64,000 nucleotides of DNA from Tritrichomonas musculus (Eukaryota; Parabasalia; Tritrichomonadida; Tritrichomonadidae): NCBI GenBank assembly GCA_039105265.1, contig JAPFFF010000031.1, positions 1,178,001-1,242,000 on the forward strand, given 5' to 3'. A model generated the notes under the pieces. It had not been told where the DNA came from. It was given only the letters and a program-made list of their open reading frames with translations, and did no database searches. Made by a program: the position numbers and the translations under genes. Position 1 is the stretch's first letter. Each line of letters starts with the position of its first letter. Below are positions 1-64,000 of the stretch, piece by piece.

Positions 1-2
1 GT

Positions 3-695
3 AAAATTGCAGCAATAGAAGTTTACAATAATTCTATAGCAAATTTAATCAATAATTCTATATCTAATATAAATGAATATGCTTTTCTTTCATATATTTC
101 AGGCCAAATAAAAGCTGAAAATAACACCATTTCTAATGTTAAAAAGGCAATGGTTAATTTAAATTTCAATGGAAGTGGTTCTTTTATTAACAACAAACTA
201 ATTAATTGTCCCTGTCAAAAAGAAGGAAAAACTGGTTCTCAATACTTTTTCAATGGAAATAGCAATTTTGAAGGTGTTACAAATGATGAATCAAAGAAAA
301 CAGAATCAATTTATTATGAGGAAAAATATGTTGAAAACAATGATTTATGCATTAAATGTAAACAAAAACCTCGTCAATTTTTTTTGTTAAATTGTGCCCA
401 TAAAGTTTATTGTCAAGAATGCGCAGAAGAGGCTTTGAAAACACACCAAAAATGCCCACTTTGCAGAATGCCTATAATAGATTTAAATGAAGGTTTTAAA
501 ACAAAAAATGAACTATGTGGTATATGTTTGGATAAAAAAGTTGATTGTATTGTAATGCCTTGTGGACATATTGGCTACTGTCATAAATGTTTAGAGATAT
601 GGTTCAAAGATAATCAGAAATGTCCCTATTGCCAAATTAAGCCCGTAGAATTTAAAAAAATACATGACCTTGAAAACAGTTCTAATTTGAAATAA
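3..695 (+). CDS. Beta-helix-like protein with two C-terminal RING fingers (5' end cut by window)
   Basis: The reading frame is open from the left edge, so the gene is 5'-incomplete; the first in-frame ATG (150) is probably internal. The N-terminal part has short Asn/Ser/Ile-rich turns (NNSI, NNTIS) like rungs of a right-handed parallel beta-helix. The C-terminal part holds two Cys-rich modules: CIKC...CAHKVYC..C...CPLC (residues 67-105 counted from the ATG at 150) and CGIC...PCGHIGYC..C...CPYC (123-161). The spacing fits C3HC4 RING fingers of E3 ubiquitin ligases, so a role in ubiquitin transfer is likely but inferred. Tandem RINGs on a beta-helix-like body is an unusual arrangement. The beta-helix reading is weak because only about 60 residues of it are in view. 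Confidence 0.7.
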   Translation, partial: KIAAIEVYNNSIANLINNSISNINEYAFLSYISGQIKAENNTISNVKKAMVNLNFNGSGSFINNKLINCPCQKEGKTGSQYFFNGNSNFEGVTNDESKKTESIYYEEKYVENNDLCIKCKQKPRQFFLLNCAHKVYCQECAEEALKTHQKCPLCRMPIIDLNEGFKTKNELCGICLDKKVDCIVMPCGHIGYCHKCLEIWFKDNQKCPYCQIKPVEFKKIHDLENSSNLK

Positions 696-1180
696 AAAAA
701 TATTTACCATTTACATCTTTTTCTTTGTTATAGATTATTTGATAGTTTAATGATGATTTTGCATTATGTGATGATAGACAAAAGAAATTATTTACATAAA
801 AATTAATAAAGGTTTTGTAAATTGTTTATTTATTAAGAGAAGAGATGTATATAAATAAAATTATATATATATAAATAAAACAATGAAAAAAAATAAATTA
901 TTCATTGTTATTTTGATCAGGTATTTCATTATTATTTTCTTGATTGATCAGGTATTTACAAAATTATAAATTATTCATTATTCATTGTAATGAGGATTCA
1001 CATGCACCAAATATTTCAAATCATCATTACCAACATTTTTCCCAGCAGTTGAAGGCCTCCATTTTGGATTAAATGGTTTTACATACTTTGAGTTTGGTTT
1101 CACACTCCTCGACGTTTTTGGCTCGAACTCGAATTCAACTTGAGGTATTTACGTAATAAAAAAATATAAATGAATTTTTA
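696..1180. other. AT-rich spacer with a decayed coding trace
   Basis: Nothing is supported between 696 and about 980. From about 1142 down to 985 on the minus strand there is a short Pro/Lys-rich open stretch ending in TAA. It may be the separated C-terminal part of the broken minus-strand gene at 1181-1850, but I do not recognise it. Confidence 0.4.
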
Positions 1181-1850
1181 TTACATGAAACGTGCACATT
1201 CGATGACAGCCAGAGCCAAATCTTTATAAAAATGACGTCTTCTTCCGTCAAATGCGTGCAGCGAATTTTCTTTCATCAAAATTATGAATTTTCTTCGATT
1301 TTCGAAGTTGTAAGATTGGACTTTCATCGGATGTTTCTTCAGTTGTCGAACTTTCAGGATCAACGTCTACGAAAGAAATTAATTCGCCTCTTTTAGTTCT
1401 TTCAGCTTCTTCTCGTAAATATTTAGTCGCTATTTTATCAATAACTTGTAATACGTGAATTTTAATTGAATCATCAATTGTTTCGTCATTTAATAATTAT
1501 TCAAGTGTCTTTTTAACTTCTTTATTTTGTTCGACAAACAAAGAAGAACGTTTTCTTAAATCATTAAGAACAACGGAATTAATAACTTGTTCCGATTCAA
1601 AGCCAGGAACAACATTTTCTGTCGATGGAAGTGAAGAAGCATGTGAAGGCGTTTTTTGTGGAATTGAACCTTTATCAGGTGATGCTGACGATGATTCTCC
1701 TGCTGATGTTCCTGTTGTTGTTGTTGCATCCGTTTGCCAAGGTGTGTTACTTAAAACGGTGACGCCTGAAAGATAAAATAAATTTTCCTTTAAAATATCT
1801 TTATTATGAAGACAATATTTTACAATCAGATGAAATCATATCACAAAAAG
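1181..1850 (-). pseudogene. Decayed unknown gene
   Basis: Read on the minus strand there is a coding-like frame with a Thr/Ser-rich stretch (after NTPWQTDA), then a charged, probably helical part. It has an in-frame TAA at 1497-1499, then a stop and a frame change near 1260, after which the shifted frame runs to 1181. No ATG is found upstream of the first conserved-looking residues before a stop near 1840. Two lesions and no start point to a pseudogene. The family is not recognised. It lies just outside the left end of the nested elements and may be an older mobile-element remnant. Confidence 0.4.
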
Positions 1851-2125
1851 CAAAAAAAAAATCATGTTTACTAAATCATATCCACGAAAATATTTATATT
1901 GTTTTGATAATTTCACTGATTTAATGTCATTTTACATCCAATTTTTCAATTTCACCATCAAAGGTCAATTTCATCTCGAATACCAACAAGAATAATGAAC
2001 AAAAAATTATTAAAGAAAATAAGTTTTTAGCGATAAAATCAAAATCATCACACCCTGTCTTTGAGCCTTTCTAATTTTTATTTTATTTCAGTTTCATTGA
2101 AAAAATTTCACCAAAACCGAAAAGA

Positions 2126-2413
2126 ATGATGAACGTATTAGAAATTTATTCAATTCGCAAAGTAAATGATGTTCAAATAAGTTATTTAGATAATGAAAAA
2201 TCAAATAATTTGACATTTCGAACATTTTTGGGCTTTGACGCAAAATTTCGATGCATGCTTGCATTCGACTATTTATCGAGGCAAAGTTCTGATCTTTTTA
2301 TTGAATTCAAATTTAATAACGAAATGAAAATACCTGTTCCTAAATCAATCAACTCAAATATGTATTATTTGGAAATTGGATCACTTTTTGATAGTACGAC
2401 TTTATTTTCATGA
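2126..2413 (+). CDS. Small hypothetical protein
   Basis: A 95-residue ORF starting with two Met codons. It has no recognised domain, signal peptide or membrane segment. It lies about 180 bases left of the presumed terminus of the Maverick-like element. It could be a short genuine gene or a fragment, and base composition does not separate these. Confidence 0.35.
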   Translation: MMNVLEIYSIRKVNDVQISYLDNEKSNNLTFRTFLGFDAKFRCMLAFDYLSRQSSDLFIEFKFNNEMKIPVPKSINSNMYYLEIGSLFDSTTLFS

Positions 2414-2867
2414 TGCACCCCCCAATAATAACACTATTTGGATTTCTGTATTTATTCATTTCCTTTCCAAAAAAAATTTTTCATTCCGTTTACTCTAGAA
2501 CTAGTTCCTGATGCTGACCGATGAATAATTCAGGGGTTTTAATTCATATTTTTCTCTCAGCTGGCTAATTAATTCTTTTGTTTGTTTTGATACAGTAGTA
2601 AGGTCAAGGGGGCTACGCTCGGAACTCGCTCCGCCCACCCTTAACATATTTCAGAAGCCCATCCAACGCCCTCAGGACACCATTACCAGAGCTCTAAAAA
2701 TGAGTTTGTAAACGCTGCACTATAATTATGGTGAGTTAATGATATACCTGAGTTAGTTCTTCCCGTATAGCGCTAGTAACAGATATATCGCCTTCTAAAA
2801 ACCCTATTTTCGAAATCTCTATAAATAACACCAAACGTATTTTAAATGATTTTTATTTCTACCCTAA

Positions 2868-3137
2868 ATGTCTACAGAAATTTAATTCGACATCGATGGA
2901 TTCTACGACTACGTAGATGACATCAACTGTATTCAGTCCGTCGACGATATCCTCGAATATCTTCGTGAGTACCTAGACTCAGTAGATATCGATAGTGATT
3001 TCAACGAACACAACATCATCGATATCGATATCGATGAGAACCTCAGTGCTGCGTACTACGACGACGAAGCTATGGACTTGAAGATAGAGACTATCAACAA
3101 CGTCATTCGATTGCTATTGACTGACGACCTCTAAATA
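2868..3137 (+). pseudogene. Small acidic Maverick-associated gene with an early stop
   Basis: An ATG at 2868 follows the T-rich/CTAA start signal seen before other genes of these elements, but codon 6 is TAA (2883-2885). The same frame then stays open for 83 more codons to TAA at 3135, giving an Asp/Ile-rich acidic product. No second in-frame ATG occurs until 3072. It is best read as a gene killed by one nonsense change. No family is recognised. It lies directly upstream of the gene at 3163 with a 25-base gap. Confidence 0.5.
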
Positions 3138-3162
3138 AGAATTTTTTTTTTAATTTATATAA

Positions 3163-3978
3163 ATGAGTGATACTGGATTAATTGTATTAGATGGTGTCGA
3201 ACAAGAATATCATAAACAAATCGACTATCATATTAATATCGATATCGATATACCTCATAAAGAATATGAGAATGTTAAAGATATTAATGTTAACATAAAC
3301 GTGAATTTTAACGAAAAAAATAATGATTATTCATATCACCAAATATTTAACGTTACGCTATCGAAATTATTTTTTTATTTCATTGAAATGAGTAGTTTAT
3401 TAAGTAAATTATCGAAGTCTGAGATATTATCTCTACCCAGATTTAATAAATATAAATCCTATACTGTTAAAGATTTGAAGCTTGTATTAAAGAAAAATAT
3501 TAAAGAATTAGGTATTGATTTCAGAGGTGTACGCGTTAGTGATTACGTTAAGAAATATAAAGAGATAGAGAAGAAACGAAGATATGATGATGATGATGAA
3601 TTATTCAATCGTATGTTATCATTGAAACGTCAACAACAGAAACAACGTCAAAGTCATGAACATTATAAACAATCACTTAAAGAGAATGCTCTATTCGAAC
3701 GTTCATTGATGAGTATGGGTGATGTATATACTCTTCCTAAACCTAGTGAAGATAAACAATACATCGAATCATTAATGAATATTGATACTGGATATACGAC
3801 TTCAAAAACAGATGAGAGACGTCATTATGAAGAGAATGTTAACGATAAATCTAGGTATCAACAAGAGATTAAGCGTATGATGATTGCTGCTAAGAATCAT
3901 GAGTCATTTGAAGTTAAAATCGGAGACGACAGTGAAATTCAATATGCGTTCACTCAAGTATTAAGAAATATGCGTTGA
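3163..3978 (+). CDS. Maverick protein, possibly the shifted N-terminal part of the polymerase gene
   Basis: A 271-residue ORF with a T-rich tract ending just before its ATG. The N-terminus is rich in Asp/Asn/Ile; the middle is basic with long predicted helices (KEIEKKRRYDDDDE, Gln/Arg/Lys-rich). Residues ~85-130 vaguely resemble a SAP-like helical DNA-binding fold (inference). The frame stops at 3976 and the polymerase frame opens at 3977, in a different register, with no start codon of its own. A single frameshift near 3975 would make this the N-terminal region of the polymerase. That would fit the long N-terminal extensions known for Polinton polymerases. It could also be an independent gene. 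Confidence 0.55.
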   Translation: MSDTGLIVLDGVEQEYHKQIDYHINIDIDIPHKEYENVKDINVNINVNFNEKNNDYSYHQIFNVTLSKLFFYFIEMSSLLSKLSKSEILSLPRFNKYKSYTVKDLKLVLKKNIKELGIDFRGVRVSDYVKKYKEIEKKRRYDDDDELFNRMLSLKRQQQKQRQSHEHYKQSLKENALFERSLMSMGDVYTLPKPSEDKQYIESLMNIDTGYTTSKTDERRHYEENVNDKSRYQQEIKRMMIAAKNHESFEVKIGDDSEIQYAFTQVLRNMR

Positions 3979-5823
3979 AGAATATAGTTCTGATGCTGAT
4001 CCTGGATTAATCGGTTGGGATTACATTCTAGTAAGATTTGAAGTTAAATTCATTAAGATGATTTAGAATAAGAAGAGCGGTAAAACTGAGTTCATTGAGA
4101 AGGTTGATGGTGAAGAAGTCGTACTCGAATCTGTTGATGATTTCCGTGATGCTCCTGATGGTGGGTTCTTTCCTTACATAAATCTTATTGAATCATTAGA
4201 ATTAACGAGATATCAAATATATAATACTATCAATAAGAAGAATTATAGAGATAACTGTTTTGTATATGCTTGTATTCAATCAGGTGTATTCTCTGAAGAT
4301 GAGATTCATAAGTTACGTTCTATTATGATGACTCGTAATATTCCAAACAAGAAGATAAGAGAAATAGCTGCTGAAATGAAGTGTCATTTCGTTTTATATA
4401 AGTTGGATGAATCTATTGACTATCGACATCAAAGAAGGGATTCAGTAGATACTCGAAAGAACTCTAAAATAGTAGCTGATAGAGTAGTACAGTTATTAAC
4501 ATATAAAGATCACTTCATGATTGATATGAATGAGAAGTTACCTATCACTGAGTACTATATCCAACACAAAGATAGAATCGATAGAAAATTTAAGAAGATT
4601 CCTATCGCTGAGCGTCAATTAATTAAGAATAGTAAGGGAGAGAAATCAGAAGGTACTGGACTCACCACTACTTTACTAACGATGTTCGAACACGGATTCT
4701 TTAGAGAAATCAATCAATGCGAACAAGGTATATTAAGTACTTGTGAATTCGATAATCACTTAAATGATTATGTAAATCTCTCATACAATGAAGAATCATG
4801 TTGTAAACTCGAGTCCACAGATCTTAAGAAGATTACTGAGTGGTCCCACATATATTATGCTATTTATGAAACTGATGTAACTGGATCCAAACACAAACCC
4901 TATTTAGTTTGTGTATGTGATGAGAAGAATATTGCGTCATTCACTGGTGATAATCTTACGAGTAATTTCTTGAATGCTCTCAAGACTAATTCATTAACAT
5001 ACTTTCATAACTTGAAGTATGATGCGTGCTTCTTTATTAATGAAGATAGATGGGAGACTCAATTAACTCAACGTAGTGGTACTCTATTACAAGTCGTCAT
5101 GGATCAATATAAATGGATCGAAGTTAAAGATAAGAAGACAGGTGAACCAGTTATTGATGAGAAGACAGGTGAAACAAAGATGAAGAAGATTAGAGAGAAA
5201 CATCTAACATTCCGTAACAGTTATTCAATCATTCCTGCTCCTTTATGTAACTTTGATGATATGTTTAAGCTTAAGGTTCATAAAGAAATCATCGCTTATA
5301 AGATATATAATGCTGAGAATATGAATCGTAAGTGGATCCCATTTGATGAATTCTATAATCAATACCGTATCGAGAATATCGATAAGAAATCTACTGATGA
5401 ACTCGATAGAGATCGAGATCAACTGCTTCGAAATGCGAAATTCGCTAAAGCTTATAAAGAAGATACTCAAGAAATAGAGATCATGAAATATGCGAAGTTT
5501 TACTGTATTAAAGACTGTATTACATTGATGGATGGAATGAAGAAATTCAATAACGACTTAACTGAGTTATTCAAGAAGACTGATAAGACTTGGGTAGGTA
5601 TTCATCAGTTCATATCTGTAATTGCTGTTGGATATGATTTTGCTCGTATATATGGATGCTTTGATGGATGCTATCAACTATCAGGTAAGCCTCAGAACTT
5701 CATTCAACGTTGTGTCAGTGGAGGTAGAACTATAACTGCTGATAATGTAAAACAATATATTGCCGATCGTATTCATGATTTCGATGCTATAAGCTTGTAT
5801 CCTTCAGCTATGTATATTATGGA
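3979..5823 (+). pseudogene. polB: Protein-primed family-B DNA polymerase, 5' half (split)
   Basis: In this frame are the 3'-5' exonuclease motifs: a degenerate Exo I near YETD, Exo II as HNLKYDACF, and Exo III as Y-C-I-K-D-C. Then comes palm motif A, SLYPSAM, at ~5797-5817. Four codons later, at 5823, the gene is cut by the 14-kb element H. The frame reopens at 19832 with motifs B and C. Besides the insertion there is an in-frame TAG at 4064-4066, and the frame has no start before it; the longest ATG-initiated part begins at 4325. The family replicates Maverick/Polinton DNA from a protein primer. This copy cannot make a full enzyme as it stands. Confidence 0.85.
5819..5823 (+). repeat. Left target-site duplication of element H (ATGGA)
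   Basis: ATGGA precedes the element end AGTAGTTAAG and is repeated directly after the right end at 19827-19831. The two copies sit at matching codon positions of the polymerase gene, so one copy plus the flanks accounts for a continuous frame. Confidence 0.85.
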
Positions 5824-5834
5824 AGTAGTTAAGT

Positions 5835-7396
5835 ATAGCAAACACAACACCCTCATAAGCACAAATACACATCCAATTAAATACACATCATTTATTTTCT
5901 TTTTTTGTTTTTATTCTTGTCCAAATGACAACCAAGCAATATGTTGACTGGAATGTGTTTGAGAGCCTTCCCGTTAAATCATATGAGATAACTTATACTA
6001 AATCCGCCTCGCAGCGAAAGCTCGGCTTGAGCACAGAAGAAGAAGAGATAACCATAGAGAAAACCATAAAGAAGTTCATCTGCCAAGCGCCTATTGGTTC
6101 AGGCAAATCAACAGCAATAAGGAAATGGATCTATAACACAGTACCTGATAACAAGTTCATACTCATCGTACCTACCATTAACATCGCTGCGGAGTTCTAC
6201 TCTAAGTTGTATGTAGCATTAAACAACAATCACCCTGAGAACATAGATGAAATGATAAAATTATGTGTAAAGGAAGGTGCATTTAAGGAGTTTAAAGAAG
6301 CCATCAAGCACTTTATACCTGTTGTTATAACTACATTCTCTACCGCATCTAAGTGTCTTGGAGGAATCATAGAGCATTTCTATCACCACCAAATAGATTT
6401 CAACAGTGAATACACACTCCTTATTGATGAAGCACACCTACTACTAGAACACATATCGTTAATAGAGATCTGTAGAGAGTTTAATAAAGTAGGCCCGATT
6501 ACTGCTACAGCATCTGACATTTCTTGCTTATCAGTCTTTGAAGAATACGAAAAGATAAACCCATTAGCCGACATCAAATACCACAGAACGATATATCTAT
6601 ACAAGCTGAGAAGCAATATGCAAGAGCAAAGAGAGACTATAGCTAAACAAGTACTAGAAGAGATAAAGAGGTATGATAAGATATTAATTAAGATAGAAGA
6701 CAAGAATGAATGTGAACGATTAAAGGAGTGTATCGACAATGAACTTAATAAAGCATTGTACAACTCTGATAAGAAGGAAGTAGAGATAAGTGATGAAGGC
6801 AAGTTTGTTAGCACGGAGGACGTTGATATAGTTATTGCTACTTCATGTATCCAATCAGGTCAGTCACTGAAGGAAAATCTATTGTCTATATTCATTCAGA
6901 CCCCATTAGATACCGTATCATCAGTTGAACAGTTTGTAGGAAGAAACAGGAACGAGAATTCAACAGCTTATCTATACATGAGGCAAGTAAAGGTACCAGA
7001 AGAGAAGTTTACATACAAGGTAGCCAAGAACAGATATAAGACAAGACTAAATCAATTGAGAGCTAATGCATGGCAATCAATGAACAAAGATTCATGGATA
7101 AGATACATGAGCAAGATTGGAGAAGTTATTGTTGAAGAGACAGAACAGGAGGAAGAAACAAATAAGGATACAATAATGATAAACGAAAATGATTTGAACA
7201 GAGAGTTTAATGGCAAAAAACAGTTATATCAGCACTTTGGGTTTAAAAACGAGAAGGATGTACCTGAGGGATATGAAATAAGAAGTAGATATAACAGAGA
7301 GAAAGGTAAAATGCAAAGAGTATATAATTTAGTTAAGATAGAGTAAACCATTCAATTATATATTTTTATTTTATGAAGCAATTCAGCATCGATCAA
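5835..7396 (+). repeat. Left long inverted repeat of element H
   Basis: Matches the reverse complement of ~17995-19554 from ATAGCAAACACAAC inwards, through the whole helicase gene, to the ATCAACA-type simple repeat where similarity fades. I noticed only a few substitutions: T/G in the T-rich leader, A/G in the fifth codon region, and one Val/Ile change in the protein. The inner edge is approximate. The outermost 11 bases of H lie outside it on this side, against 272 bases on the right. Confidence 0.9.
5925..7346 (+). CDS. SF2 (DEAH-type) helicase, left inverted-repeat copy
   Basis: A 473-residue protein with SF2 motifs in order: Walker A APIGSGKS (residues 55-62), motif II DEAH (168-171), motif III TATAS (193-197), a motif V-like IATS..QSGQSL, and motif VI QFVGRNRN with the expected arginine. 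It is therefore an ATP-dependent nucleic-acid helicase. The layout resembles origin-binding/UL9-like helicases of large DNA viruses and Polinton-like viruses, but a specific origin-binding role is inferred. The start follows a T-rich leader ending in TTATTCTTGTCCAA. The gene lies wholly inside the inverted repeat, so H carries two copies; the other copy (18043-19464) differs by one visible residue (Val18 here, Ile there). Confidence 0.85.
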   Translation: MTTKQYVDWNVFESLPVKSYEITYTKSASQRKLGLSTEEEEITIEKTIKKFICQAPIGSGKSTAIRKWIYNTVPDNKFILIVPTINIAAEFYSKLYVALNNNHPENIDEMIKLCVKEGAFKEFKEAIKHFIPVVITTFSTASKCLGGIIEHFYHHQIDFNSEYTLLIDEAHLLLEHISLIEICREFNKVGPITATASDISCLSVFEEYEKINPLADIKYHRTIYLYKLRSNMQEQRETIAKQVLEEIKRYDKILIKIEDKNECERLKECIDNELNKALYNSDKKEVEISDEGKFVSTEDVDIVIATSCIQSGQSLKENLLSIFIQTPLDTVSSVEQFVGRNRNENSTAYLYMRQVKVPEEKFTYKVAKNRYKTRLNQLRANAWQSMNKDSWIRYMSKIGEVIVEETEQEEETNKDTIMINENDLNREFNGKKQLYQHFGFKNEKDVPEGYEIRSRYNREKGKMQRVYNLVKIE

Positions 7397-8350
7397 CAAC
7401 ATTTAACAACAGCATCTATCATCATTATTAATATCAACAACACCATCATTTATCATCAACATCAGCATCAACAGTATCATTTATTAATATCATCATCAAC
7501 AACATTTATCATTAACAACAACAGCATCTATCAACATTATTTATTATCATCATCATTTACTATTAACATTAACATCAATATCATTTACTATCAACAACAG
7601 AAATAACAGCATCCATCAACGACGGCATCTATCATTAACAACAACAAAAGCAGTATTAACATTATTTAGCATCAAACAAGAGCATCTATCAACCAACATT
7701 ATTAATATCATCATCAACCAACAGGCATCATCTATCAACAACAACAACAGTATCTATCATTAACAACAATATTAACATTATTTAGCATCTATCAACACCA
7801 TCAGTATTAACATTATTAATATCATCCATCAACATCAACTATCAACAGCATCTATCATTAACAACAGTATTAATATTATTTAGTATTATCAGCAACAACA
7901 TTAACCAACAACAACACCATCTATTAACATCTATCAACAACAGCATTTATCATTATCAACAGTATTAACATCACCATCTATCATTATTAATATTACCATC
8001 AACAACAACAGCATTTACTATTAACATCTATCATCATTTATCAACATCAACACCATCTATTAACATTATTAATATCGACAATAACATTATTAATAATATC
8101 ATTATCAACGGCATCATATATCAACAACAACAGTATTAACATTATTAATATCATTTATCATCAGCATCAGCATCAACAACATTAACCAACAGGCATCATC
8201 TATCAACATTATTAATATCATCAACAACAACAGGCATCATCTATCAACATTATTAGTATCAACAACAACATTAATTATTAATATTATCACCTATCAGCAT
8301 AATCATTTACCAACATCATTTATCATCATCTATCAACAACAGCCAAAAAT
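7396..8350. repeat. Irregular AAC/ATC/ATT trinucleotide-rich tract
   Basis: Almost one kilobase of degenerate trinucleotide words (CAACAACAGCATCTATCATTAACA style) with strong strand asymmetry: purines are mostly A, and G is rare. A short related stretch lies at the inner edge of the right repeat (~17970-18020), so the tract appears to have expanded on one side only. The ORF through it is low-complexity and unlikely to be a gene. No regulatory function can be read from it. Confidence 0.75.
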
Positions 8351-8720
8351 AATGATAAAAGTTTGGTTCTCAACACCATTCAATTCCATTTCTAATGCAA
8401 AAGTGACAAATCAATCAGTAATTAGTAATCAACAACAATCGAATCATTAACAACAATCACGTATTTTTCATTTAAAGGTGAAGAGGCCTCGCAGCGAGTG
8501 CTCGGCACGAGGGTGAATTGTCACCCGATAAACACCACCTTCTTGTTTTCATTCCCTTCAATTAGTGATATCGATAATTCGTTGATAACACTTGCAATAA
8601 CATTCACAACAAGGACAATTACAATAAGGTCAAATACAGGGAAAATGCATTTAACAACTACAGGTGAAAAAAATCACCCTAGACTTATTGCTTTCAACAA
8701 CAAAAAAGATAATGTTTCCT

Positions 8721-8787
8721 GTTCCATGATAATGTTCCATGTTCCATGATAAAACACTTCCTAAAAAATGGAGCGGACAGATGACAG
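8721..8787 (+). repeat. Left arm of a 67-bp inverted repeat around the PrimPol gene
   Basis: The arm contains GTTCCATGATAAT, GTTCCAT and GTTCCATGATAAA in succession, like small iterons, then CACTTCC and GGACAGATGACAG. Its reverse complement is present in two pieces: 11118-11163 (46 bp, perfect) and 16895-16920 (26 bp, perfect). They share the bases TGGAA and are separated by element R. The arms bracket the PrimPol-SF3 gene. They could be element termini or origin-type sites. No target duplication is visible outside them. Confidence 0.85.
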
Positions 8788-8824
8788 ATGACAGAACGAG
8801 AGACAAAAATATAACAAATCTTTT

Positions 8825-11056
8825 TTATATCATTTCTTCAAACTCTACTATACTTTCATCTGGTGTTTGCTGATAGATGCCTTTGCACTCTTGCTTTAAT
8901 ATATAGTACCAAGTAAGATTACCATTTATTCTCTTTCTCTTGTGTTCACACTTATCTTTCAACTGTAACTGAAATGTCCTTTTCTTCATCTCTGTTGGTT
9001 TGCACCTTAATGCTTCATCACAATTCATTCCCTCTACAAGAGCATTATAATATTCACATATCCATATGTCGAGAGGAGATTTACTTGCGTCAATTAAATC
9101 TTGTTTTGCATCAGTCATAGGTATTTCTCTTACCTGGAAATTAGATAAATCTCTTTCCATGAAGAATGTAAGAAGAGTGTTATAAAAGTCTTCATCAAAG
9201 GATGAACATAATTGTTGGAAATATTTGTAATCTCCTTTATGCTTACCATTACAAGCGAGAACAACATACCTTCTATCACCGTTTTCTATTTTTACAGGAA
9301 AGCTGTTATTGCTGACAAAGATGAAATTGGATACGTTTTCTGCATCACGTCTTGGTACTAACTTCTCGTTTATACGTATGCTGTTATCAGAGATAATAGA
9401 CTTAAGGGCATTGAAGTTTGCTAATCTGTCTTCTCCACAATTCTTTAGTTCATTCAACACAATAAGTATTTTGCCTTCCACAATACTGTTGAACTGTCCA
9501 GTAAGTTCACTTATATCTGTTATATTTTTAGCTGAATATCCACTCAACATCTCACTTAAAACATCTGTAAATCGATTCTTACCGATTCCTTGTAAGCCTT
9601 TTAGTACAAGAGCCACTTCTGTTTTAACTCCTGGATTTTGTACGATGAATGCTATCCAGTTTAATATATAGTCATAGATATGTTTCTCATGGTCGCATAT
9701 CACTTCAAGGATTAAATCAAGAAACATCTTAATCTTGTTTATATCTACCTTTTCTTGCACCTTATACTTGTAACCATGGAAGAGTGATAGTGTATTCTTG
9801 TCTTTGCTGTTAAATTTTACACCAAGTCTTGTGAATTTAGAAAGATTATTCATCAACAATGTATGAGCATTTACCTTCTCGTATATCGCTATTCTCTTTA
9901 ACGTCTTCACAATGTAAGCATCAGTTACAAACTTCAAATAGAACGTTTCACTGATTGAGTTATAGGTCTTGAGAACATAAGTATCATTACCATCATCTAT
10001 AAACCTTAATACTCTTGATAAGTCTTCTACTAGATCCTTGTTTGTGGTATATCTATGTTGTTCTGCCATCTGTCTAATATCATTTATAGTAAACGAGTCG
10101 TTTAAGTCTATATCTTTTATGATAATCTCGTTTTGACTAACCACTGGAGATATAACTTTTATGTAATATTCATTATTCCAGCAACGAAGAATCTTTTCCA
10201 ACACATGTGCTGAAGTACAAGACCTAGCATATCTTCTTCTAGCTCTGTCGAAATTGCTAGCTGCAGCATCAGTAAGTTTACAGTAATTTTGAACATGAGA
10301 GTAAGCTTCATCTATTAGATTTGTTGGAAGTGCATTTAGCGCTTGAAATAAAGTAAATAAAGTAACCTCATCCTCTATTCTTCTTCCACCAGCATCATTA
10401 TGTACTTCTATTCCTGTAAGTCCTTCAATTAAATTTAATGCGTATTGCTCTGATATTGTTTCTCCATCATGATCAAACATTATCTTTTCTATCTCTGGGC
10501 TCTGTTTAATCTTTATACTGATGTCTAGGTCATGTAAGATATCTGAGAGTGACCTTCTTATTTTTGAATCTAATGAACCTTGTAAAAACTTATACGTTGT
10601 AATAGGCGTTTTAGCGTTCTTTCTGACTTTACTTCCTGGCAATACTACAAGTGATCTGCTGTTAACATCTACCGAGGAAAATATATCTACATCATACTCA
10701 GGACTAGTATAACATTTTACCATTCGGTTCGATTCAACATAATACTCTTCTGTATTACAATAAATATGCAATCCACCACTTGCTGTCTGAACAACTATAT
10801 CTTCGTCACTTAATTTACTCATCAATGTCTTACGTATTGCTTCTTTCTCTTCTTGTTTTAGCTCTTTGTTGATATCTAAGTCTACTATGGAGAGATTCAA
10901 ACACTTATTATTAAGAAGAGCTTTACCTGTGACTGCTGTACCACTTCCACCGTCAAGCTTTAGATAATTGTAGAGATTTACTGTGTTGTTCTCTATCCTT
11001 TGCCTTAAAGTGAGTTCATTTAATTCCCAAGAGACTGTCATGTCTGTTTCTGTCAT
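8825..11056 (-). CDS. PrimPol-SF3 helicase replication protein (D5-like)
   Basis: A 743-residue protein. The N-terminal half has archaeo-eukaryotic primase motifs: VDLDI with Asp59 and Asp61, SGGLHIY with His97, and DVDIF near 122. The C-terminal half is an SF3 helicase: Walker A GLQGIGKN (~485-492), a Walker B-like ILIVLNE and sensor motif FIFVSNN, resembling the DUF5906/D5 group. Such fusions start and unwind DNA replication in Polinton-like viruses, virophages and plasmids. The Walker B motif ends in NE rather than the usual DE or EE. The gene runs opposite to those of element R and is bracketed by the 67-bp inverted repeat. It is intact and the start (ATG, 11056) is the first in frame. 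Confidence 0.87.
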   Translation of the reverse strand: MTETDMTVSWELNELTLRQRIENNTVNLYNYLKLDGGSGTAVTGKALLNNKCLNLSIVDLDINKELKQEEKEAIRKTLMSKLSDEDIVVQTASGGLHIYCNTEEYYVESNRMVKCYTSPEYDVDIFSSVDVNSRSLVVLPGSKVRKNAKTPITTYKFLQGSLDSKIRRSLSDILHDLDISIKIKQSPEIEKIMFDHDGETISEQYALNLIEGLTGIEVHNDAGGRRIEDEVTLFTLFQALNALPTNLIDEAYSHVQNYCKLTDAAASNFDRARRRYARSCTSAHVLEKILRCWNNEYYIKVISPVVSQNEIIIKDIDLNDSFTINDIRQMAEQHRYTTNKDLVEDLSRVLRFIDDGNDTYVLKTYNSISETFYLKFVTDAYIVKTLKRIAIYEKVNAHTLLMNNLSKFTRLGVKFNSKDKNTLSLFHGYKYKVQEKVDINKIKMFLDLILEVICDHEKHIYDYILNWIAFIVQNPGVKTEVALVLKGLQGIGKNRFTDVLSEMLSGYSAKNITDISELTGQFNSIVEGKILIVLNELKNCGEDRLANFNALKSIISDNSIRINEKLVPRRDAENVSNFIFVSNNSFPVKIENGDRRYVVLACNGKHKGDYKYFQQLCSSFDEDFYNTLLTFFMERDLSNFQVREIPMTDAKQDLIDASKSPLDIWICEYYNALVEGMNCDEALRCKPTEMKKRTFQLQLKDKCEHKRKRINGNLTWYYILKQECKGIYQQTPDESIVEFEEMI

Positions 11057-11117
11057 ATCTGTTTATGTATCAAGGAGGAAAAAATTAATTAAGAAAAAAT
11101 AAAATGAAATCTGTCAA

Positions 11118-11163
11118 CTGTCATCTGTCCGCTCCATTTTTTAGGAAGTGTTTTATCATGGAA
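11118..11163 (-). repeat. Right arm of the PrimPol-flanking repeat, first piece
   Basis: A perfect 46-bp reverse complement of 8742-8787. It ends in TGGAA at 11159-11163, where element R begins; the rest of the arm continues at 16895 after a second TGGAA. This split is what shows that R inserted here. Confidence 0.88.
11159..11163 (+). repeat. Left target-site duplication of element R (TGGAA)
   Basis: TGGAA directly precedes the R terminus AGTAGTATAC and recurs at 16895-16899 directly after its other terminus. Removing R and one copy rebuilds the uninterrupted inverted-repeat arm, which confirms the assignment. Confidence 0.88.
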
Positions 11164-11219
11164 AGTAGTATACGTTAGGCTGTGCGCCCTTAACGGTCGC
11201 CCAGACCTAACTGCGCCGA
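11164..11219 (+). repeat. Left terminal inverted repeat of element R
   Basis: Pairs with 16838-16894. Inside the arm, GTTAGG (11174) and CCTAAC (11206) form a subterminal palindrome that could fold into a short hairpin. It is far richer in GC than the surrounding DNA. Confidence 0.88.
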
Positions 11220-11301
11220 TGATTTCACCAAGGCCATTTATAAATTTTTTTCTCTATTTTTATTTTTATTTTTATATTTTTTTCTTTATATCAAAAAACA
11301 A

Positions 11302-11601
11302 ATGTGGGGAAAAAGAAGGAACTATATGATCACATTCTGGACACATGAATACCCTAAAGAACTGCCAGATAACTCCACTTATCTATGTACATGTGAGGAT
11401 ACTTGTGAGAATGGCAGATATCATGGTCATGCATTCATTTATTTCAAAAATCCAGAAGATATGAAGTGTGTTAAGAGCTTATTTGGTCATAATGCTCATT
11501 TAGAAGTGCCTCGTAGAAACAGCTGGTGTATTCGATATATACTGAATAACAATACGAGAAAACATGACTTCCAAGAATTTGGTGAACGGCCATTAGATTA
11601 A
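11302..11601 (+). CDS. Minimal HUH (CRESS Rep-like) endonuclease
   Basis: A 99-residue protein with the three motifs of Rep endonucleases of circular ssDNA viruses and plasmids: motif I ITFWTHE (~10-16), the metal-binding HGHAFIYF (His41, His43) and a motif III-like IRYILNN with Tyr79 as candidate nicking residue, followed by EFGERP as often seen after motif III. The lysine usually three residues after the tyrosine is not in that place (Asn). There is no helicase domain; the SF3 helicase of the surrounding element H might partner it (inference). As first gene inside the terminal repeat of R it is well placed to nick or process ends. Family assignment rests on motif reading only. Confidence 0.65.
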   Translation: MWGKRRNYMITFWTHEYPKELPDNSTYLCTCEDTCENGRYHGHAFIYFKNPEDMKCVKSLFGHNAHLEVPRRNSWCIRYILNNNTRKHDFQEFGERPLD

Positions 11602-11618
11602 TTTTTTGTATTTGAAAA

Positions 11619-11930
11619 ATGAGCTTTGTTCCATTAAAAGGCTTTATAAATGACTATGAGATTTTAAATAAATACCCTTTCACCATAAGAAATAAGAAGA
11701 CACGTAAACCATTGAAAGATTCAAAACATAATGAAGGTTATTTGACGGTTAATTTGAATGGTGTAAATTATTTAAAACACGTTATTATTGCCAAACAATT
11801 TTTGCCTAACGATGATCCTGTTCACAAAAAAGAAGTCGATCATAAAAACCGCAATCGTAAAGATAACCATCTATGTAATTTACGATGGGTAACACATTCT
11901 GAAAACAATTATAATCGTAAAATGCCGTAA
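11619..11930 (+). CDS. HNH homing-type endonuclease
   Basis: A 103-residue protein. The C-terminal half has the HNH pattern VDHKNRNRKDN..NLRWVTHSEN, typical of phage and viral HNH nucleases of the NUMOD4/HNH_3 type. The N-terminal half (GYLTVNLNG) resembles the strand-rich region that precedes HNH in these proteins. It would cut DNA and could favour spread of the element or be a passenger homing gene. It starts 17 bases after the Rep gene with a T-rich leader (TTTTTTGTATTTGAAAA) before the ATG. Confidence 0.85.
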   Translation: MSFVPLKGFINDYEILNKYPFTIRNKKTRKPLKDSKHNEGYLTVNLNGVNYLKHVIIAKQFLPNDDPVHKKEVDHKNRNRKDNHLCNLRWVTHSENNYNRKMP

Positions 11931-11946
11931 TTTATTTTTATTCAAA

Positions 11947-13410
11947 ATGTCAGATATAATAATTATTCAAGGTCAAATTCGTTTTAATCCACCTATAACA
12001 AATCAAAAAGTTGCAGATTTGAAAAGAGAACACAATTTTAAATATATAGATATCACAAATAATTATGTGACATGTTTAGTGCCCTATAATTGGATACCAG
12101 CAAAGGGGTTTAGGGATGAATTAGAAATATTTGCGAATAATATGAAGGGCAAATTATTTAGAGAACGTTTTAGTGGTGAAATTTTGGCCTATAAAGGATC
12201 GCCTAATGCTAAATCTGCTTGGCGTTATTTCATTAAATATGGGAAGGTGCAAAGTGACAATAATGCTGCCTTTAAGTTCATAAAATATTATAAGCCAAAA
12301 CCAAAAAGACATGCAAAATGGGTGAAGCCAGAGCATGATGATGCATTACCACCACCTCAAGAAGAGCCATCACAAAATAAAACAATCTTTCAGAAAAAGT
12401 CATCGTCTTCGGCCAAACCTATACTTAAAAAGTTGGCATCTTCATCGTCTTCTTCTCAAACATCTACATTATCATCAAGCGGTACATCAAGAGCGCCATC
12501 TCCTCCCCCACCCCCACAAACATCCCCTCAATCATCAAAACAAACATCAAGGCACACATCAAGACCACCAACACCTCCAATGGATCTAGACCAATTTATT
12601 GATTATAATGCAATCACTGATAATAATTCGCAATTAGAATCAAAAGAAGTATATCCATATCTAAAACTATTAGTAGAAAAAGGAAAAAAGGTGAAAAGAA
12701 TAGGACATGTAGCCTTATTGCCTCCTGATTGGTTTTATTATCTATATGAGAATCCGAAACAAGAAGCAGTGGACTCTCTCTTTGAGTATCTTAGTAAAGC
12801 TCCACAGTTTAATAAGAAACCAATTGATTATTATGATTGCATTGTAATTCCTGCTGAACTAGAGGAACATTGGATATTAATAGTAATCGATAATGGCAAT
12901 AAAGATATCGGTGTATATGATTCAAACATGAAAGCTTACCCAGATATCGGTAAAATAATGAATAAATTCTTGAAATCACAAGGCATTAATCAGAAATATC
13001 CAATGAGATATAATCGTGTTCCTAAACAAAATAATGATATTGATTGTGCTATATTAATGATGCAAAATGCAAGGATATTATTGCATGATGGTAAATGGCC
13101 TTATCCAATAGATGACGTACCTAATATTAGACAAAGAATTGCACGTGAATTAAAGAGCAAATCATTAGAAACAGCTGCCCTCCCACCTACACCACCAAGT
13201 TTTCAAAAACATTCTAACAACACAGAAAAACCGACTCTCCCCAAAAAAAAAATGAGTCAAGCTGAGAAGGAAAGAATCGAACAAGAGACTTATAATTATT
13301 TTATTAAAAAAGGTGCATATCATTTAGCTAAATCATATAAATACCCTTATTGGAATGTTCATGAAGATGTAGAATCTGGTGTACCAAAAGATAATTCAAA
13401 AAGAATGTAA
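11947..13410 (+). CDS. Adenain/Ulp1-type (C48-like) cysteine protease with long N-terminal region
   Basis: A 487-residue protein. The C-terminal half has a catalytic set in canonical order: His308 in EEHWILIVID, Asp325 in GVYDSN, Gln361 in PKQNN and Cys367 in DIDCAIL. This matches Ulp1/adenovirus-protease-like enzymes, which mature virion proteins in Polintons, virophages and adenoviruses. Residues 1-110 form an unrecognised globular part; residues ~125-215 are Ser/Pro/Gln-rich and probably disordered. The leader TTTATTTTTATTCAAA lies immediately before the ATG. Next to a candidate structural gene, a maturation-protease role is plausible but inferred; a deSUMOylase-like role is the alternative. 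Confidence 0.8.
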   Translation: MSDIIIIQGQIRFNPPITNQKVADLKREHNFKYIDITNNYVTCLVPYNWIPAKGFRDELEIFANNMKGKLFRERFSGEILAYKGSPNAKSAWRYFIKYGKVQSDNNAAFKFIKYYKPKPKRHAKWVKPEHDDALPPPQEEPSQNKTIFQKKSSSSAKPILKKLASSSSSSQTSTLSSSGTSRAPSPPPPPQTSPQSSKQTSRHTSRPPTPPMDLDQFIDYNAITDNNSQLESKEVYPYLKLLVEKGKKVKRIGHVALLPPDWFYYLYENPKQEAVDSLFEYLSKAPQFNKKPIDYYDCIVIPAELEEHWILIVIDNGNKDIGVYDSNMKAYPDIGKIMNKFLKSQGINQKYPMRYNRVPKQNNDIDCAILMMQNARILLHDGKWPYPIDDVPNIRQRIARELKSKSLETAALPPTPPSFQKHSNNTEKPTLPKKKMSQAEKERIEQETYNYFIKKGAYHLAKSYKYPYWNVHEDVESGVPKDNSKRM

Positions 13411-13435
13411 ATTAAAAATTTTTCAATAAATAAAA

Positions 13436-13804
13436 ATGCCAGAATTAATTTTGCCAATTGAATGTTCACTTTATTTTAATAAAACATTGAAAAAGACAGA
13501 AATATCTGAATTATCAGAAATTTGTAAATCAAAGTTTAAATTATCAAACAAAAAAATAATCTTTACTGATTGGGCAAAGAAATTTGATTGGGATGATTAT
13601 GAGGATGTTAAAGAAATATTGAATTTAGTGGCCAAATATTGTTCAGTACATAAAATCACACTTTTTGGATCGATAATTGGTTATATAGGTGAAAGGAATG
13701 AAAATATGGTCAAATCAAAAGCCTATCAGATTCAATTGAAAAAGGGAGATATAATTCCAAAGGAAATAATTCTTCATGCTAGTAAATCAAGAAAGAATAA
13801 GTAA
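13436..13804 (+). CDS. Hypothetical 122-residue protein of element R
   Basis: A mixed alpha/beta-looking protein without membrane segment, signal or recognised motif. It lies 25 bases after the protease gene and 20 bases before the large structural candidate, in a compact same-strand run. Start context is TTTTTCAATAAATAAAA. It could be a minor virion or regulatory protein, but nothing in the sequence decides this. Confidence 0.6.
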   Translation: MPELILPIECSLYFNKTLKKTEISELSEICKSKFKLSNKKIIFTDWAKKFDWDDYEDVKEILNLVAKYCSVHKITLFGSIIGYIGERNENMVKSKAYQIQLKKGDIIPKEIILHASKSRKNK

Positions 13805-13824
13805 GATATTTATTTTTAGTCAAA

Positions 13825-15621
13825 ATGGAGTTACCGCCAAGAGTTAAAACACAACACCCTAATCGTGAAAATATTGTACATGATGCTAACGTTCCTGTCC
13901 CAATTGAGACTGCTTTTTTCTTAGAGGACTCACAAAGAGATCCAAGCAAATTTAATCGTTTTTATTTCAATTTTCCTGGTGATTGGTCAACGTCAAACAA
14001 AGGCGAAACAATTGTGGGTGTAAGGTCAATGTGGCTCGTTTCAAAAAGACGAAAACTTGAATTCACCATCTCAATTGCTAAATATTTAAAGGTTTCATTT
14101 GATAAAATACCTGGATTCAGTATACACGATAGAATTAAATCTATGACTTCATCTCTTTATCTGGATGATTTAAAAATCAAAGAAATAAAAGTAATTGACT
14201 GGCTCTCAACAGAAAGAGATTTCAGAGGATTTTTTGAAGCAGTCCACAATGCTTTGAAATCATATATCTCAATATGGTGGAATAGCATCACTAACACATT
14301 TGAACAATCTGATATTGATGTTTTGAATAGAGACATACAAACTGATGGTTATTATGACGAAAAAGGTTTTCATGAAAAAATATATTCTGAACGAAACAAT
14401 AATTCTTTAGATAAATACGGTTGTGCTTTCAAAATAACTGAAATGAATAAAGATGCTATTGGTGCATGTGTTATGATGAAGAATGATGACTGGAATAAAA
14501 AATTCTTTACTGATAATATATGGTATACAAATGCTAATGAAAAGAATTTAATGCAAGCATTTATCAGAAGACCTGTTAGAGGAGAAGGATGGGAAAAAGA
14601 TGGCAAAATTGAATTGAAAGTGAAATTTAATGATGGCACTTTGAAAAATGGAAATGAAATAGGTGTTGATTGGGGAAACACAAATTTCAGTCATTCAGTT
14701 GAAGGCTATGATCTTTATGCAATTGAAATATTAATATATAATTATTCGAAACGAACTTTTGAGGTGAAAAACATTGAGGAAATTTTCTTGGATATCTATT
14801 CACCAAATTCAGATATAGCAAATCGAATGTCATTTCGCCTTGAGGGAGTTCACCATGTTGAAAGGAACGATACAGCTTATTGCGATACTATCGGTGTTCT
14901 CGATACAATTGAAAAAATCTCTTATCGTTATGAAAATTCAAAAATTGATGCAAGTCATAGAAATATTGAATTATATCTGAAAAAGGATTTGGTGGATCCA
15001 GTAGATGAGTTCAATTGGGATGGAATTATGAATCCTTTCAAATATATTATTCAGCAACAATTTTATGAAATAACACCAAATCCAAATGCAGCAACCACAC
15101 TTTATACAGATTATAATATCACAAGTTCTAAAATCATAACCGCCGATAACATCACGACGATGAGAAGTGATTTAAATTTAGTGACAAATAATTTAGATGT
15201 CGTATCGTACGATTTGAATGAAATGAGTCATAGAGTTAACGTACTTGATTCAGAAATGGTTCAAGTCAAAAACATAACTCAACATTTAGAGAATGACGTT
15301 AAGAATTTAAGAATTGTTTCATATACAGCCCTAGCTTTTGGTATTGCAGGTACAGTGGGGAGTGCAGCATCTATCGGCATGCAACTTTTTCCACATGGTA
15401 TCAGAATTTTAAAAGCAGCTTTTTCTAGCTTTTTCAGAGGTATGTTTAGTAGGTCCAGAGTTTTGGGTGCTCCTGATTGGACCAGATTACGAATTATGTT
15501 CGGAAATATTGCTGTTAGAAGCATAACCACCGATATTTCACCTGTTATTAATTGGTGTAATTCAGAATATAAACAATTAGACGATATAACTTTTGATAAC
15601 GAAGATGAAAATCCAGAATAA
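13825..15621 (+). CDS. Large candidate structural (capsid/penton/fibre-like) protein
   Basis: A 598-residue protein. Residues 1-430 are rich in short alternating hydrophobic stretches suggesting many beta strands (RFYFNFPG, LEFTISIAKYL, IELKVKF). Then follow a heptad-like segment (~440-495), a Gly/Ala-rich hydrophobic segment (TALAFGIAGTVGSAASIG, ~500-520) and a basic stretch. Size, beta content and the neighbouring adenain-like protease suggest a virion protein; I could not match it to a double-jelly-roll capsid or penton family. Its TAA stop (15619) is followed in the same frame by another long ORF without its own start, so the original product may have been longer. The leader TTTATTTTTAGTCAAA precedes the ATG. 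Confidence 0.6.
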   Translation: MELPPRVKTQHPNRENIVHDANVPVPIETAFFLEDSQRDPSKFNRFYFNFPGDWSTSNKGETIVGVRSMWLVSKRRKLEFTISIAKYLKVSFDKIPGFSIHDRIKSMTSSLYLDDLKIKEIKVIDWLSTERDFRGFFEAVHNALKSYISIWWNSITNTFEQSDIDVLNRDIQTDGYYDEKGFHEKIYSERNNNSLDKYGCAFKITEMNKDAIGACVMMKNDDWNKKFFTDNIWYTNANEKNLMQAFIRRPVRGEGWEKDGKIELKVKFNDGTLKNGNEIGVDWGNTNFSHSVEGYDLYAIEILIYNYSKRTFEVKNIEEIFLDIYSPNSDIANRMSFRLEGVHHVERNDTAYCDTIGVLDTIEKISYRYENSKIDASHRNIELYLKKDLVDPVDEFNWDGIMNPFKYIIQQQFYEITPNPNAATTLYTDYNITSSKIITADNITTMRSDLNLVTNNLDVVSYDLNEMSHRVNVLDSEMVQVKNITQHLENDVKNLRIVSYTALAFGIAGTVGSAASIGMQLFPHGIRILKAAFSSFFRGMFSRSRVLGAPDWTRLRIMFGNIAVRSITTDISPVINWCNSEYKQLDDITFDNEDENPE

Positions 15622-16785
15622 TATTCGTTATCAGTTGAAGCCGCTTATGAATTATGTAATCAATTCAGAGAAACATTGAAACCTATTTTAAAATTATTGG
15701 CCTTAAAGATCGATGAAATAGCCAATGAATTTGAATATAATGATTTTATTTCAAAAAGTGATTTGAAAAGAGACGATACAATTGACATTAATGGCAAATT
15801 AATTGATGGCAAAATACATTTAGAAGCTGAGGATACAATAAGTGAAGGAATTATCAAAGTCAGGATTATGATCATGAAAGTAAGCGAATATAATGATATA
15901 GACTATGAAGAGAATTATCCAATAATTCATATATCAAATGGAGAGATATCGAACTATGAGGGCACAGAGAACTTTCCAACTGCATCTCTCCAAGACAAAA
16001 CTATAATTATTGATAACCCAAAGAGACATAGAATTAGTGCAATCAGCATCAAAGAGAACACAGCGATAAGAAGTATGAAATATTCTGTAAATGATATAGC
16101 ATATATGAGTGACATTGATGCGCTTAATAAAAAGATTGATCAAATAGAAGAAAACTCACATACAAACGATGAAAACATAGCAAAAATAATGAATACTTAT
16201 CCTACTGTTGATGAAACAAATGCCGCTTTAGATGTGCTCAAAGGCAGAATTGAGACATTAGAGGCTGAAAATACCACATTAAAGGCTACGATAGCCGCTT
16301 TTGAAGCCAGATTTGCTGCTCTCGAAGGCAAATCAGATCCAGATTTATCCATATATGCATTAAAAGATGACATACCAGATATGAATAATTTGATAAAACT
16401 GGCAAAAGTTAATTATACCTTTGATAACAAATCTGAAGGAATAATTCCATATAATTTAGAAAAAGCACTTGACAATTATGAAGCAACAATGTATCTTTCT
16501 TATCCTGAAACTAAAAATAATATTGTGACTCAGAAAGAAATCAAAGTCAATGTTTCATTTAATTCTGCAAATTCGCCTTCATCGGAATATCAATGTGAAC
16601 CAACAGAAATTTATTTGAATAATATACGATTTCCGTTAGACAAAACAACTTTCAATGTTATTTCTATTGCTCAATCAATAGTTTTCAACAGTTCATTTTT
16701 CAAAAATGGAATTTCAAATTCTGAAAATCCAAAATGTGAAATATTTACAAGAACACCATATGCTACCCTATTGGATATAGCATAA
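15622..16785 (+). pseudogene. In-frame extension of the 598-residue protein after a TAA
   Basis: A 387-codon frame in exact register with the gene before it, separated only by TAA at 15619-15621. It has no ATG for the first ~70 codons and no T-rich leader, so it is not an ordinary separate gene. It contains a coiled coil (residues ~190-230 of this part: LEAENTTLKATIAAFEARF) followed by a mixed C-terminal domain, recalling trimeric fibre or tail-stalk proteins. Either one nonsense change has split a ~985-codon fibre-like gene, or the stop is read through. Neither can be decided here. Confidence 0.55.
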
Positions 16786-16837
16786 ACTTTAAAATGGTTA
16801 TGTTTTTTTTTTGTTCAAAGTTCCCTAGTGATATCGG

Positions 16838-16894
16838 TCGGCGCAGTTAGGTCTGGGCGACCGTTAAAAGGGGCACAGCCTAACGTATACTACT
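16838..16894 (-). repeat. Right terminal inverted repeat of element R
   Basis: Reverse complement of 11164-11219 apart from a short difference around the run AAAAGGGG. It ends GTATACTACT, followed directly by the TGGAA duplication (16895-16899). Confidence 0.88.
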
Positions 16895-16920
16895 TGGAAC
16901 ATGGAACATTATCATGGAAC
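16895..16920 (-). repeat. Right arm of the PrimPol-flanking repeat, second piece
   Basis: A perfect 26-bp reverse complement of 8721-8746. Together with 11118-11163 it completes the arm interrupted by element R. The first five bases are the target duplication TGGAA. Confidence 0.85.
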
Positions 16921-16946
16921 ATTAGCGAGACAAAAATAATATATTA

Positions 16947-17219
16947 TTAGATCAACTCATTTATAACTTCATTTAATACACCAAGGCACTTATCATTAAC
17001 TGAATCCTTCTTGTCTACGATTAATATTAAATTACCATTCCTTTTAGTAAACTTGTATCCAGTTATCTTAATCTGATTATTAAGTTCCTTAGGTTTAAAT
17101 TGATTACATTAAGGATTATTCTTTATAAGCTTCCTTAATGGTTTAATCTCATCTCTCTTAGCTAGCTCACTTATGAAGTTAAACAAAATTTCTTTTTCAC
17201 TAATATCATAAATATTCAT
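16947..17219 (-). pseudogene. Small element-H gene with one internal stop
   Basis: A minus-strand frame of 90 codons from ATG at 17219 with a TAA at codon 37 (17109-17111). Both sides look coding: Lys/Ile/Glu-rich helices, then a strand-rich part (YKFTKRNGNLILIVDKK). No family is recognised. Its end is followed by GAGACAAAAAT, which also occurs just downstream of the PrimPol gene stop, suggesting a shared 3'-end signal or old duplication. Confidence 0.5.
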
Positions 17220-17252
17220 TTAAATATAAACAAAAATAATAACAAAGATTGC

Positions 17253-17660
17253 TTACTTATTAATCATATCAGCAAAGACTTTATTTCTCCTCATCATCTT
17301 AGGCATCTGTTCGTAATAAACTATATCAACATCATCGCTCGAGTCATCTTCTTTATTCTGTTTAATTACCTCGTTTATTATTTCTTTAGTAAGTTTCTTG
17401 TGCTCCTTTCGTTCTCTTTCTTTCTTTAAGTACTCGTTTATCTGTTGCAATTCTTGTAGTATCTGTAAACTGATATAAATTGGATCTAGATTAAGGTGGT
17501 GATTAAACTTAGGGCTGTATAAAGGAGGTTGTTCGTCTTCTTCATCTTTGTTATTTGTATTATCGTCTTCTTTATTATTTGTATCTTGTTCGTCATCATC
17601 ATCGCTAGAGGCTTCTTCGTCATCTCTTTTTGTTTCTCGTTCAAAAATAGGAAAAAACAA
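17253..17660 (-). CDS. Acidic, coiled-coil-prone hypothetical protein of element H
   Basis: Up to 135 codons: an Asp/Glu/Asn-rich low-complexity N-terminus (DDEEASSDDDDEQDTNN), then a helical segment (LQILQELQQINEYLKKERERKEHKK) likely to form a coiled coil. The frame has no ATG at its upstream end (its first codon is TTG); an ATG at 17692 lies in another frame, with T runs near 17645 where a one-base slip would join them. The start is therefore uncertain and the gene may be frameshifted. Function unknown. Confidence 0.5.
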   Translation of the reverse strand: MFFPIFERETKRDDEEASSDDDDEQDTNNKEDDNTNNKDEEDEQPPLYSPKFNHHLNLDPIYISLQILQELQQINEYLKKERERKEHKKLTKEIINEVIKQNKEDDSSDDVDIVYYEQMPKMMRRNKVFADMINK

Positions 17661-17726
17661 TACTTGCTAATAATAATATTTGCAATTACCAATACTTACC
17701 GAACTTACTTTTTACTATTATTGTAA

Positions 17727-17969
17727 ATGAGCAAATCTGGCGAATACTTGAAAGGCACAAAACGATTACAGATAATAAACAAATGGTTAAGAGGAATCGA
17801 AGACCCGTTTTACGAAGTTTATCCAACACGCAAAGACGGAAAATATATTCTTAAGAAACGAAAGGAGCCATTAGAAGTAAGCGACGATGAAGATGCCGAC
17901 AATGAAGATAATATAAAAAGAGATGCCGAACGAGATAATACAAAAAGAGAACAAGACGAACGAGAATGA
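17727..17969 (+). CDS. Small charged hypothetical protein of element H
   Basis: An 80-residue ORF starting after TTTTTACTATTATTGTAA, divergent from the acidic gene at 17660 with a 66-base gap that must hold both start regions. The first 45 residues look folded (Trp/Tyr/Arg-containing); the C-terminus is Asp/Glu/Arg-rich (DDEDADNEDNIKRDAERD). No recognised family. It ends just before the inner edge of the right inverted repeat. Confidence 0.5.
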   Translation: MSKSGEYLKGTKRLQIINKWLRGIEDPFYEVYPTRKDGKYILKKRKEPLEVSDDEDADNEDNIKRDAERDNTKREQDERE

Positions 17970-17994
17970 TAAATGCTGTTGATGCTAATAATGT

Positions 17995-19554
17995 TGATAG
18001 ATGCTGATTGCTTCATAAAATAAAAATATATAATTGAATGGTTTACTCTATCTTAACTAAATTATATACTCTTTGCATTTTACCTTTCTCTCTGTTATAT
18101 CTACTTCTTATTTCATATCCCTCAGGTACATCCTTCTCGTTTTTAAACCCAAAGTGCTGATATAACTGTTTTTTGCCATTAAACTCTCTGTTCAAATCAT
18201 TTTCGTTTATCATTATTGTATCCTTATTTGTTTCTTCCTCCTGTTCTGTCTCTTCAACAATAACTTCTCCAATCTTGCTCATGTATCTTATCCATGAATC
18301 TTTGTTCATTGATTGCCATGCATTAGCTCTCAATTGATTTAGTCTTGTCTTATATCTGTTCTTGGCTACCTTGTATGTAAACTTCTCTTCTGGTACCTTT
18401 ACTTGCCTCATGTATAGATAAGCTGTTGAATTCTCGTTCCTGTTTCTTCCTACAAACTGTTCAACTGATGATACGGTATCTAATGGGGTCTGAATGAATA
18501 TAGACAATAGATTTTCCTTCAGTGACTGACCTGATTGGATACATGAAGTAGCAATAACTATATCAACGTCCTCCGTGCTAACAAACTTGCCTTCATCACT
18601 TATCTCTACTTCCTTCTTATCAGAGTTGTACAATGCTTTATTAAGTTCATTGTCGATACACTCCTTTAATCGTTCACATTCATTCTTGTCTTCTATCTTA
18701 ATTAATATCTTATCATACCTCTTTATCTCTTCTAGTACTTGTTTAGCTATAGTCTCTCTTTGCTCTTGCATATTGCTTCTCAGCTTGTATAGATATATCG
18801 TTCTGTGGTATTTGATGTCGGCTAATGGGTTTATCTTTTCGTATTCTTCAAAGACTGATAAGCAAGAAATGTCAGATGCTGTAGCAGTAATCGGGCCTAC
18901 TTTATTAAACTCTCTACAGATCTCTATTAACGATATGTGTTCTAGTAGTAGGTGTGCTTCATCAATAAGGAGTGTGTATTCACTGTTGAAATCTATTTGG
19001 TGGTGATAGAAATGCTCTATGATTCCTCCAAGACACTTAGATGCGGTAGAGAATGTAGTTATAACAACAGGTATAAAGTGCTTGATGGCTTCTTTAAACT
19101 CCTTAAATGCACCTTCCTTTACACATAATTTTATCATTTCATCTATGTTCTCAGGGTGATTGTTGTTTAATGCTACATACAACTTAGAGTAGAACTCCGC
19201 AGCGATGTTAATGGTAGGTACGATGAGTATGAACTTGTTATCAGGTACTGTGTTATAGATCCATTTCCTTATTGCTGTTGATTTGCCTGAACCAATAGGC
19301 GCTTGGCAGATGAACTTCTTTATGGTTTTCTCTATGGTTATCTCTTCTTCTTCTGTGCTCAAGCCGAGCTTTCGCTGCGAGGCGGATTTAGTATAAGTTA
19401 TCTCATATGATTTAATGGGAAGGCTCTCAAACACATTCCAGTCAACATACTGCTTGGTTGTCATTTGGACAAGAATAAAAACAAAAAAAGAAAACAAATG
19501 ATGTGTATTTAATTGGATGTGTATTTGTGCTTATGAGGGTGTTGTGTTTGCTAT
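17995..19554 (-). repeat. Right long inverted repeat of element H
   Basis: Reverse complement of 5835-~7396 with only a few visible substitutions. It ends GTTTGCTAT at 19554, after which 272 further bases lie before the H terminus at 19826. Confidence 0.9.
18043..19464 (-). CDS. SF2 (DEAH-type) helicase, right inverted-repeat copy
   Basis: Same 473-residue helicase as at 5925-7346, with Walker A, DEAH, TATAS and QFVGRNRN motifs intact. The ATG at 19464 is preferred over an upstream in-frame ATG (19497): that one is open only because of a single T-to-G difference in the T-rich leader, and the matching position is not ATG in the left copy. Both copies read from the outside of H inwards. Confidence 0.85.
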   Translation of the reverse strand: MTTKQYVDWNVFESLPIKSYEITYTKSASQRKLGLSTEEEEITIEKTIKKFICQAPIGSGKSTAIRKWIYNTVPDNKFILIVPTINIAAEFYSKLYVALNNNHPENIDEMIKLCVKEGAFKEFKEAIKHFIPVVITTFSTASKCLGGIIEHFYHHQIDFNSEYTLLIDEAHLLLEHISLIEICREFNKVGPITATASDISCLSVFEEYEKINPLADIKYHRTIYLYKLRSNMQEQRETIAKQVLEEIKRYDKILIKIEDKNECERLKECIDNELNKALYNSDKKEVEISDEGKFVSTEDVDIVIATSCIQSGQSLKENLLSIFIQTPLDTVSSVEQFVGRNRNENSTAYLYMRQVKVPEEKFTYKVAKNRYKTRLNQLRANAWQSMNKDSWIRYMSKIGEVIVEETEQEEETNKDTIMINENDLNREFNGKKQLYQHFGFKNEKDVPEGYEIRSRYNREKGKMQRVYNLVKIE

Positions 19555-19826
19555 GATAAGTAGATGCTTGTATGTTTACTAGGTTCTTAATGGTATTATA
19601 CTTATGAAAGTAAATATTTGGTCACGTTACTGACACAAAATCTGACGCCTAGTATAGAAGCTTGTGGAAATTGTGTCATAGCGTGACAGAATTGACACAA
19701 GGTATAGGCAGAGGGAACATAGCGACCGCGGCCGTATGCGAAGCTCCAAGCGAAGGCGTGCCTGAGCTTGGCTGCGGAGCGTATAGGCTGGGGGAGAGTA
19801 TCGACCACTGCCTATACTATACTACT
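19555..19826. other. Right-end segment of H absent from the left end
   Basis: 272 bases between the inner long repeat and the terminus CTATACTATACTACT. The outer half is unusually GC-rich for this contig (GACCGCGGCCG near 19724; paired words GAAGCTCCAAGC and GCTTGGCTGCGGAGC that can fold). GTATAGGCAG (19702) and CTGCCTATAC (19807) form a further inverted pair about 110 bases apart. The left end has lost this segment or the right end gained it. Confidence 0.6.
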
Positions 19827-19831
19827 ATGGA
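19827..19831 (+). repeat. Right target-site duplication of element H (ATGGA)
   Basis: Second copy of ATGGA. The polymerase reading frame resumes directly after it, in the register expected for the gene before the insertion. Confidence 0.85.
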
Positions 19832-20924
19832 TGGTGTTCCTAAAGGTAAACCTAAGGTAATTCCTGATAACTGTTCTCACGAACAACTCATGATTTATGA
19901 TACATTTTTCATTGAAATTAATATTAATAAGATATCATGTAAATCAAATCGTCCTTATAGGTTCGGACAGATATTCAAACATAACGACAAGGATTCAAAA
20001 ATATTCTGTAATGAAACCGTCAATCATTATTACGTAGATAAGATTACGTTAATGGATTTAATGGAATTCTATGATATCGAATATGAATTCATTCGTGGAT
20101 ATTACTTTGATGAAGGTTTCAACGATAAAATTAATGAATTTATTAAGACATTATTCGATTTGAGATTGAAGTATAAATCAGAGAAGAATCCATTGGAGAA
20201 AACGATTAAATTATTGCTCAACTCTATCTATGGTAAATCAATATTGAAACTTATGACTGATGAAATTAAAGTGGTGGATCAGAAGAAACTCATATCATAT
20301 ATCTATCGTAACTACAACTTCATTAAAGAAATATCGTTTAATGATTCATCAAAATCGTTTGTTAAGAAGATTAAACCCATCAACAATCATTTCAATCTTC
20401 CTCAGTTCGGTGCGTTAGTGTTATCATGGAGTAAACACATAATGAATCAAGTTATGAGTACTGCTGAACAACATAACATAGATATATACTATCAAGATAC
20501 CGATAGCGTACACATAAAAGAATGTGATGTTCCTAAATTAGCTGCGATATATAAAGAGAAATACGGTAAAGAATTGATTGGCAAACATATGACTCAGTTC
20601 CACTGCGACTTCGATTCATTCAATGGAGCCGTCGGTGATATTCATTCACGTAAGCTCATTGCTCTCGGTAAAAAGAGTTATCTCGATATTCTCGTCGATG
20701 AAGAAGGTAATGAGGGATATCATATGCGTATGAAAAGTGTACCTAAACAATGCGTATTAAATAAATGTAAGCGAATGGGAATCACAGTTGAAGAATTATA
20801 TGAGCGTATGTATCATGGAGAATCTATTACATTCGATCTCACTGACGGATCAAATTGTTTTCGTAAAACTAAGACATTCGATCAAGTCACTCAACCTCAA
20901 TTCTATCGAAAAGTTCAATTCTAA
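19832..20924 (+). pseudogene. polB: Protein-primed family-B DNA polymerase, 3' half
   Basis: Continues the polymerase frame: VPKGKPKV just after the insertion point, motif B as KLLLNSIYGK, and catalytic motif C as YQDTDSVHI (~20490-20520), ending at TAA 20922. It supplies the palm and thumb missing from the part at 3979-5823. The upstream in-frame ATG at 19662 falls inside element H, so that stretch is not polymerase sequence. No lesion is seen within this half, which suggests that disruption by H is fairly recent. Confidence 0.88.
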
Positions 20925-20949
20925 ATCAACATACTTTTGTGATTATCAA

Positions 20950-21345
20950 ATGGAATTACACTTCGTAGATATCAGTGGATTCAACGGAAAGTATGAGATT
21001 TCAATTGAAGAACCTCATATAGTTCGAGAGAAGATTACTCAACGAATTGTTGAAGAGTGGTATAACGGATATGGGGACGTTGCTGTATTACTTAATAATT
21101 CGCGAAGCGAAGTTGGCGAAGCTAAAGAATTATATCTCATTGGTGTACTACTCCAATTAATAAATTATATGAATATTTTTATTTTACTGAAACAATGTCT
21201 GTTAAGAGCTTTGTCAAAAAATAAAACCTCAACAATTCCACCAAAAAACTCATCGTATATCTCGATAGTAAGATATATCCCAACGAGTTCGGTATCAGTG
21301 TACGTCCTCTTCAAGTTAGAGATGGAAACACCATTATCGATATGA
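20950..21345 (+). CDS. Small Maverick hypothetical protein
   Basis: An ATG at 20950 follows GATTATCAA, a start context like that of other genes here, 25 bases after the polymerase stop. The first ~75 residues look like a real protein (VDISGFNGKYEISIEEPH). After ~21170 the frame runs into the leader and start of the next gene and becomes Ile/Leu/Ser-rich, so the original stop has probably been lost through a small indel and the true protein is ~75 residues. No family is recognised. Confidence 0.45.
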   Translation: MELHFVDISGFNGKYEISIEEPHIVREKITQRIVEEWYNGYGDVAVLLNNSRSEVGEAKELYLIGVLLQLINYMNIFILLKQCLLRALSKNKTSTIPPKNSSYISIVRYIPTSSVSVYVLFKLEMETPLSI

Positions 21346-21626
21346 AACAAATGATTGATATCTTCGGTAAAGTCCCATACATCACCGTTAAAGAGAATCA
21401 CTATCGATCTGTATATAGAGATCCAATGATAATGACGATTGACTTGACGCTTAAAGAATATAAAGATAATATTTACTATGATTACTACATCGATAAGTTA
21501 TGCTTACGAAATGAATTGAAAAAATATATATCGATAGAGAAGAAAGCTCATGACATCATTCATGAATTTAAGAAGAGTCAAGACGTTGAAGCATATAGAG
21601 ATGATGTTAACGAAGAACCTATATAA
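21195..21626 (+). pseudogene. Maverick gene with a stop at codon 10
   Basis: An ATG at 21195 follows TTTTTATTTTACTGAAACA. Codon 10 is TAA (21222-21224), then the frame stays open for 133 codons and looks coding (VYLDSKIYPNEFG, IDIFGKVPYITVKEN). The in-frame ATG at 21342 could give a 94-residue product but would lose the conserved-looking first part. Not recognised. Placed directly after the polymerase, it is one of several genes in this element with a single nonsense codon. Confidence 0.5.
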
Positions 21627-22700
21627 AAAATTATATTTTTATTCTCGAGATTCAAAAAATAAAAGAGCAAAAACCAATCCGTCTACGTGGATGCGTAATG
21701 CATTCGATATGAGATGATACGTACCCGGGATGATATCACCCCATAAAGAGAAACACTGCATCCACTATGGCTGGGGAAAGAACGAATCTTTCATTACAAG
21801 AGGATAACATTTACTGGTAAATGCCTTCGTGCTATCTATACCATAAGCAATAGCTTACCACATAGGTGTAGGTTAGTTCGTATTCGATTATAATCTGGAC
21901 CGGTGCTCTTCAGAGATAAAATCATTTTAAATCAGTTAAAAGATGATTGCAACAATGGCTTATCAAGCTACTCTTGATTTCAATCAGTAAAAAAATAAAA
22001 TCGATAAGATTTCATGAAAATGTTTTTATTTAATAATTTAAAATATATATCTGCGCAAATATTATATTTTTATTCGTTTTTAAAGACGATATTTATGCAT
22101 ATTTTACCTTAAACATTAACTTTGAATTAAAAAATAGTACATATTATTTTATATATGATAATAAATAATATATTACGATAAATTAGTAATTCATATATCA
22201 TTATTGTAAAAATCGATTAAAAATCTTTATTAGAAAAAGTTAGGTAATTGCAACTTTTTGAGAATAATAAAAATCTAAATTTTATTCTTGTCAAATGATT
22301 TAAATTTAAAATAATATTATAAATAATAAATACCAAAGTAAATAATATAAATTACATTGAATTAAATTTTTATCGTAAAAATTCTTTTTTTTTTCCGATT
22401 AATCCACTAACAATTGAATTGAGCTTTCAATTTTTTTTCTTTGATTGCTATCTAAAAAGAAAAAAAAACCCATTGAAATATTAAATTAGTATTATTTATC
22501 AGTTGCCATAGTTTTCTCTTCTTCCTTTTTAAAAACTCTTATATGAAATACTGATCTCAGAAAAAAAAAATGGATAGATTCATATGAAATTAAATAGAAT
22601 GATGGTTTAGATATTGAAAAATAAAAAAAATACAAGCAAATTTGATGAGATGATATCAAATTTGAAAGAAAAAATATTATAAAGTATTTAAAAAAAACAT
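21627..22700. other. Non-coding stretch at the edge of the Maverick remnant
   Basis: From 21627 to about 22010 composition is less AT-rich (CCGTCTACGTGGATGCG, TACCCGGGATG), like the mobile element, but all frames are closed; the element's truncation point probably lies here. Beyond 22010 the DNA is typical AT-rich host spacer. AAAAAGTT (22234) and AACTTTTT (22252) form a palindrome that recurs in other spacers. A matching AGTAGT-type terminus was looked for and not found. Confidence 0.5.
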
Positions 22701-22765
22701 GAATGGAACTTTTTAAAAGAAAAAAAAAAAATTGAGATTATATGAAGCAACAAGGAAATATCAAA

Positions 22766-22772
22766 TCACTTT
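22766..22772 (+). promoter_or_regulatory. Initiator-like TCACTTT upstream of the first GH13 gene
   Basis: TCACTTT lies 17 bases before the ATG at 22783 and fits the trichomonad initiator TCA(C/T)T(T/A), known to position transcription starts close to the start codon. The second GH13 copy has the same element at 27343. Confidence 0.6.
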
Positions 22773-22782
22773 AATAAAGATC

Positions 22783-24429
22783 ATGGAGAAGACATGGTGG
22801 AAAGAAGCAGTGGTATATCAAATATACCCAAGAAGTTTCCAAGACACTTCAGGGAATGGAATTGGAGATTTGAAAGGAATCACGAAACGTCTTGAATATC
22901 TTAAAGAACTTGGTGTTAATGTTATTTGGTTATCACCAGTTTATAAATCACCAAATGATGACAATGGATATGACATCAGTGATTATGAAGACATCATGAC
23001 CGAGTTTGGAACGATGGCAGACTGGGAAGAAATGTTAAAGAAAATGCATGAACTTGGTATTAAACTTGTTATGGATCTTGTTATTAATCACACATCAGAT
23101 GAACATGCATGGTTCATTGAATCAAGGAAGAGTCGTGATAATCCATATCGAGATTATTATTTCTGGCGTGATGGCAAAGGTCCAGGAGTTCCACCAAACA
23201 ACTGGACATCGGCATTCAGTGGTTCAGCTTGGTTATGGGATGAAAAGACTTCACAATACTTCTTACATCTTTTCTCAAAGAAACAACCAGATTTGAATTG
23301 GGATAATCCTAAAGTTCGTCAAGAAGTTTTCAAGATGATGAAATTCTGGTTTGATAAAGGAATTGATGGATTTCGAATGGATGTTATTTCAATGATTTCA
23401 AAAGTTGAAGGTCTTCCAGATGGCGGTTCTGAACAATACACTAATGGACCACATATTCATGAATACTTACAAGAAATGAATCGTGAAGTTCTATCAAAGT
23501 ATGACTGCATGACAGTTGGAGAATGTCCAAATGTTAACTTTGAACAAGCCATTGAATACACAGGTCCTCATCGTCATGAATTAAACATGTTGTTCCAATT
23601 CGAATTGATGGATGTTGATTCAGGTCCCGGAGGAAAATTCTTCTTAGTTCCTTTCGATCTTGTCAAATTCAAACACATCCAAACTCGATGGCAAAAAGGT
23701 CTTGAAGGCAAAGCATGGAACTCAGTTTATTTAAGTAATCATGATCAACCAAGACCAGTTTCACGTTTCGGAAATGATTCACCAGAATTCAGGAAAGTGA
23801 GTGCCAAGATGCTTGGAACGATGAATCACACACTTCAAGGAACACCATATATCTATCAAGGTGAAGAACTTGGAATGACGAATGTTCCATTTGATAACAT
23901 TGATGAATTCAGTGATTTAGAAACATTAAACTTCTGGGATGAAAATGTTATCCATGGAAGCATGGACCGAGAAGAAGCTATGAAAGCATTCCGACTCAAA
24001 GGACGTGATAATGCACGTACACCAATGCAATGGGATGCATCGGCGAATGCAGGATTCACGACAGGAAAACCATGGTTGAAAGTTAATCCAAATTACAAGA
24101 CGATCAATGCAGAAGAATCAATGAAAGATCCAGATTCAGTCTTCCATTATTATCAAAAATTGATCAAACTGAGGCATGAATATGACATCATCGTATATGG
24201 AACATACGACGAATACTACCCAGAAGACAAGAACTTGTATGTTTATACAAGAACACTCAACAATCAAAAATTATTCGTTGCACTCAATTTCACGAAGGAA
24301 ACACAAAAACTCCAAATCCCAAGCGGACTTGACTTTTCGGGATCGAAATTGTTGATTTCGAACTATGAAAACAACGACACAATTCCAACACAACTTCGTC
24401 CATACGAAGCCATCGTTTATCTAAAGTAA
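22783..24429 (+). CDS. GH13 oligo-1,6-glucosidase/alpha-glucosidase, copy 1
   Basis: A 548-residue bacterial-type alpha-glucosidase, close to the usual ~555. Conserved GH13 regions are present: DLVINHTSDEH (~98), GFRMDVIS with nucleophile Asp200, VGEC with acid/base Glu247, and NHDQPR with Asp321. In this subgroup (GH13_31) Val after the nucleophile is linked to alpha-1,6 preference, so isomalto-oligosaccharide cleavage is likely. No signal peptide is seen. I chose the ATG at 22783 over 22732 because MEKTWWKEAV is the family N-terminus and the initiator TCACTTT lies between them. It is almost identical to the copy at 27360. Such enzymes in trichomonads are thought to come from bacteria by transfer (inference). 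Confidence 0.93.
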   Translation: MEKTWWKEAVVYQIYPRSFQDTSGNGIGDLKGITKRLEYLKELGVNVIWLSPVYKSPNDDNGYDISDYEDIMTEFGTMADWEEMLKKMHELGIKLVMDLVINHTSDEHAWFIESRKSRDNPYRDYYFWRDGKGPGVPPNNWTSAFSGSAWLWDEKTSQYFLHLFSKKQPDLNWDNPKVRQEVFKMMKFWFDKGIDGFRMDVISMISKVEGLPDGGSEQYTNGPHIHEYLQEMNREVLSKYDCMTVGECPNVNFEQAIEYTGPHRHELNMLFQFELMDVDSGPGGKFFLVPFDLVKFKHIQTRWQKGLEGKAWNSVYLSNHDQPRPVSRFGNDSPEFRKVSAKMLGTMNHTLQGTPYIYQGEELGMTNVPFDNIDEFSDLETLNFWDENVIHGSMDREEAMKAFRLKGRDNARTPMQWDASANAGFTTGKPWLKVNPNYKTINAEESMKDPDSVFHYYQKLIKLRHEYDIIVYGTYDEYYPEDKNLYVYTRTLNNQKLFVALNFTKETQKLQIPSGLDFSGSKLLISNYENNDTIPTQLRPYEAIVYLK

Positions 24430-24539
24430 GATACAATAAAATAAGATAAACGACTAAATTCTTAAGTAAAAGAATTTCTACAAAATTATTACTTTTTTTT
24501 AATTCAATTAATTCAATGAGTTTATAGAATAATTTCTAT

Positions 24540-24965
24540 AAAAAAGTTAAAAAAATTAATAAATGGAAATTAATACTCAAAACAAAAATGGTTAACCATG
24601 CAACTTAATCTCAGCTGTTTGTGTTGATTACACATTTTCTAAAGTTTCAGGAGAAAAATGTATTCATACTATCAAAGTGAATCAAAGGTTGTAAAAGGTA
24701 ACCTCTGTCACTTTTTCGCTGTCATATCACTTCTTCAGTAATTGGCACAGAAGCCTTCTTGATCATCATCATATCAAAGTCAGTTTATGAACTACCCACT
24801 TCCAAGAATGAAGCACTCAATCTTCCAAATGACGACTGAGCAGTCAAAGTTGCATGTGCCAAAAAAGTTGCTTTTCTGTTTGGTCGAAGTGAGAAATTCT
24901 TCGAATATTCATTGGAAGCAACAAACAATTCATTAAAGGAAATTGGAGAGCAGCATCATTAGATG
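24540..24965 (+). pseudogene. Decayed copy of the RCC1-kinase gene 5' part
   Basis: Matches the sense strand of the kinase gene around 29400-29795 in many separate words: CAACCATGCAA/AACCATGCAAC, CCTCTGTCACTTTTT, TTCAGTAATTG.CAC, AAGCACTCAATCT.CCAAATG, TTCGAATA.TCATTGGAAGCAAC. Stops and indels occur throughout. It lies directly after GH13 copy 1 just as the intact kinase follows copy 2. A block of glucosidase plus kinase was therefore duplicated; here the kinase has decayed and its 3' part is gone. Confidence 0.8.
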
Positions 24966-25388
24966 TTTTTTCTTTCATATTAAGGAGAAATTCAAATTAT
25001 TCAATCACCTTCATTATACTCGATGTCCATATCCATATAATAAAAATATCGATGTTGTTATAGAAAATTGTACTAATTATCATTGACAGTCTGAATGTGA
25101 AAAATATGAATGCAGATTTTTTTAATCAACTATTTAACGAGACTTGAGTCAGTGGAAGAAAAAAGCACTCAAGTTTTATGCAAATGATCTTTCTCACATT
25201 CTTTGAGGAACTTATAATCATCATATCTTATGTAAATGCTTAGTATATTTGTTAATAAAAACCTATATTTTTTTGTCTCTAACGAAATAATGTTCCTGTA
25301 AGATACAAAACGTATCCACATGTATTTAGTGCTGCATCAGTGATATTTATGGAATACTTATTTTTTTACAATTTTGAGTGGGCTTTAT

Positions 25389-25424
<36 letters not shown>

Positions 25425-27300
25425 CATTCAGTTGTTATGTGATGAGAATTAATTGTAATTTTGACATTTGAATTTGATTGAGAAAAAAATAATTTTGAAA
25501 TATATTTTTGGCCAATCGGTTGTTCTGAGATTATTTGTGAGTTAGACAATTACTTTTTTTTTGATCGGAATAGAAATCGTCTCAAATTTTGAATTAGACG
25601 ATTACTTTTTATATAAAAATTTTGAATAAAAGGTCAAATAATAAAACATGAATTTCTGAAAATATTTTTATTTTAAAACAATTGTTTATGATTTATATTA
25701 TTTTTTTGCTTTAATAATATATTATATATTCAATATATAATTCTAAAAACTCCATTTTATTTATGAATAACCATTATTAATTTTTCTTTCCTCCTTAACA
25801 ATTTTTTATAGAATTTTTTTCCCCATACATTTGTAAATCCTCTATAAATTACTATCATTAATATATTATAATTCCTTTGGGAAAGTAAACTAATTTAAAT
25901 TGATATTAATTTATATAACAGAATACTTTAAATATGAACAAATGAAATTTAGTTTTAATTACATGCAAAAAATAAAAATTTATTATGTTATTTCATTTTT
26001 GTACAATTCTATTTTATTGCATTTGACATATATGTTTTTATACATGTTAAACTTTCATTTAAATTTTGTTGGATTAAAAACTGTAATATTCAGAATTTCA
26101 AAAACAATATATTGAAAAAGTCCGGAAATTGTGACTTTTTGATAATTGATAAAAGTATTGAAATAGAAAACTTTTGAAATAATTTTATTTTGAAGCATTG
26201 AAAATTTAATTCATTTCCCGATTAATCGGTTCATTAGAAATATTTATGAAATGAATTACAAAATAAAAATTGTTCATAATCTTTAAACGAATTTCTAAAT
26301 AAAAATATAAAACATTTATAAAATCAATATGAAAATTGTATGTCAGTTTTTTTATTTTCATTGAAAATATAACATTTGAAAATGGGTAAAATTCAAGATT
26401 TCAAAGAAAAGCTTTAAAAAAATTGAAGATACATCCATTCAAAAACTCATCCAATTCTGTTTTTGTGTGTTTTCTTTTGAATTTTAAATACTGTTGCGAT
26501 AGAATTGTAAAATTTTATTTTCATTTACTTTTTTTGTTTATATCATTTTATATCAATTAAATAATAATAATATTTGATGAAAAATTTCAAAAGTAAATAA
26601 ATATAAACATTACTACAAAATTAGATACTGTCTATATTATTAGTAATTATAAAAATCTTATATTTTTTTCACACAATTTATGATTATTGAACAAATAGAA
26701 AATGAAGTATAAACAATATTTTCCGTTTGAAACAAATTGGAAAAGAATAATGAATATGACTTTTAAATTTTATATTGATTCAAATTATAATTTTCATAAA
26801 CATGATTTTTTTATCAAGAAAAACATTTAAGTCATCATATATGTTTAATAACAAATTAAAGTATTTGTACTTATCAAATACTTCTATATATATTAATTTT
26901 AATCAATTTACAAAATAAGCATCAAATCAATTTTAAATGGCTAACATATGTTTTGGGAATATTAAGAAATATTATATAATGATTATTATTATTCAATCAT
27001 TATTAATTAAAAAATCGATTAAAAATATGAAATAGAAAAAGTTAGAGAATTGCAACTTTTTGATTAAAAAAAAAAAAGTAATGATCAATTTGTTATGTAT
27101 GCTATAATAGTTTATCCATTAAAATACTTTTTAAAATTTTAAGAGAAATGAACAGTATTGTAAAAGTAAATAAATTTAATATTTAGAGATATTATGGATA
27201 TTTAGGTTTCAAGTGAATTTGGTGAGATGATATCAAATTTGAAAGAAAAAATATTATAAAGTATTTAAAAAAAACATGAATGGAACTTTTTAAAAGAAGA
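24966..27300. other. AT-rich spacer between the duplicated glucosidase units
   Basis: No convincing gene. There is a T run of about 26 at ~25397, an isolated 71-codon ORF at 25900 of skewed composition that I do not accept, and AAAAAGTT/AACTTTTT palindromes near 27036. From about 27005 similarity to the region upstream of copy 1 begins (AATCGATTAAAAAT, then the ~80 bases before the GH13 start), marking the left part of the duplication. Confidence 0.5.
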
Positions 27301-27342
27301 AAAAAAAATTGAGATTATATGAAGAAAAAAAGAAATATCAAA

Positions 27343-27349
27343 TCACTTT
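27343..27349 (+). promoter_or_regulatory. Initiator-like TCACTTT upstream of the second GH13 gene
   Basis: Same element and spacing as for copy 1: 17 bases before the ATG at 27360. Confidence 0.6.
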
Positions 27350-27359
27350 AATAAAGATC

Positions 27360-29006
27360 ATGGAGAAGACATGGTGGAAAGAAGCAGTGGTATATCAAAT
27401 ATACCCAAGAAGTTTCCAAGACACTACAGGGAATGGAATTGGAGATTTGAAAGGAATCACGAAACGTCTTGAATATCTTAAAGAACTTGGTGTTAATGTT
27501 ATTTGGTTATCACCAGTTTATAAATCACCAAATGATGACAATGGATATGACATCAGCGATTATGAAGACATCATGACCGAGTTTGGAACGATGACAGACT
27601 GGGAAGAAATGTTAAAGAAAATGCATGAACTTGGTATCAAACTTGTTATGGATCTTGTTATTAATCACACATCAGATGAACATGCATGGTTCATTGAATC
27701 AAGGAAGAGTCGTGATAATCCATATCGTGATTATTATTTCTGGCGTGATGGCAAAGGTCCAGGAGTTCCACCAAACAACTGGACATCGGCATTCAGTGGT
27801 TCAGCTTGGTTATGGGATGAAAAAACTTCACAATACTTCTTACATCTTTTCTCAAAGAAACAACCAGATTTGAATTGGGATAATCCTAAAGTTCGTCAAG
27901 AAGTTTTCAAGATGATGAAATTCTGGTTTGATAAAGGAATTGATGGATTTCGAATGGATGTTATTTCAATGATTTCAAAAGTTGAAGGATTACCAGATGG
28001 CGGTTCTGAACAATACACTAATGGACCACATATTCATGAATACTTACAAGAAATGAATCGTGAAGTTCTATCAAAATATGACTGCATGACAGTTGGAGAA
28101 TGTCCAAATGTTAACTTTGAACAAGCCATTGAATACACAGGTCCTCATCGTCATGAATTAAACATGTTGTTCCAATTCGAATTGATGGATGTTGATTCAG
28201 GTCCCGGAGGAAAATTCTTCTTAGTTCCTTTCGATCTTGTCAAATTCAAACACATCCAAACTCGATGGCAAAAAGGTCTTGAAGGCAAAGCATGGAACTC
28301 AGTTTATTTAAGTAATCATGATCAACCAAGACCAGTTTCACGTTTCGGAAATGATTCACCAGAATTCAGGAAAGTGAGTGCCAAGATGCTTGGAACGATG
28401 AATCACACACTTCAAGGAACACCATATATCTATCAAGGTGAAGAACTTGGAATGACGAATGTTCCATTTGATAACATTGATGAATTCAGTGATTTAGAAA
28501 CATTAAACTTCTGGGATGAAAATGTTATCCATGGAAGCATGGACCGAGAAGAAGCTATGAAAGCATTCCGACTCAAAGGACGTGATAATGCACGTACACC
28601 AATGCAATGGGATGCATCGGCGAATGCAGGATTCACGACAGGAAAACCATGGTTGAAAGTTAATCCAAATTACAAGACGATCAATGCAGAAGAATCAATG
28701 AAAGATCCAGATTCAGTCTTCCATTATTATCAAAAATTGATCAAACTGAGGCATGAATATGACATCATCGTATATGGAACATACGACGAATACTACCCAG
28801 AAGACAAGAACTTGTATGTTTATACAAGAACACTCAACAATCAAAAATTATTCGTTGCACTCAATTTCACGAAGGAAACACAAAAACTCCAAATCCCAAG
28901 CGGACTTGACTTTTCGGGATCGAAATTGTTGATTTCGAACTATGAAAACAACGACACAATTCCAACACAACTTCGTCCATACGAAGCTATCGTTTATCTA
29001 AAGTAA
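27360..29006 (+). CDS. GH13 oligo-1,6-glucosidase/alpha-glucosidase, copy 2
   Basis: A 548-residue protein that differs visibly from copy 1 only at two positions (SGNG/TGNG near the start and MADW/MTDW), with a handful of silent changes. All catalytic regions are intact: Asp200, Glu247, Asp321. The 3' flank stays similar to copy 1 for about 100 bases, including TTAATTCAATGAG. Since the neighbouring kinase copy has decayed heavily while these genes stay ~99% alike, gene conversion or strong selection is likely. The stop is about 140 bases before the RCC1-kinase start. Confidence 0.93.
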   Translation: MEKTWWKEAVVYQIYPRSFQDTTGNGIGDLKGITKRLEYLKELGVNVIWLSPVYKSPNDDNGYDISDYEDIMTEFGTMTDWEEMLKKMHELGIKLVMDLVINHTSDEHAWFIESRKSRDNPYRDYYFWRDGKGPGVPPNNWTSAFSGSAWLWDEKTSQYFLHLFSKKQPDLNWDNPKVRQEVFKMMKFWFDKGIDGFRMDVISMISKVEGLPDGGSEQYTNGPHIHEYLQEMNREVLSKYDCMTVGECPNVNFEQAIEYTGPHRHELNMLFQFELMDVDSGPGGKFFLVPFDLVKFKHIQTRWQKGLEGKAWNSVYLSNHDQPRPVSRFGNDSPEFRKVSAKMLGTMNHTLQGTPYIYQGEELGMTNVPFDNIDEFSDLETLNFWDENVIHGSMDREEAMKAFRLKGRDNARTPMQWDASANAGFTTGKPWLKVNPNYKTINAEESMKDPDSVFHYYQKLIKLRHEYDIIVYGTYDEYYPEDKNLYVYTRTLNNQKLFVALNFTKETQKLQIPSGLDFSGSKLLISNYENNDTIPTQLRPYEAIVYLK

Positions 29007-29144
29007 GATACAATAAAATAAAATAAAATAAACGACCAAATTCTTAAGTAAAAGAATTTCTACTAAATATTTCATTTTATTTATTTTTTCTATACAATTA
29101 ATTCAATGAGTTTATAGAATATTTTCTATATAAAATTTATACAA

Positions 29145-31250
29145 ATGAAAGTTTGTGGATATAATCCAGATTCCAGATTAAGTGGAAGCATAAGCAATAA
29201 AGCTAGCAAATCTAAATTACGTTATCCTTGCCAATCGAGCCTCAATCCTTCTCAACTATTATCTTTATCGTCATACTTTGTATCAATTTGGGTTACTCAA
29301 AGTGGGGAAGCATTTGCAGTTGGTGATAACTTAAGTGGTAGAATCAGCTCAACATTACCCAAAGAAGAATTTGGAACAGATACAAAGATTAATATTTATA
29401 ACCTAAACGGCCAACCATGCAAATTTATTTCAGTTGTCAGTGGCGACTACACACTTTATCAAGTTTCGGGAGAAAAAAGTGGCGATCCTTCTCAACTTGT
29501 TTATTCCTGCTATCAAAAGGAAACCATTTTTTTAAATATTGGTAAACGGTCACCTCTGTCACTTTTTGGAGGTAGTAGCACTTCTGCAGTAATTGACACG
29601 GAAGGATCTGTAATCATTATAACAAAGTCTGTTTATGATTCGCCCACTTCCGAGCTTAAAGCACTCAATCTGCCAAATGGCGACCGAGCCGTCAAAGTTG
29701 CATGCGGCAAAGAAGTTGTTTTTGTGCTTGGCGAAAGTGGGAAACTCTTCGAATACTCATTGGAAGCAACAAGCAAGTTATTAAAGGAGGTTCGAGAGCT
29801 TTCCAAAATTAAAATCAATGAAATCAGTGGCACAAGTGAACACTTTTTTGCTATTGCTGATGACGGACGAGTTTTTGGACGCGGACGTAATTATTATAAT
29901 AAGCTTGGAATGCCAGGAAGCATAAGGGAAGTCAGTGAATTCACAGTTATTGAACCGCTTAGTAAATATCACGTTGTCGAAGCTTATGCTGGCTATTGGG
30001 ACTCACTTTTTAGGACTTCAGACGGGAAAATTCTTGGCTGCGGATGGAACAGCGATGGCCAACTCATGCTCAAAGATTCAAGTAAAAAAGATGTATCGCC
30101 ACCAGAAGAGACAGTAATAACAAGTGGAGCTACGTTCTGCATTTCTGGTGGAAACACATCGATTGTCTTTGTTGGCGTTGAACCGCCACCAAACACGCCA
30201 AACAGGAAAATTACAAAGTTTCCAAAAGATGAAACGGCACAACTCTTGAATACACTCAACGAGAAAGAAAAAGAAATTTCATCACTGAAAGAAGAGCTCG
30301 AGAAGACAAAAGCACTCAATATAGAACTTGAAAAGGAAGTCCAAAACTTGAAAAAACAGATCTCATCAAAAGTGCCTGAAACAGCTGAAAGAAAAGGAAG
30401 TCGACTTGACATCATTGACACCGAAACACTTGACAAATTGAAGCGCATCAAATCACTTGGACGAGGCGCTACATCTGAGGTGTTCGAAGTTGCACGCGAG
30501 GAACGTCTCGCACTGAAAGTTTACTATCCATCAATTGTCAGTGAAAGCAAAGACGATGACGATGACGAAGAAGAAGAAGGAAAAGTTGTCATAAACTTCA
30601 AAAATGTTCAGCGATTCCTTCTCGAATACGAAAGCCTAAACCAGCTGGACCACGCAAACATCATCAAAGCATTTGGAATCAGCTTTGGCGATGCGACGCA
30701 TCCTCCGGCGATTCTTCTTGAATATTGCGCGTCGAACCTGAAGAAGAAGATCAAAAAGCTGACAAATTCGGAGCGAATTTGTGCGATTGTCGACATCAGC
30801 AGCGCAATGAAGGAAGTTCACGCCGTTGGCATCATTCATCGTGATCTGAAGCTTGAAAACATTCTCGTCGACGAAAACAACAAAATCAAAGTGAGCGACT
30901 TTGGACTCTGCACATTGATGACACTTGACTCCGAAACAATGAGTCGGACACAAATGACAGGCACACTGAAGTACATGGCTCCTGAACTTATACAAGAAAG
31001 AACTGATTACAATGAAAAAGTTGATGTTTACGCATTCGGTGTTGTCGTTTACTTGATCCTCACAAAAGGAGAATTCCCGAAGATCAGCCTGCACGACGTT
31101 GGAAATGGAAAAAAGGCAGAAATTCCAAGCGGAATCACTCAATTCTCAAGTGATCTTATCAACAAATGCTGGTCATACGAAGCATCAGAACGTCCATCAT
31201 TCGCTGAAATCTGCCAGACTCTGAAAGGAAATGAAAGCAAACTCATCTGA
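29145..31250 (+). CDS. RCC1-like repeat protein with C-terminal protein kinase
   Basis: A 701-residue protein. Residues 1-340 show RCC1/BLIP-II-like beta-propeller repeats (GEAFAVGDN, GRVFGRGRN, GKILGCGWNSDGQL). Residues ~365-405 form a coiled coil (LNEKEKEISSLKEELEKTKAL). Residues ~430-700 are a kinase domain: glycine loop GRGATSEVF, LALKVY with the ATP lysine, HRDLKLENIL (~565), DFG (~584), APEL and DVYAFGV. It is probably an active Ser/Thr kinase of the TKL-like type expanded in trichomonads; the propeller may sense a partner. GC content is higher in the kinase half than in the N-terminal half. A decayed duplicate lies at 24540. Confidence 0.9.
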   Translation: MKVCGYNPDSRLSGSISNKASKSKLRYPCQSSLNPSQLLSLSSYFVSIWVTQSGEAFAVGDNLSGRISSTLPKEEFGTDTKINIYNLNGQPCKFISVVSGDYTLYQVSGEKSGDPSQLVYSCYQKETIFLNIGKRSPLSLFGGSSTSAVIDTEGSVIIITKSVYDSPTSELKALNLPNGDRAVKVACGKEVVFVLGESGKLFEYSLEATSKLLKEVRELSKIKINEISGTSEHFFAIADDGRVFGRGRNYYNKLGMPGSIREVSEFTVIEPLSKYHVVEAYAGYWDSLFRTSDGKILGCGWNSDGQLMLKDSSKKDVSPPEETVITSGATFCISGGNTSIVFVGVEPPPNTPNRKITKFPKDETAQLLNTLNEKEKEISSLKEELEKTKALNIELEKEVQNLKKQISSKVPETAERKGSRLDIIDTETLDKLKRIKSLGRGATSEVFEVAREERLALKVYYPSIVSESKDDDDDEEEEGKVVINFKNVQRFLLEYESLNQLDHANIIKAFGISFGDATHPPAILLEYCASNLKKKIKKLTNSERICAIVDISSAMKEVHAVGIIHRDLKLENILVDENNKIKVSDFGLCTLMTLDSETMSRTQMTGTLKYMAPELIQERTDYNEKVDVYAFGVVVYLILTKGEFPKISLHDVGNGKKAEIPSGITQFSSDLINKCWSYEASERPSFAEICQTLKGNESKLI

Positions 31251-31381
31251 ATAACCCTTTTCTCACATTGTGGAAATCATTTTTTTTTCTCTCTAAAAAA
31301 TTATTAATTATTTTAACTTTTCGTGATTTTTAATGGCAGAAAGTTCTTTTATTTCATTTCAATCATTTTTATAATCTATTT

Positions 31382-31783
31382 ATTGAAAAATAAATGTAAT
31401 GTATATATATTGATTATGCTTATAAAGGTATATTTTAAATTAAAAATGTATACTATAAATTAAAAAACAGGAATTACCCAAAATCAAAACAAATATTGAA
31501 ATACTGATATTTAAAAAAATCATTTCTGAGTTTGTTTTTTTAAAAATAATAATATTTAAAGAATAATTTCATCAAAAAATTATTATTTTTTTTTAAATAT
31601 TCCAAGATAAATGAATAAAATTTTCTCGAAACCTAAAAATTGAAAATTTCAAAACCCCTCACATTTCAATATTTGTTTTGATTTTGGGTAATTCCTGTTT
31701 TTTAATTTATAGTATACATTTTTAATTTAAAATATACCTTTATAAGCATAATCAATATATATACATTACATTTATTTTTCAAT
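31382..31783. repeat. Perfect 121-bp inverted repeat with 160-bp spacer
   Basis: The arms 31382-31502 and 31663-31783 are exact reverse complements by direct comparison. They contain GTATACTATAAATT and GGAATTACCCAAAATC. The spacer is AT-rich and non-coding. It may be a fold-back/MITE-like element or a recent inverted duplication. Absence of any mismatch argues that it is young or maintained. Confidence 0.9.
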
Positions 31784-31834
31784 ATATATACATTACATTT
31801 ATTTTTCAATATATATACATTACATTTATTTTTC
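31754..31834. repeat. Three tandem 27-bp units
   Basis: Three identical copies of a 27-bp unit containing ACATTACATTTATTTTTC, starting at the outer edge of the right inverted-repeat arm. The left arm has only one copy of the unit, so it expanded on one side after the inverted duplication. Confidence 0.9.
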
Positions 31835-32294
31835 AATAAATAGATTATAAATAGATTATCTATATCCAAAGACTTTCAAACCAAATGTAAAATCCTTAAC
31901 ATTTTGGGTTTTGTGATAAAATGAATATTTATTTATGCATTTGTTTTCTATATATAATATTAATCAAAAGTTAATTTAACCATATTGCCAATAAATGCAT
32001 TATTAAAGAGATATTTAAATGATTATTTAAAAAGTATTTTGTTTCTTTATATTTCCTATATTATCATACTTATATAAGATATTAGAACTGCTATAAAGAA
32101 TACATGTTTATTTATTTTTAATATATTAGGAATTTAAAAATGAAAATAACTAAAAATTAGATATATATATTAATTAAAAATATATTATATTTATATAAAA
32201 TTATATATTATAAAAAGCTATATATATTTACTAACTATGATATATTTATTAATATAAAAATATTTCAAATCTAAATAATCACTCTATACAAAAC

Positions 32295-32380
32295 AACTCG
32301 TTTTTCTAACCCGGTAGCTCAAATATTCTGAAGAGCAATTCAAAATAACTCGTTTTTCTAACCCGAAATGCTCAAATATT
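32295..32380. repeat. Two direct repeats of about 34 bp
   Basis: AACTCGTTTTTCTAACCCG followed by GCTCAAATATTC occurs at 32295 and again at 32347. It is more GC-rich than its surroundings. Function unknown. Confidence 0.75.
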
Positions 32381-33857
32381 CAATTGAATTTCTGAATATT
32401 ATTTTAGAAATAAATAAAAAAATTTTTAGTTATCTATTTTAACATAACCAATTTTCATCATAAAATTTAATTGAATCTCTATTATCTTGACATATTAATG
32501 ATTTTATATTTATTTACTTTTTTATTAAACATTAAAAAAAGATATTACATTAAATAAAACAAAATTTATTTTATGATTTTAGAAAAGATCAAAAATTAAG
32601 ATAATATTTGAAGAACTAAAATCATTTAAGTTGCCAAAATAATTAAAATTCTTTTATTTATTGAATTCATATTTATTCCATTTATTTTGGAATAATAAAT
32701 CAGAACTCTAGATGTGTTCATTTATCATGACACAAAAATTGAGTTTAATACAACCATTTTTATAGATTATGTTATGTTCACCATAGTTAATAAGATTTTA
32801 AGTAAATAATTACAAATAAATTTCTAAGCATCGGTAAAATCTATTAAACATGTAAACAGTGAAATGAACCACTGAAAATATACTAGATTTAGAATAATTC
32901 ATTATATCTTGCTAAAAAATTTATTAAAAATCATCTAAAAGATTTAATAAATATCTAATCTTAAAAATATATTTATTTACATTATATATTACAAATTAAT
33001 GATTATTTCATTTATATTTGGAATATAACATTTAATTCTTTCGATTATTTTTGATTTTAACTTTTGGAATTGGATTAAGTGTTAAATATATAAATTAATC
33101 AAGCAAATATTTTTAACAAGTTTTAATTATTTCAAAAGTTTTTAAAAATGATGATCATAAAATTTCAGTTTAACGAAAATTTAAACGAAAATGCATCTAG
33201 CCTATAGTTATACAATGGATTTACTAATGTTTAACCAGAAGACATTGTAATTCTATTTCTGACATATAATATTGTAAATATTAAGATTTTAATTTCAAAA
33301 TATCTGATTGAAATTATCCTATAAATATTAATATGATGTGAATAAGCATGATATATATTTTAAATTAAGTAAATATATTATTTTGTTGAGATAAAAATAT
33401 TTTACAGGTATCGATGAAAAATTGTAAACGGTAATGTTAGGGGTTTTAAAATTTCCGAAAATATTTTCGGGAAAATTTTGGTTCAGTTAATATAAGTATT
33501 AATTATTTTTAAAATGAACGACTTATTAACAAATTGTTTATACAAATATTTATATGAAATTGATTTTCCGAAAAATATTTCTGATCATTCAAAATTGATG
33601 CCATACCCTATTTTGCCCATTTTCATAAATATTTAAACCAATGAACTCATAAAGATTATAAAAAATCATAAAACCATTTTAGGATGAATAATATTATTCA
33701 ATAAACGCAAAATTTTATTAAAAAAATGGTATATCATGACTCTTAAATAAATATACCATTTTTTTTTCAATTAAAATTCTAAGAAAATTATGTCTTGAAA
33801 ACTTAACAAAAGTTCATTCCATGAATTGGAATAATTGAATGGTTGATGAATTCCATA

Positions 33858-33864
33858 TCATTTT
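33858..33864 (+). promoter_or_regulatory. Initiator-like TCATTTT
   Basis: TCATTTT lies 13 bases before the ATG at 33871 and fits the trichomonad initiator. Confidence 0.55.
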
Positions 33865-33870
33865 AAAAGA

Positions 33871-36800
33871 ATGATTTTGCTAGCAATTCTTTTGATAAAT
33901 TCAAAACCAACGAAAAAACAAGCTCTCTCATTCATTCCTGAAGAATTCAATGATCTAAAAGAGAAGGCACTTTCTTCTGCACGGAAGAGAATTAATCAAA
34001 TCAATAATAATGAAAAAGTTATTATCCCCAACAAGCCATATATTAAGGATGAATTCATTGGATTTGTTAATTATGCTCTTTTTGCTCATACCGTTTCTGA
34101 TCTGAAAGGATTTGCAATGACTGATGAAAAAAGTCATATTGCAATCATTGTTAACAGAAATACTCGAGACGGAATTGAAATGATGAAAGAAAAATCAATG
34201 TTTGCAGATCAAAAAACAAATGCTGTTTATTCATTATTTCTTAAATATGCAGACGATGGAGAAGTTGCAATTTATAATATATCCAAAATAAACGAGTATC
34301 AAATTTTCGATAGATTTCAATTGACATTACCAATGTCATCTTTAAATAGTAAATGCTCATACACTGGCAAAAACTTCGGGGCACGATGTTCTCTTGAAAC
34401 AGAATTTAATTGGGATATAAATTCTGATTTACCAAAAAGTCAAGTTTTAGAACCATTAAACGTAGAACTTTTCTACGGCATGAGATCCCGAGCTGAAGCC
34501 TCCATCGTTATTAAAAAAAGTGGTGCTTTTAATATTCAAGTAGAAATGGATTCTTCTTTTGATTTTGAAGGATGCCTTGGCTTTAAAATACCCAAAATTA
34601 ATACAAGCTCATCAAATTTCAAAGAAATTGAAGAACTGACGCAAGAAATTGCCAGTAGTACTTTTTATATTCTTACAATACCATTTACATTGAAAGTACT
34701 TTTAGTTTTCCAACCAAAACTCGAAAACCTTGGTGCTGTTATTTCCAAAAATATCTCATTATTTAAAGTTTTTAAACTTCATCTCAGAAAAAGCTTGATT
34801 GTTTCCACAAGACATCAAAAAACATCCCAAACAGAAAAAGATTTTCATATAGAAACAATTTTAGAAAATGGTGAAATTGATGATGATGAAGAATTTAAAA
34901 CAGAAGCTAAAATTTATGGGAGCATTTCAATAAAATCTGGAATTCGAGTAGAATTGCATATTGGACACGGCTCTAGCTATTTTTCAATAGAAGGAGGAGT
35001 CAAACCAACCTTTGACTTTGAGTTTATAAGAAACACAACTCAATGCACAGCACCTGCCATGTATGGAACCTTTAAACCAACAATTTTCGTATATATTGAA
35101 GGTAAAGGAGAAATAAAAATTGCATCTATTAAGATCTTCAAGTCTTCAAAAGAGAAAAAATGGAAAATTCTGTCTCTAGAGGGAAATCTTGGAAGCTGCA
35201 TGTATAATGATGAATATTCTAGAGAGTTGGATGAAGATTTACAAGAAAAAGAAAACAAGGAATTGAATATTCTTCTTTATAATAATTTTGATGCATTAAA
35301 TGATGGGATTTATTCAATTGGAAACAATTTAAGCAATTATGATCGGTTTTACAACAAATATCTTTATTTAGAAAGAGAGAGTCACATTTTTCATCCTAAT
35401 CAATCATTTATCATCACCAATACAAATTACAATTATACCAATTTAAAATCTCATGTTAGGTACAATGATTCTATTGAATATTCTAATCATACTGAATTGC
35501 TAGATCTTTCAGACAACTTTAGTTACAATGCTAATTTGCTTATGAAAGATAATTTCCTTAAATTTTCCATTTTTGCAAACAAATCACGGCAAGTTTCGTA
35601 TGGAAGAGAATTCGTCATGAAAAATGAAGAATACATTAATAGTCGTCCGAGAGGTATTTCTGAGTTTCCTTTTAATTTGGGCCTTATTTATAAAGTTAAC
35701 AAAAGTTATCACGCTCATTATGATGATTATTTTGTTATAAATGAATATGAAGACTCCTTACATGATGATAACCACAATCCAAATGATGTTTATCAGACAA
35801 CAGATTATTCAAGTTTTAATATCATAATAGAATTAAATGATCTAAATGATGATAAACATTGCTTAAATAGAACTGCCTTAAAGGTTTTTCACATTCAGGA
35901 AGAAAATGAACATCTTCTTTATGTAACTTTTTTTGAACGCAACAATAGTCAGATAAATGAATCTTTTGATTCTTCCTTAATTTATGTTCCTTTAACCGAA
36001 TCAAAAGGAAATATCAATTGCACAAGAATTGAATTTGATGAATGTTCTTTTAACTTAACCAGAAACGACATGATTAGGCCTAATAATATAATTGTCAAAA
36101 AAACTGAGTTTTATACTTTCACAATAAAAGTAACGTATCCCAATTACCCTGATTATATTTTCAAGCTCAATAAACCCAAAGTTACATTGGAGAATCATAC
36201 AATTCGAGGAATTGTTGCTAGAATCTTTCAATTTAGAAATAAAAAAATTGTGCCATTTGATGAAGTTCCTCAAATAATATCTTTTAGAATGGGTAAAAAT
36301 GAGTTATATGGTATTTATCGTGGATTGTTCCAGAGTCATGGCGAAAACCTTTCAAATATTTATGCATTAATGCACATGCCAAAAATTCAGCCATTAACAA
36401 ATGATGCTAATTTACTTGAATCTGATTCATACTTCATAAAATTGATAGAAAACACTACTATTTTTAAACGAAATCCAAATGATCCAAATGACAGCTTTTA
36501 TGACATAATTATACCTTTTAGAAGAAGAAATCAAAAAGTTGATGATCTTGAAATCACATTAAAAATGATTTTTCAAGCTGAAGAATCATCAAATGATGAT
36601 CCGTTTTGTTCTCCTTTTTCAAAATTCTCTATCAAACCAAATAAAAAAATATTTGCAGGTTGTATTCATAGCTTTTCTACCAATTCTTGGGAGCATTTTA
36701 CATCATTTGATGAAGATATTATACGAGAACAAGAGATTTCAATTCCTGATTCAAGATATAAGCTACATTGCATAAATTTGAAAAATATACCTGAAGAAAA

Positions 36801-37932
36801 AACTAATGAAATAACTGTTTATGCAACTTCGAAGTATATTGAATTTCCATTGACTTCAAGATTTATTATAATCGAAAATGAAACTGCAGCATTTTTGAAA
36901 TCATATTGTTTTGGGGAGTATTTGCAAGTAATTTGTCATAGATGTGACAAAATAATGATAGAAAAAGATGGGTACACTGCTGAACTGATAAAATCACCAC
37001 ACTTTGAAGATATTTTCATGATAATGATAGATGAAAGTTTCAATTCATCATTTCCATTGATTGCTTATTGTGATCTGAATTCATCTTCCTTTTGTACTTT
37101 TGAAATTAATATAACAAATGATGGATATGTTTTAGTTGAATACAATGAAAAGTATCCAACAAATTATGGTTATGAAAATGACCAATTACCTGATGACTCA
37201 CCAGGAGTTGAAGAAATTTATCCACTTAGCATATTTTACAATAATAGTAATCAAGTTGAAGACAATTATGATCTTAATTGTACTGATCAGACGAGACTTG
37301 ATTCAGGTTTTAAACGCCAAATCCTTCATAGAAATGAAATTATTTATGCAACAAAATCTTGGAGTAGAGGAATTGAGAAGCTGTTGGTACGTATTGAAAA
37401 AAAGCAAAATTTTTGCTTATTACTTACTTATAATCGATATTTCTTTCCAAATTTTTTAGAATTGAGTCTACATTATAATTCCGATTTGAGTCTATCATAT
37501 GATATTCCTTTTAGTGGAAAAGTTTTTTATGAATCATTGAACACAACCAACAATTACCCATTCTTACAAATTGGCATATCAATTAATTTTACTGATAATG
37601 AAATAAATAGTAGCATTTATATGAATTCTGATGGACATATCATTGTTAGAAAGAATATTTTCAATGCTAAAAAAATAAAGGATATTCCGAAAGGATCCAA
37701 ATTTGAATTAATTGATCTCCCTGAAGGATGTTATTCAATTAAATTCGGAGGCTCAACTGATCCGGTTGATCTACCATTATGGTATATTATTTTAATCTCT
37801 ATACTTATTGGTATTGATTTTATAGGAATCCCTTTATCAATACTAGTGATTAGAATAATAAATTGGAGGAAAAAAAAGAAATTAGAAAAACAGAATAGTT
37901 CTGAAACAACCTTAACCCAACAAATAATTTAA
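33871..37932 (+). CDS. Large single-pass membrane protein, unknown family
   Basis: A 1353-residue protein. The first residues (MILLAILLI) are a short hydrophobic stretch, possibly a signal peptide. A clear membrane segment lies near the C-terminus (LWYIILISILIGIDFIGIPLSILVI with basic RIINWRKKKK after it, ~1308-1340), leaving a cytoplasmic tail of about 20 residues. The long outside part has many Asn-X-Ser/Thr glycosylation sites (NNS, NET, NHT, NYT) and scattered Cys pairs. This gives a type I surface or secretory-pathway protein. No recognisable enzyme or adhesion domain was found. A TCATTTT initiator precedes the start. Confidence 0.75.
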   Translation: MILLAILLINSKPTKKQALSFIPEEFNDLKEKALSSARKRINQINNNEKVIIPNKPYIKDEFIGFVNYALFAHTVSDLKGFAMTDEKSHIAIIVNRNTRDGIEMMKEKSMFADQKTNAVYSLFLKYADDGEVAIYNISKINEYQIFDRFQLTLPMSSLNSKCSYTGKNFGARCSLETEFNWDINSDLPKSQVLEPLNVELFYGMRSRAEASIVIKKSGAFNIQVEMDSSFDFEGCLGFKIPKINTSSSNFKEIEELTQEIASSTFYILTIPFTLKVLLVFQPKLENLGAVISKNISLFKVFKLHLRKSLIVSTRHQKTSQTEKDFHIETILENGEIDDDEEFKTEAKIYGSISIKSGIRVELHIGHGSSYFSIEGGVKPTFDFEFIRNTTQCTAPAMYGTFKPTIFVYIEGKGEIKIASIKIFKSSKEKKWKILSLEGNLGSCMYNDEYSRELDEDLQEKENKELNILLYNNFDALNDGIYSIGNNLSNYDRFYNKYLYLERESHIFHPNQSFIITNTNYNYTNLKSHVRYNDSIEYSNHTELLDLSDNFSYNANLLMKDNFLKFSIFANKSRQVSYGREFVMKNEEYINSRPRGISEFPFNLGLIYKVNKSYHAHYDDYFVINEYEDSLHDDNHNPNDVYQTTDYSSFNIIIELNDLNDDKHCLNRTALKVFHIQEENEHLLYVTFFERNNSQINESFDSSLIYVPLTESKGNINCTRIEFDECSFNLTRNDMIRPNNIIVKKTEFYTFTIKVTYPNYPDYIFKLNKPKVTLENHTIRGIVARIFQFRNKKIVPFDEVPQIISFRMGKNELYGIYRGLFQSHGENLSNIYALMHMPKIQPLTNDANLLESDSYFIKLIENTTIFKRNPNDPNDSFYDIIIPFRRRNQKVDDLEITLKMIFQAEESSNDDPFCSPFSKFSIKPNKKIFAGCIHSFSTNSWEHFTSFDEDIIREQEISIPDSRYKLHCINLKNIPEEKTNEITVYATSKYIEFPLTSRFIIIENETAAFLKSYCFGEYLQVICHRCDKIMIEKDGYTAELIKSPHFEDIFMIMIDESFNSSFPLIAYCDLNSSSFCTFEINITNDGYVLVEYNEKYPTNYGYENDQLPDDSPGVEEIYPLSIFYNNSNQVEDNYDLNCTDQTRLDSGFKRQILHRNEIIYATKSWSRGIEKLLVRIEKKQNFCLLLTYNRYFFPNFLELSLHYNSDLSLSYDIPFSGKVFYESLNTTNNYPFLQIGISINFTDNEINSSIYMNSDGHIIVRKNIFNAKKIKDIPKGSKFELIDLPEGCYSIKFGGSTDPVDLPLWYIILISILIGIDFIGIPLSILVIRIINWRKKKKLEKQNSSETTLTQQII

Positions 37933-38381
37933 AATTAAAGTAAACCAGTTTTTAATAGCAATATTTATGTTAATATGCTTTATTATATTACATCTTCTTT
38001 GTAGAGAAATGACTTTTTTTATAATAAGAGATCTACATATTATATTTGAAATAATATGTCCGTTGATGAAATCATTTTTAATGTGATTTTTATAATAATA
38101 TGCTTAGAAACATTATTCTAATGTATTTCAATTAAATTACCTATTACCTTATATTTGTCAATAACCTATTTTTTGCTTGATGATTTTTTAAATGTTAAAT
38201 CATACAGAAAAAAAAGCAATTTGAAATTAGAAAAAAATAATTTTTTATGTAACAATTTTATTTAGGAATGGTATTCAACTATTAACATTAAAGAAAATAA
38301 TTAAGAATATCTATCATTGCCGAACAATTATATAATTTTGTAGAAAAATCCAAAAACACTAAAGAAAAAAAAGGCAAAATA
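37933..38381. other. AT-rich spacer
   Basis: Intergenic DNA between two converging genes (large membrane gene on plus, broken gene on minus). Nothing recognisable beyond AT runs. Confidence 0.5.
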
Positions 38382-39195
38382 TTAATCTTCTTCCTCTTCT
38401 TCATCAATAAATAGATCATCTTCAATTTGACTTGGTTTAACTAAATCTCCTTCATGATAATATTTTATTATATCAATAAAGGAATCTGGAGCTGACATCA
38501 GAAGCTCATTCTGGGCAGTAGTTTTTGCTTCATCACCGAAAATAGTTATGATATAAAAGTTATCATTATTATAAGTAATGAGGTGTGCATTTTTAGTTTC
38601 ATCTTTTATGTAATGATCATCATCATTATATTTTTCAATATCATCAAGCTCTTTATTATTGGAGTCAAAATAAAGATGGAATGATAACACTGGATAATCA
38701 CCATTTTCTAGTATTTGAATTGTTCGATAAAGGTATATATATTCTTTACGTGTGAATCCAAGGAAGTCTCTTTCACTAAAATCGCAATCAACTACAAATA
38801 ATGAAATGGCGCATTTGCGTAAACGAACTTCGTCTTCATCATCATAAAGTGAATTAAAACATTTATTGTTGAATATTTGAGTTAATTTCGATTCAATAAT
38901 GCTATCATTGATTACATCATTTTAATAAATAATTTTTGCCAGTATTTCATTAATGAGAAATTTATATTCATGAATATTTGAAGATTTAAAAACGACATCG
39001 ACGATTTTTTTGGATATTTTATTGTACTTTTTGAAATAAACTTGAAGAATGAACTTGATTTGCTCATAAGATGATTGATGTACAATTTCAAAAATTACCA
39101 CTGAGCTTTGGCTGCAGAGAGATAGAATCTCATCAATGAAACAATCACATGTCAAATCTACTTTGAAATCCCAAATAAAATCACTGTATTGTTCA
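38382..39195 (-). pseudogene. Broken gene, possibly BTB-like N-terminus of a DUF3447/ankyrin-type protein
   Basis: One minus-strand frame runs from about 39195 to 38382 and is interrupted by a single TAA (38922-38924). At its upstream end it opens as NEQYSDF..DFKVDLTCDCF, like the start of the BTB-like N-terminal domain common in trichomonad ankyrin proteins. It has no ATG before a stop near 39230, so the 5' end is missing. The C-terminus is acidic (FIDEEEEEED). No ankyrin repeats follow. It overlaps the truncated start of the divergent RAD23-like gene, hinting at a rearrangement junction at ~39190. Confidence 0.55.
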
Positions 39196-40631
39196 TTCCG
39201 GCATTTGGTAATAATAATTCATCAAATCAAAACATTTCAGATACTCAAAATCAAGGACAACAACAAAACCAAAATTCATTGCCCACATCAAATAATGAAC
39301 CATGTTTTCAGGATAGAATCAATGAATTGATTGAAATCAGCGGTTTAAGCAGAGATTTATGTGAATATACACTTAATGCTTTATATGGAAACGTCGAAGA
39401 AGCTGCAAATTTGTTACTAACAGCAAGGGAAAGGAATAATAATTCAAATTATGTAAATAATGAACCATTTTTATGGCAGACTCAAAACTCCCAATTTGGA
39501 ACTCAAGAATTCAATCAAAATCAATTTCAGCATGCCCAATATCAGCTTCCACAATTACAACAATCACAATATCAACAAAATCATACGCCACAGTTTCAGT
39601 ATCAGCAACATATATCACAGCAATATCAAACCCAGCAACCTCAAAATCAAAATCAGCAACATCGATATTGGCAACCTCTATGTCAACCACTTCAAATACA
39701 ACAATATCAATATCAGCAACCTCAAACACAACAATATCAATATCAACAGCCCCAAATTCAACAACCTCAAAATCAAAATCAACAACATCGATATTGGCAA
39801 CCTCTATGTCAACCACTTCAAATACAACAATATCAATATCAGCAACCTCAAACACAACAATATCAATATCAACAGCCCCAAATTCAACAACCTCAAAATC
39901 AAAATCAACAACATCGATATTGGCAACCTCTATGTCAACCACTTCAAATACAACAATATCAATATCAGCAACCTCAAATACAACAATATCAATATCAACA
40001 GCCCCAAATTCAACAACCTCAAAATCAAAATCAGCAACATCGATATTGGCAACCCCTATGTCAACCACTTCAAATACAACAATATCAATATCAGCAACCT
40101 CAAACACAACAGTATCAATATCAGCAACCTCAAATACAACAACAAAATTGGCAATATTAGTCATATCACCCACAACAACCACAAATTGTTTTCGATCAAG
40201 CTCTTTTAATACTACGCCAAACTCTTTTAGATGAACCACGTTTGCTAGAAAATGTTATTTTAATATTAGAAGACGAATATCCAATGTTTAGGACAAATCC
40301 AGAAAATCTTCATGTCCAATTAGATCTTCCTCTTCGAGGCTTTGATTTAAATGGAATAAGAAATCGAACAGCATTACGCGTAAATTCAAATGAGATTGAA
40401 TCTATTGTAGAAAGATCTACACAGCAACTCATCAGCCAATGCACAGAAAACAATATATTGCATCCAAACAGAGAGGAAGAACTGTGGCTGAGTCATTTCT
40501 CAAATGAAGAAAAAAAAGTAATTCGTAGAATTCAACAAATTGATAATTTTGATCTTGGAGAAGTTGTTCAAGTATATATTGCATGTGATAAAGATGAACA
40601 AATGACAATAAGAATTTTAAGCTCTGAATAA
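39189..40631 (+). pseudogene. RAD23-like protein with Gln/Tyr repeat expansion, broken by a TAG
   Basis: A single reading frame with TAG at 40158-40160. Upstream: a UBA domain (DRINELIEISGLSRDLCEYT, then YGNVEEAANLLL), then a Gln/Tyr-rich region made of 126-bp repeats. Downstream in the same frame: an XPC-binding/STI1-like segment (QALLILRQTLLDEPRLLENV) and a second UBA (EEKKVIRRIQQIDNF...VVQVYIACDKDEQ). This is the RAD23/ubiquitin-shuttle order UBA1-XPCB-UBA2, but the N-terminal ubiquitin-like domain is absent and the frame has no ATG at its 5' end (it begins TTG after a stop). It is best called a truncated, nonsense-bearing copy; if the TAG is an assembly error the gene would still lack its start. 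Confidence 0.75.
39655..40145 (+). repeat. 126-bp tandem repeats encoding 42-residue Gln/Tyr-rich units
   Basis: The word ATCGATATTGG recurs at 39661, 39787, 39913 and 40039, a period of exactly 126 bases. Each unit encodes YWQPLCQPLQIQQYQYQQPQ and a similar second half. Copies are nearly identical, so expansion is recent. The low-complexity composition leaves several other frames open, including a long minus-strand one, which are artefacts. Confidence 0.92.
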
Positions 40632-40939
40632 ATTACTTTATAATTTGGAGATATATAATTTGAATATAAAGTATGAAGAAATATTATAATATTAAATCGA
40701 AGCTGTATTTTTTAATTTTATTATTTCATTTTTCTTTTTATTATAATTAATTATGAATTTTATATTTACAAAAATTAAAGATTAGACAATTCAATATACT
40801 TTCAAAAAAAATCAAATAATTTGAGATTAGCTCACAAAAAAATGAAATAAATTTTATTGAATTATAAAATATGATTATTCACTTATATTATTTGATAAAT
40901 ACAATTATACTATATAATAAATATTATATTTAAATATCA

Positions 40940-41707
40940 ATGAGCAAGAATAATCATAATAATTGAAAGAAGACCAAATTGAAAAAAATTTTATGGAATA
41001 AGATCGAAATCGAAACATGTTTCTTTGATACATCATCTTTTACAGTAACAGATAAGTAGCTCGGTGAAGGAGCATTTGGTAAAGTTTTTGTTGTTAAATC
41101 GAAAACTGGTGAAGAGTTATATGCGGCCAAAATAATCAATACCACAGGAATTTTCAGCAGCCGTGATCAAATGTTATTTTTACGTGAATCCCTTATATTA
41201 CATAAACTCAACCATCCATCGATTGTTAAATTTTATGGCATCAACTTGCACTCATTTGATAATCCAATGACACTTAGTCCAACGATCCTTACAGAATACT
41301 GCGTGAATGGCTCATTAAAAGTTCTTCTAGACAAAGAGAAAAATAACATTTCCGATTCGAACTGCTTACTTGGCATTTCAGATGCAATGCGATACCTGCA
41401 TCGAGGCGGAATTGTTCACCGAGACTTGAAGCTAGAGAACATTTTAATTGACAACAACTACCATCCGAAAGTTTGTGATTTTGGTCTTTCAAAATGCTTC
41501 AGTGAATCACTTCGAAATTCAATGCGGCTGTCGATGACTGGCCAAGTTGGAACACCTCTCTACATGGCGCCAGAATTGTATGAATCAGATGATGACAATT
41601 ACGGTCCAGGCGTTGATGTTTACACGTTTTCAATTTTGCAATATGAAATCGTGACCGGCCAAGAGCCATTCTCAGAAAAGTTGATCGTTAACCAGAAATC
41701 CACATAA
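40940..41707 (+). pseudogene. Truncated protein kinase pseudogene
   Basis: The frame from ATG at 40940 has TGA at codon 9 (40964) and TAG (41057-41059) just before the glycine loop GEGAFGKV. Downstream it keeps AAKI with the ATP lysine, HRDLKLENIL, DFGLSK, MAPEL and DVYTFSILQYEIVTG, then stops at 41705 after EPFSEKL, so most of the C-lobe is missing. The strongly kept catalytic motifs show recent loss. It resembles the TKL-like Ser/Thr kinases expanded in trichomonads. Confidence 0.85.
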
Positions 41708-41789
41708 TTGCTGTAATGACTCGTTGAATTGAGGACCGTAATCCGGAATGTTGATCATAAGTTCTTTGAAATTAATTTTTTTCTGTTAA

Positions 41790-42275
41790 TGTTCTTTGAA
41801 CAGAGCAAGTTGATGAAAGATCTACAATCAGTAATCAATCTTGCTCGCCTTTCTTTACAAGTGGAACAAAAGGCTCTGTTCCTGTTGATGTCACAAATTG
41901 CATTTTCACTGGTGATTTTGGGAAGGATTCCCACCACATTGATGGCACTTTGATTTCTAATGATTCTAACGCACCAAAACTTCATATTATTATTGCAAAT
42001 TTGGAGCAGATGAGTCTTCTTCTTTGAATCAAAACAAAAAGTCTTCTTTTGCCATTTTGGATTTGAATCAGCAAGAGTTTAATTATAATGATGTTAATAA
42101 AAGAGGAACAAATGTAAAAAAAGAAAGCAAAAGTAAGATACATCCTTTCTTGTTTGCTTGTCCAATCTTTTTTGCTGGAATCATTGTTTTGGTTCTTGTA
42201 AGATACAAATCACTTATTCCTAAAAACAATGATTTATTGGATGAATCTCTAATAGATGAAACTATATTATTATGA
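41790..42275 (+). pseudogene. C-terminal remnant of a beta-helix-type surface protein
   Basis: After a short gap the sequence encodes, in shifting frames, VTNCIFTGDFGKD and CKFGADESSS-like rungs, then a membrane segment (LFACPIFFAGIIVLVLVRY, 42150-42210) and a short tail with DLLDESLIDET. That is the usual C-terminus of trichomonad beta-helix surface proteins. There is no upstream part. It seems joined to the truncated kinase by a deletion. Confidence 0.55.
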
Positions 42276-43248
42276 ATCAAAAATCCAACAAATTGAAGAT
42301 AGATTTAATATATTAATGCTTCCTAAATCTTAAATAAAGAACTTTATATTTGAATTCTTTTTTTTTTCTTTATGTTCTTTCAATATTCAGGTTAGGGTGG
42401 CCCTTATAAAACCATTTTCATACAAATTGAATTTTTTTGAATACCAAAAAAAGGGTTCTCAGAGCTACCATATTCATGTTGAAATCTTAAATATTCAATA
42501 ATATTTCATAGCTGATGAAAATAATCAATTTAGTGTTATGATGATAACAAAAAAAAAAGTTCATTTTCGTTTGTTAATTATTCGTGGAATATTAAACTTA
42601 TTAAAATTTTGTCTTGGGAAACCCATCAATCAATTCTAATATTCTAATGATGTCGCGCCTCTAACTCAAGGTAAAAACAAAAAATAGAAATTTAATTATT
42701 TTATTTTTTTATTAAAGACCTAAATATAAAAATATGGCCTGACAATCTCAAAGCTTATCATCCGAGATAATATATCATTATTCTGTTTTCTCTCAATCTT
42801 TTCACTAATCGTCGATTTAGACTTTGAAAATTATATCCCAATATGCGGCTTTTAAATCCAAATTTTTATAAAATTTTCGTAAAAATGGGTTTTATTTTTA
42901 TTGTAATAGATAGTTTAAAACCATTAGCAAGGGTTCAACCATTCAATAATCAGGAGAAGCTTTTTACATTACCTCTCATTATCGATGCTTTTTCCATTAA
43001 GTTTACTAAATATTATTATATTAAATTATATAATGAATTTATTATTTATTATTAATAATAAAATCAAAAAAATCACAATATTTTATGCAATAAATGCATT
43101 TTGATTTCCACTTTTTCAGAATGGTCCCATAAAAAATTTAATTTCCGTAACTCTCAAATGATCTCTAATGACCAAATAGTCACTTATTATATTCAAAAAT
43201 TTTAACTTTTTCAAAGATTATTTTTGATTATATAAAATATTTTTTCAA
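42276..43248. other. AT-rich spacer
   Basis: No gene is supported. A 70-codon ORF at 42843 has no recognisable feature. The region directly before the UBR gene ends TTTTTTCAAATGG, which may act as its start signal. Confidence 0.45.
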
Positions 43249-46200
43249 ATGGATTTGAATTACAAAAAATTGGAAGATTTGTTTCTTTCAGATCCATCAA
43301 AAGCTATTGAAGAATGCCAAAAAATCATTTGTTTAGTTACAAATTTTGATTCATATAAAGACTTTTTTACTTATCATCTTGAAAATGCTCATATGTCAAC
43401 ATGTCAAAACGAGTGGACTAATCCTCAATTATGCATTTATTGTCGTGATTGTGCAGCAGTTCATCCAGCTTGTATTTGCCTTCCTTGCTTTTTAAATGGT
43501 AATCACAATGGACATAACTACGTTATTTTGGCTGATACACCAGGAAATTGCGATTGTGGTGATCTCTCCCATTGGAAAATAACAGGAACCTGTACAAAAC
43601 ATCGCCAGTTTGAAGAAGAAAAAGATAATCCCGAAAATTATATCGATGAAAAATTACGAACAACTTTAACAGACTATATTTTCAAGGCAGCCTTTATGTC
43701 CCTTAAACAGCATTCGATCAATAATCCAAAAAACGCAACAATCATCTTTCAATTTATTTCATCTTATTTAAAATTTGGTGATGGATTCAGACGGTTAGTT
43801 TCACGATCATTAACAGAAAAAATTAATTTCAAAGAACTTATGATCAACATTCCAGATTACGGTCCTCAATTCAACGAGTCATTACAGCAATTATGTGGAT
43901 TTCTGGTTAACGATCAACTTTTCATAAGAAACTTTTCAATTATATCCTATTCAATTTTATCAGATCGGATTCTTGAAGAGACGATCAAACATATCGGTCG
44001 AGAAACAGTTGTTTCATATCAAATCTGGGATGATTTTTGGTTTCATTCATTTTCAAAGGAAGTTATACGATACAGCATTGAAAAAAATGGGTGGGATTGG
44101 GTCACTTTTACGGTTAAGATTATTTCCTTTTTCAAAGAAATCTTCAAATTTGTTGGTGATGAAGATTTCAACGAATTTCCTTCCCTTTTTCTGCAGATTT
44201 TTCCTTATCTTCGAGTGGCTCCAAAAGTGCAGCCAAACGGGGAGACCCAACTTTTTTTTGACACTTTAGTTTCACAAGTTTTATCTACTGGAAGCAAAGG
44301 TTCCAAAAAGAATGATACAACAATCATTACCTCATTCAATGATTTTTTGCAAGACAATCATTTCTTTCCTATTTACCCATTTTTGATATCTTTCTATGAT
44401 ATTTTTGAGTCATTCAAAAATAAACCGAATTTGAGAATTGAAAAGTTGATCGATGAAATGGATAAAGAACTTGATATTTCACCAATCTTCATGGTTGGAG
44501 AAAGTCCTGTTGAAAAAGAGCAAGGAAAACAAAACGAAAATGACAAGTTGATTTCTCGTTTTCTTGATTTCAAAAATCATGATGAAATCAAACGAGAAAG
44601 TTATCGTTCATTTCACAACGGTTCATCGTTCTTTCTTCACCACACTTTGTACTATTCTTTTGTGTCACTTTTCAAGGTAGACAACATCACGAGAATAAAA
44701 ATTGCTCGTCTTCTTTCACTTGAAAAGTATCAAAATTTGAGAGTGAGACTTTCTATCGTCACATTGAAAACAATTCTTTCTTTTATTTGTAACCGTCAGA
44801 ATCTCACTTCCTCAATGAACCATGGTGTCACAACGCTCTATAACATCTTCAACAATCCTGATATGGCAACAAAGTTCATCACCAAATTTTATCCAGTTTT
44901 TCAATTGCTAATTGGCCTCCAAAGCAATAGTCCCAATGATGAGTTCTCTATGAAAGAATTTTTTGCATTTGAAATGGCACGAGAACTCGGTATTTTTGAC
45001 GACTTCTCCAGCAAAGAATACCAAAATGAGAATGCCAACGAGAAGCAGAAACAAATGACATTTACTTTCTTATACTTGTCACTTTTATTGGTAACCGAAC
45101 GAACTTTGTTCAATTACAGCGGTTGTAACTTCATTGAAGAGCAGCTTGTCTTTGCACTGAAGAGAGGTGTCCATTCAATTGACAAATTGAATAAGTTGTA
45201 CGATAACGAGGCACTCAAAGAATGGGCCCATCTTTGGTCATTCAACGACGTCCTGATGAGCATTGCAACAACAACAACGACAAGCAAGAAAAGTGACAAT
45301 GATTCTGATAGCCAACAGTCATCAGAATCACAGCGACAGGAAACTTCCTTCTACTTGAAAGAAGGAATTCAATGGAAAACAATTTCAGCAATCAACTTGA
45401 TAAACGACCAAATGACCGTTATGAACAACGCAATATCTAAAGAGTCAGACAAATTGTTGGATATTCCAGACTTCCAGCAAGAAGAGACTTACTTCTTCCA
45501 CCCTGTGAGAAATGCCAAAGACGACATTCTCAATTCATCCTCAGATGAAGAAAATGAAGACAACAACGACGAAGACGATAGAAATAATGAAGATTCAAGT
45601 GGACTGAAAATTAGATTGAAAAAGTTTTTGATGACACCGACGGTTTTTTCGGTTATTTATCATTCATTAAGAAGCAATGAAAAACCAGTCATTTCTGACT
45701 TAAACGATCATCTTTCAATGAACATTTTGATTCTTGTTTCTAAATTCATCAAAGAAGAAGAAGAAGAAACAAATTTGAATTCTGTTTCAAATTTTGATGA
45801 TTCATTGGAAATTCAATATGCTTCACTTTTTGAATTGATCACTAAACTTAAGAAAAATGTATTCAAATATCATTGTGATGATTCAGGAAACGCTTTCATT
45901 GAGGACACTTTGAATCAAGCAACTTTTGTCTCATTACTCAAAGTGAAGATTAACAAGAAGTCATTCATCGACATTTTGCTTGAAAAAGGCAAAATTGGCC
46001 GTTATACATTAGACCAAATATCATCTTATATTCACCTTGATATTCTCGACAAAGGTCAAATTCACAATGAATGCGATATTAAAGAGAAGAATCGCCAGAG
46101 AGCAAACAAACTTAAGGCAGACATCATGAATCATTACAAGAACGCAATTTCCGATTTTATTCAGCAAAAAGGAAGCGATTCAATTGAAGACAGCACCAAT

Positions 46201-47919
46201 TACAATGTAGATAGAGAAGTGTGCTCAATTTGCTCGACTTACAAAGAGAAAGAAGTCTTTTGCTATCCACTTTACATGTACATTACGAAGTTTCCTTTCA
46301 TCGTTGACAAGCCACCAATGTTTCAAATGGAAGAACCAGGCGTTCCAATTGAAGAAGACAACGCCAAAAGTGGAATTGAATACGACTATTATGAAGACGA
46401 AGATGAAGATGAAGAAGAAGAAGAAAGCAAGACTGTTTCAATTGAAGGTTTAGAACCAACAAACCCTGATTTTGCTGAACAAAAGCAACAAACAATTCAA
46501 TTGTTGCTCAATGCGATCAATCCTCAAAGCAAGGACGAAAACAAAGCAACTCAAGAAGAAAAGAAAGAATTCAAAAGATGCACTGCTGGCGCAAATTTCA
46601 TTGTCCAATTCAGCATGTGCAAGCATCCTGTTCATATGAATTGTTGTCCTGATAAATTCAAGCAATTCAACTGTCCAATTGATCGCTCAATAAAGAACAG
46701 TCTGTTACCTTGCATTGACTCGATTCCAATCTCAGCAATCTTCAAAAAACTGACTTCATTAATTGAATTAAATCTCGGTGAAGAGAATGATTTACTGACT
46801 AATATTGTTGATTCGATTTTTGTGTTTGTTGATAAGTTTACATGTATTTTCGATTTACATGGAAATAGACAAATTGATGTCTTCGTTGAGTTTGTGAAAT
46901 CAATCAGTGGTTTGATTACCACATATGAAATTCGATTGAGAAATCTGCCAGATTGCCTTGATTCTGAGAAAAACAAACTTTTGGCAAGAAATTTGTTTAA
47001 GACTGTTTGGATAGCATATCGTTTACGAGGTAGAAATAAGATGATTTTGACTGAAAATTCAAATATTGATTGTGAGACAAGAATGACAGTTTTCCAACGG
47101 TTTATTAAACGTTTAATTGAAATGGATGAAATTGAATGGAATATAAATGAAAAAGGAAAAGAAGAAATTGTGAAAAAAATCGTTTCATCACTCATCATTG
47201 ATGATCCTAATGAAAAAGTTGACATGAAGAGAAAAGAGAAAGAAAAAGTTCTATTTTTGAGAAGGGTCTGTTTGGCAGAATATTTCTTATTGAACATACA
47301 AGTCTCTCCTTCAGACAATCAAGATATCATTGATTGGGATGAAGTTCTTTCATGCACGAATCTTTCACAACGATATGGAGTGAAAATTGACCAAAACGAT
47401 GAAGAAATTGAATTCAAACCGTTCACATTCATTAATCTTCCTAAAGAATTTCTTCGTTTTGGTGCTTCTCCATTCAATTTCCCAGTTGAACTGACACAAA
47501 CATTGTCAATTTTCTCACTGATTGATTATAATTTCCTCATCAGTCATTACGACGATTATCTTGGCGAAATTGTCATTGAAGATGCTGATGACGAAGTGAA
47601 GAAAAATCAGAGAAATTTGGTGAAATGTTTGACTCCATATTTTGGCTCATTCCTCAAGAGTCAGTATGGAAATAGAAATTATCCTTCTGTGGTTTTGTGC
47701 ATTGGAAAATATGCATCACGAGTCTTCTTGGTCAATCAGTCGCACTTCTCTTTCATTGACGCTTTTTATGTCGATAAATACGGATGCATGGACATCGGGT
47801 ACAAAAGATCACAGCCACTTTTCTTGAATGAACAAAGATATGAAAAATGCATTGACATGGTTCTATCTGGCGATTTCTCTTATATACTTAATGATCTTTC
47901 TGTTTTGAATGACTTTTAA
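43249..47919 (+). CDS. UBR-type E3 ubiquitin ligase (N-recognin)
   Basis: A 1556-residue protein with the UBR1/UBR2 layout. The UBR box (~61-115: CIYCRDCAAVHPACICLPC, then GHNY, then CDCGD) binds basic N-termini of substrates. A RING-H2 begins CSICSTYKEK (~992) and ends CKHPVHMNCC...FNCPIDR (~1124-1145), with ~110 acidic and Gln-rich residues inserted between the halves. The C-terminus (~1500-1545) matches the UBR autoinhibitory cap (VLCIGKYASRVFLV, then DKYGCMDIGYKRSQPLFLNEQRYEKC). It would attach ubiquitin to N-degron proteins for proteasomal breakdown. Low-complexity Asp/Glu stretches lie near 760 and 1050. The gene is intact. Confidence 0.9.
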   Translation: MDLNYKKLEDLFLSDPSKAIEECQKIICLVTNFDSYKDFFTYHLENAHMSTCQNEWTNPQLCIYCRDCAAVHPACICLPCFLNGNHNGHNYVILADTPGNCDCGDLSHWKITGTCTKHRQFEEEKDNPENYIDEKLRTTLTDYIFKAAFMSLKQHSINNPKNATIIFQFISSYLKFGDGFRRLVSRSLTEKINFKELMINIPDYGPQFNESLQQLCGFLVNDQLFIRNFSIISYSILSDRILEETIKHIGRETVVSYQIWDDFWFHSFSKEVIRYSIEKNGWDWVTFTVKIISFFKEIFKFVGDEDFNEFPSLFLQIFPYLRVAPKVQPNGETQLFFDTLVSQVLSTGSKGSKKNDTTIITSFNDFLQDNHFFPIYPFLISFYDIFESFKNKPNLRIEKLIDEMDKELDISPIFMVGESPVEKEQGKQNENDKLISRFLDFKNHDEIKRESYRSFHNGSSFFLHHTLYYSFVSLFKVDNITRIKIARLLSLEKYQNLRVRLSIVTLKTILSFICNRQNLTSSMNHGVTTLYNIFNNPDMATKFITKFYPVFQLLIGLQSNSPNDEFSMKEFFAFEMARELGIFDDFSSKEYQNENANEKQKQMTFTFLYLSLLLVTERTLFNYSGCNFIEEQLVFALKRGVHSIDKLNKLYDNEALKEWAHLWSFNDVLMSIATTTTTSKKSDNDSDSQQSSESQRQETSFYLKEGIQWKTISAINLINDQMTVMNNAISKESDKLLDIPDFQQEETYFFHPVRNAKDDILNSSSDEENEDNNDEDDRNNEDSSGLKIRLKKFLMTPTVFSVIYHSLRSNEKPVISDLNDHLSMNILILVSKFIKEEEEETNLNSVSNFDDSLEIQYASLFELITKLKKNVFKYHCDDSGNAFIEDTLNQATFVSLLKVKINKKSFIDILLEKGKIGRYTLDQISSYIHLDILDKGQIHNECDIKEKNRQRANKLKADIMNHYKNAISDFIQQKGSDSIEDSTNYNVDREVCSICSTYKEKEVFCYPLYMYITKFPFIVDKPPMFQMEEPGVPIEEDNAKSGIEYDYYEDEDEDEEEEESKTVSIEGLEPTNPDFAEQKQQTIQLLLNAINPQSKDENKATQEEKKEFKRCTAGANFIVQFSMCKHPVHMNCCPDKFKQFNCPIDRSIKNSLLPCIDSIPISAIFKKLTSLIELNLGEENDLLTNIVDSIFVFVDKFTCIFDLHGNRQIDVFVEFVKSISGLITTYEIRLRNLPDCLDSEKNKLLARNLFKTVWIAYRLRGRNKMILTENSNIDCETRMTVFQRFIKRLIEMDEIEWNINEKGKEEIVKKIVSSLIIDDPNEKVDMKRKEKEKVLFLRRVCLAEYFLLNIQVSPSDNQDIIDWDEVLSCTNLSQRYGVKIDQNDEEIEFKPFTFINLPKEFLRFGASPFNFPVELTQTLSIFSLIDYNFLISHYDDYLGEIVIEDADDEVKKNQRNLVKCLTPYFGSFLKSQYGNRNYPSVVLCIGKYASRVFLVNQSHFSFIDAFYVDKYGCMDIGYKRSQPLFLNEQRYEKCIDMVLSGDFSYILNDLSVLNDF

Positions 47920-48335
47920 AATATCAAAGAATATATTTTATAAAGTATTGAAAAAGTTGTCAAAAGTCTTAGTGAGATTTTTATATTTTATTGATTTTCT
48001 ATAGAAATAAAGTTTTTTCAATAATTAGAAAGTGAAATGAGACTCTTTTTTTTCAATTAGTTAAAATATAGGGTTTTTATAATGACTTTTTTCAGTTTTT
48101 TCTCATTTGATTAATTGTTTTTTTTTAAAATTTATTATAGTCATGATAAAAATGGAACTGAAAGAAAAAATCAACTTTATTATGCTAATAATATATAAAT
48201 CTATGTGATTCAATGCATACAATTAACAATGCATTTGATGAAAAATTCAAATAAATGTGGTTACATTTTCATGAAAAAAATTACTACAATTGTAACTTGT
48301 AATACTGTAAAACACTGAATAGAAATTCATGATTT
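47920..48335. other. AT-rich spacer
   Basis: Intergenic DNA between the UBR gene and the ankyrin pseudogene; no signals recognised. Confidence 0.5.
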
Positions 48336-49921
48336 TTTGATTTATGCAGATCCACAACCAGACCATTTAGATTTACCAACAACTCAAGAAAAAGTTGAAG
48401 AATACTTGAAAATGAGATACAAAAACATGAATATATTTTGGATTCTTTTTCTTTTTCATCAGATTATATTATTACAAAACACCAGCTTCAAACTTGTTCA
48501 AATATGGACATTTTAATTGAAAAGATTTGTTTTAAATTGACTCAAAAACAAATGGCTGTTTTTGGAGAATATTTATATATATATAATTTGTTTCAGTTTC
48601 GTAAAAGATTTTGGCTTTGCGGTCGTCCTGAAAATCCATCAATAAATGATGATGATAAATTAATGTTTAAATGGTGGAGATTTGTGCATCAATGCACAAT
48701 TGAAAAAAAAAAGATATCCTAATAGAATCAACATACAAGAATCTATTCTTATTTTGAAAACAAGAACAAGTTATTGAACTTGTCAATTATATTTTGAAGC
48801 TTAAATTAATCAAACCAAATGAAAAAAATTATGCAAATCTTTTAAAAGATGCATGCAATTCTGGTCGACTTGATATCATTGATCTTCTTATTAAAAATAA
48901 ATATATTGATATAAGAATCACAGATAATGATGGAAGAACAATTCTACATCATGCAATTGAGTCCGAAAGTATGGATATGGTCAAATACGCTGTTTCATTG
49001 AAAGGAATTAATATTAATCAGAAAGATAAATCTGGTGATACTGCTTTATATATGGCTTCAAAATTCATTTGTGATTTTGAAATAGTGAAAATTTTAATTT
49101 ATCTGAATCAAATAGATATAAATATAAAATATTCCAATGGGAATTCGTCATTGCATGAGGCAAGCAGTAATAATAATGTAAATCTTATTAAATATTTGGT
49201 CAAGCAAAAGGGTATAAAACTTAATTCCAAAAACGATAATGGTGAAACAATTTTGCATATTGCTTGTGAAAATTGTGATTTCGCAACAGTGAAATTTCTT
49301 ATTGATCTTCAAGTATTTGATCTCAAAGAAAAAAGCAAATATAATCAAACATTATTGCATTATGCATGCCAATCAAAAAATGTTGAAACTATAAAGTATT
49401 TTATTGAATTAAACAAAATCGAATTGGATGCCAAAGATAGTGATAATAAAACAATTTTATATGTTGCTTGCGAAATCTTGAAGTTGTTAAATTTATTGTT
49501 TCTCTCAATAAATTCGATCTAAAAGAAAAATATAATAATGAAAGCCTTCTTAATTTAGCAACTCGAAATAATAATTTAGCTTTATTAAAGTATCTTATAA
49601 ATCTTAATCAAATTGATATCAACCAAAAAGATGGTGAGGGAAAAACAATTTTTCTTGTTGCATGCTCAAATTATTCACTTGAATTAAGTATAATTCGTTA
49701 TATATCTGAATTAAAAGGAATTGACCTTCAAACCAAAGATTTGAAAGGAAATAATGCTTTGCATTTGGTATGCAAGCATGACAATAATTTAATTGTTGTA
49801 AAATTGAATCTTATCTTTGAAAATATTTAGTGTGAATGATAGAAATAACAAAAATGAAACGCCACTCAGTATTTCAAAACGTAAAAACACTGAAGCTTTT
49901 AAAGTATTATCTGAATTTTGA
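48336..49921 (+). pseudogene. Frameshifted ankyrin-repeat protein gene
   Basis: Consecutive ankyrin repeats (DGRTILHHAIESESMDMVKY, NGNSSLHEASSNNNVNLIKY, NGETILHIACENCDFATVKF, DGEGKTIFLVACSN, LKGNNALHLVCKHDN) spread over at least three frames. Frame changes lie near A runs at ~48707, ~49472 and ~49800; the last frame closes at 49919 after SISKRKNTEAF. The beginning shows a coding-like stretch from ~48340 without a start. Because all shifts sit at homopolymers, assembly error is a real alternative to a pseudogene. Confidence 0.75.
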
Positions 49922-50148
49922 TTTTTTATTGAATTGCATAATTGAAATGTTCCTTCTAACTGATTTTCTGCCAATAAGGAGATTATTTATAAAATTGACA
50001 TTTGAATTTGCAGGAACAGAATAGAAATTGACATTATTTTTTATGAAATATCTGAAAAAGTTAGAAAATTTTTTTTAAAAAAATTTTTCCTTCAAAGTTC
50101 TTTCAAAAAGTGGAAAAAAATTTAAATATAAAAAATAGAATAAAATAT

Positions 50149-50155
50149 TCATTTT
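50149..50155 (+). promoter_or_regulatory. Initiator-like TCATTTT
   Basis: TCATTTT, 20 bases before the ATG at 50169, followed by AATAAAAG as at the other initiators in this window. Confidence 0.55.
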
Positions 50156-50168
50156 AATAAAAGTAGTC

Positions 50169-50690
50169 ATGTGTACATCAACAAAAATTTGGGAAGAAGA
50201 ATCGCCAATTGCTAGAAGTTTTCAAGATATTGTCGATTTATCAGAACATTCAGAACAATTAAATGGAAAAACTATTACTTTTGAAGGTATTATTATAGAA
50301 CCACAAATGGAAGAATATTTATATAAAATTGCACGTACAGAATATCTTGAAAAAATGATTTATAACAACTGTATCATTGATGAAGATAATATATATACAA
50401 TTTTTATTCCATCTTTCTATCAAGGCAACACATTTGGAATTATTAATTGCAACCTCAATACAGACCAAGTAAAAGAAGTTTTATTCCAATTATTAGATCC
50501 ATGTTGTAATGTTTCATTTGACTTTTCTAATAATAAATTAGGAGAAAATGGTTCTGAATTTTTGGAATATCTTTCCAAAAAAGTTATGGATGGCATTCAT
50601 TCATTAACTCTCAAAGACAATGGCTTTAAAGAAGAAGATATTTCCAATTTTATGAAGAAAAGAATTGATAACACTCCTGTTTACTTTTAA
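50169..50690 (+). CDS. Hypothetical protein with a leucine-rich-repeat-like C-terminus
   Basis: 173 residues. The C-terminal third (VSFDFSNNKLGENGSEFLEYL, then IHSLTLKDNGFKEEDI) has the spacing of ribonuclease-inhibitor-type leucine-rich repeats, though only about two units. The N-terminal part is unrecognised. It is preceded by a clear initiator, which supports a real gene. No membrane segment is seen; probably a cytosolic binding protein. Confidence 0.6.
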   Translation: MCTSTKIWEEESPIARSFQDIVDLSEHSEQLNGKTITFEGIIIEPQMEEYLYKIARTEYLEKMIYNNCIIDEDNIYTIFIPSFYQGNTFGIINCNLNTDQVKEVLFQLLDPCCNVSFDFSNNKLGENGSEFLEYLSKKVMDGIHSLTLKDNGFKEEDISNFMKKRIDNTPVYF

Positions 50691-51513
50691 TCCTTAAATA
50701 TAAAATGATAATTTTTTAAAAGTAAAATATTTATCAAATTAAAGATATATATACTGAGATTTTTTTTAAATATGAAATTGCACAATTTTTTTTATTTATT
50801 TATTTCCCATTTAAAATGCAAGAATGTTTTAGTTCTAAAATAATATCCATTTGATGATCTGGCTCGACGCTCATGATCATTTGACTTTTAGTGTCTTCAA
50901 AAGATGATGTTGGCCTTCCAAAATTAGCATGCTTGATTTTGTAGTGGAAGCTGATTTAATCTAGCATTTGAAATAATTATATAGCAAATAATCATGCCAA
51001 TTATCTTTTTTTAACATTCAATTTTATTACATGTTGATTCAATTTTTGAGCATCATACAAAGAGAGAGGCTTTTAGAGGAAGTGTGGGGAGAAAGTAAAG
51101 GAGTGAAAATAGTAGTGATAAAAAATTCAGATAAAAAGTTATTCATATGAACTTCTCGATCCCCAAAAATGAATAGAAAATTTTTATCTTCTTTATCGAT
51201 ATCTAATGAATAAAGAAATACAGAACGAATCTTTGTTCATGATATTAATGTAAAATTTATAATTGATAATTATATAAGGTCATAATTTGACCTTCCTATT
51301 TACTATTCACAATAAAAACACATTTAAAATTCATTACCCCCTGTTTCACTTTTGTAATGGAAAAATCCACTTTCGTAACAAAATTTTAATAAAATCAAAA
51401 ATTATTCAAAAAGTTTGGTAAAAATTTTGGCATGGAAAATTTTTGAAAGTTTTTTTAACATTTGAAAATATCGTGTAAAATTTTAAATACAAATAACATA
51501 GATAAAATTTCGA
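50691..51513. other. AT-rich spacer
   Basis: No gene is supported. A somewhat less AT-rich patch (GAGAGAGGCTTTTAGAGG, ~51060-51110) has no open frame of note. Confidence 0.45.
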
Positions 51514-52665
51514 ATGAACTTTAAAGAATATATACAAGAAAAGAAGAATCTCCAGAGCGTTCTTTTGGAATATCTTGAAGATGAATCAGAAGCAGATCAA
51601 AGCTATGATAATTTTCATAAAGTTATTAATGATCAACAAATCATTGAAAGCCAGCAAGAATTTAAATCATTATTATATCTAATAAATATTATTGGGAATC
51701 ATCATCACCGTTCTCATTATTTCATAAAAAAAATTGAAAAAATATTAGATCATTTCAAAGAAGATATCAAAAAATATTTGTCTAATTCAGAAATTTTCGA
51801 ATTTTTTAAATATAACAAACGAATACTTCTCTTTCTTATTGAAGAAAAAATTTTGGTAATTGATATGTACATTGCTTTACAAATTGCTTGCAATGAGTTT
51901 GTTGATCAAAAATATTCAGAATATTTTGCACCTGAAGTCAAACCATTCATCACTGATGAATTAATTGACAAACTTGGAGGACAAAAAGAAGAAACAGCAA
52001 AAGAACACGATAAATATTTTTTTGAAAAACGAAAAGAAGGTGAAAATGATGATTTTTTATGCAATTTAATTAGATTGGATAAAATTGATGAATTTGTTAC
52101 TTACGCTAATCAAACAAATTTGGCACTTAATTGTCATATTCATGGATCAATCTTTGAAACAAATCCACTTTTGTATCACAAAGAAATTAAACTCATTGAA
52201 TATGCATTGTTTTTTGGATCCATAAGAATTATCAAATACATGCATTTAAATGGAGTTGAATTACATAGAAGTATGTGGGAATATGCAATTCATAGTCAAA
52301 ATGGTGAAGCCATTAGATATCTTGAAGAAAATTATTCATCATCATATCCAAGTAATTATGATAATTGTAAATCATTTCTTATTGAATCAATTCGATGTCA
52401 TCATATTGATATTACAAATTATATCATTGACAATGTAATTAAAGAAGATGATCCAAAAATTAAAATTGAATATTATTACGATAATAGTTATTATCTATAT
52501 AGTTTTAAATATAACAATTATTGCTTCTTTCCAGAAAACGAAGAATACAAATACTTTCTTTTGAGATTAGCCGAATTCGATTATTACACGCTTGTTAGTC
52601 TTTATTTACAAGATAAAAGTATTAATTATGATATAAATGAGATTTTAAATACCAAAATTTTATAA
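51514..52665 (+). CDS. DUF3447-type ankyrin-family protein
   Basis: 383 residues. The N-terminal ~150 residues (YIQEKKNLQSVLLEYLED.., LFLIEEKILVIDMYIALQI) and the region ~190-300 (LCNLIRLDKIDEFVTY, ALFFGSIRIIKYMHLNG, SIRCHHIDITNYIID) match the helical DUF3447 layout that precedes ankyrin repeats in trichomonad proteins. The frame closes at 52663, just before an array of ankyrin units with spacers (52690-53770). The gene may thus have lost its repeat part through nonsense or frameshift changes, or the short form may be functional. Confidence 0.75.
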   Translation: MNFKEYIQEKKNLQSVLLEYLEDESEADQSYDNFHKVINDQQIIESQQEFKSLLYLINIIGNHHHRSHYFIKKIEKILDHFKEDIKKYLSNSEIFEFFKYNKRILLFLIEEKILVIDMYIALQIACNEFVDQKYSEYFAPEVKPFITDELIDKLGGQKEETAKEHDKYFFEKRKEGENDDFLCNLIRLDKIDEFVTYANQTNLALNCHIHGSIFETNPLLYHKEIKLIEYALFFGSIRIIKYMHLNGVELHRSMWEYAIHSQNGEAIRYLEENYSSSYPSNYDNCKSFLIESIRCHHIDITNYIIDNVIKEDDPKIKIEYYYDNSYYLYSFKYNNYCFFPENEEYKYFLLRLAEFDYYTLVSLYLQDKSINYDINEILNTKIL

Positions 52666-52689
52666 AATTCAAAATCAATATTTAATACC

Positions 52690-53771
52690 CATAATATTAT
52701 AAATAAAAATGATTATGGAATTAAATAGAAATTTTAATAATACGGCATTGATTCATTCAGCATATAATGGTTACACCGAAATTGTTCGATTATTAATAGC
52801 TCAAAAAGAAATTGATGTCAACATTAAAGACATTTTAAAATCCAAGTCATTTATTCTATCCAAATATTGTTTTTTTAATCATGTTTGGAAATATGATAAT
52901 TTATAATATTTCTTAAAAACATTTTAATAATACAGCATTGATTTATGCTGCATCCAAAGGTTTTATTGAAATTGTTCGATTATTATTAACAAATGATAAA
53001 ATTGATGTCAATATAAAAAACATTATAAATTGACTGCATTCATGAAATTCAAATCTGACTTTTTTTTCATTATGTTTCGGATTTAAACAATTTATGGAAT
53101 TTAAAATTAGAATATTTAATCATTCAGCGTTGATTTGTGCTGCAACTTATGATAAAACAGAAATCGTTCGAATATTATTGGAAAATAACTGCACTGATGT
53201 TAATATAAAAGACATTTTAAAATGGAAGTTTTTATAACATTCGTGTCTAATTTTTTTCATTATATTCAAATGTTCAAAGTTTTATGGAATTTAATAAAAA
53301 AAAAATTTAATAGCACGGCATTAATTTGTGCTGCAACTGGAGGCCATATTAATATTGTTAAAGAATTGCTAAAGCAACAATATATTGATACAAACATAAA
53401 AGACATTTTGAATTATATTTATTCATAACATTGATTCCAAAATTTTCATGGTATTAATGCATGCAAATATTTTGTGGAATTTATTCGAAATATTAATAAT
53501 ACAGCATTGATTTGTGCTGCAAGTAGAGGTCATACAGAAATAGTTCGGTTATTTTTGGTACATGGAGGCACTGATATCAATATTAAAAACATTTATCATT
53601 CATAAATTTTGATGCAATTTTAATCCTATTTTTTTCATCATATTTTACAATGATACAATTTATGATATTCAAAATGATTTGGTTTATGAAACTGCCATAA
53701 CTTATGCGAGAAAAAATAATTATCAAGATATTATTGACCTTTTATTAGAAAGTCCAAATAACACAAGCTAA
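52690..53771 (+). repeat. Array of ~190-bp units: one ankyrin repeat plus ~88-bp spacer
   Basis: Five ankyrin repeats of ~34 codons start at corresponding positions 52742, 52932, 53124, 53315 and 53500 (FNNTALI...EIVRLLL...IDVNIKDI), a spacing of 185-192 bases. Each ends in NIKDI/NIKNI and is followed by ~88 AT-rich bases that share TTTTTCATTATAT and TATGGAATTTA and contain stops in most frames. A non-canonical end (YETAITYARKNNYQDIIDLLL) closes at 53769. The spacers interrupt the protein at the same point each time. They lack the trichomonad intron signals GTATGT and ACTAACACACAG. Most likely a decayed higher-order repeat extension of the gene at 51514. Confidence 0.75.
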
Positions 53772-55360
53772 TATTTTTAAATCATTTATCATAAATAAAA
53801 AACAAGTAAATTTATATAATAATGACTTTTTTTTATATTAATATTACAATTATTATATATTTTAAATAGAGACTTATCAAAATTATTTTTAATTTTAAAA
53901 TTCCAACGATATTTTGCATTAAATGTATTTATTAGAAAAAATACTAGTAATTCAATTAAATTGAGTTTTTTCAGATAATAACTTTTTGGCCAAAAAGAAT
54001 TACATTTGCAAAAAAGTTGTCATCTTTTGAAAAAATTAATTTTTTCACAAAAAAAATTCTTTTGTTTCAATTTGCAATTTTTTTGAAATAACTTTTTTTA
54101 TTGATTACAAAAAGTATTTGCCATTTAAATATCTTTTTTAAAATAATTTTTTTTTGTGCAAATATAACTTTAAAAAATTAAAGAAATTGCTCATATTATG
54201 ATTACAAATTATTTGCAATTATTTTTAAATGCTTTTATTCATAAATTAGATGTAATTATGAGTAAAAATTGATATAACTTTATTGTTGCTGTGAGGTTTG
54301 CAGGATATGTGCTCTACAAATATGTAAAATAGAAATAAAATATTTCAAAAGAAAAAAATTATTGTTCATAAGAGATTGCTATGATTGGTTGTCGTGCTCA
54401 CATATTATTGTACTTTCTTAGAAACAAAGAAGTTGTTCTTTTTTATTTCCAAAGTTTTATTAAAATATTGATAACCTTGAATATTTTTATTATTGGTTTT
54501 TGTAAATAGTATATTGTAATTTACGCAAAAAAAATTTGTTTTAAAATTATTTTTTTTTATAACAAAAACCATTGCAAATATGCAACAACAAGTTTTTTCA
54601 AAATTATATTTATTTTTGAAATAAATCAATTTATTCAAAATTTTATCGATTTTTTGTTTTCACTTCAAAATAATCGTAAAAAATTGTTATTTTAAAAAAC
54701 AAATATTTTTTTAAATAGAGATTTCTTTTGCGTTTTTTCAGGATTTTTTAAAATTAAATTGTTTTTAATATATAAATCATGGAATTTTAAAAAAGCTAAG
54801 ACTTTTTCCTTAGTCTCTAATATATAGAAATATATTTGGATATTTTTTGGTTCAATGATTTTAATGATCAAATTCATCATTGTATGATTATTTTGTTGAT
54901 ATTCATCATAAATATATTATAATTATAAAACTATTATTACATTTTACAGATATCAACTTCATTTATGCTTAATATAAGATATAGAAATATAATTTTGTTT
55001 ATTTTTAAAATAACATTAGAAATTATATAATAATCTAATAATCGAATAATAGTCATTATATAATCATTTTAGTCATAAAATATAATTTAATTTTTCAAAT
55101 TATGTGTCATAAAACATTAATTAACTTGGAAATTATCTATGAAATCTAATATCATTGTGTCACAAATTACTATTTAATTTTTCAGATCATTTGTCATGAA
55201 AAACTAATTAAAATTTCAATGTCACAAAATACAATCGAATGAAATCATTTAAACCACTGATTTTATCATATTCTCATATAGAATAAATAGAGAATTAATA
55301 TTTCTTCATTAAATTGGTTTTTATTGAATTAAAAAAAAAAAGAAAATAGAAAAACCAATT
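53772..55360. other. AT-rich spacer
   Basis: No gene is supported in about 1.6 kb. Several short ORFs of Phe/Lys/Asn composition on the minus strand (54405-54880) reflect the AT-rich DNA. A run of imperfect words built on AATTTTTTT and AAAAAGT is seen around 53990-54170. Confidence 0.5.
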
Positions 55361-56692
55361 TTATTTCTGATCGTTTTCACCTTCGCTAGCAGATCCTTGC
55401 TTGGCTTTCTTTTTACGAATTACAATTATGACGACTACGATAACTATTGCGATAACAACAACAACTGCTACGACAATTCCAACAATCATTCCAACATTAG
55501 ATTTACCTTTAGATTTTGAACCTGAGCCATCTGGCTTATTCTGAAGTTGATACTCGTATGAATCTTCAGGGGTTATTTTTAATGAACTTCCTTCAGATGG
55601 ACTGAAACTATATTTTTCTTTATCATAAGTTAATGTAACTTTCGGCTTATTATTTTCTTCTACATTTTCCCATCCATTCAATGTAATTTCTATTGGATTA
55701 GAAGAGAGTTGCTTTGACATTGGACTATCTGTTGATGGTTCTTCCATCACTGAAATATTTAGTCCTGGCAAATTCTCGGGATTAACTCCATCTTCTAAAG
55801 TAATTACAATATTAGTTACTTCAGATATTACATTAAAAATGGACATATGTTCATATGGAATTGAAGCCAATTTTTGTTCTTGAGAATATCTTGTATAATT
55901 AATATCAATACTTTTATTTGTATAGATTACCTCGTACTTTTTAACATCACGAAAATCTGGAATATAAGAAAATTGATCTACATCATATTTGATGTTCCTC
56001 ATATTATCATCATATTGATTCTTACTAACAAGAAAGAAATTTGTTTTTATTTGTTTTGAATCGCTACTTACCCGAGAATTGAGCAAATACAATGAATGTA
56101 TGTTCAAATCATCATTGATAATTTTAATACTGGCACCACTTATACTAAGAAAAGAAACTTTTTCTTTAATATTTCCATTAAGAGGCAAAATATCATTATC
56201 TGATGCTTCAATATTTTTATTATTGTTGATTTCTTGAGTGCTAATGAAACTGATTTTGTTTTTCAAAGACTTGTAAAATTGCATTTTGTCCATTTTTTTG
56301 AAATTTGATGGTTTAGAATAATATAAGTTAACTTTCATTTGACTTTTCAAATGAGAGAAATCTAGTTCATCCATATCACTACCTTCTATATATAAGTATT
56401 CAGTGGCTTTGGAAACACCTGAAAGGAAATTATTAAAGTTTGATCCATCTGAATATTTGTATTCAATTAGTGAGCTCAAAAGCGCAATACAGTCATCATA
56501 ATCCATTCTATCTTGTGGATCAAAAGCGTCGCTACTCCAATATTCACATCTTTTAACTTTATTATCTTTTCTATCTCTGTTATAGTCATCAGCATCTTTT
56601 TGCGAGAAACCAGAGCCAACTAAAATGCAAGTAAGTTTGGGATACTTATACTCTTTTGATAAAACTAGGAAAGGTAGGAATATGCTTAGCAT
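55361..56692 (-). CDS. Single-pass surface protein with short cytoplasmic tail
   Basis: 443 residues. The N-terminus MLSIFLPFLVLSKEYKYP is a likely signal peptide. Residues ~17-390 are an unrecognised extracellular part with strand-rich stretches and repeated Tyr/Lys/Ser. A Gly/Ser/Lys linker (DGSGSKSKGKSN) leads to a strong membrane helix of Val/Ile (VGMIVGIVVAVVVVIAIVIV), then basic KKKAK and an acidic tail. This is the standard build of trichomonad surface proteins. No adhesion domain was recognised, though the sequence before the linker could form an Ig-like strand domain. Confidence 0.75.
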   Translation of the reverse strand: MLSIFLPFLVLSKEYKYPKLTCILVGSGFSQKDADDYNRDRKDNKVKRCEYWSSDAFDPQDRMDYDDCIALLSSLIEYKYSDGSNFNNFLSGVSKATEYLYIEGSDMDELDFSHLKSQMKVNLYYSKPSNFKKMDKMQFYKSLKNKISFISTQEINNNKNIEASDNDILPLNGNIKEKVSFLSISGASIKIINDDLNIHSLYLLNSRVSSDSKQIKTNFFLVSKNQYDDNMRNIKYDVDQFSYIPDFRDVKKYEVIYTNKSIDINYTRYSQEQKLASIPYEHMSIFNVISEVTNIVITLEDGVNPENLPGLNISVMEEPSTDSPMSKQLSSNPIEITLNGWENVEENNKPKVTLTYDKEKYSFSPSEGSSLKITPEDSYEYQLQNKPDGSGSKSKGKSNVGMIVGIVVAVVVVIAIVIVVVIIVIRKKKAKQGSASEGENDQK

Positions 56693-57836
56693 ATATCAAT
56701 TATCTTATTGGTTTTTCAAAGCTCTATTCAATATTTACAATGCTTTCAAAAAGTTCTTAATATGCTTATACATGATATTTATAATATTTAATGATTAATA
56801 TATTAACCACTAACTATTTATGAAAATATAAATGTTAAACGGTTGATATTATATTTTTTATTTAATTGAAATTAAACGGTTTATCAATAGAAAGCATAAT
56901 GTTTATTTGAGAGAACATTATAAATATTGAGAGAAATATATTTTAACGCAGGTGATGTCATGAAATCACAAATTCTCAGAATTTTTTGTGTATTTAAAAA
57001 AATAAATCTTTCAATTGTTCGACCTTTTCAGATAAAAGTTCGATAATTCAATTATAAAAGGGATATTTTAAAAATTTTCTAGAGTCGAAGATAATAGAAA
57101 ATATGAATTTGTTGGAACAAAAAGACAGTTTAAATTTTGGTAGACAGATTTTAATGGAAATGAAATAAAACCTGGTAATTTTGCTCTTTTATTAATATCG
57201 ATTATTTAATATGATAATATAATTATATTTATAATTATCAATAAAATATCAACTGTTTATTAAAAAAAGTAATAAATACACTGAAATTTCATTTGATATT
57301 TGATTATTGCATATAGGCTTGTTATTCTGATATCAATTATCAGGGTTGGCACTTTTTTTAACTCAGATAATCGATAATAAAATGCTATCGATTGGAGCTT
57401 TTAATTGATGAATTCGATTATCAAGTATGAAATGTGATACAAAAACAATATTCTTTTGATATCGAATCTTTATTAATCGAAATTAATGTCTGAAAAAAAA
57501 TTTAAAAATAGTACTATTTTTATAATTTCACGAGAATTTTACTTTTTTGACTTTTTATTAGCTTTTTAGAATAAGTTCAACACTATCCCTTTCGGCCGTA
57601 TGCCGTAATTGAAGATTTTTTTATGTAAAGTATTCAAAAAGTTGCACTTTTGCCGTGTGCCGTAGAAATTTTGTAAAATAAACTATTCAATGAACGACCA
57701 AATTTTGGGATAACTTTGGGATAACACTTTTTCTAGGAAAAAAATTTTGGGATAACTTTGGGATAACTTTTAAAATTTTGGATAAATTTCCGAGCTTAAA
57801 TTATTGATATCGAAAATCGAGACTTAACAAGCCTAA
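56693..57836. other. AT-rich spacer with small repeats
   Basis: No gene is supported. GCCGTATGCCGTAATTG (57596) and GCCGTGTGCCGTAG (57653) are related words flanking an AAAAAGTTGCACTTTT palindrome (57636). ATTTTGGGATAAC with an added TTTGGGATAAC occurs twice near 57705-57770. Confidence 0.5.
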
Positions 57837-59320
57837 TTGCATATATAGTTGGTGGACATAATTCTGTTTTGGAGACATAATTATGTTTTCACATCATTTC
57901 TATATATTCAAATTGGACTTTTAAAAAAACAATTGTAGAACAATTAATATCATATTGGATACATTCTATTCCCAGATTTTCATTCACTTTTATCAAACTA
58001 AATTTGATCATAAATATGATATCGAATTTTTAATTTCTGAATATTTTTTTATTATTTGAAAAAAAATTATAATTTACTTTTTATCTATATTTAAAATGTA
58101 TCATTTTTATTTATTGAAATAAAATAGATAATTAGAAAAAATGGTTTCATTTTCATTTCACTACTCAAAAAACTCATTTCATATCACATTTCATGCTTTT
58201 ACCATAAAAAAAAGGTTGTTTTAATTTGCTCTAACATAGTTATTATTTTAGAATATAATGTATATATTATATTTTAGAAAAAAATTTATTGAAATAATAA
58301 TTATATAAAACGAAAAAGTGTTTTCAAAATATGACAAAAATCATTCATACAAAATTACTAATTTTTAAAAATGAGTTTATTTTATTTCAAATTAGATGCA
58401 GTATTAATCATCTATATGATGCATATAATATATTAAATATAATAATATGGTTGAAAAAGAATCAATCTTGGAAAAATTTCATTTTTCTTTTTTTCATTCA
58501 AAATCATTCATAAATCACTCATGCATAATTGATATGATTTCAGAATTACATTATTTGATAACACATACAATGAAATATATTATTAATCCTCTAAAAATCA
58601 TTGTTGCCCATCAAGATTTCAGGTTTTTCTAAGAAATATATAAATTTCACTTTTTTATTTTTTCTATTATAATAGCATTAAAAATAGCAATTAATCAATA
58701 AATATTAGGTAAGTATAGAAGAACTATTAAAATAATGAAAATAATTTCTCAATGTCTAAAATTGAAAGTCTTTTTAAGTTATTTCAGAAGTTACTCTTTT
58801 TCATTAAGGTAATAGATCTTGAGTAGAACCGCCAATTTTATTCTTTCAATATCATTATACTATATGCATTATATCAAATATTTAAATAAAAATTTAAAAG
58901 TTTTTATTTTTTATTGGAAAAAAACAAAAAAGTGATATGATTTTTAACTTTATTTTGTGCATCAAAATTTTCTTATATGAAAGTTTTTAGATATCAATTA
59001 TCTGACAAAATTATATCATTACTGATTATGAATTAATGATATTATTATTAAATCCTAAGTTTCAATTATTGAGAATAAAATAAGCATTTTGACTTTTTTT
59101 TACATTAATGGCAAAATTTCATATAAATCACAAATATAATCGCTCATTTAATTAAATAATGATGTACATAAAATACATTAATAAAGTATATAATATTATC
59201 AAATTATTTTTAAAAAGTATTGAGAAAAATGTGTTTTATTTTTGTGTACCATTCAAAAAGTTGAGCAAACATGATTATGTCCCAAAAACATAATTATGTC
59301 CACCAACTATATATATGCAA
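57837..59320. mobile_element. Possible non-autonomous transposon with ~53-bp imperfect inverted repeats
   Basis: The left arm 57837-57889 and right arm 59267-59320 are imperfect reverse complements (TTGCATATATA...GTTGGTGGACATAAT, then CATAATTATG/CATAATCATG). Mismatches are few and the ends coincide. The 1.4-kb interior has no transposase, only short ORFs at 58331 and 58447. No convincing target duplication was found. It may be a MITE-like element or simply two copies of a dispersed repeat in opposite orientation. Confidence 0.5.
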
Positions 59321-59578
59321 AAAAATTTTAAATAATCAAGATTTCTGATAAAGACATCTATAGCATCCAAGTTTTTTGATTTTTTCTTTGCCTTTCTCCA
59401 TTTTTAATAATATTAATTATATATTTTTTAAAATTATATAATTTTTAATATATTATTTAAATAAAAAAATCACATTTTAATCGATTTTAGTATAGATAAA
59501 AACTTTATAAATATTAACAAAGTTTATTCATCCCTTGAGTTTTGGACTTTGGCCATGTCTATATAATTAATAATATAA

Positions 59579-61696
59579 TTATTTTACTTCTTGTTGAGGA
59601 TTTTGTGCATTTTTTATGCTTCGCAATTTTTCTTGATTTCTAAAGATATTAATATTTCTTGGTGTTTGAGCGAGGATTCTTCTTACGCCTAAAATTTTTT
59701 CGTCTTCACCAGGATAATCTGGATAACGAACATAATTGAATCCGTTTTCTCTTTTAATCAAGATTGCCTCATAAATATCATATTGATTTTTATCAATTAC
59801 AAATATTTTGTCATTTTTACGTAATTGAGTCTTATGTGAATAATCAAAGTTTGGAACTTTATCAGAAAAAATTCGCACATTATTCATAACAGCAGCATTG
59901 TTATTATTATTGTTAGTATTATGGTTATTCTCCAACAAAACAATATTATCATTATTATCATCATTCTTATTTGTTCCTTCTTCAACTATATTCAATTGAA
60001 GGTCTTCAATCTGATAATTAATTTTACATTCGTTATTCGTGTATGAAAAACTGATTTCTTTGATATCTTCTTTTGTAAACCCATCTTCTAGTTTTTTTAA
60101 AAATTTTTGTTTAATAATTTCGTATTGCAAAAAGACTTGATTCTTTTCTCTTGGTGCAATTTTCTTTTTGAATTCGAATATGAACGATTTTGGACATTTT
60201 TCAGTATTCAATGATTTTAATGCAAAATAAAAAATACCATCTTCGTTATTTTCACTTAAAATAACATAAAAGTCTTTTCTAATATGCGCTGTTAAACCAA
60301 GAGCAAATAGGTGAAAAATGGAATCTTTTTGGTATGTACAAAAAATTAAATTTATGAAATTATTCATAAATTTTTCAATACTAATCAAATTCTCTGTCAA
60401 AAGTGCATCAACAAACTTATTCATAAAAAAATTATTAGTTCTAAACCATTCATTTATTATTCCAGAAAAAGCTTCAATGATTTCTTCATTTGGAATTTTT
60501 AAATTGCAGACAATTCTCGAACCATCTTCTAAATCATCAACTTTTTGAGAGGTTAAATAGCCGATTGATAAAAGGAATGCCCAAAAGTTTTCCTCACTTT
60601 TATCATTGTAATTCTCAATCAGATTATTTTCTTTTAATTCTTTCTGAATAGTTTCTCTTTGAATCAAACGGATAATGTCATCCTTTTCACTAATTTGGCA
60701 ATGAATTAAGAGTTCTTTAATGAATTCATTGTTTGAATTCATGAATGAATAAGTCAAAAACCGATTTGAGTTATTGAAAAAGTGAGAAACTGAATTAGGA
60801 TTAAATATATGAAAATCTTTTAATTCTCCGAAAGTATAACCGTCATACCACCTTTCAATTTCCTCACTTTTTGAATTGATTTGAAAAAAATTGGTTAACT
60901 TTACAACTTCATTTTTTGTGAAGCCAAAACAATCACTATACTTACCAGATGTCATTGTGTAAACATTGATATTGTTGAGGCCACTAAAAGTAGATGAAAG
61001 TGGAATATTCAGCACGCCTGTCATCAGTCCTTTCAGCATGAATTTGTTGTTTTTAAATGTTGCAGAAATGAAGCTCATGAAAAAATCGTTGACTTCAGAA
61101 AACGATTCATTTGATCGATTCTGAATTATATTTTGTGTGTATATTGAGTCGTAGTTGTCGAGAAGAATAATTGACTCTTTATTGTTGTAAACTTTACTTA
61201 AGAAATTACAGAGGCATTGAATTGAATTGACTGCAAAATGATCGTTCATTTGATACGTAATTGAATCAATGAATTTTTTCTCTGTAATGTCAAGATTTTC
61301 TGATTCCAGCATGTCCTTCTTGAAAATTAGGTATGTCTGCCATATCTTCATCTTCACTTGATCTTTGATTGACTCCGAATCACCTCGCTTCATGTCACCA
61401 AAATTGAGATGTATAACCGGAAATTGGCCTTGATGGCACATAACGTGCTCTTTCTCGGAAATGAAAAGGTCTTTGAAAAGATATTGAGTGTTAACATATT
61501 GATTGGAAAAGAAATAATCAACCATGCTCATTATTAACGATTTTCCAAAACATCTGGGACGTGTAATTATTGTAACCTTATCGTTCGATTCCCACCATTC
61601 TTTTATAAAATAGGTTTTATCTATATAAATTAGATTTTTGTTTTCTCGAAGTTGTTTAAAGTCTTCTTGGCCTACGGGCATAGAAATCATGCTCAT
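59579..61696 (-). CDS. AAA-ATPase-like protein with PD-(D/E)XK nuclease-like domain
   Basis: 705 residues. The start matches the AAA-ATPase_like family: MPVGQEDFKQLRENKNLIYIDKT followed by a P-loop-like RPRCFGKSL (~48-56). A long helical middle follows. Near ~480-560 is a PD-(D/E)XK-like core (GIFYFALKS.., then FIFEFKKK) as in the PDDEXK_9 partner domain. The last ~130 residues, with an Asn-rich stretch (NNDDNNDNI, NHNTNNNNNN), are an addition of unknown role. The family is common in Bacteroidetes and trichomonads; its function is unproven, but DNA or mobile-element defence has been proposed for relatives. The Walker A Lys is present. Confidence 0.82.
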   Translation of the reverse strand: MSMISMPVGQEDFKQLRENKNLIYIDKTYFIKEWWESNDKVTIITRPRCFGKSLIMSMVDYFFSNQYVNTQYLFKDLFISEKEHVMCHQGQFPVIHLNFGDMKRGDSESIKDQVKMKIWQTYLIFKKDMLESENLDITEKKFIDSITYQMNDHFAVNSIQCLCNFLSKVYNNKESIILLDNYDSIYTQNIIQNRSNESFSEVNDFFMSFISATFKNNKFMLKGLMTGVLNIPLSSTFSGLNNINVYTMTSGKYSDCFGFTKNEVVKLTNFFQINSKSEEIERWYDGYTFGELKDFHIFNPNSVSHFFNNSNRFLTYSFMNSNNEFIKELLIHCQISEKDDIIRLIQRETIQKELKENNLIENYNDKSEENFWAFLLSIGYLTSQKVDDLEDGSRIVCNLKIPNEEIIEAFSGIINEWFRTNNFFMNKFVDALLTENLISIEKFMNNFINLIFCTYQKDSIFHLFALGLTAHIRKDFYVILSENNEDGIFYFALKSLNTEKCPKSFIFEFKKKIAPREKNQVFLQYEIIKQKFLKKLEDGFTKEDIKEISFSYTNNECKINYQIEDLQLNIVEEGTNKNDDNNDNIVLLENNHNTNNNNNNAAVMNNVRIFSDKVPNFDYSHKTQLRKNDKIFVIDKNQYDIYEAILIKRENGFNYVRYPDYPGEDEKILGVRRILAQTPRNINIFRNQEKLRSIKNAQNPQQEVK

Positions 61697-62522
61697 ACTT
61701 TTAACTCAAATTTCATATCACATTTCATGTTATTTTTTATTTTTATAATATCTCAAAATAATATTTGTTTCAGAGAATTTTTCTCATATTTTTTAATTTG
61801 TTGAATATTAAAAATATTTAATTAATATCATTGTTATGACCTTTGGCCATCCATGGTCAAAATGCAGAAATATTTCACTTTCTTGAAGGAAACAATGTTG
61901 AATTAGAGGATATGTCATACTAACAAGTATTTTATAAATCGATCAAATGCCACCACCAAGCCTTTGCAAATTATTTCATGATTGATTGTATCTTCATCAA
62001 AGCCTAATGAAGAAGATTTGCACGATACAATTAATCAAAACCTCAAATAATATGATTTCTCCTTTGTGAAGAATAAGTTCATTGGCGAATCTTCATTTTG
62101 TAACTTATGCAAGCTCTAATGTGATCTTGTTGATAATCTTTCGGACAAAATCCCCTCAATCTTATTTATTATAATATTGATATATGAACTTATTTTGACT
62201 TGTTTTTTGGAATTAAATCATAAAAAAAATCAATTCTTTTTTTATCATAAAAAAGTCTTCGAATTGAATTGAAGTGATTGAAAAAAAATTGAGAGTATTT
62301 TGTATGAAAAGTGCAACTTTTTTGATATATCTAAACTTTTGAAAGACAAAGTTTATCGCATTCAAAACATTACTATATCATTTCTCGAAATTGAAATTCT
62401 CTTTAATATTGGAGATTTTTTCAATATGTCAAAAAGTGATATTTTAAGTATATAAAAAGTTTATAAAAGTGATATACCCAATTTTAATCCAAATAAATGA
62501 GATAATATTTGCGTTCAATTAT
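61697..62522. other. AT-rich spacer
   Basis: No gene is supported. Around 61850-62110 composition suggests a decayed coding stretch (ATGACCTTTGGCCATCC, AAATGCAGAAATATTTC), possibly of a DUF3447/ankyrin type, but frames are closed. An AAAAGTGCAACTTTTT palindrome lies at ~62307. Confidence 0.4.
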
Positions 62523-64000
62523 CTACCATTTCTTTCTCATCTTTTCCAAAATCGAACCTTTGGGAATGAATATCGAAAGATTTTCACCAGAAGAGAAAGC
62601 ATAATGATTAAGTGATGTCAAAAATGAGTGATCAGAAATTTCAATCAAAAAAAGATTATGGCAAAAACTGAATGCTCTCTCTTTTATGACTGAAATTCGA
62701 TGAGGAATTGAGATTGCCTTCAGAGAAGAGAATGAAAAAGCATCACTTCCAATGACTTCCAATTGAGAATTATCATCAAAATGAACTTGTTCAATCATTT
62801 TACAAAAAGTGAAAGCTTTGCTTTTTATTTTAATCAAGCTTGCTGGCAAATAGATTCTTTGTAATGGTGTGCCTTCAAATGCGTTTTTACTTAATATTTT
62901 TAATTTTGAATCTTTTGGAAATGTAACAATTTTAAGACTACTGAATCCCAAAGCAGTATTTCCAATTAATTCCAAATTAGGTGGAATAGTGATGCTTTTC
63001 AATGATGTGCTACAAAATGAATGATCTCCAATTGATATCAATTTAGAACTCTTTGGATCATAAAAGTCAACTTTTTGCAATTTACTATTACCAAAGCAGT
63101 TGCTATTTAAATGAATTAAACTTGATGGAAGAGTAACACTGACAATTCCAGAACCATAAAAAGCCATTTTTTCTATTGTTGTCAATTCTGAGTTTCTAGG
63201 AAATTCTAATGTTCTTAAATTTTTGCAATCATCAAATGCATAATGACCTATTCTTTTAATAAATGAAGGAATTGAAACATTTTCAATGTTTCTACTTGCA
63301 AACAAAAGATTGTCATAATCATTACTCATAAAATCAGTTTGGCCGACAATAAGTTTGCCATCATTAATTGTTGTAAAATTAGGATTTTCATCACCAAACT
63401 CTACTTGATTTAATTTTTCAGTTAAAATACACCAGTCTCTTTTGAATTCAACAACGCTTGATGGAAAAATGACTTTTTCAATATTTGATAAAGTTAAGAA
63501 TCGTTTTTCAATTACTCTCAATTTCATGTTCTTTGATAAATCAAGATTTTTTAGTTCAGATGAAAGAAATGGAGACTCATTCATTACTGATACTGTCGAT
63601 GGAATCGATATTCTTGTAATTTTTGTGCCTGCAAAAGCATGCGAGCCAATTAATTGTAATTTTGAATTATCTTCAAAAATAACGGTTTTAAGATTTGTGC
63701 AATTTGAGAATGCACTTCTTTCAATATCAGTGACACTTGCTGGAATTGTAATGCTTTCCAGAGAAGATTTATAAAACGCATAATCACCAATTGAAATTAA
63801 TTTTGAATCAGCTTCAAATATCACTTTTTTAATGTTTCTACATTGATTAAAAGCAGAAGAATCAATTCTTTTAATAAATGAAGGAATTTCAACAGTTTCA
63901 ATGTCTTTTCGTGCATATAACAAAGCATCAAATTCAGAACTTAATGGGTCAGATTTGCCAAATATGAAGTCGTTTTTATACCATTGAATATTAACAATGT
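62523..64000 (-). CDS. BspA-like leucine-rich repeat protein (5' end beyond the window)
   Basis: The minus-strand frame is open to the right edge, so the gene is 5'-incomplete. It contains many TpLRR/LRR_5 units of ~23 residues: IPSFIKRIDSSAFNQCRNIK, ISIGDYAFYKSSLESITIP, LIGSHAFAGTKITRISIP, IGHYAFDDCKNLRTLEFP. Two longer interrupting blocks have the form DFIFGKSDPL..EFDALLYARKDIE and DGKLIVGQTDF..YDNLLFASRNIE, so there is a higher-order repeat. The C-terminus (FIPKGSILEKMRKKW) lacks a membrane segment. BspA-like proteins are surface or secreted binding proteins in bacteria and expanded in trichomonads; this copy may be soluble. Confidence 0.9.
   Translation of the reverse strand, partial: IVNIQWYKNDFIFGKSDPLSSEFDALLYARKDIETVEIPSFIKRIDSSAFNQCRNIKKVIFEADSKLISIGDYAFYKSSLESITIPASVTDIERSAFSNCTNLKTVIFEDNSKLQLIGSHAFAGTKITRISIPSTVSVMNESPFLSSELKNLDLSKNMKLRVIEKRFLTLSNIEKVIFPSSVVEFKRDWCILTEKLNQVEFGDENPNFTTINDGKLIVGQTDFMSNDYDNLLFASRNIENVSIPSFIKRIGHYAFDDCKNLRTLEFPRNSELTTIEKMAFYGSGIVSVTLPSSLIHLNSNCFGNSKLQKVDFYDPKSSKLISIGDHSFCSTSLKSITIPPNLELIGNTALGFSSLKIVTFPKDSKLKILSKNAFEGTPLQRIYLPASLIKIKSKAFTFCKMIEQVHFDDNSQLEVIGSDAFSFSSLKAISIPHRISVIKERAFSFCHNLFLIEISDHSFLTSLNHYAFSSGENLSIFIPKGSILEKMRKKW

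Follow-up and report, generated by a model that had tools for sequence, protein, structure and literature searches.

The element R, carried by a 64-kb stretch (the window) of the 193-Mb assembly of Tritrichomonas musculus, a protist of the mouse gut, is almost certainly a defective, non-autonomous copy of a Maverick/Polinton-type element, generated by a single internal deletion of ~20 kb. A first-pass annotation had assigned R to no known element type; R proves instead to be collinear with a family of ~25.7-kb Maverick/Polinton elements, which have the same ends and reside in the same genome. The mixed gene set of R is thus a property of this family and not of R alone.

Borders of R and its nested location

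R is delimited by near-identical TIRs, alignable over 67 columns (91% identity, E = 1.3e-18), and by a duplication of TGGAA (Table 1). When the flanks of R are fused at a single TGGAA, the resulting sequence equals the intact arm of a neighboring inverted repeat at 75 of 76 bases, and the empty site is therefore shown. Accordingly, the borders proposed earlier hold to the base, and the intact arm confirms that R interrupts the partner arm of this repeat. The proposal that R is a second element nested in H is likewise supported; H possesses its own termini and an ATGGA duplication. H, in turn, interrupts PolB in an outer element, M, for which a right end and a duplication were searched for and none was found. 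It is shown that an element with the ends of R entered H, and that H had earlier landed in PolB of a third element.

Table 1. Features of R and of the surrounding elements (positions in the window)
Feature	Position	Strand	Evidence or remark
R, almost certainly derived from a ~25.7-kb Maverick/Polinton element by internal deletion	11164..16894	+	TIRs, TSD, empty site, collinearity with other copies
Left TIR of R, first bases AGTAGTATACG	11164..11228	+	minus strand hairpin-capable, z -3.5
Right TIR of R, final bases CGTATACTACT	16828..16894	-	
TSD TGGAA, left copy	11159..11163	.	
TSD TGGAA, right copy	16895..16899	.	
Intact arm of inverted repeat	8720..8795	+	partner arm 11110-11163 plus 16895-16921, interrupted by R
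Predicted Rep, stand-alone CRESS-type endonuclease domain, 99 aa, without helicase domain	11302..11601	+	Viral_Rep 1.1e-7
HNH endonuclease, 103 aa	11619..11930	+	HNH_3 3e-11; PHROG HNH 7e-21
Cysteine protease, Ulp1/C48 type, 487 aa	11947..13410	+	Peptidase_C48 7.8e-18; SENP5 6.8e-9
122-aa protein (ORF4)	13436..13804	+	coding-like codon usage; also in L022 (full-length copy)
Gene A, first 210 codons (putative capsid-like protein, 321 aa in L022)	13825..14454	+	99% to L022 ORF
Deletion junction	14452..14454	.	joined parts overlap by 3 bp
Gene B, C-terminal part (putative fibre-like protein, ~2,100 aa) to in-frame stop	14452..15621	+	96% to L024 ORF
Gene B remainder beyond stop, same frame	15622..16785	+	BLAST matches cross the stop
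H, the element in which R lies; termini AGTAGT...ACTACT	5824..19826	.	TSD ATGGA (5819-5823 and 19827-19831)
M, outer PolB element, probable left end AGTAGTAAGG..., GC-rich	2594..2658	+	

Genes retained at the left end

ORFs, broken parts included, occupy 94% of R, with gaps of 16-25 bp. The first of them matches the Pfam domain Viral_Rep above its gathering score, the match to RRM_1 (0.041) remaining below its own, and the Rep/HUH nuclease reported before is therefore retained as a prediction. The sequence contains H41-G-H43 and Y79, residues of Rep motifs, and the lysine of motif III of CRESS Reps is not kept. Among solved structures, residues 17-95 align with the Rep chains 6h8o (E 0.96) and 2hwt (1.3), and nucleolin scores better (0.085). 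No helicase match was found in the Rep, either in the 99 residues of R or in the 127 residues obtained with an upstream start in the full-length copy L022. With respect to selection, comparison of the R gene with the copy at C2:694026 gives dN 0.062 and dS 0.068, and two closer copies give dN 0.017 with dS 0.058 and dN 0.021 with dS 0.078, based on few changes. In the copy at C2:694026, the HNH gene is frame-broken.

The HNH nuclease is confirmed by its domain match. The adenain-like protease is, more precisely, a cysteine protease with matches of the Ulp1/C48 type, a type akin to adenain. ORF4 gave no significant match in the Pfam search, and its codon usage resembles that of the other ORFs of R (log-likelihood +21, against -10 for the best of 1000 shuffles). 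As previously noted, R contains no integrase and no polymerase; its full-length relatives carry PolB and an integrase-like gene.

The full-length Maverick family

Full-length copies begin, from the left end, with Rep, HNH, the Ulp1/C48-type protease, the 122-aa gene and the capsid-like gene A. They further encode an integrase-like protein (rve 2e-4, under the Pfam cut-off), a packaging ATPase (Pox_A32 6.4e-6, over the cut-off), a primase-helicase (DUF5906 5e-22), PolB (5.8e-33) and the ~2,100-aa fibre-like B, in addition to ORFs of 558 and 213 aa with no significant match in Pfam. A and B are putative structural proteins, their capsid and fibre roles being inferred, and the product of the 558-aa ORF is a further structural candidate. 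The combination of an ssDNA-virus Rep with a dsDNA-virus protease, to which the first-pass annotation drew attention, does exist as a CRESS-type Rep domain alongside a cysteine protease, but it is a trait of the whole family.

Within 80 kb upstream, 26 of 40 right ends are paired with a Rep on the same strand, and 14 have no such partner. Eleven pairs span 25.4-25.95 kb, ten (R included) span 2.2-15.4 kb and five span 41-72 kb. The outermost 21 bases are identical in all ten pairs that were read, and (AGT)2//(ACT)2 ends are present in R and in 10/10 further pairs. A 5-bp duplication flanks R, H and six of these ten pairs, the other four having none. Several observations count against regarding R as a Maverick derivative: duplications of 5 and not 6 bp, their absence from four of the ten pairs, an integrase match below the cut-off, and the 14 right ends that have no Rep partner.

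The deletion junction

The collinearity of R with full-length copies is split at one point. Bases 1-3291 of R are 99.06% identical to the left end of L022, and bases 3289-5164 are 98.6% identical to the right part of another full-length copy, L024; past base 5164, R matches L024 in the TIR only. The last 205 bases of R are 97-99% identical to 29 of 40 other right ends. The DNA comparison of R with other copies covered the parts on either side of 16328-16689.

The junction lies within a 598-aa ORF (13825-15621), continued in the same frame, beyond a stop, by the following ORF (15676-16785). The larger ORF, previously proposed as a structural candidate, is in fact a chimera of two genes, the beginning of A running into the last part of B, where a stop interrupts it. 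When its product was searched against its own genome, both halves were found together at one place, R itself, among the best 73 scored of 2,673 candidates; 26 of these places match A only (residues 1 to 210-214) and 46 match B only (starting at residue 192 or later). None of 51 database relatives extends from before residue 190 to past residue 260 of this ORF. Similarly, with a 101-bp query across the junction, R alone crosses it among the best 40 scored of 103 candidates, 29 of the others ending at base 55 and 10 beginning at base 53.

That the halves of R were brought together by an assembly artefact, or by two separate insertions, is barely conceivable. The genome is repetitive, with 42.67% of it masked (PMC11978803), but R has a single TIR pair, a single duplication and an exact empty site, and its halves share one orientation, are collinear with full-length copies and overlap by 3 bp.

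The same data bear on the proposal of an undescribed virus-like satellite, considered here as a self-propagating element with its own Rep and protease that borrows Maverick particles or enzymes. R is compact, has a 5-bp duplication and keeps four genes open in its left 3.29 kb, a stretch with 99% identity to a full-length copy; these features would suit such an element. However, the same structure was not found at several sites, its junction occurring at one of the best 40 scored of 103 candidates; the five short copies read among the nine besides R all have breakpoints unlike its own, and the structural frame is a stop-interrupted fusion. Further copies with the same termini, for which the first-pass annotation suggested a search, do exist in full-length and short form, but among the places scored the junction of R stands at one only. 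R thus ranks as one deletion copy among several that differ from each other. Nothing points to a propagating satellite, which we consider very improbable.

The loss runs from A (past codon 210 of 321) into B (about residue 1,346 of 2,101), the remaining parts being joined through the 3-bp overlap. Rep, HNH, the protease and the 122-aa gene are simply the content of the full-length element left of the breakpoint, and the stop-interrupted A-B frame is a by-product. R has kept both ends, where replication and integration signals are expected, and full-length relatives could therefore act on such a copy in trans, their PolB copying it and their integrase inserting it, as the (AGT)2//(ACT)2 ends and the duplications of 5 bp suggest. 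A possibility, with slightly less than an even chance, is that a full-length copy inserted into H and was deleted in place, so that R itself never moved. The finding of the junction at the place of R only, among the 40 scored of 103 candidates, agrees with this, and no specific evidence opposes it, but a deletion during replication before insertion would look identical.

Comparison with known systems

As in the Mavericks/Polintons of Trichomonas vaginalis and Tritrichomonas foetus (Bellas et al. 2023, PMC10120064) and of vertebrates (PMC8097293), the T. musculus copies have TIRs and (AGT)2//(ACT)2 ends, 5'-(AGT)2//(ACT)2-3' being the end motif of vertebrate Mavericks (PMC8097293); in full-length copies, PolB, integrase-like, packaging ATPase, protease and capsid-like genes are also common to them, as is the high copy number described in trichomonads (PMC10120064). 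Unlike reported Mavericks, which have 6-bp duplications (PMC8097293), the T. musculus family has 5-bp ones, and it adds a left-end stand-alone CRESS-type Rep plus HNH and the ~2,100-aa fibre-like protein. All that R itself retains is the four leftmost genes plus remnants of two others. As the protease is its sole member of the set of PolB, integrase, ATPase and protease, R is classed as a deletion derivative rather than a true Maverick.

Internally deleted, non-autonomous or defective copies, with ends kept, middle lost and several lengths, are familiar among DNA transposons and viral genomes. R resembles them in these respects, lengths varying among the copies, and differs from them in that its parent is a virus-like Maverick and its movement in trans is putative.

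The Rep of R shares the Viral_Rep endonuclease domain with CRESS-DNA virus Reps, such as those of Entamoeba and Giardia viruses (PMC7493932), but it has no helicase domain and is not located on a small circular genome. Bidnaviruses also unite a replication protein, of parvovirus type, with a Maverick/adintovirus-type PolB (PMC11071296); they have a parvovirus NS1 helicase protein and a parvovirus capsid, whereas the T. musculus element has a short Rep domain and Maverick-type gene content. What is new in these Mavericks is their left-end Rep domain of CRESS type, which stands alone. Among the papers listed, none is named for a Rep in Mavericks or trichomonads, and the excerpts of PMC10120064, PMC11071296, PMC4642659 and PMC12220804 do not mention one in Mavericks or Polinton-like viruses.

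Searches of viral contigs with the 598-aa protein, families A and B, the TIR, a Rep relative, the HNH gene and a capsid-like ORF returned no relatives other than two contigs with an HNH gene 32% identical. Family B matched three prokaryote genome contigs (L001-L003). Three neighboring ORFs in L001 and L002 gave no match to the family A profile. Nor did families A and B or the capsid-like ORF of L001 retrieve any solved structure.

Implications for Maverick replication and movement

CRESS Reps cut the nonanucleotide TAGTATTAC. The outermost TIR bases, TAGTATAC, differ from it by one base; one-edit matches number 37 on both strands of the window and occur within R at the two ends only, a placement that is suggestive but noted post hoc. 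Moreover, hairpins can form in the TIRs of R, with z -3.5 for the minus strand of the left one and -2.5 for the plus strand of the right one, the other two strands giving -1.2 and -1.4. The right end of H (-1.0) and the left end of M (+0.6 and +0.2) are not unusual, and the hairpin is therefore no general feature of such ends. It is conceivable, although unlikely, that in full-length trichomonad Mavericks the predicted Rep nicks its own TIR, coupling a rolling-circle-type step to protein-primed replication.

The puzzling mixture of ssDNA- and dsDNA-virus genes in R is thus settled: it is how the elements of a Maverick family begin at their left, and not a new satellite. The several deleted copies of varied lengths in T. 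musculus offer material to date insertions and to probe movement in trans. Furthermore, the presence of a stand-alone Rep beside PolB raises the question of how trichomonad Mavericks replicate, in the context of the many protist elements without detectable polymerase that may replicate otherwise (Bellas et al., PMC10120064). If true, Rep nicking of the TIRs would combine two viral replication systems within one hybrid element.

Borders and nesting of the element R

R is an insertion delimited to the base, well outside what chance would produce. Its ends are inverted over 67 columns at 91% identity (E = 1.3e-18), TGGAA is found on either side, and its flanks together with one TGGAA correspond to the other arm of the interrupted repeat at 75 of 76 positions, which bears out the first-pass annotation of R as a real and exactly delimited element. 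R is inserted in element H, which in turn lies inside the PolB gene of the outer element M, and the PolB frame is continuous once H is removed. Counted over both strands of the window (128,000 places), AGTAGTATA turns up three times: at each end of R and at the right end of H. M yielded no right end.

Coordinates of R and neighbouring features (window positions)
Feature	Position	Description
R	11164-16894	Ends inverted, TSD, empty site
598-aa ORF	13825-15621
ORF behind its stop	15676-16785	In frame with the 598-aa ORF
H	5824-19826	TSD ATGGA; ~270-bp partly GC-rich stretch at right end, absent from left end
H inverted arms	5835-7422 / 17966-19554	1,548 bp 100% identical, 99% across 1.59 kb; DEAD-type helicase ORF in each
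M left end (probable)	2594	AGTAGTAAGG and GC-rich stretch
Three nested AGTAGT-ended elements	2594-20924	M (PolB) > H > R
Direct gene copies	22633-24559 / 27210-29149	97.7% identical; by eye, presumably alpha-glucosidase-like

R and H terminate in AGTAGT...ACTACT and have 5-bp duplications. According to PMC8097293, 5'-(AGT)2//(ACT)2-3' is the commonest Maverick end motif in vertebrates, is thought to permit jumping back during protein-primed replication, and is accompanied by 6-bp duplications. AGT-repeat ends are common to vertebrate Mavericks, R and H, whereas the duplication length differs.

Genes of R and the chimeric frame

ORF1, ORF2 and ORF3 match Pfam Viral_Rep (1.1e-7), HNH_3 (3e-11) and Peptidase_C48 (7.8e-18), respectively; ORF4 has no significant Pfam family and the 598-aa ORF no Pfam match. 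The latter had been put forward as a structural candidate, but it is a chimera of the capsid-like family A and the fibre-like family B, whose halves are otherwise separate in the listed relatives and the genome places scored. Specifically, none of its 51 relatives in the protein search extends by BLAST from before residue 190 past residue 260: family A (proteins of 329-433 aa) matches the first ~210 residues, and the matches of the remaining relatives, family B (up to 1,044 aa among those listed), start no earlier than residue 192. The rest of the family B sequence is encoded in frame behind the stop.

The assembly (193.4 Mb, 746 contigs) was searched with the same ORF. Among the best 73 of 2,673 first-look candidates, both parts occur in R alone, the A part only at 26 places (97-99% identity; 25 in open frames of 328-329 aa) and the B part only at 46, 19 of these in frames of at least 2,100 aa. 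A and B share a strand and are separated by 20.4-21.0 kb, for example on contigs C74, C2, C4 and C14. For Rep, all 143 candidates were scored and 137 places resulted; 78 show at least 95% identity across 97 or more of the 99 residues, and 54 are at 100%. Copy numbers are rough, as certain contigs look mutually duplicated, judging from equal rows.

Contigs L001-L003, filed under uncultured Mycoplasmatota/Mycoplasmatales MAGs, are probably misbinned protist DNA, because they carry trichomonad-type fibre-like genes; that of L001 (1,974 aa) is still open where the contig ends.

Full-length relatives and the origin of R

The full-length gene order was pieced together from three separate stretches of three copies. 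From the left, it comprises Rep (99 or 127 aa), HNH, protease, the 122-aa protein, A (321 aa), an integrase-like ORF (380 aa; rve 2e-4, below the Pfam cut-off), an ATPase (285 aa; Pox_A32 6.4e-6) and ORFs of 132, 162 and 558 aa, followed by more small ORFs. The 558-aa ORF has no significant Pfam match and presumably occupies the position where the major capsid protein may be expected. The right part encodes a primase-helicase (DUF5906 5e-22), PolB (1116 aa; 5.8e-33), an opposite-strand ORF (213 aa or more) and B (2,101 aa).

Bases 1-3291 of R equal the left end of one such copy (L022, 99.06%) and bases 3289-5164 the right part of another (L024, 98.6%), the two overlapping by three bases. Past base 5164, R is unlike L024 until the TIR, and its last 205 bases are 97-99% identical to 29 of 40 other right-end rows. 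R had been thought to match no known element type; with ends and parts collinear with full-length Mavericks and one deletion, it is an internally deleted Maverick. Further copies with its termini, for which a search had been proposed, were found; its own junction was not, since among the best 40 of 103 candidates R alone spans it (A side 29, B side 10), and there is likewise no sign of R moving as R.

Right ends gave 41 rows (best 40 of 203 candidates), of which 40 were kept, a TIR-only piece being left out. For 26, a Rep in the same orientation stands no more than 80 kb upstream; for 14, none does. The pairs span 25.4-25.95 kb (11), 2.2-15.4 kb (10, including R) or 41-72 kb (five, representing nested insertions or wrong partners). 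In ten pairs, picked since both ends were among the rows listed, the outermost 21 bases are always identical at either end; a 5-bp duplication flanks six, and the other four lack one. The latter (C11, C55, C61, C7) are ~25.7-kb copies, all with full-length spacing.

Five of nine other short copies were read; all keep Rep and HNH, a retention partly due to their selection for Rep near a right end, and their breakpoints are unlike R's. L045 (G000:C8:4972608-4977856), one of the short copies, measures 5.1 kb, shares these ends and is probably a recombinant derivative. Since its primase-helicase is only 58% identical to that of L023, and the A gene of short copies L046 and L048 84% identical to L022's, subtypes and recombinants exist.

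Rep and a possible mechanism

The Rep domain scores above the Pfam gathering score for Viral_Rep. Against solved structures nucleolin ranks first (E 0.085), followed by Rep chains (0.1 to 1.3), two of which align over residues 17-95. The predicted Rep has H41-G-H43 and Y79, and lacks the motif III lysine and a helicase domain. The H-G-H and Y recur in P0054, a 73% identical protein of a separate data set. The few changes among Rep copies gave no signal of selection. Only two of the four TIR strands have unusual hairpins, and those at H and M ends are not unusual. The Rep-HNH left end of this trichomonad Maverick family is new, nothing on it appearing among the papers listed by literature searches.

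Full-length relatives exist, and R, within H in M's PolB, retains its ends and a duplication around a single deletion with a 3-bp overlap. One internal deletion, before or after insertion, turned a full-length Maverick into R; a helper PolB may replicate R-like copies from the AGT-repeat ends, and a helper integrase would insert them.
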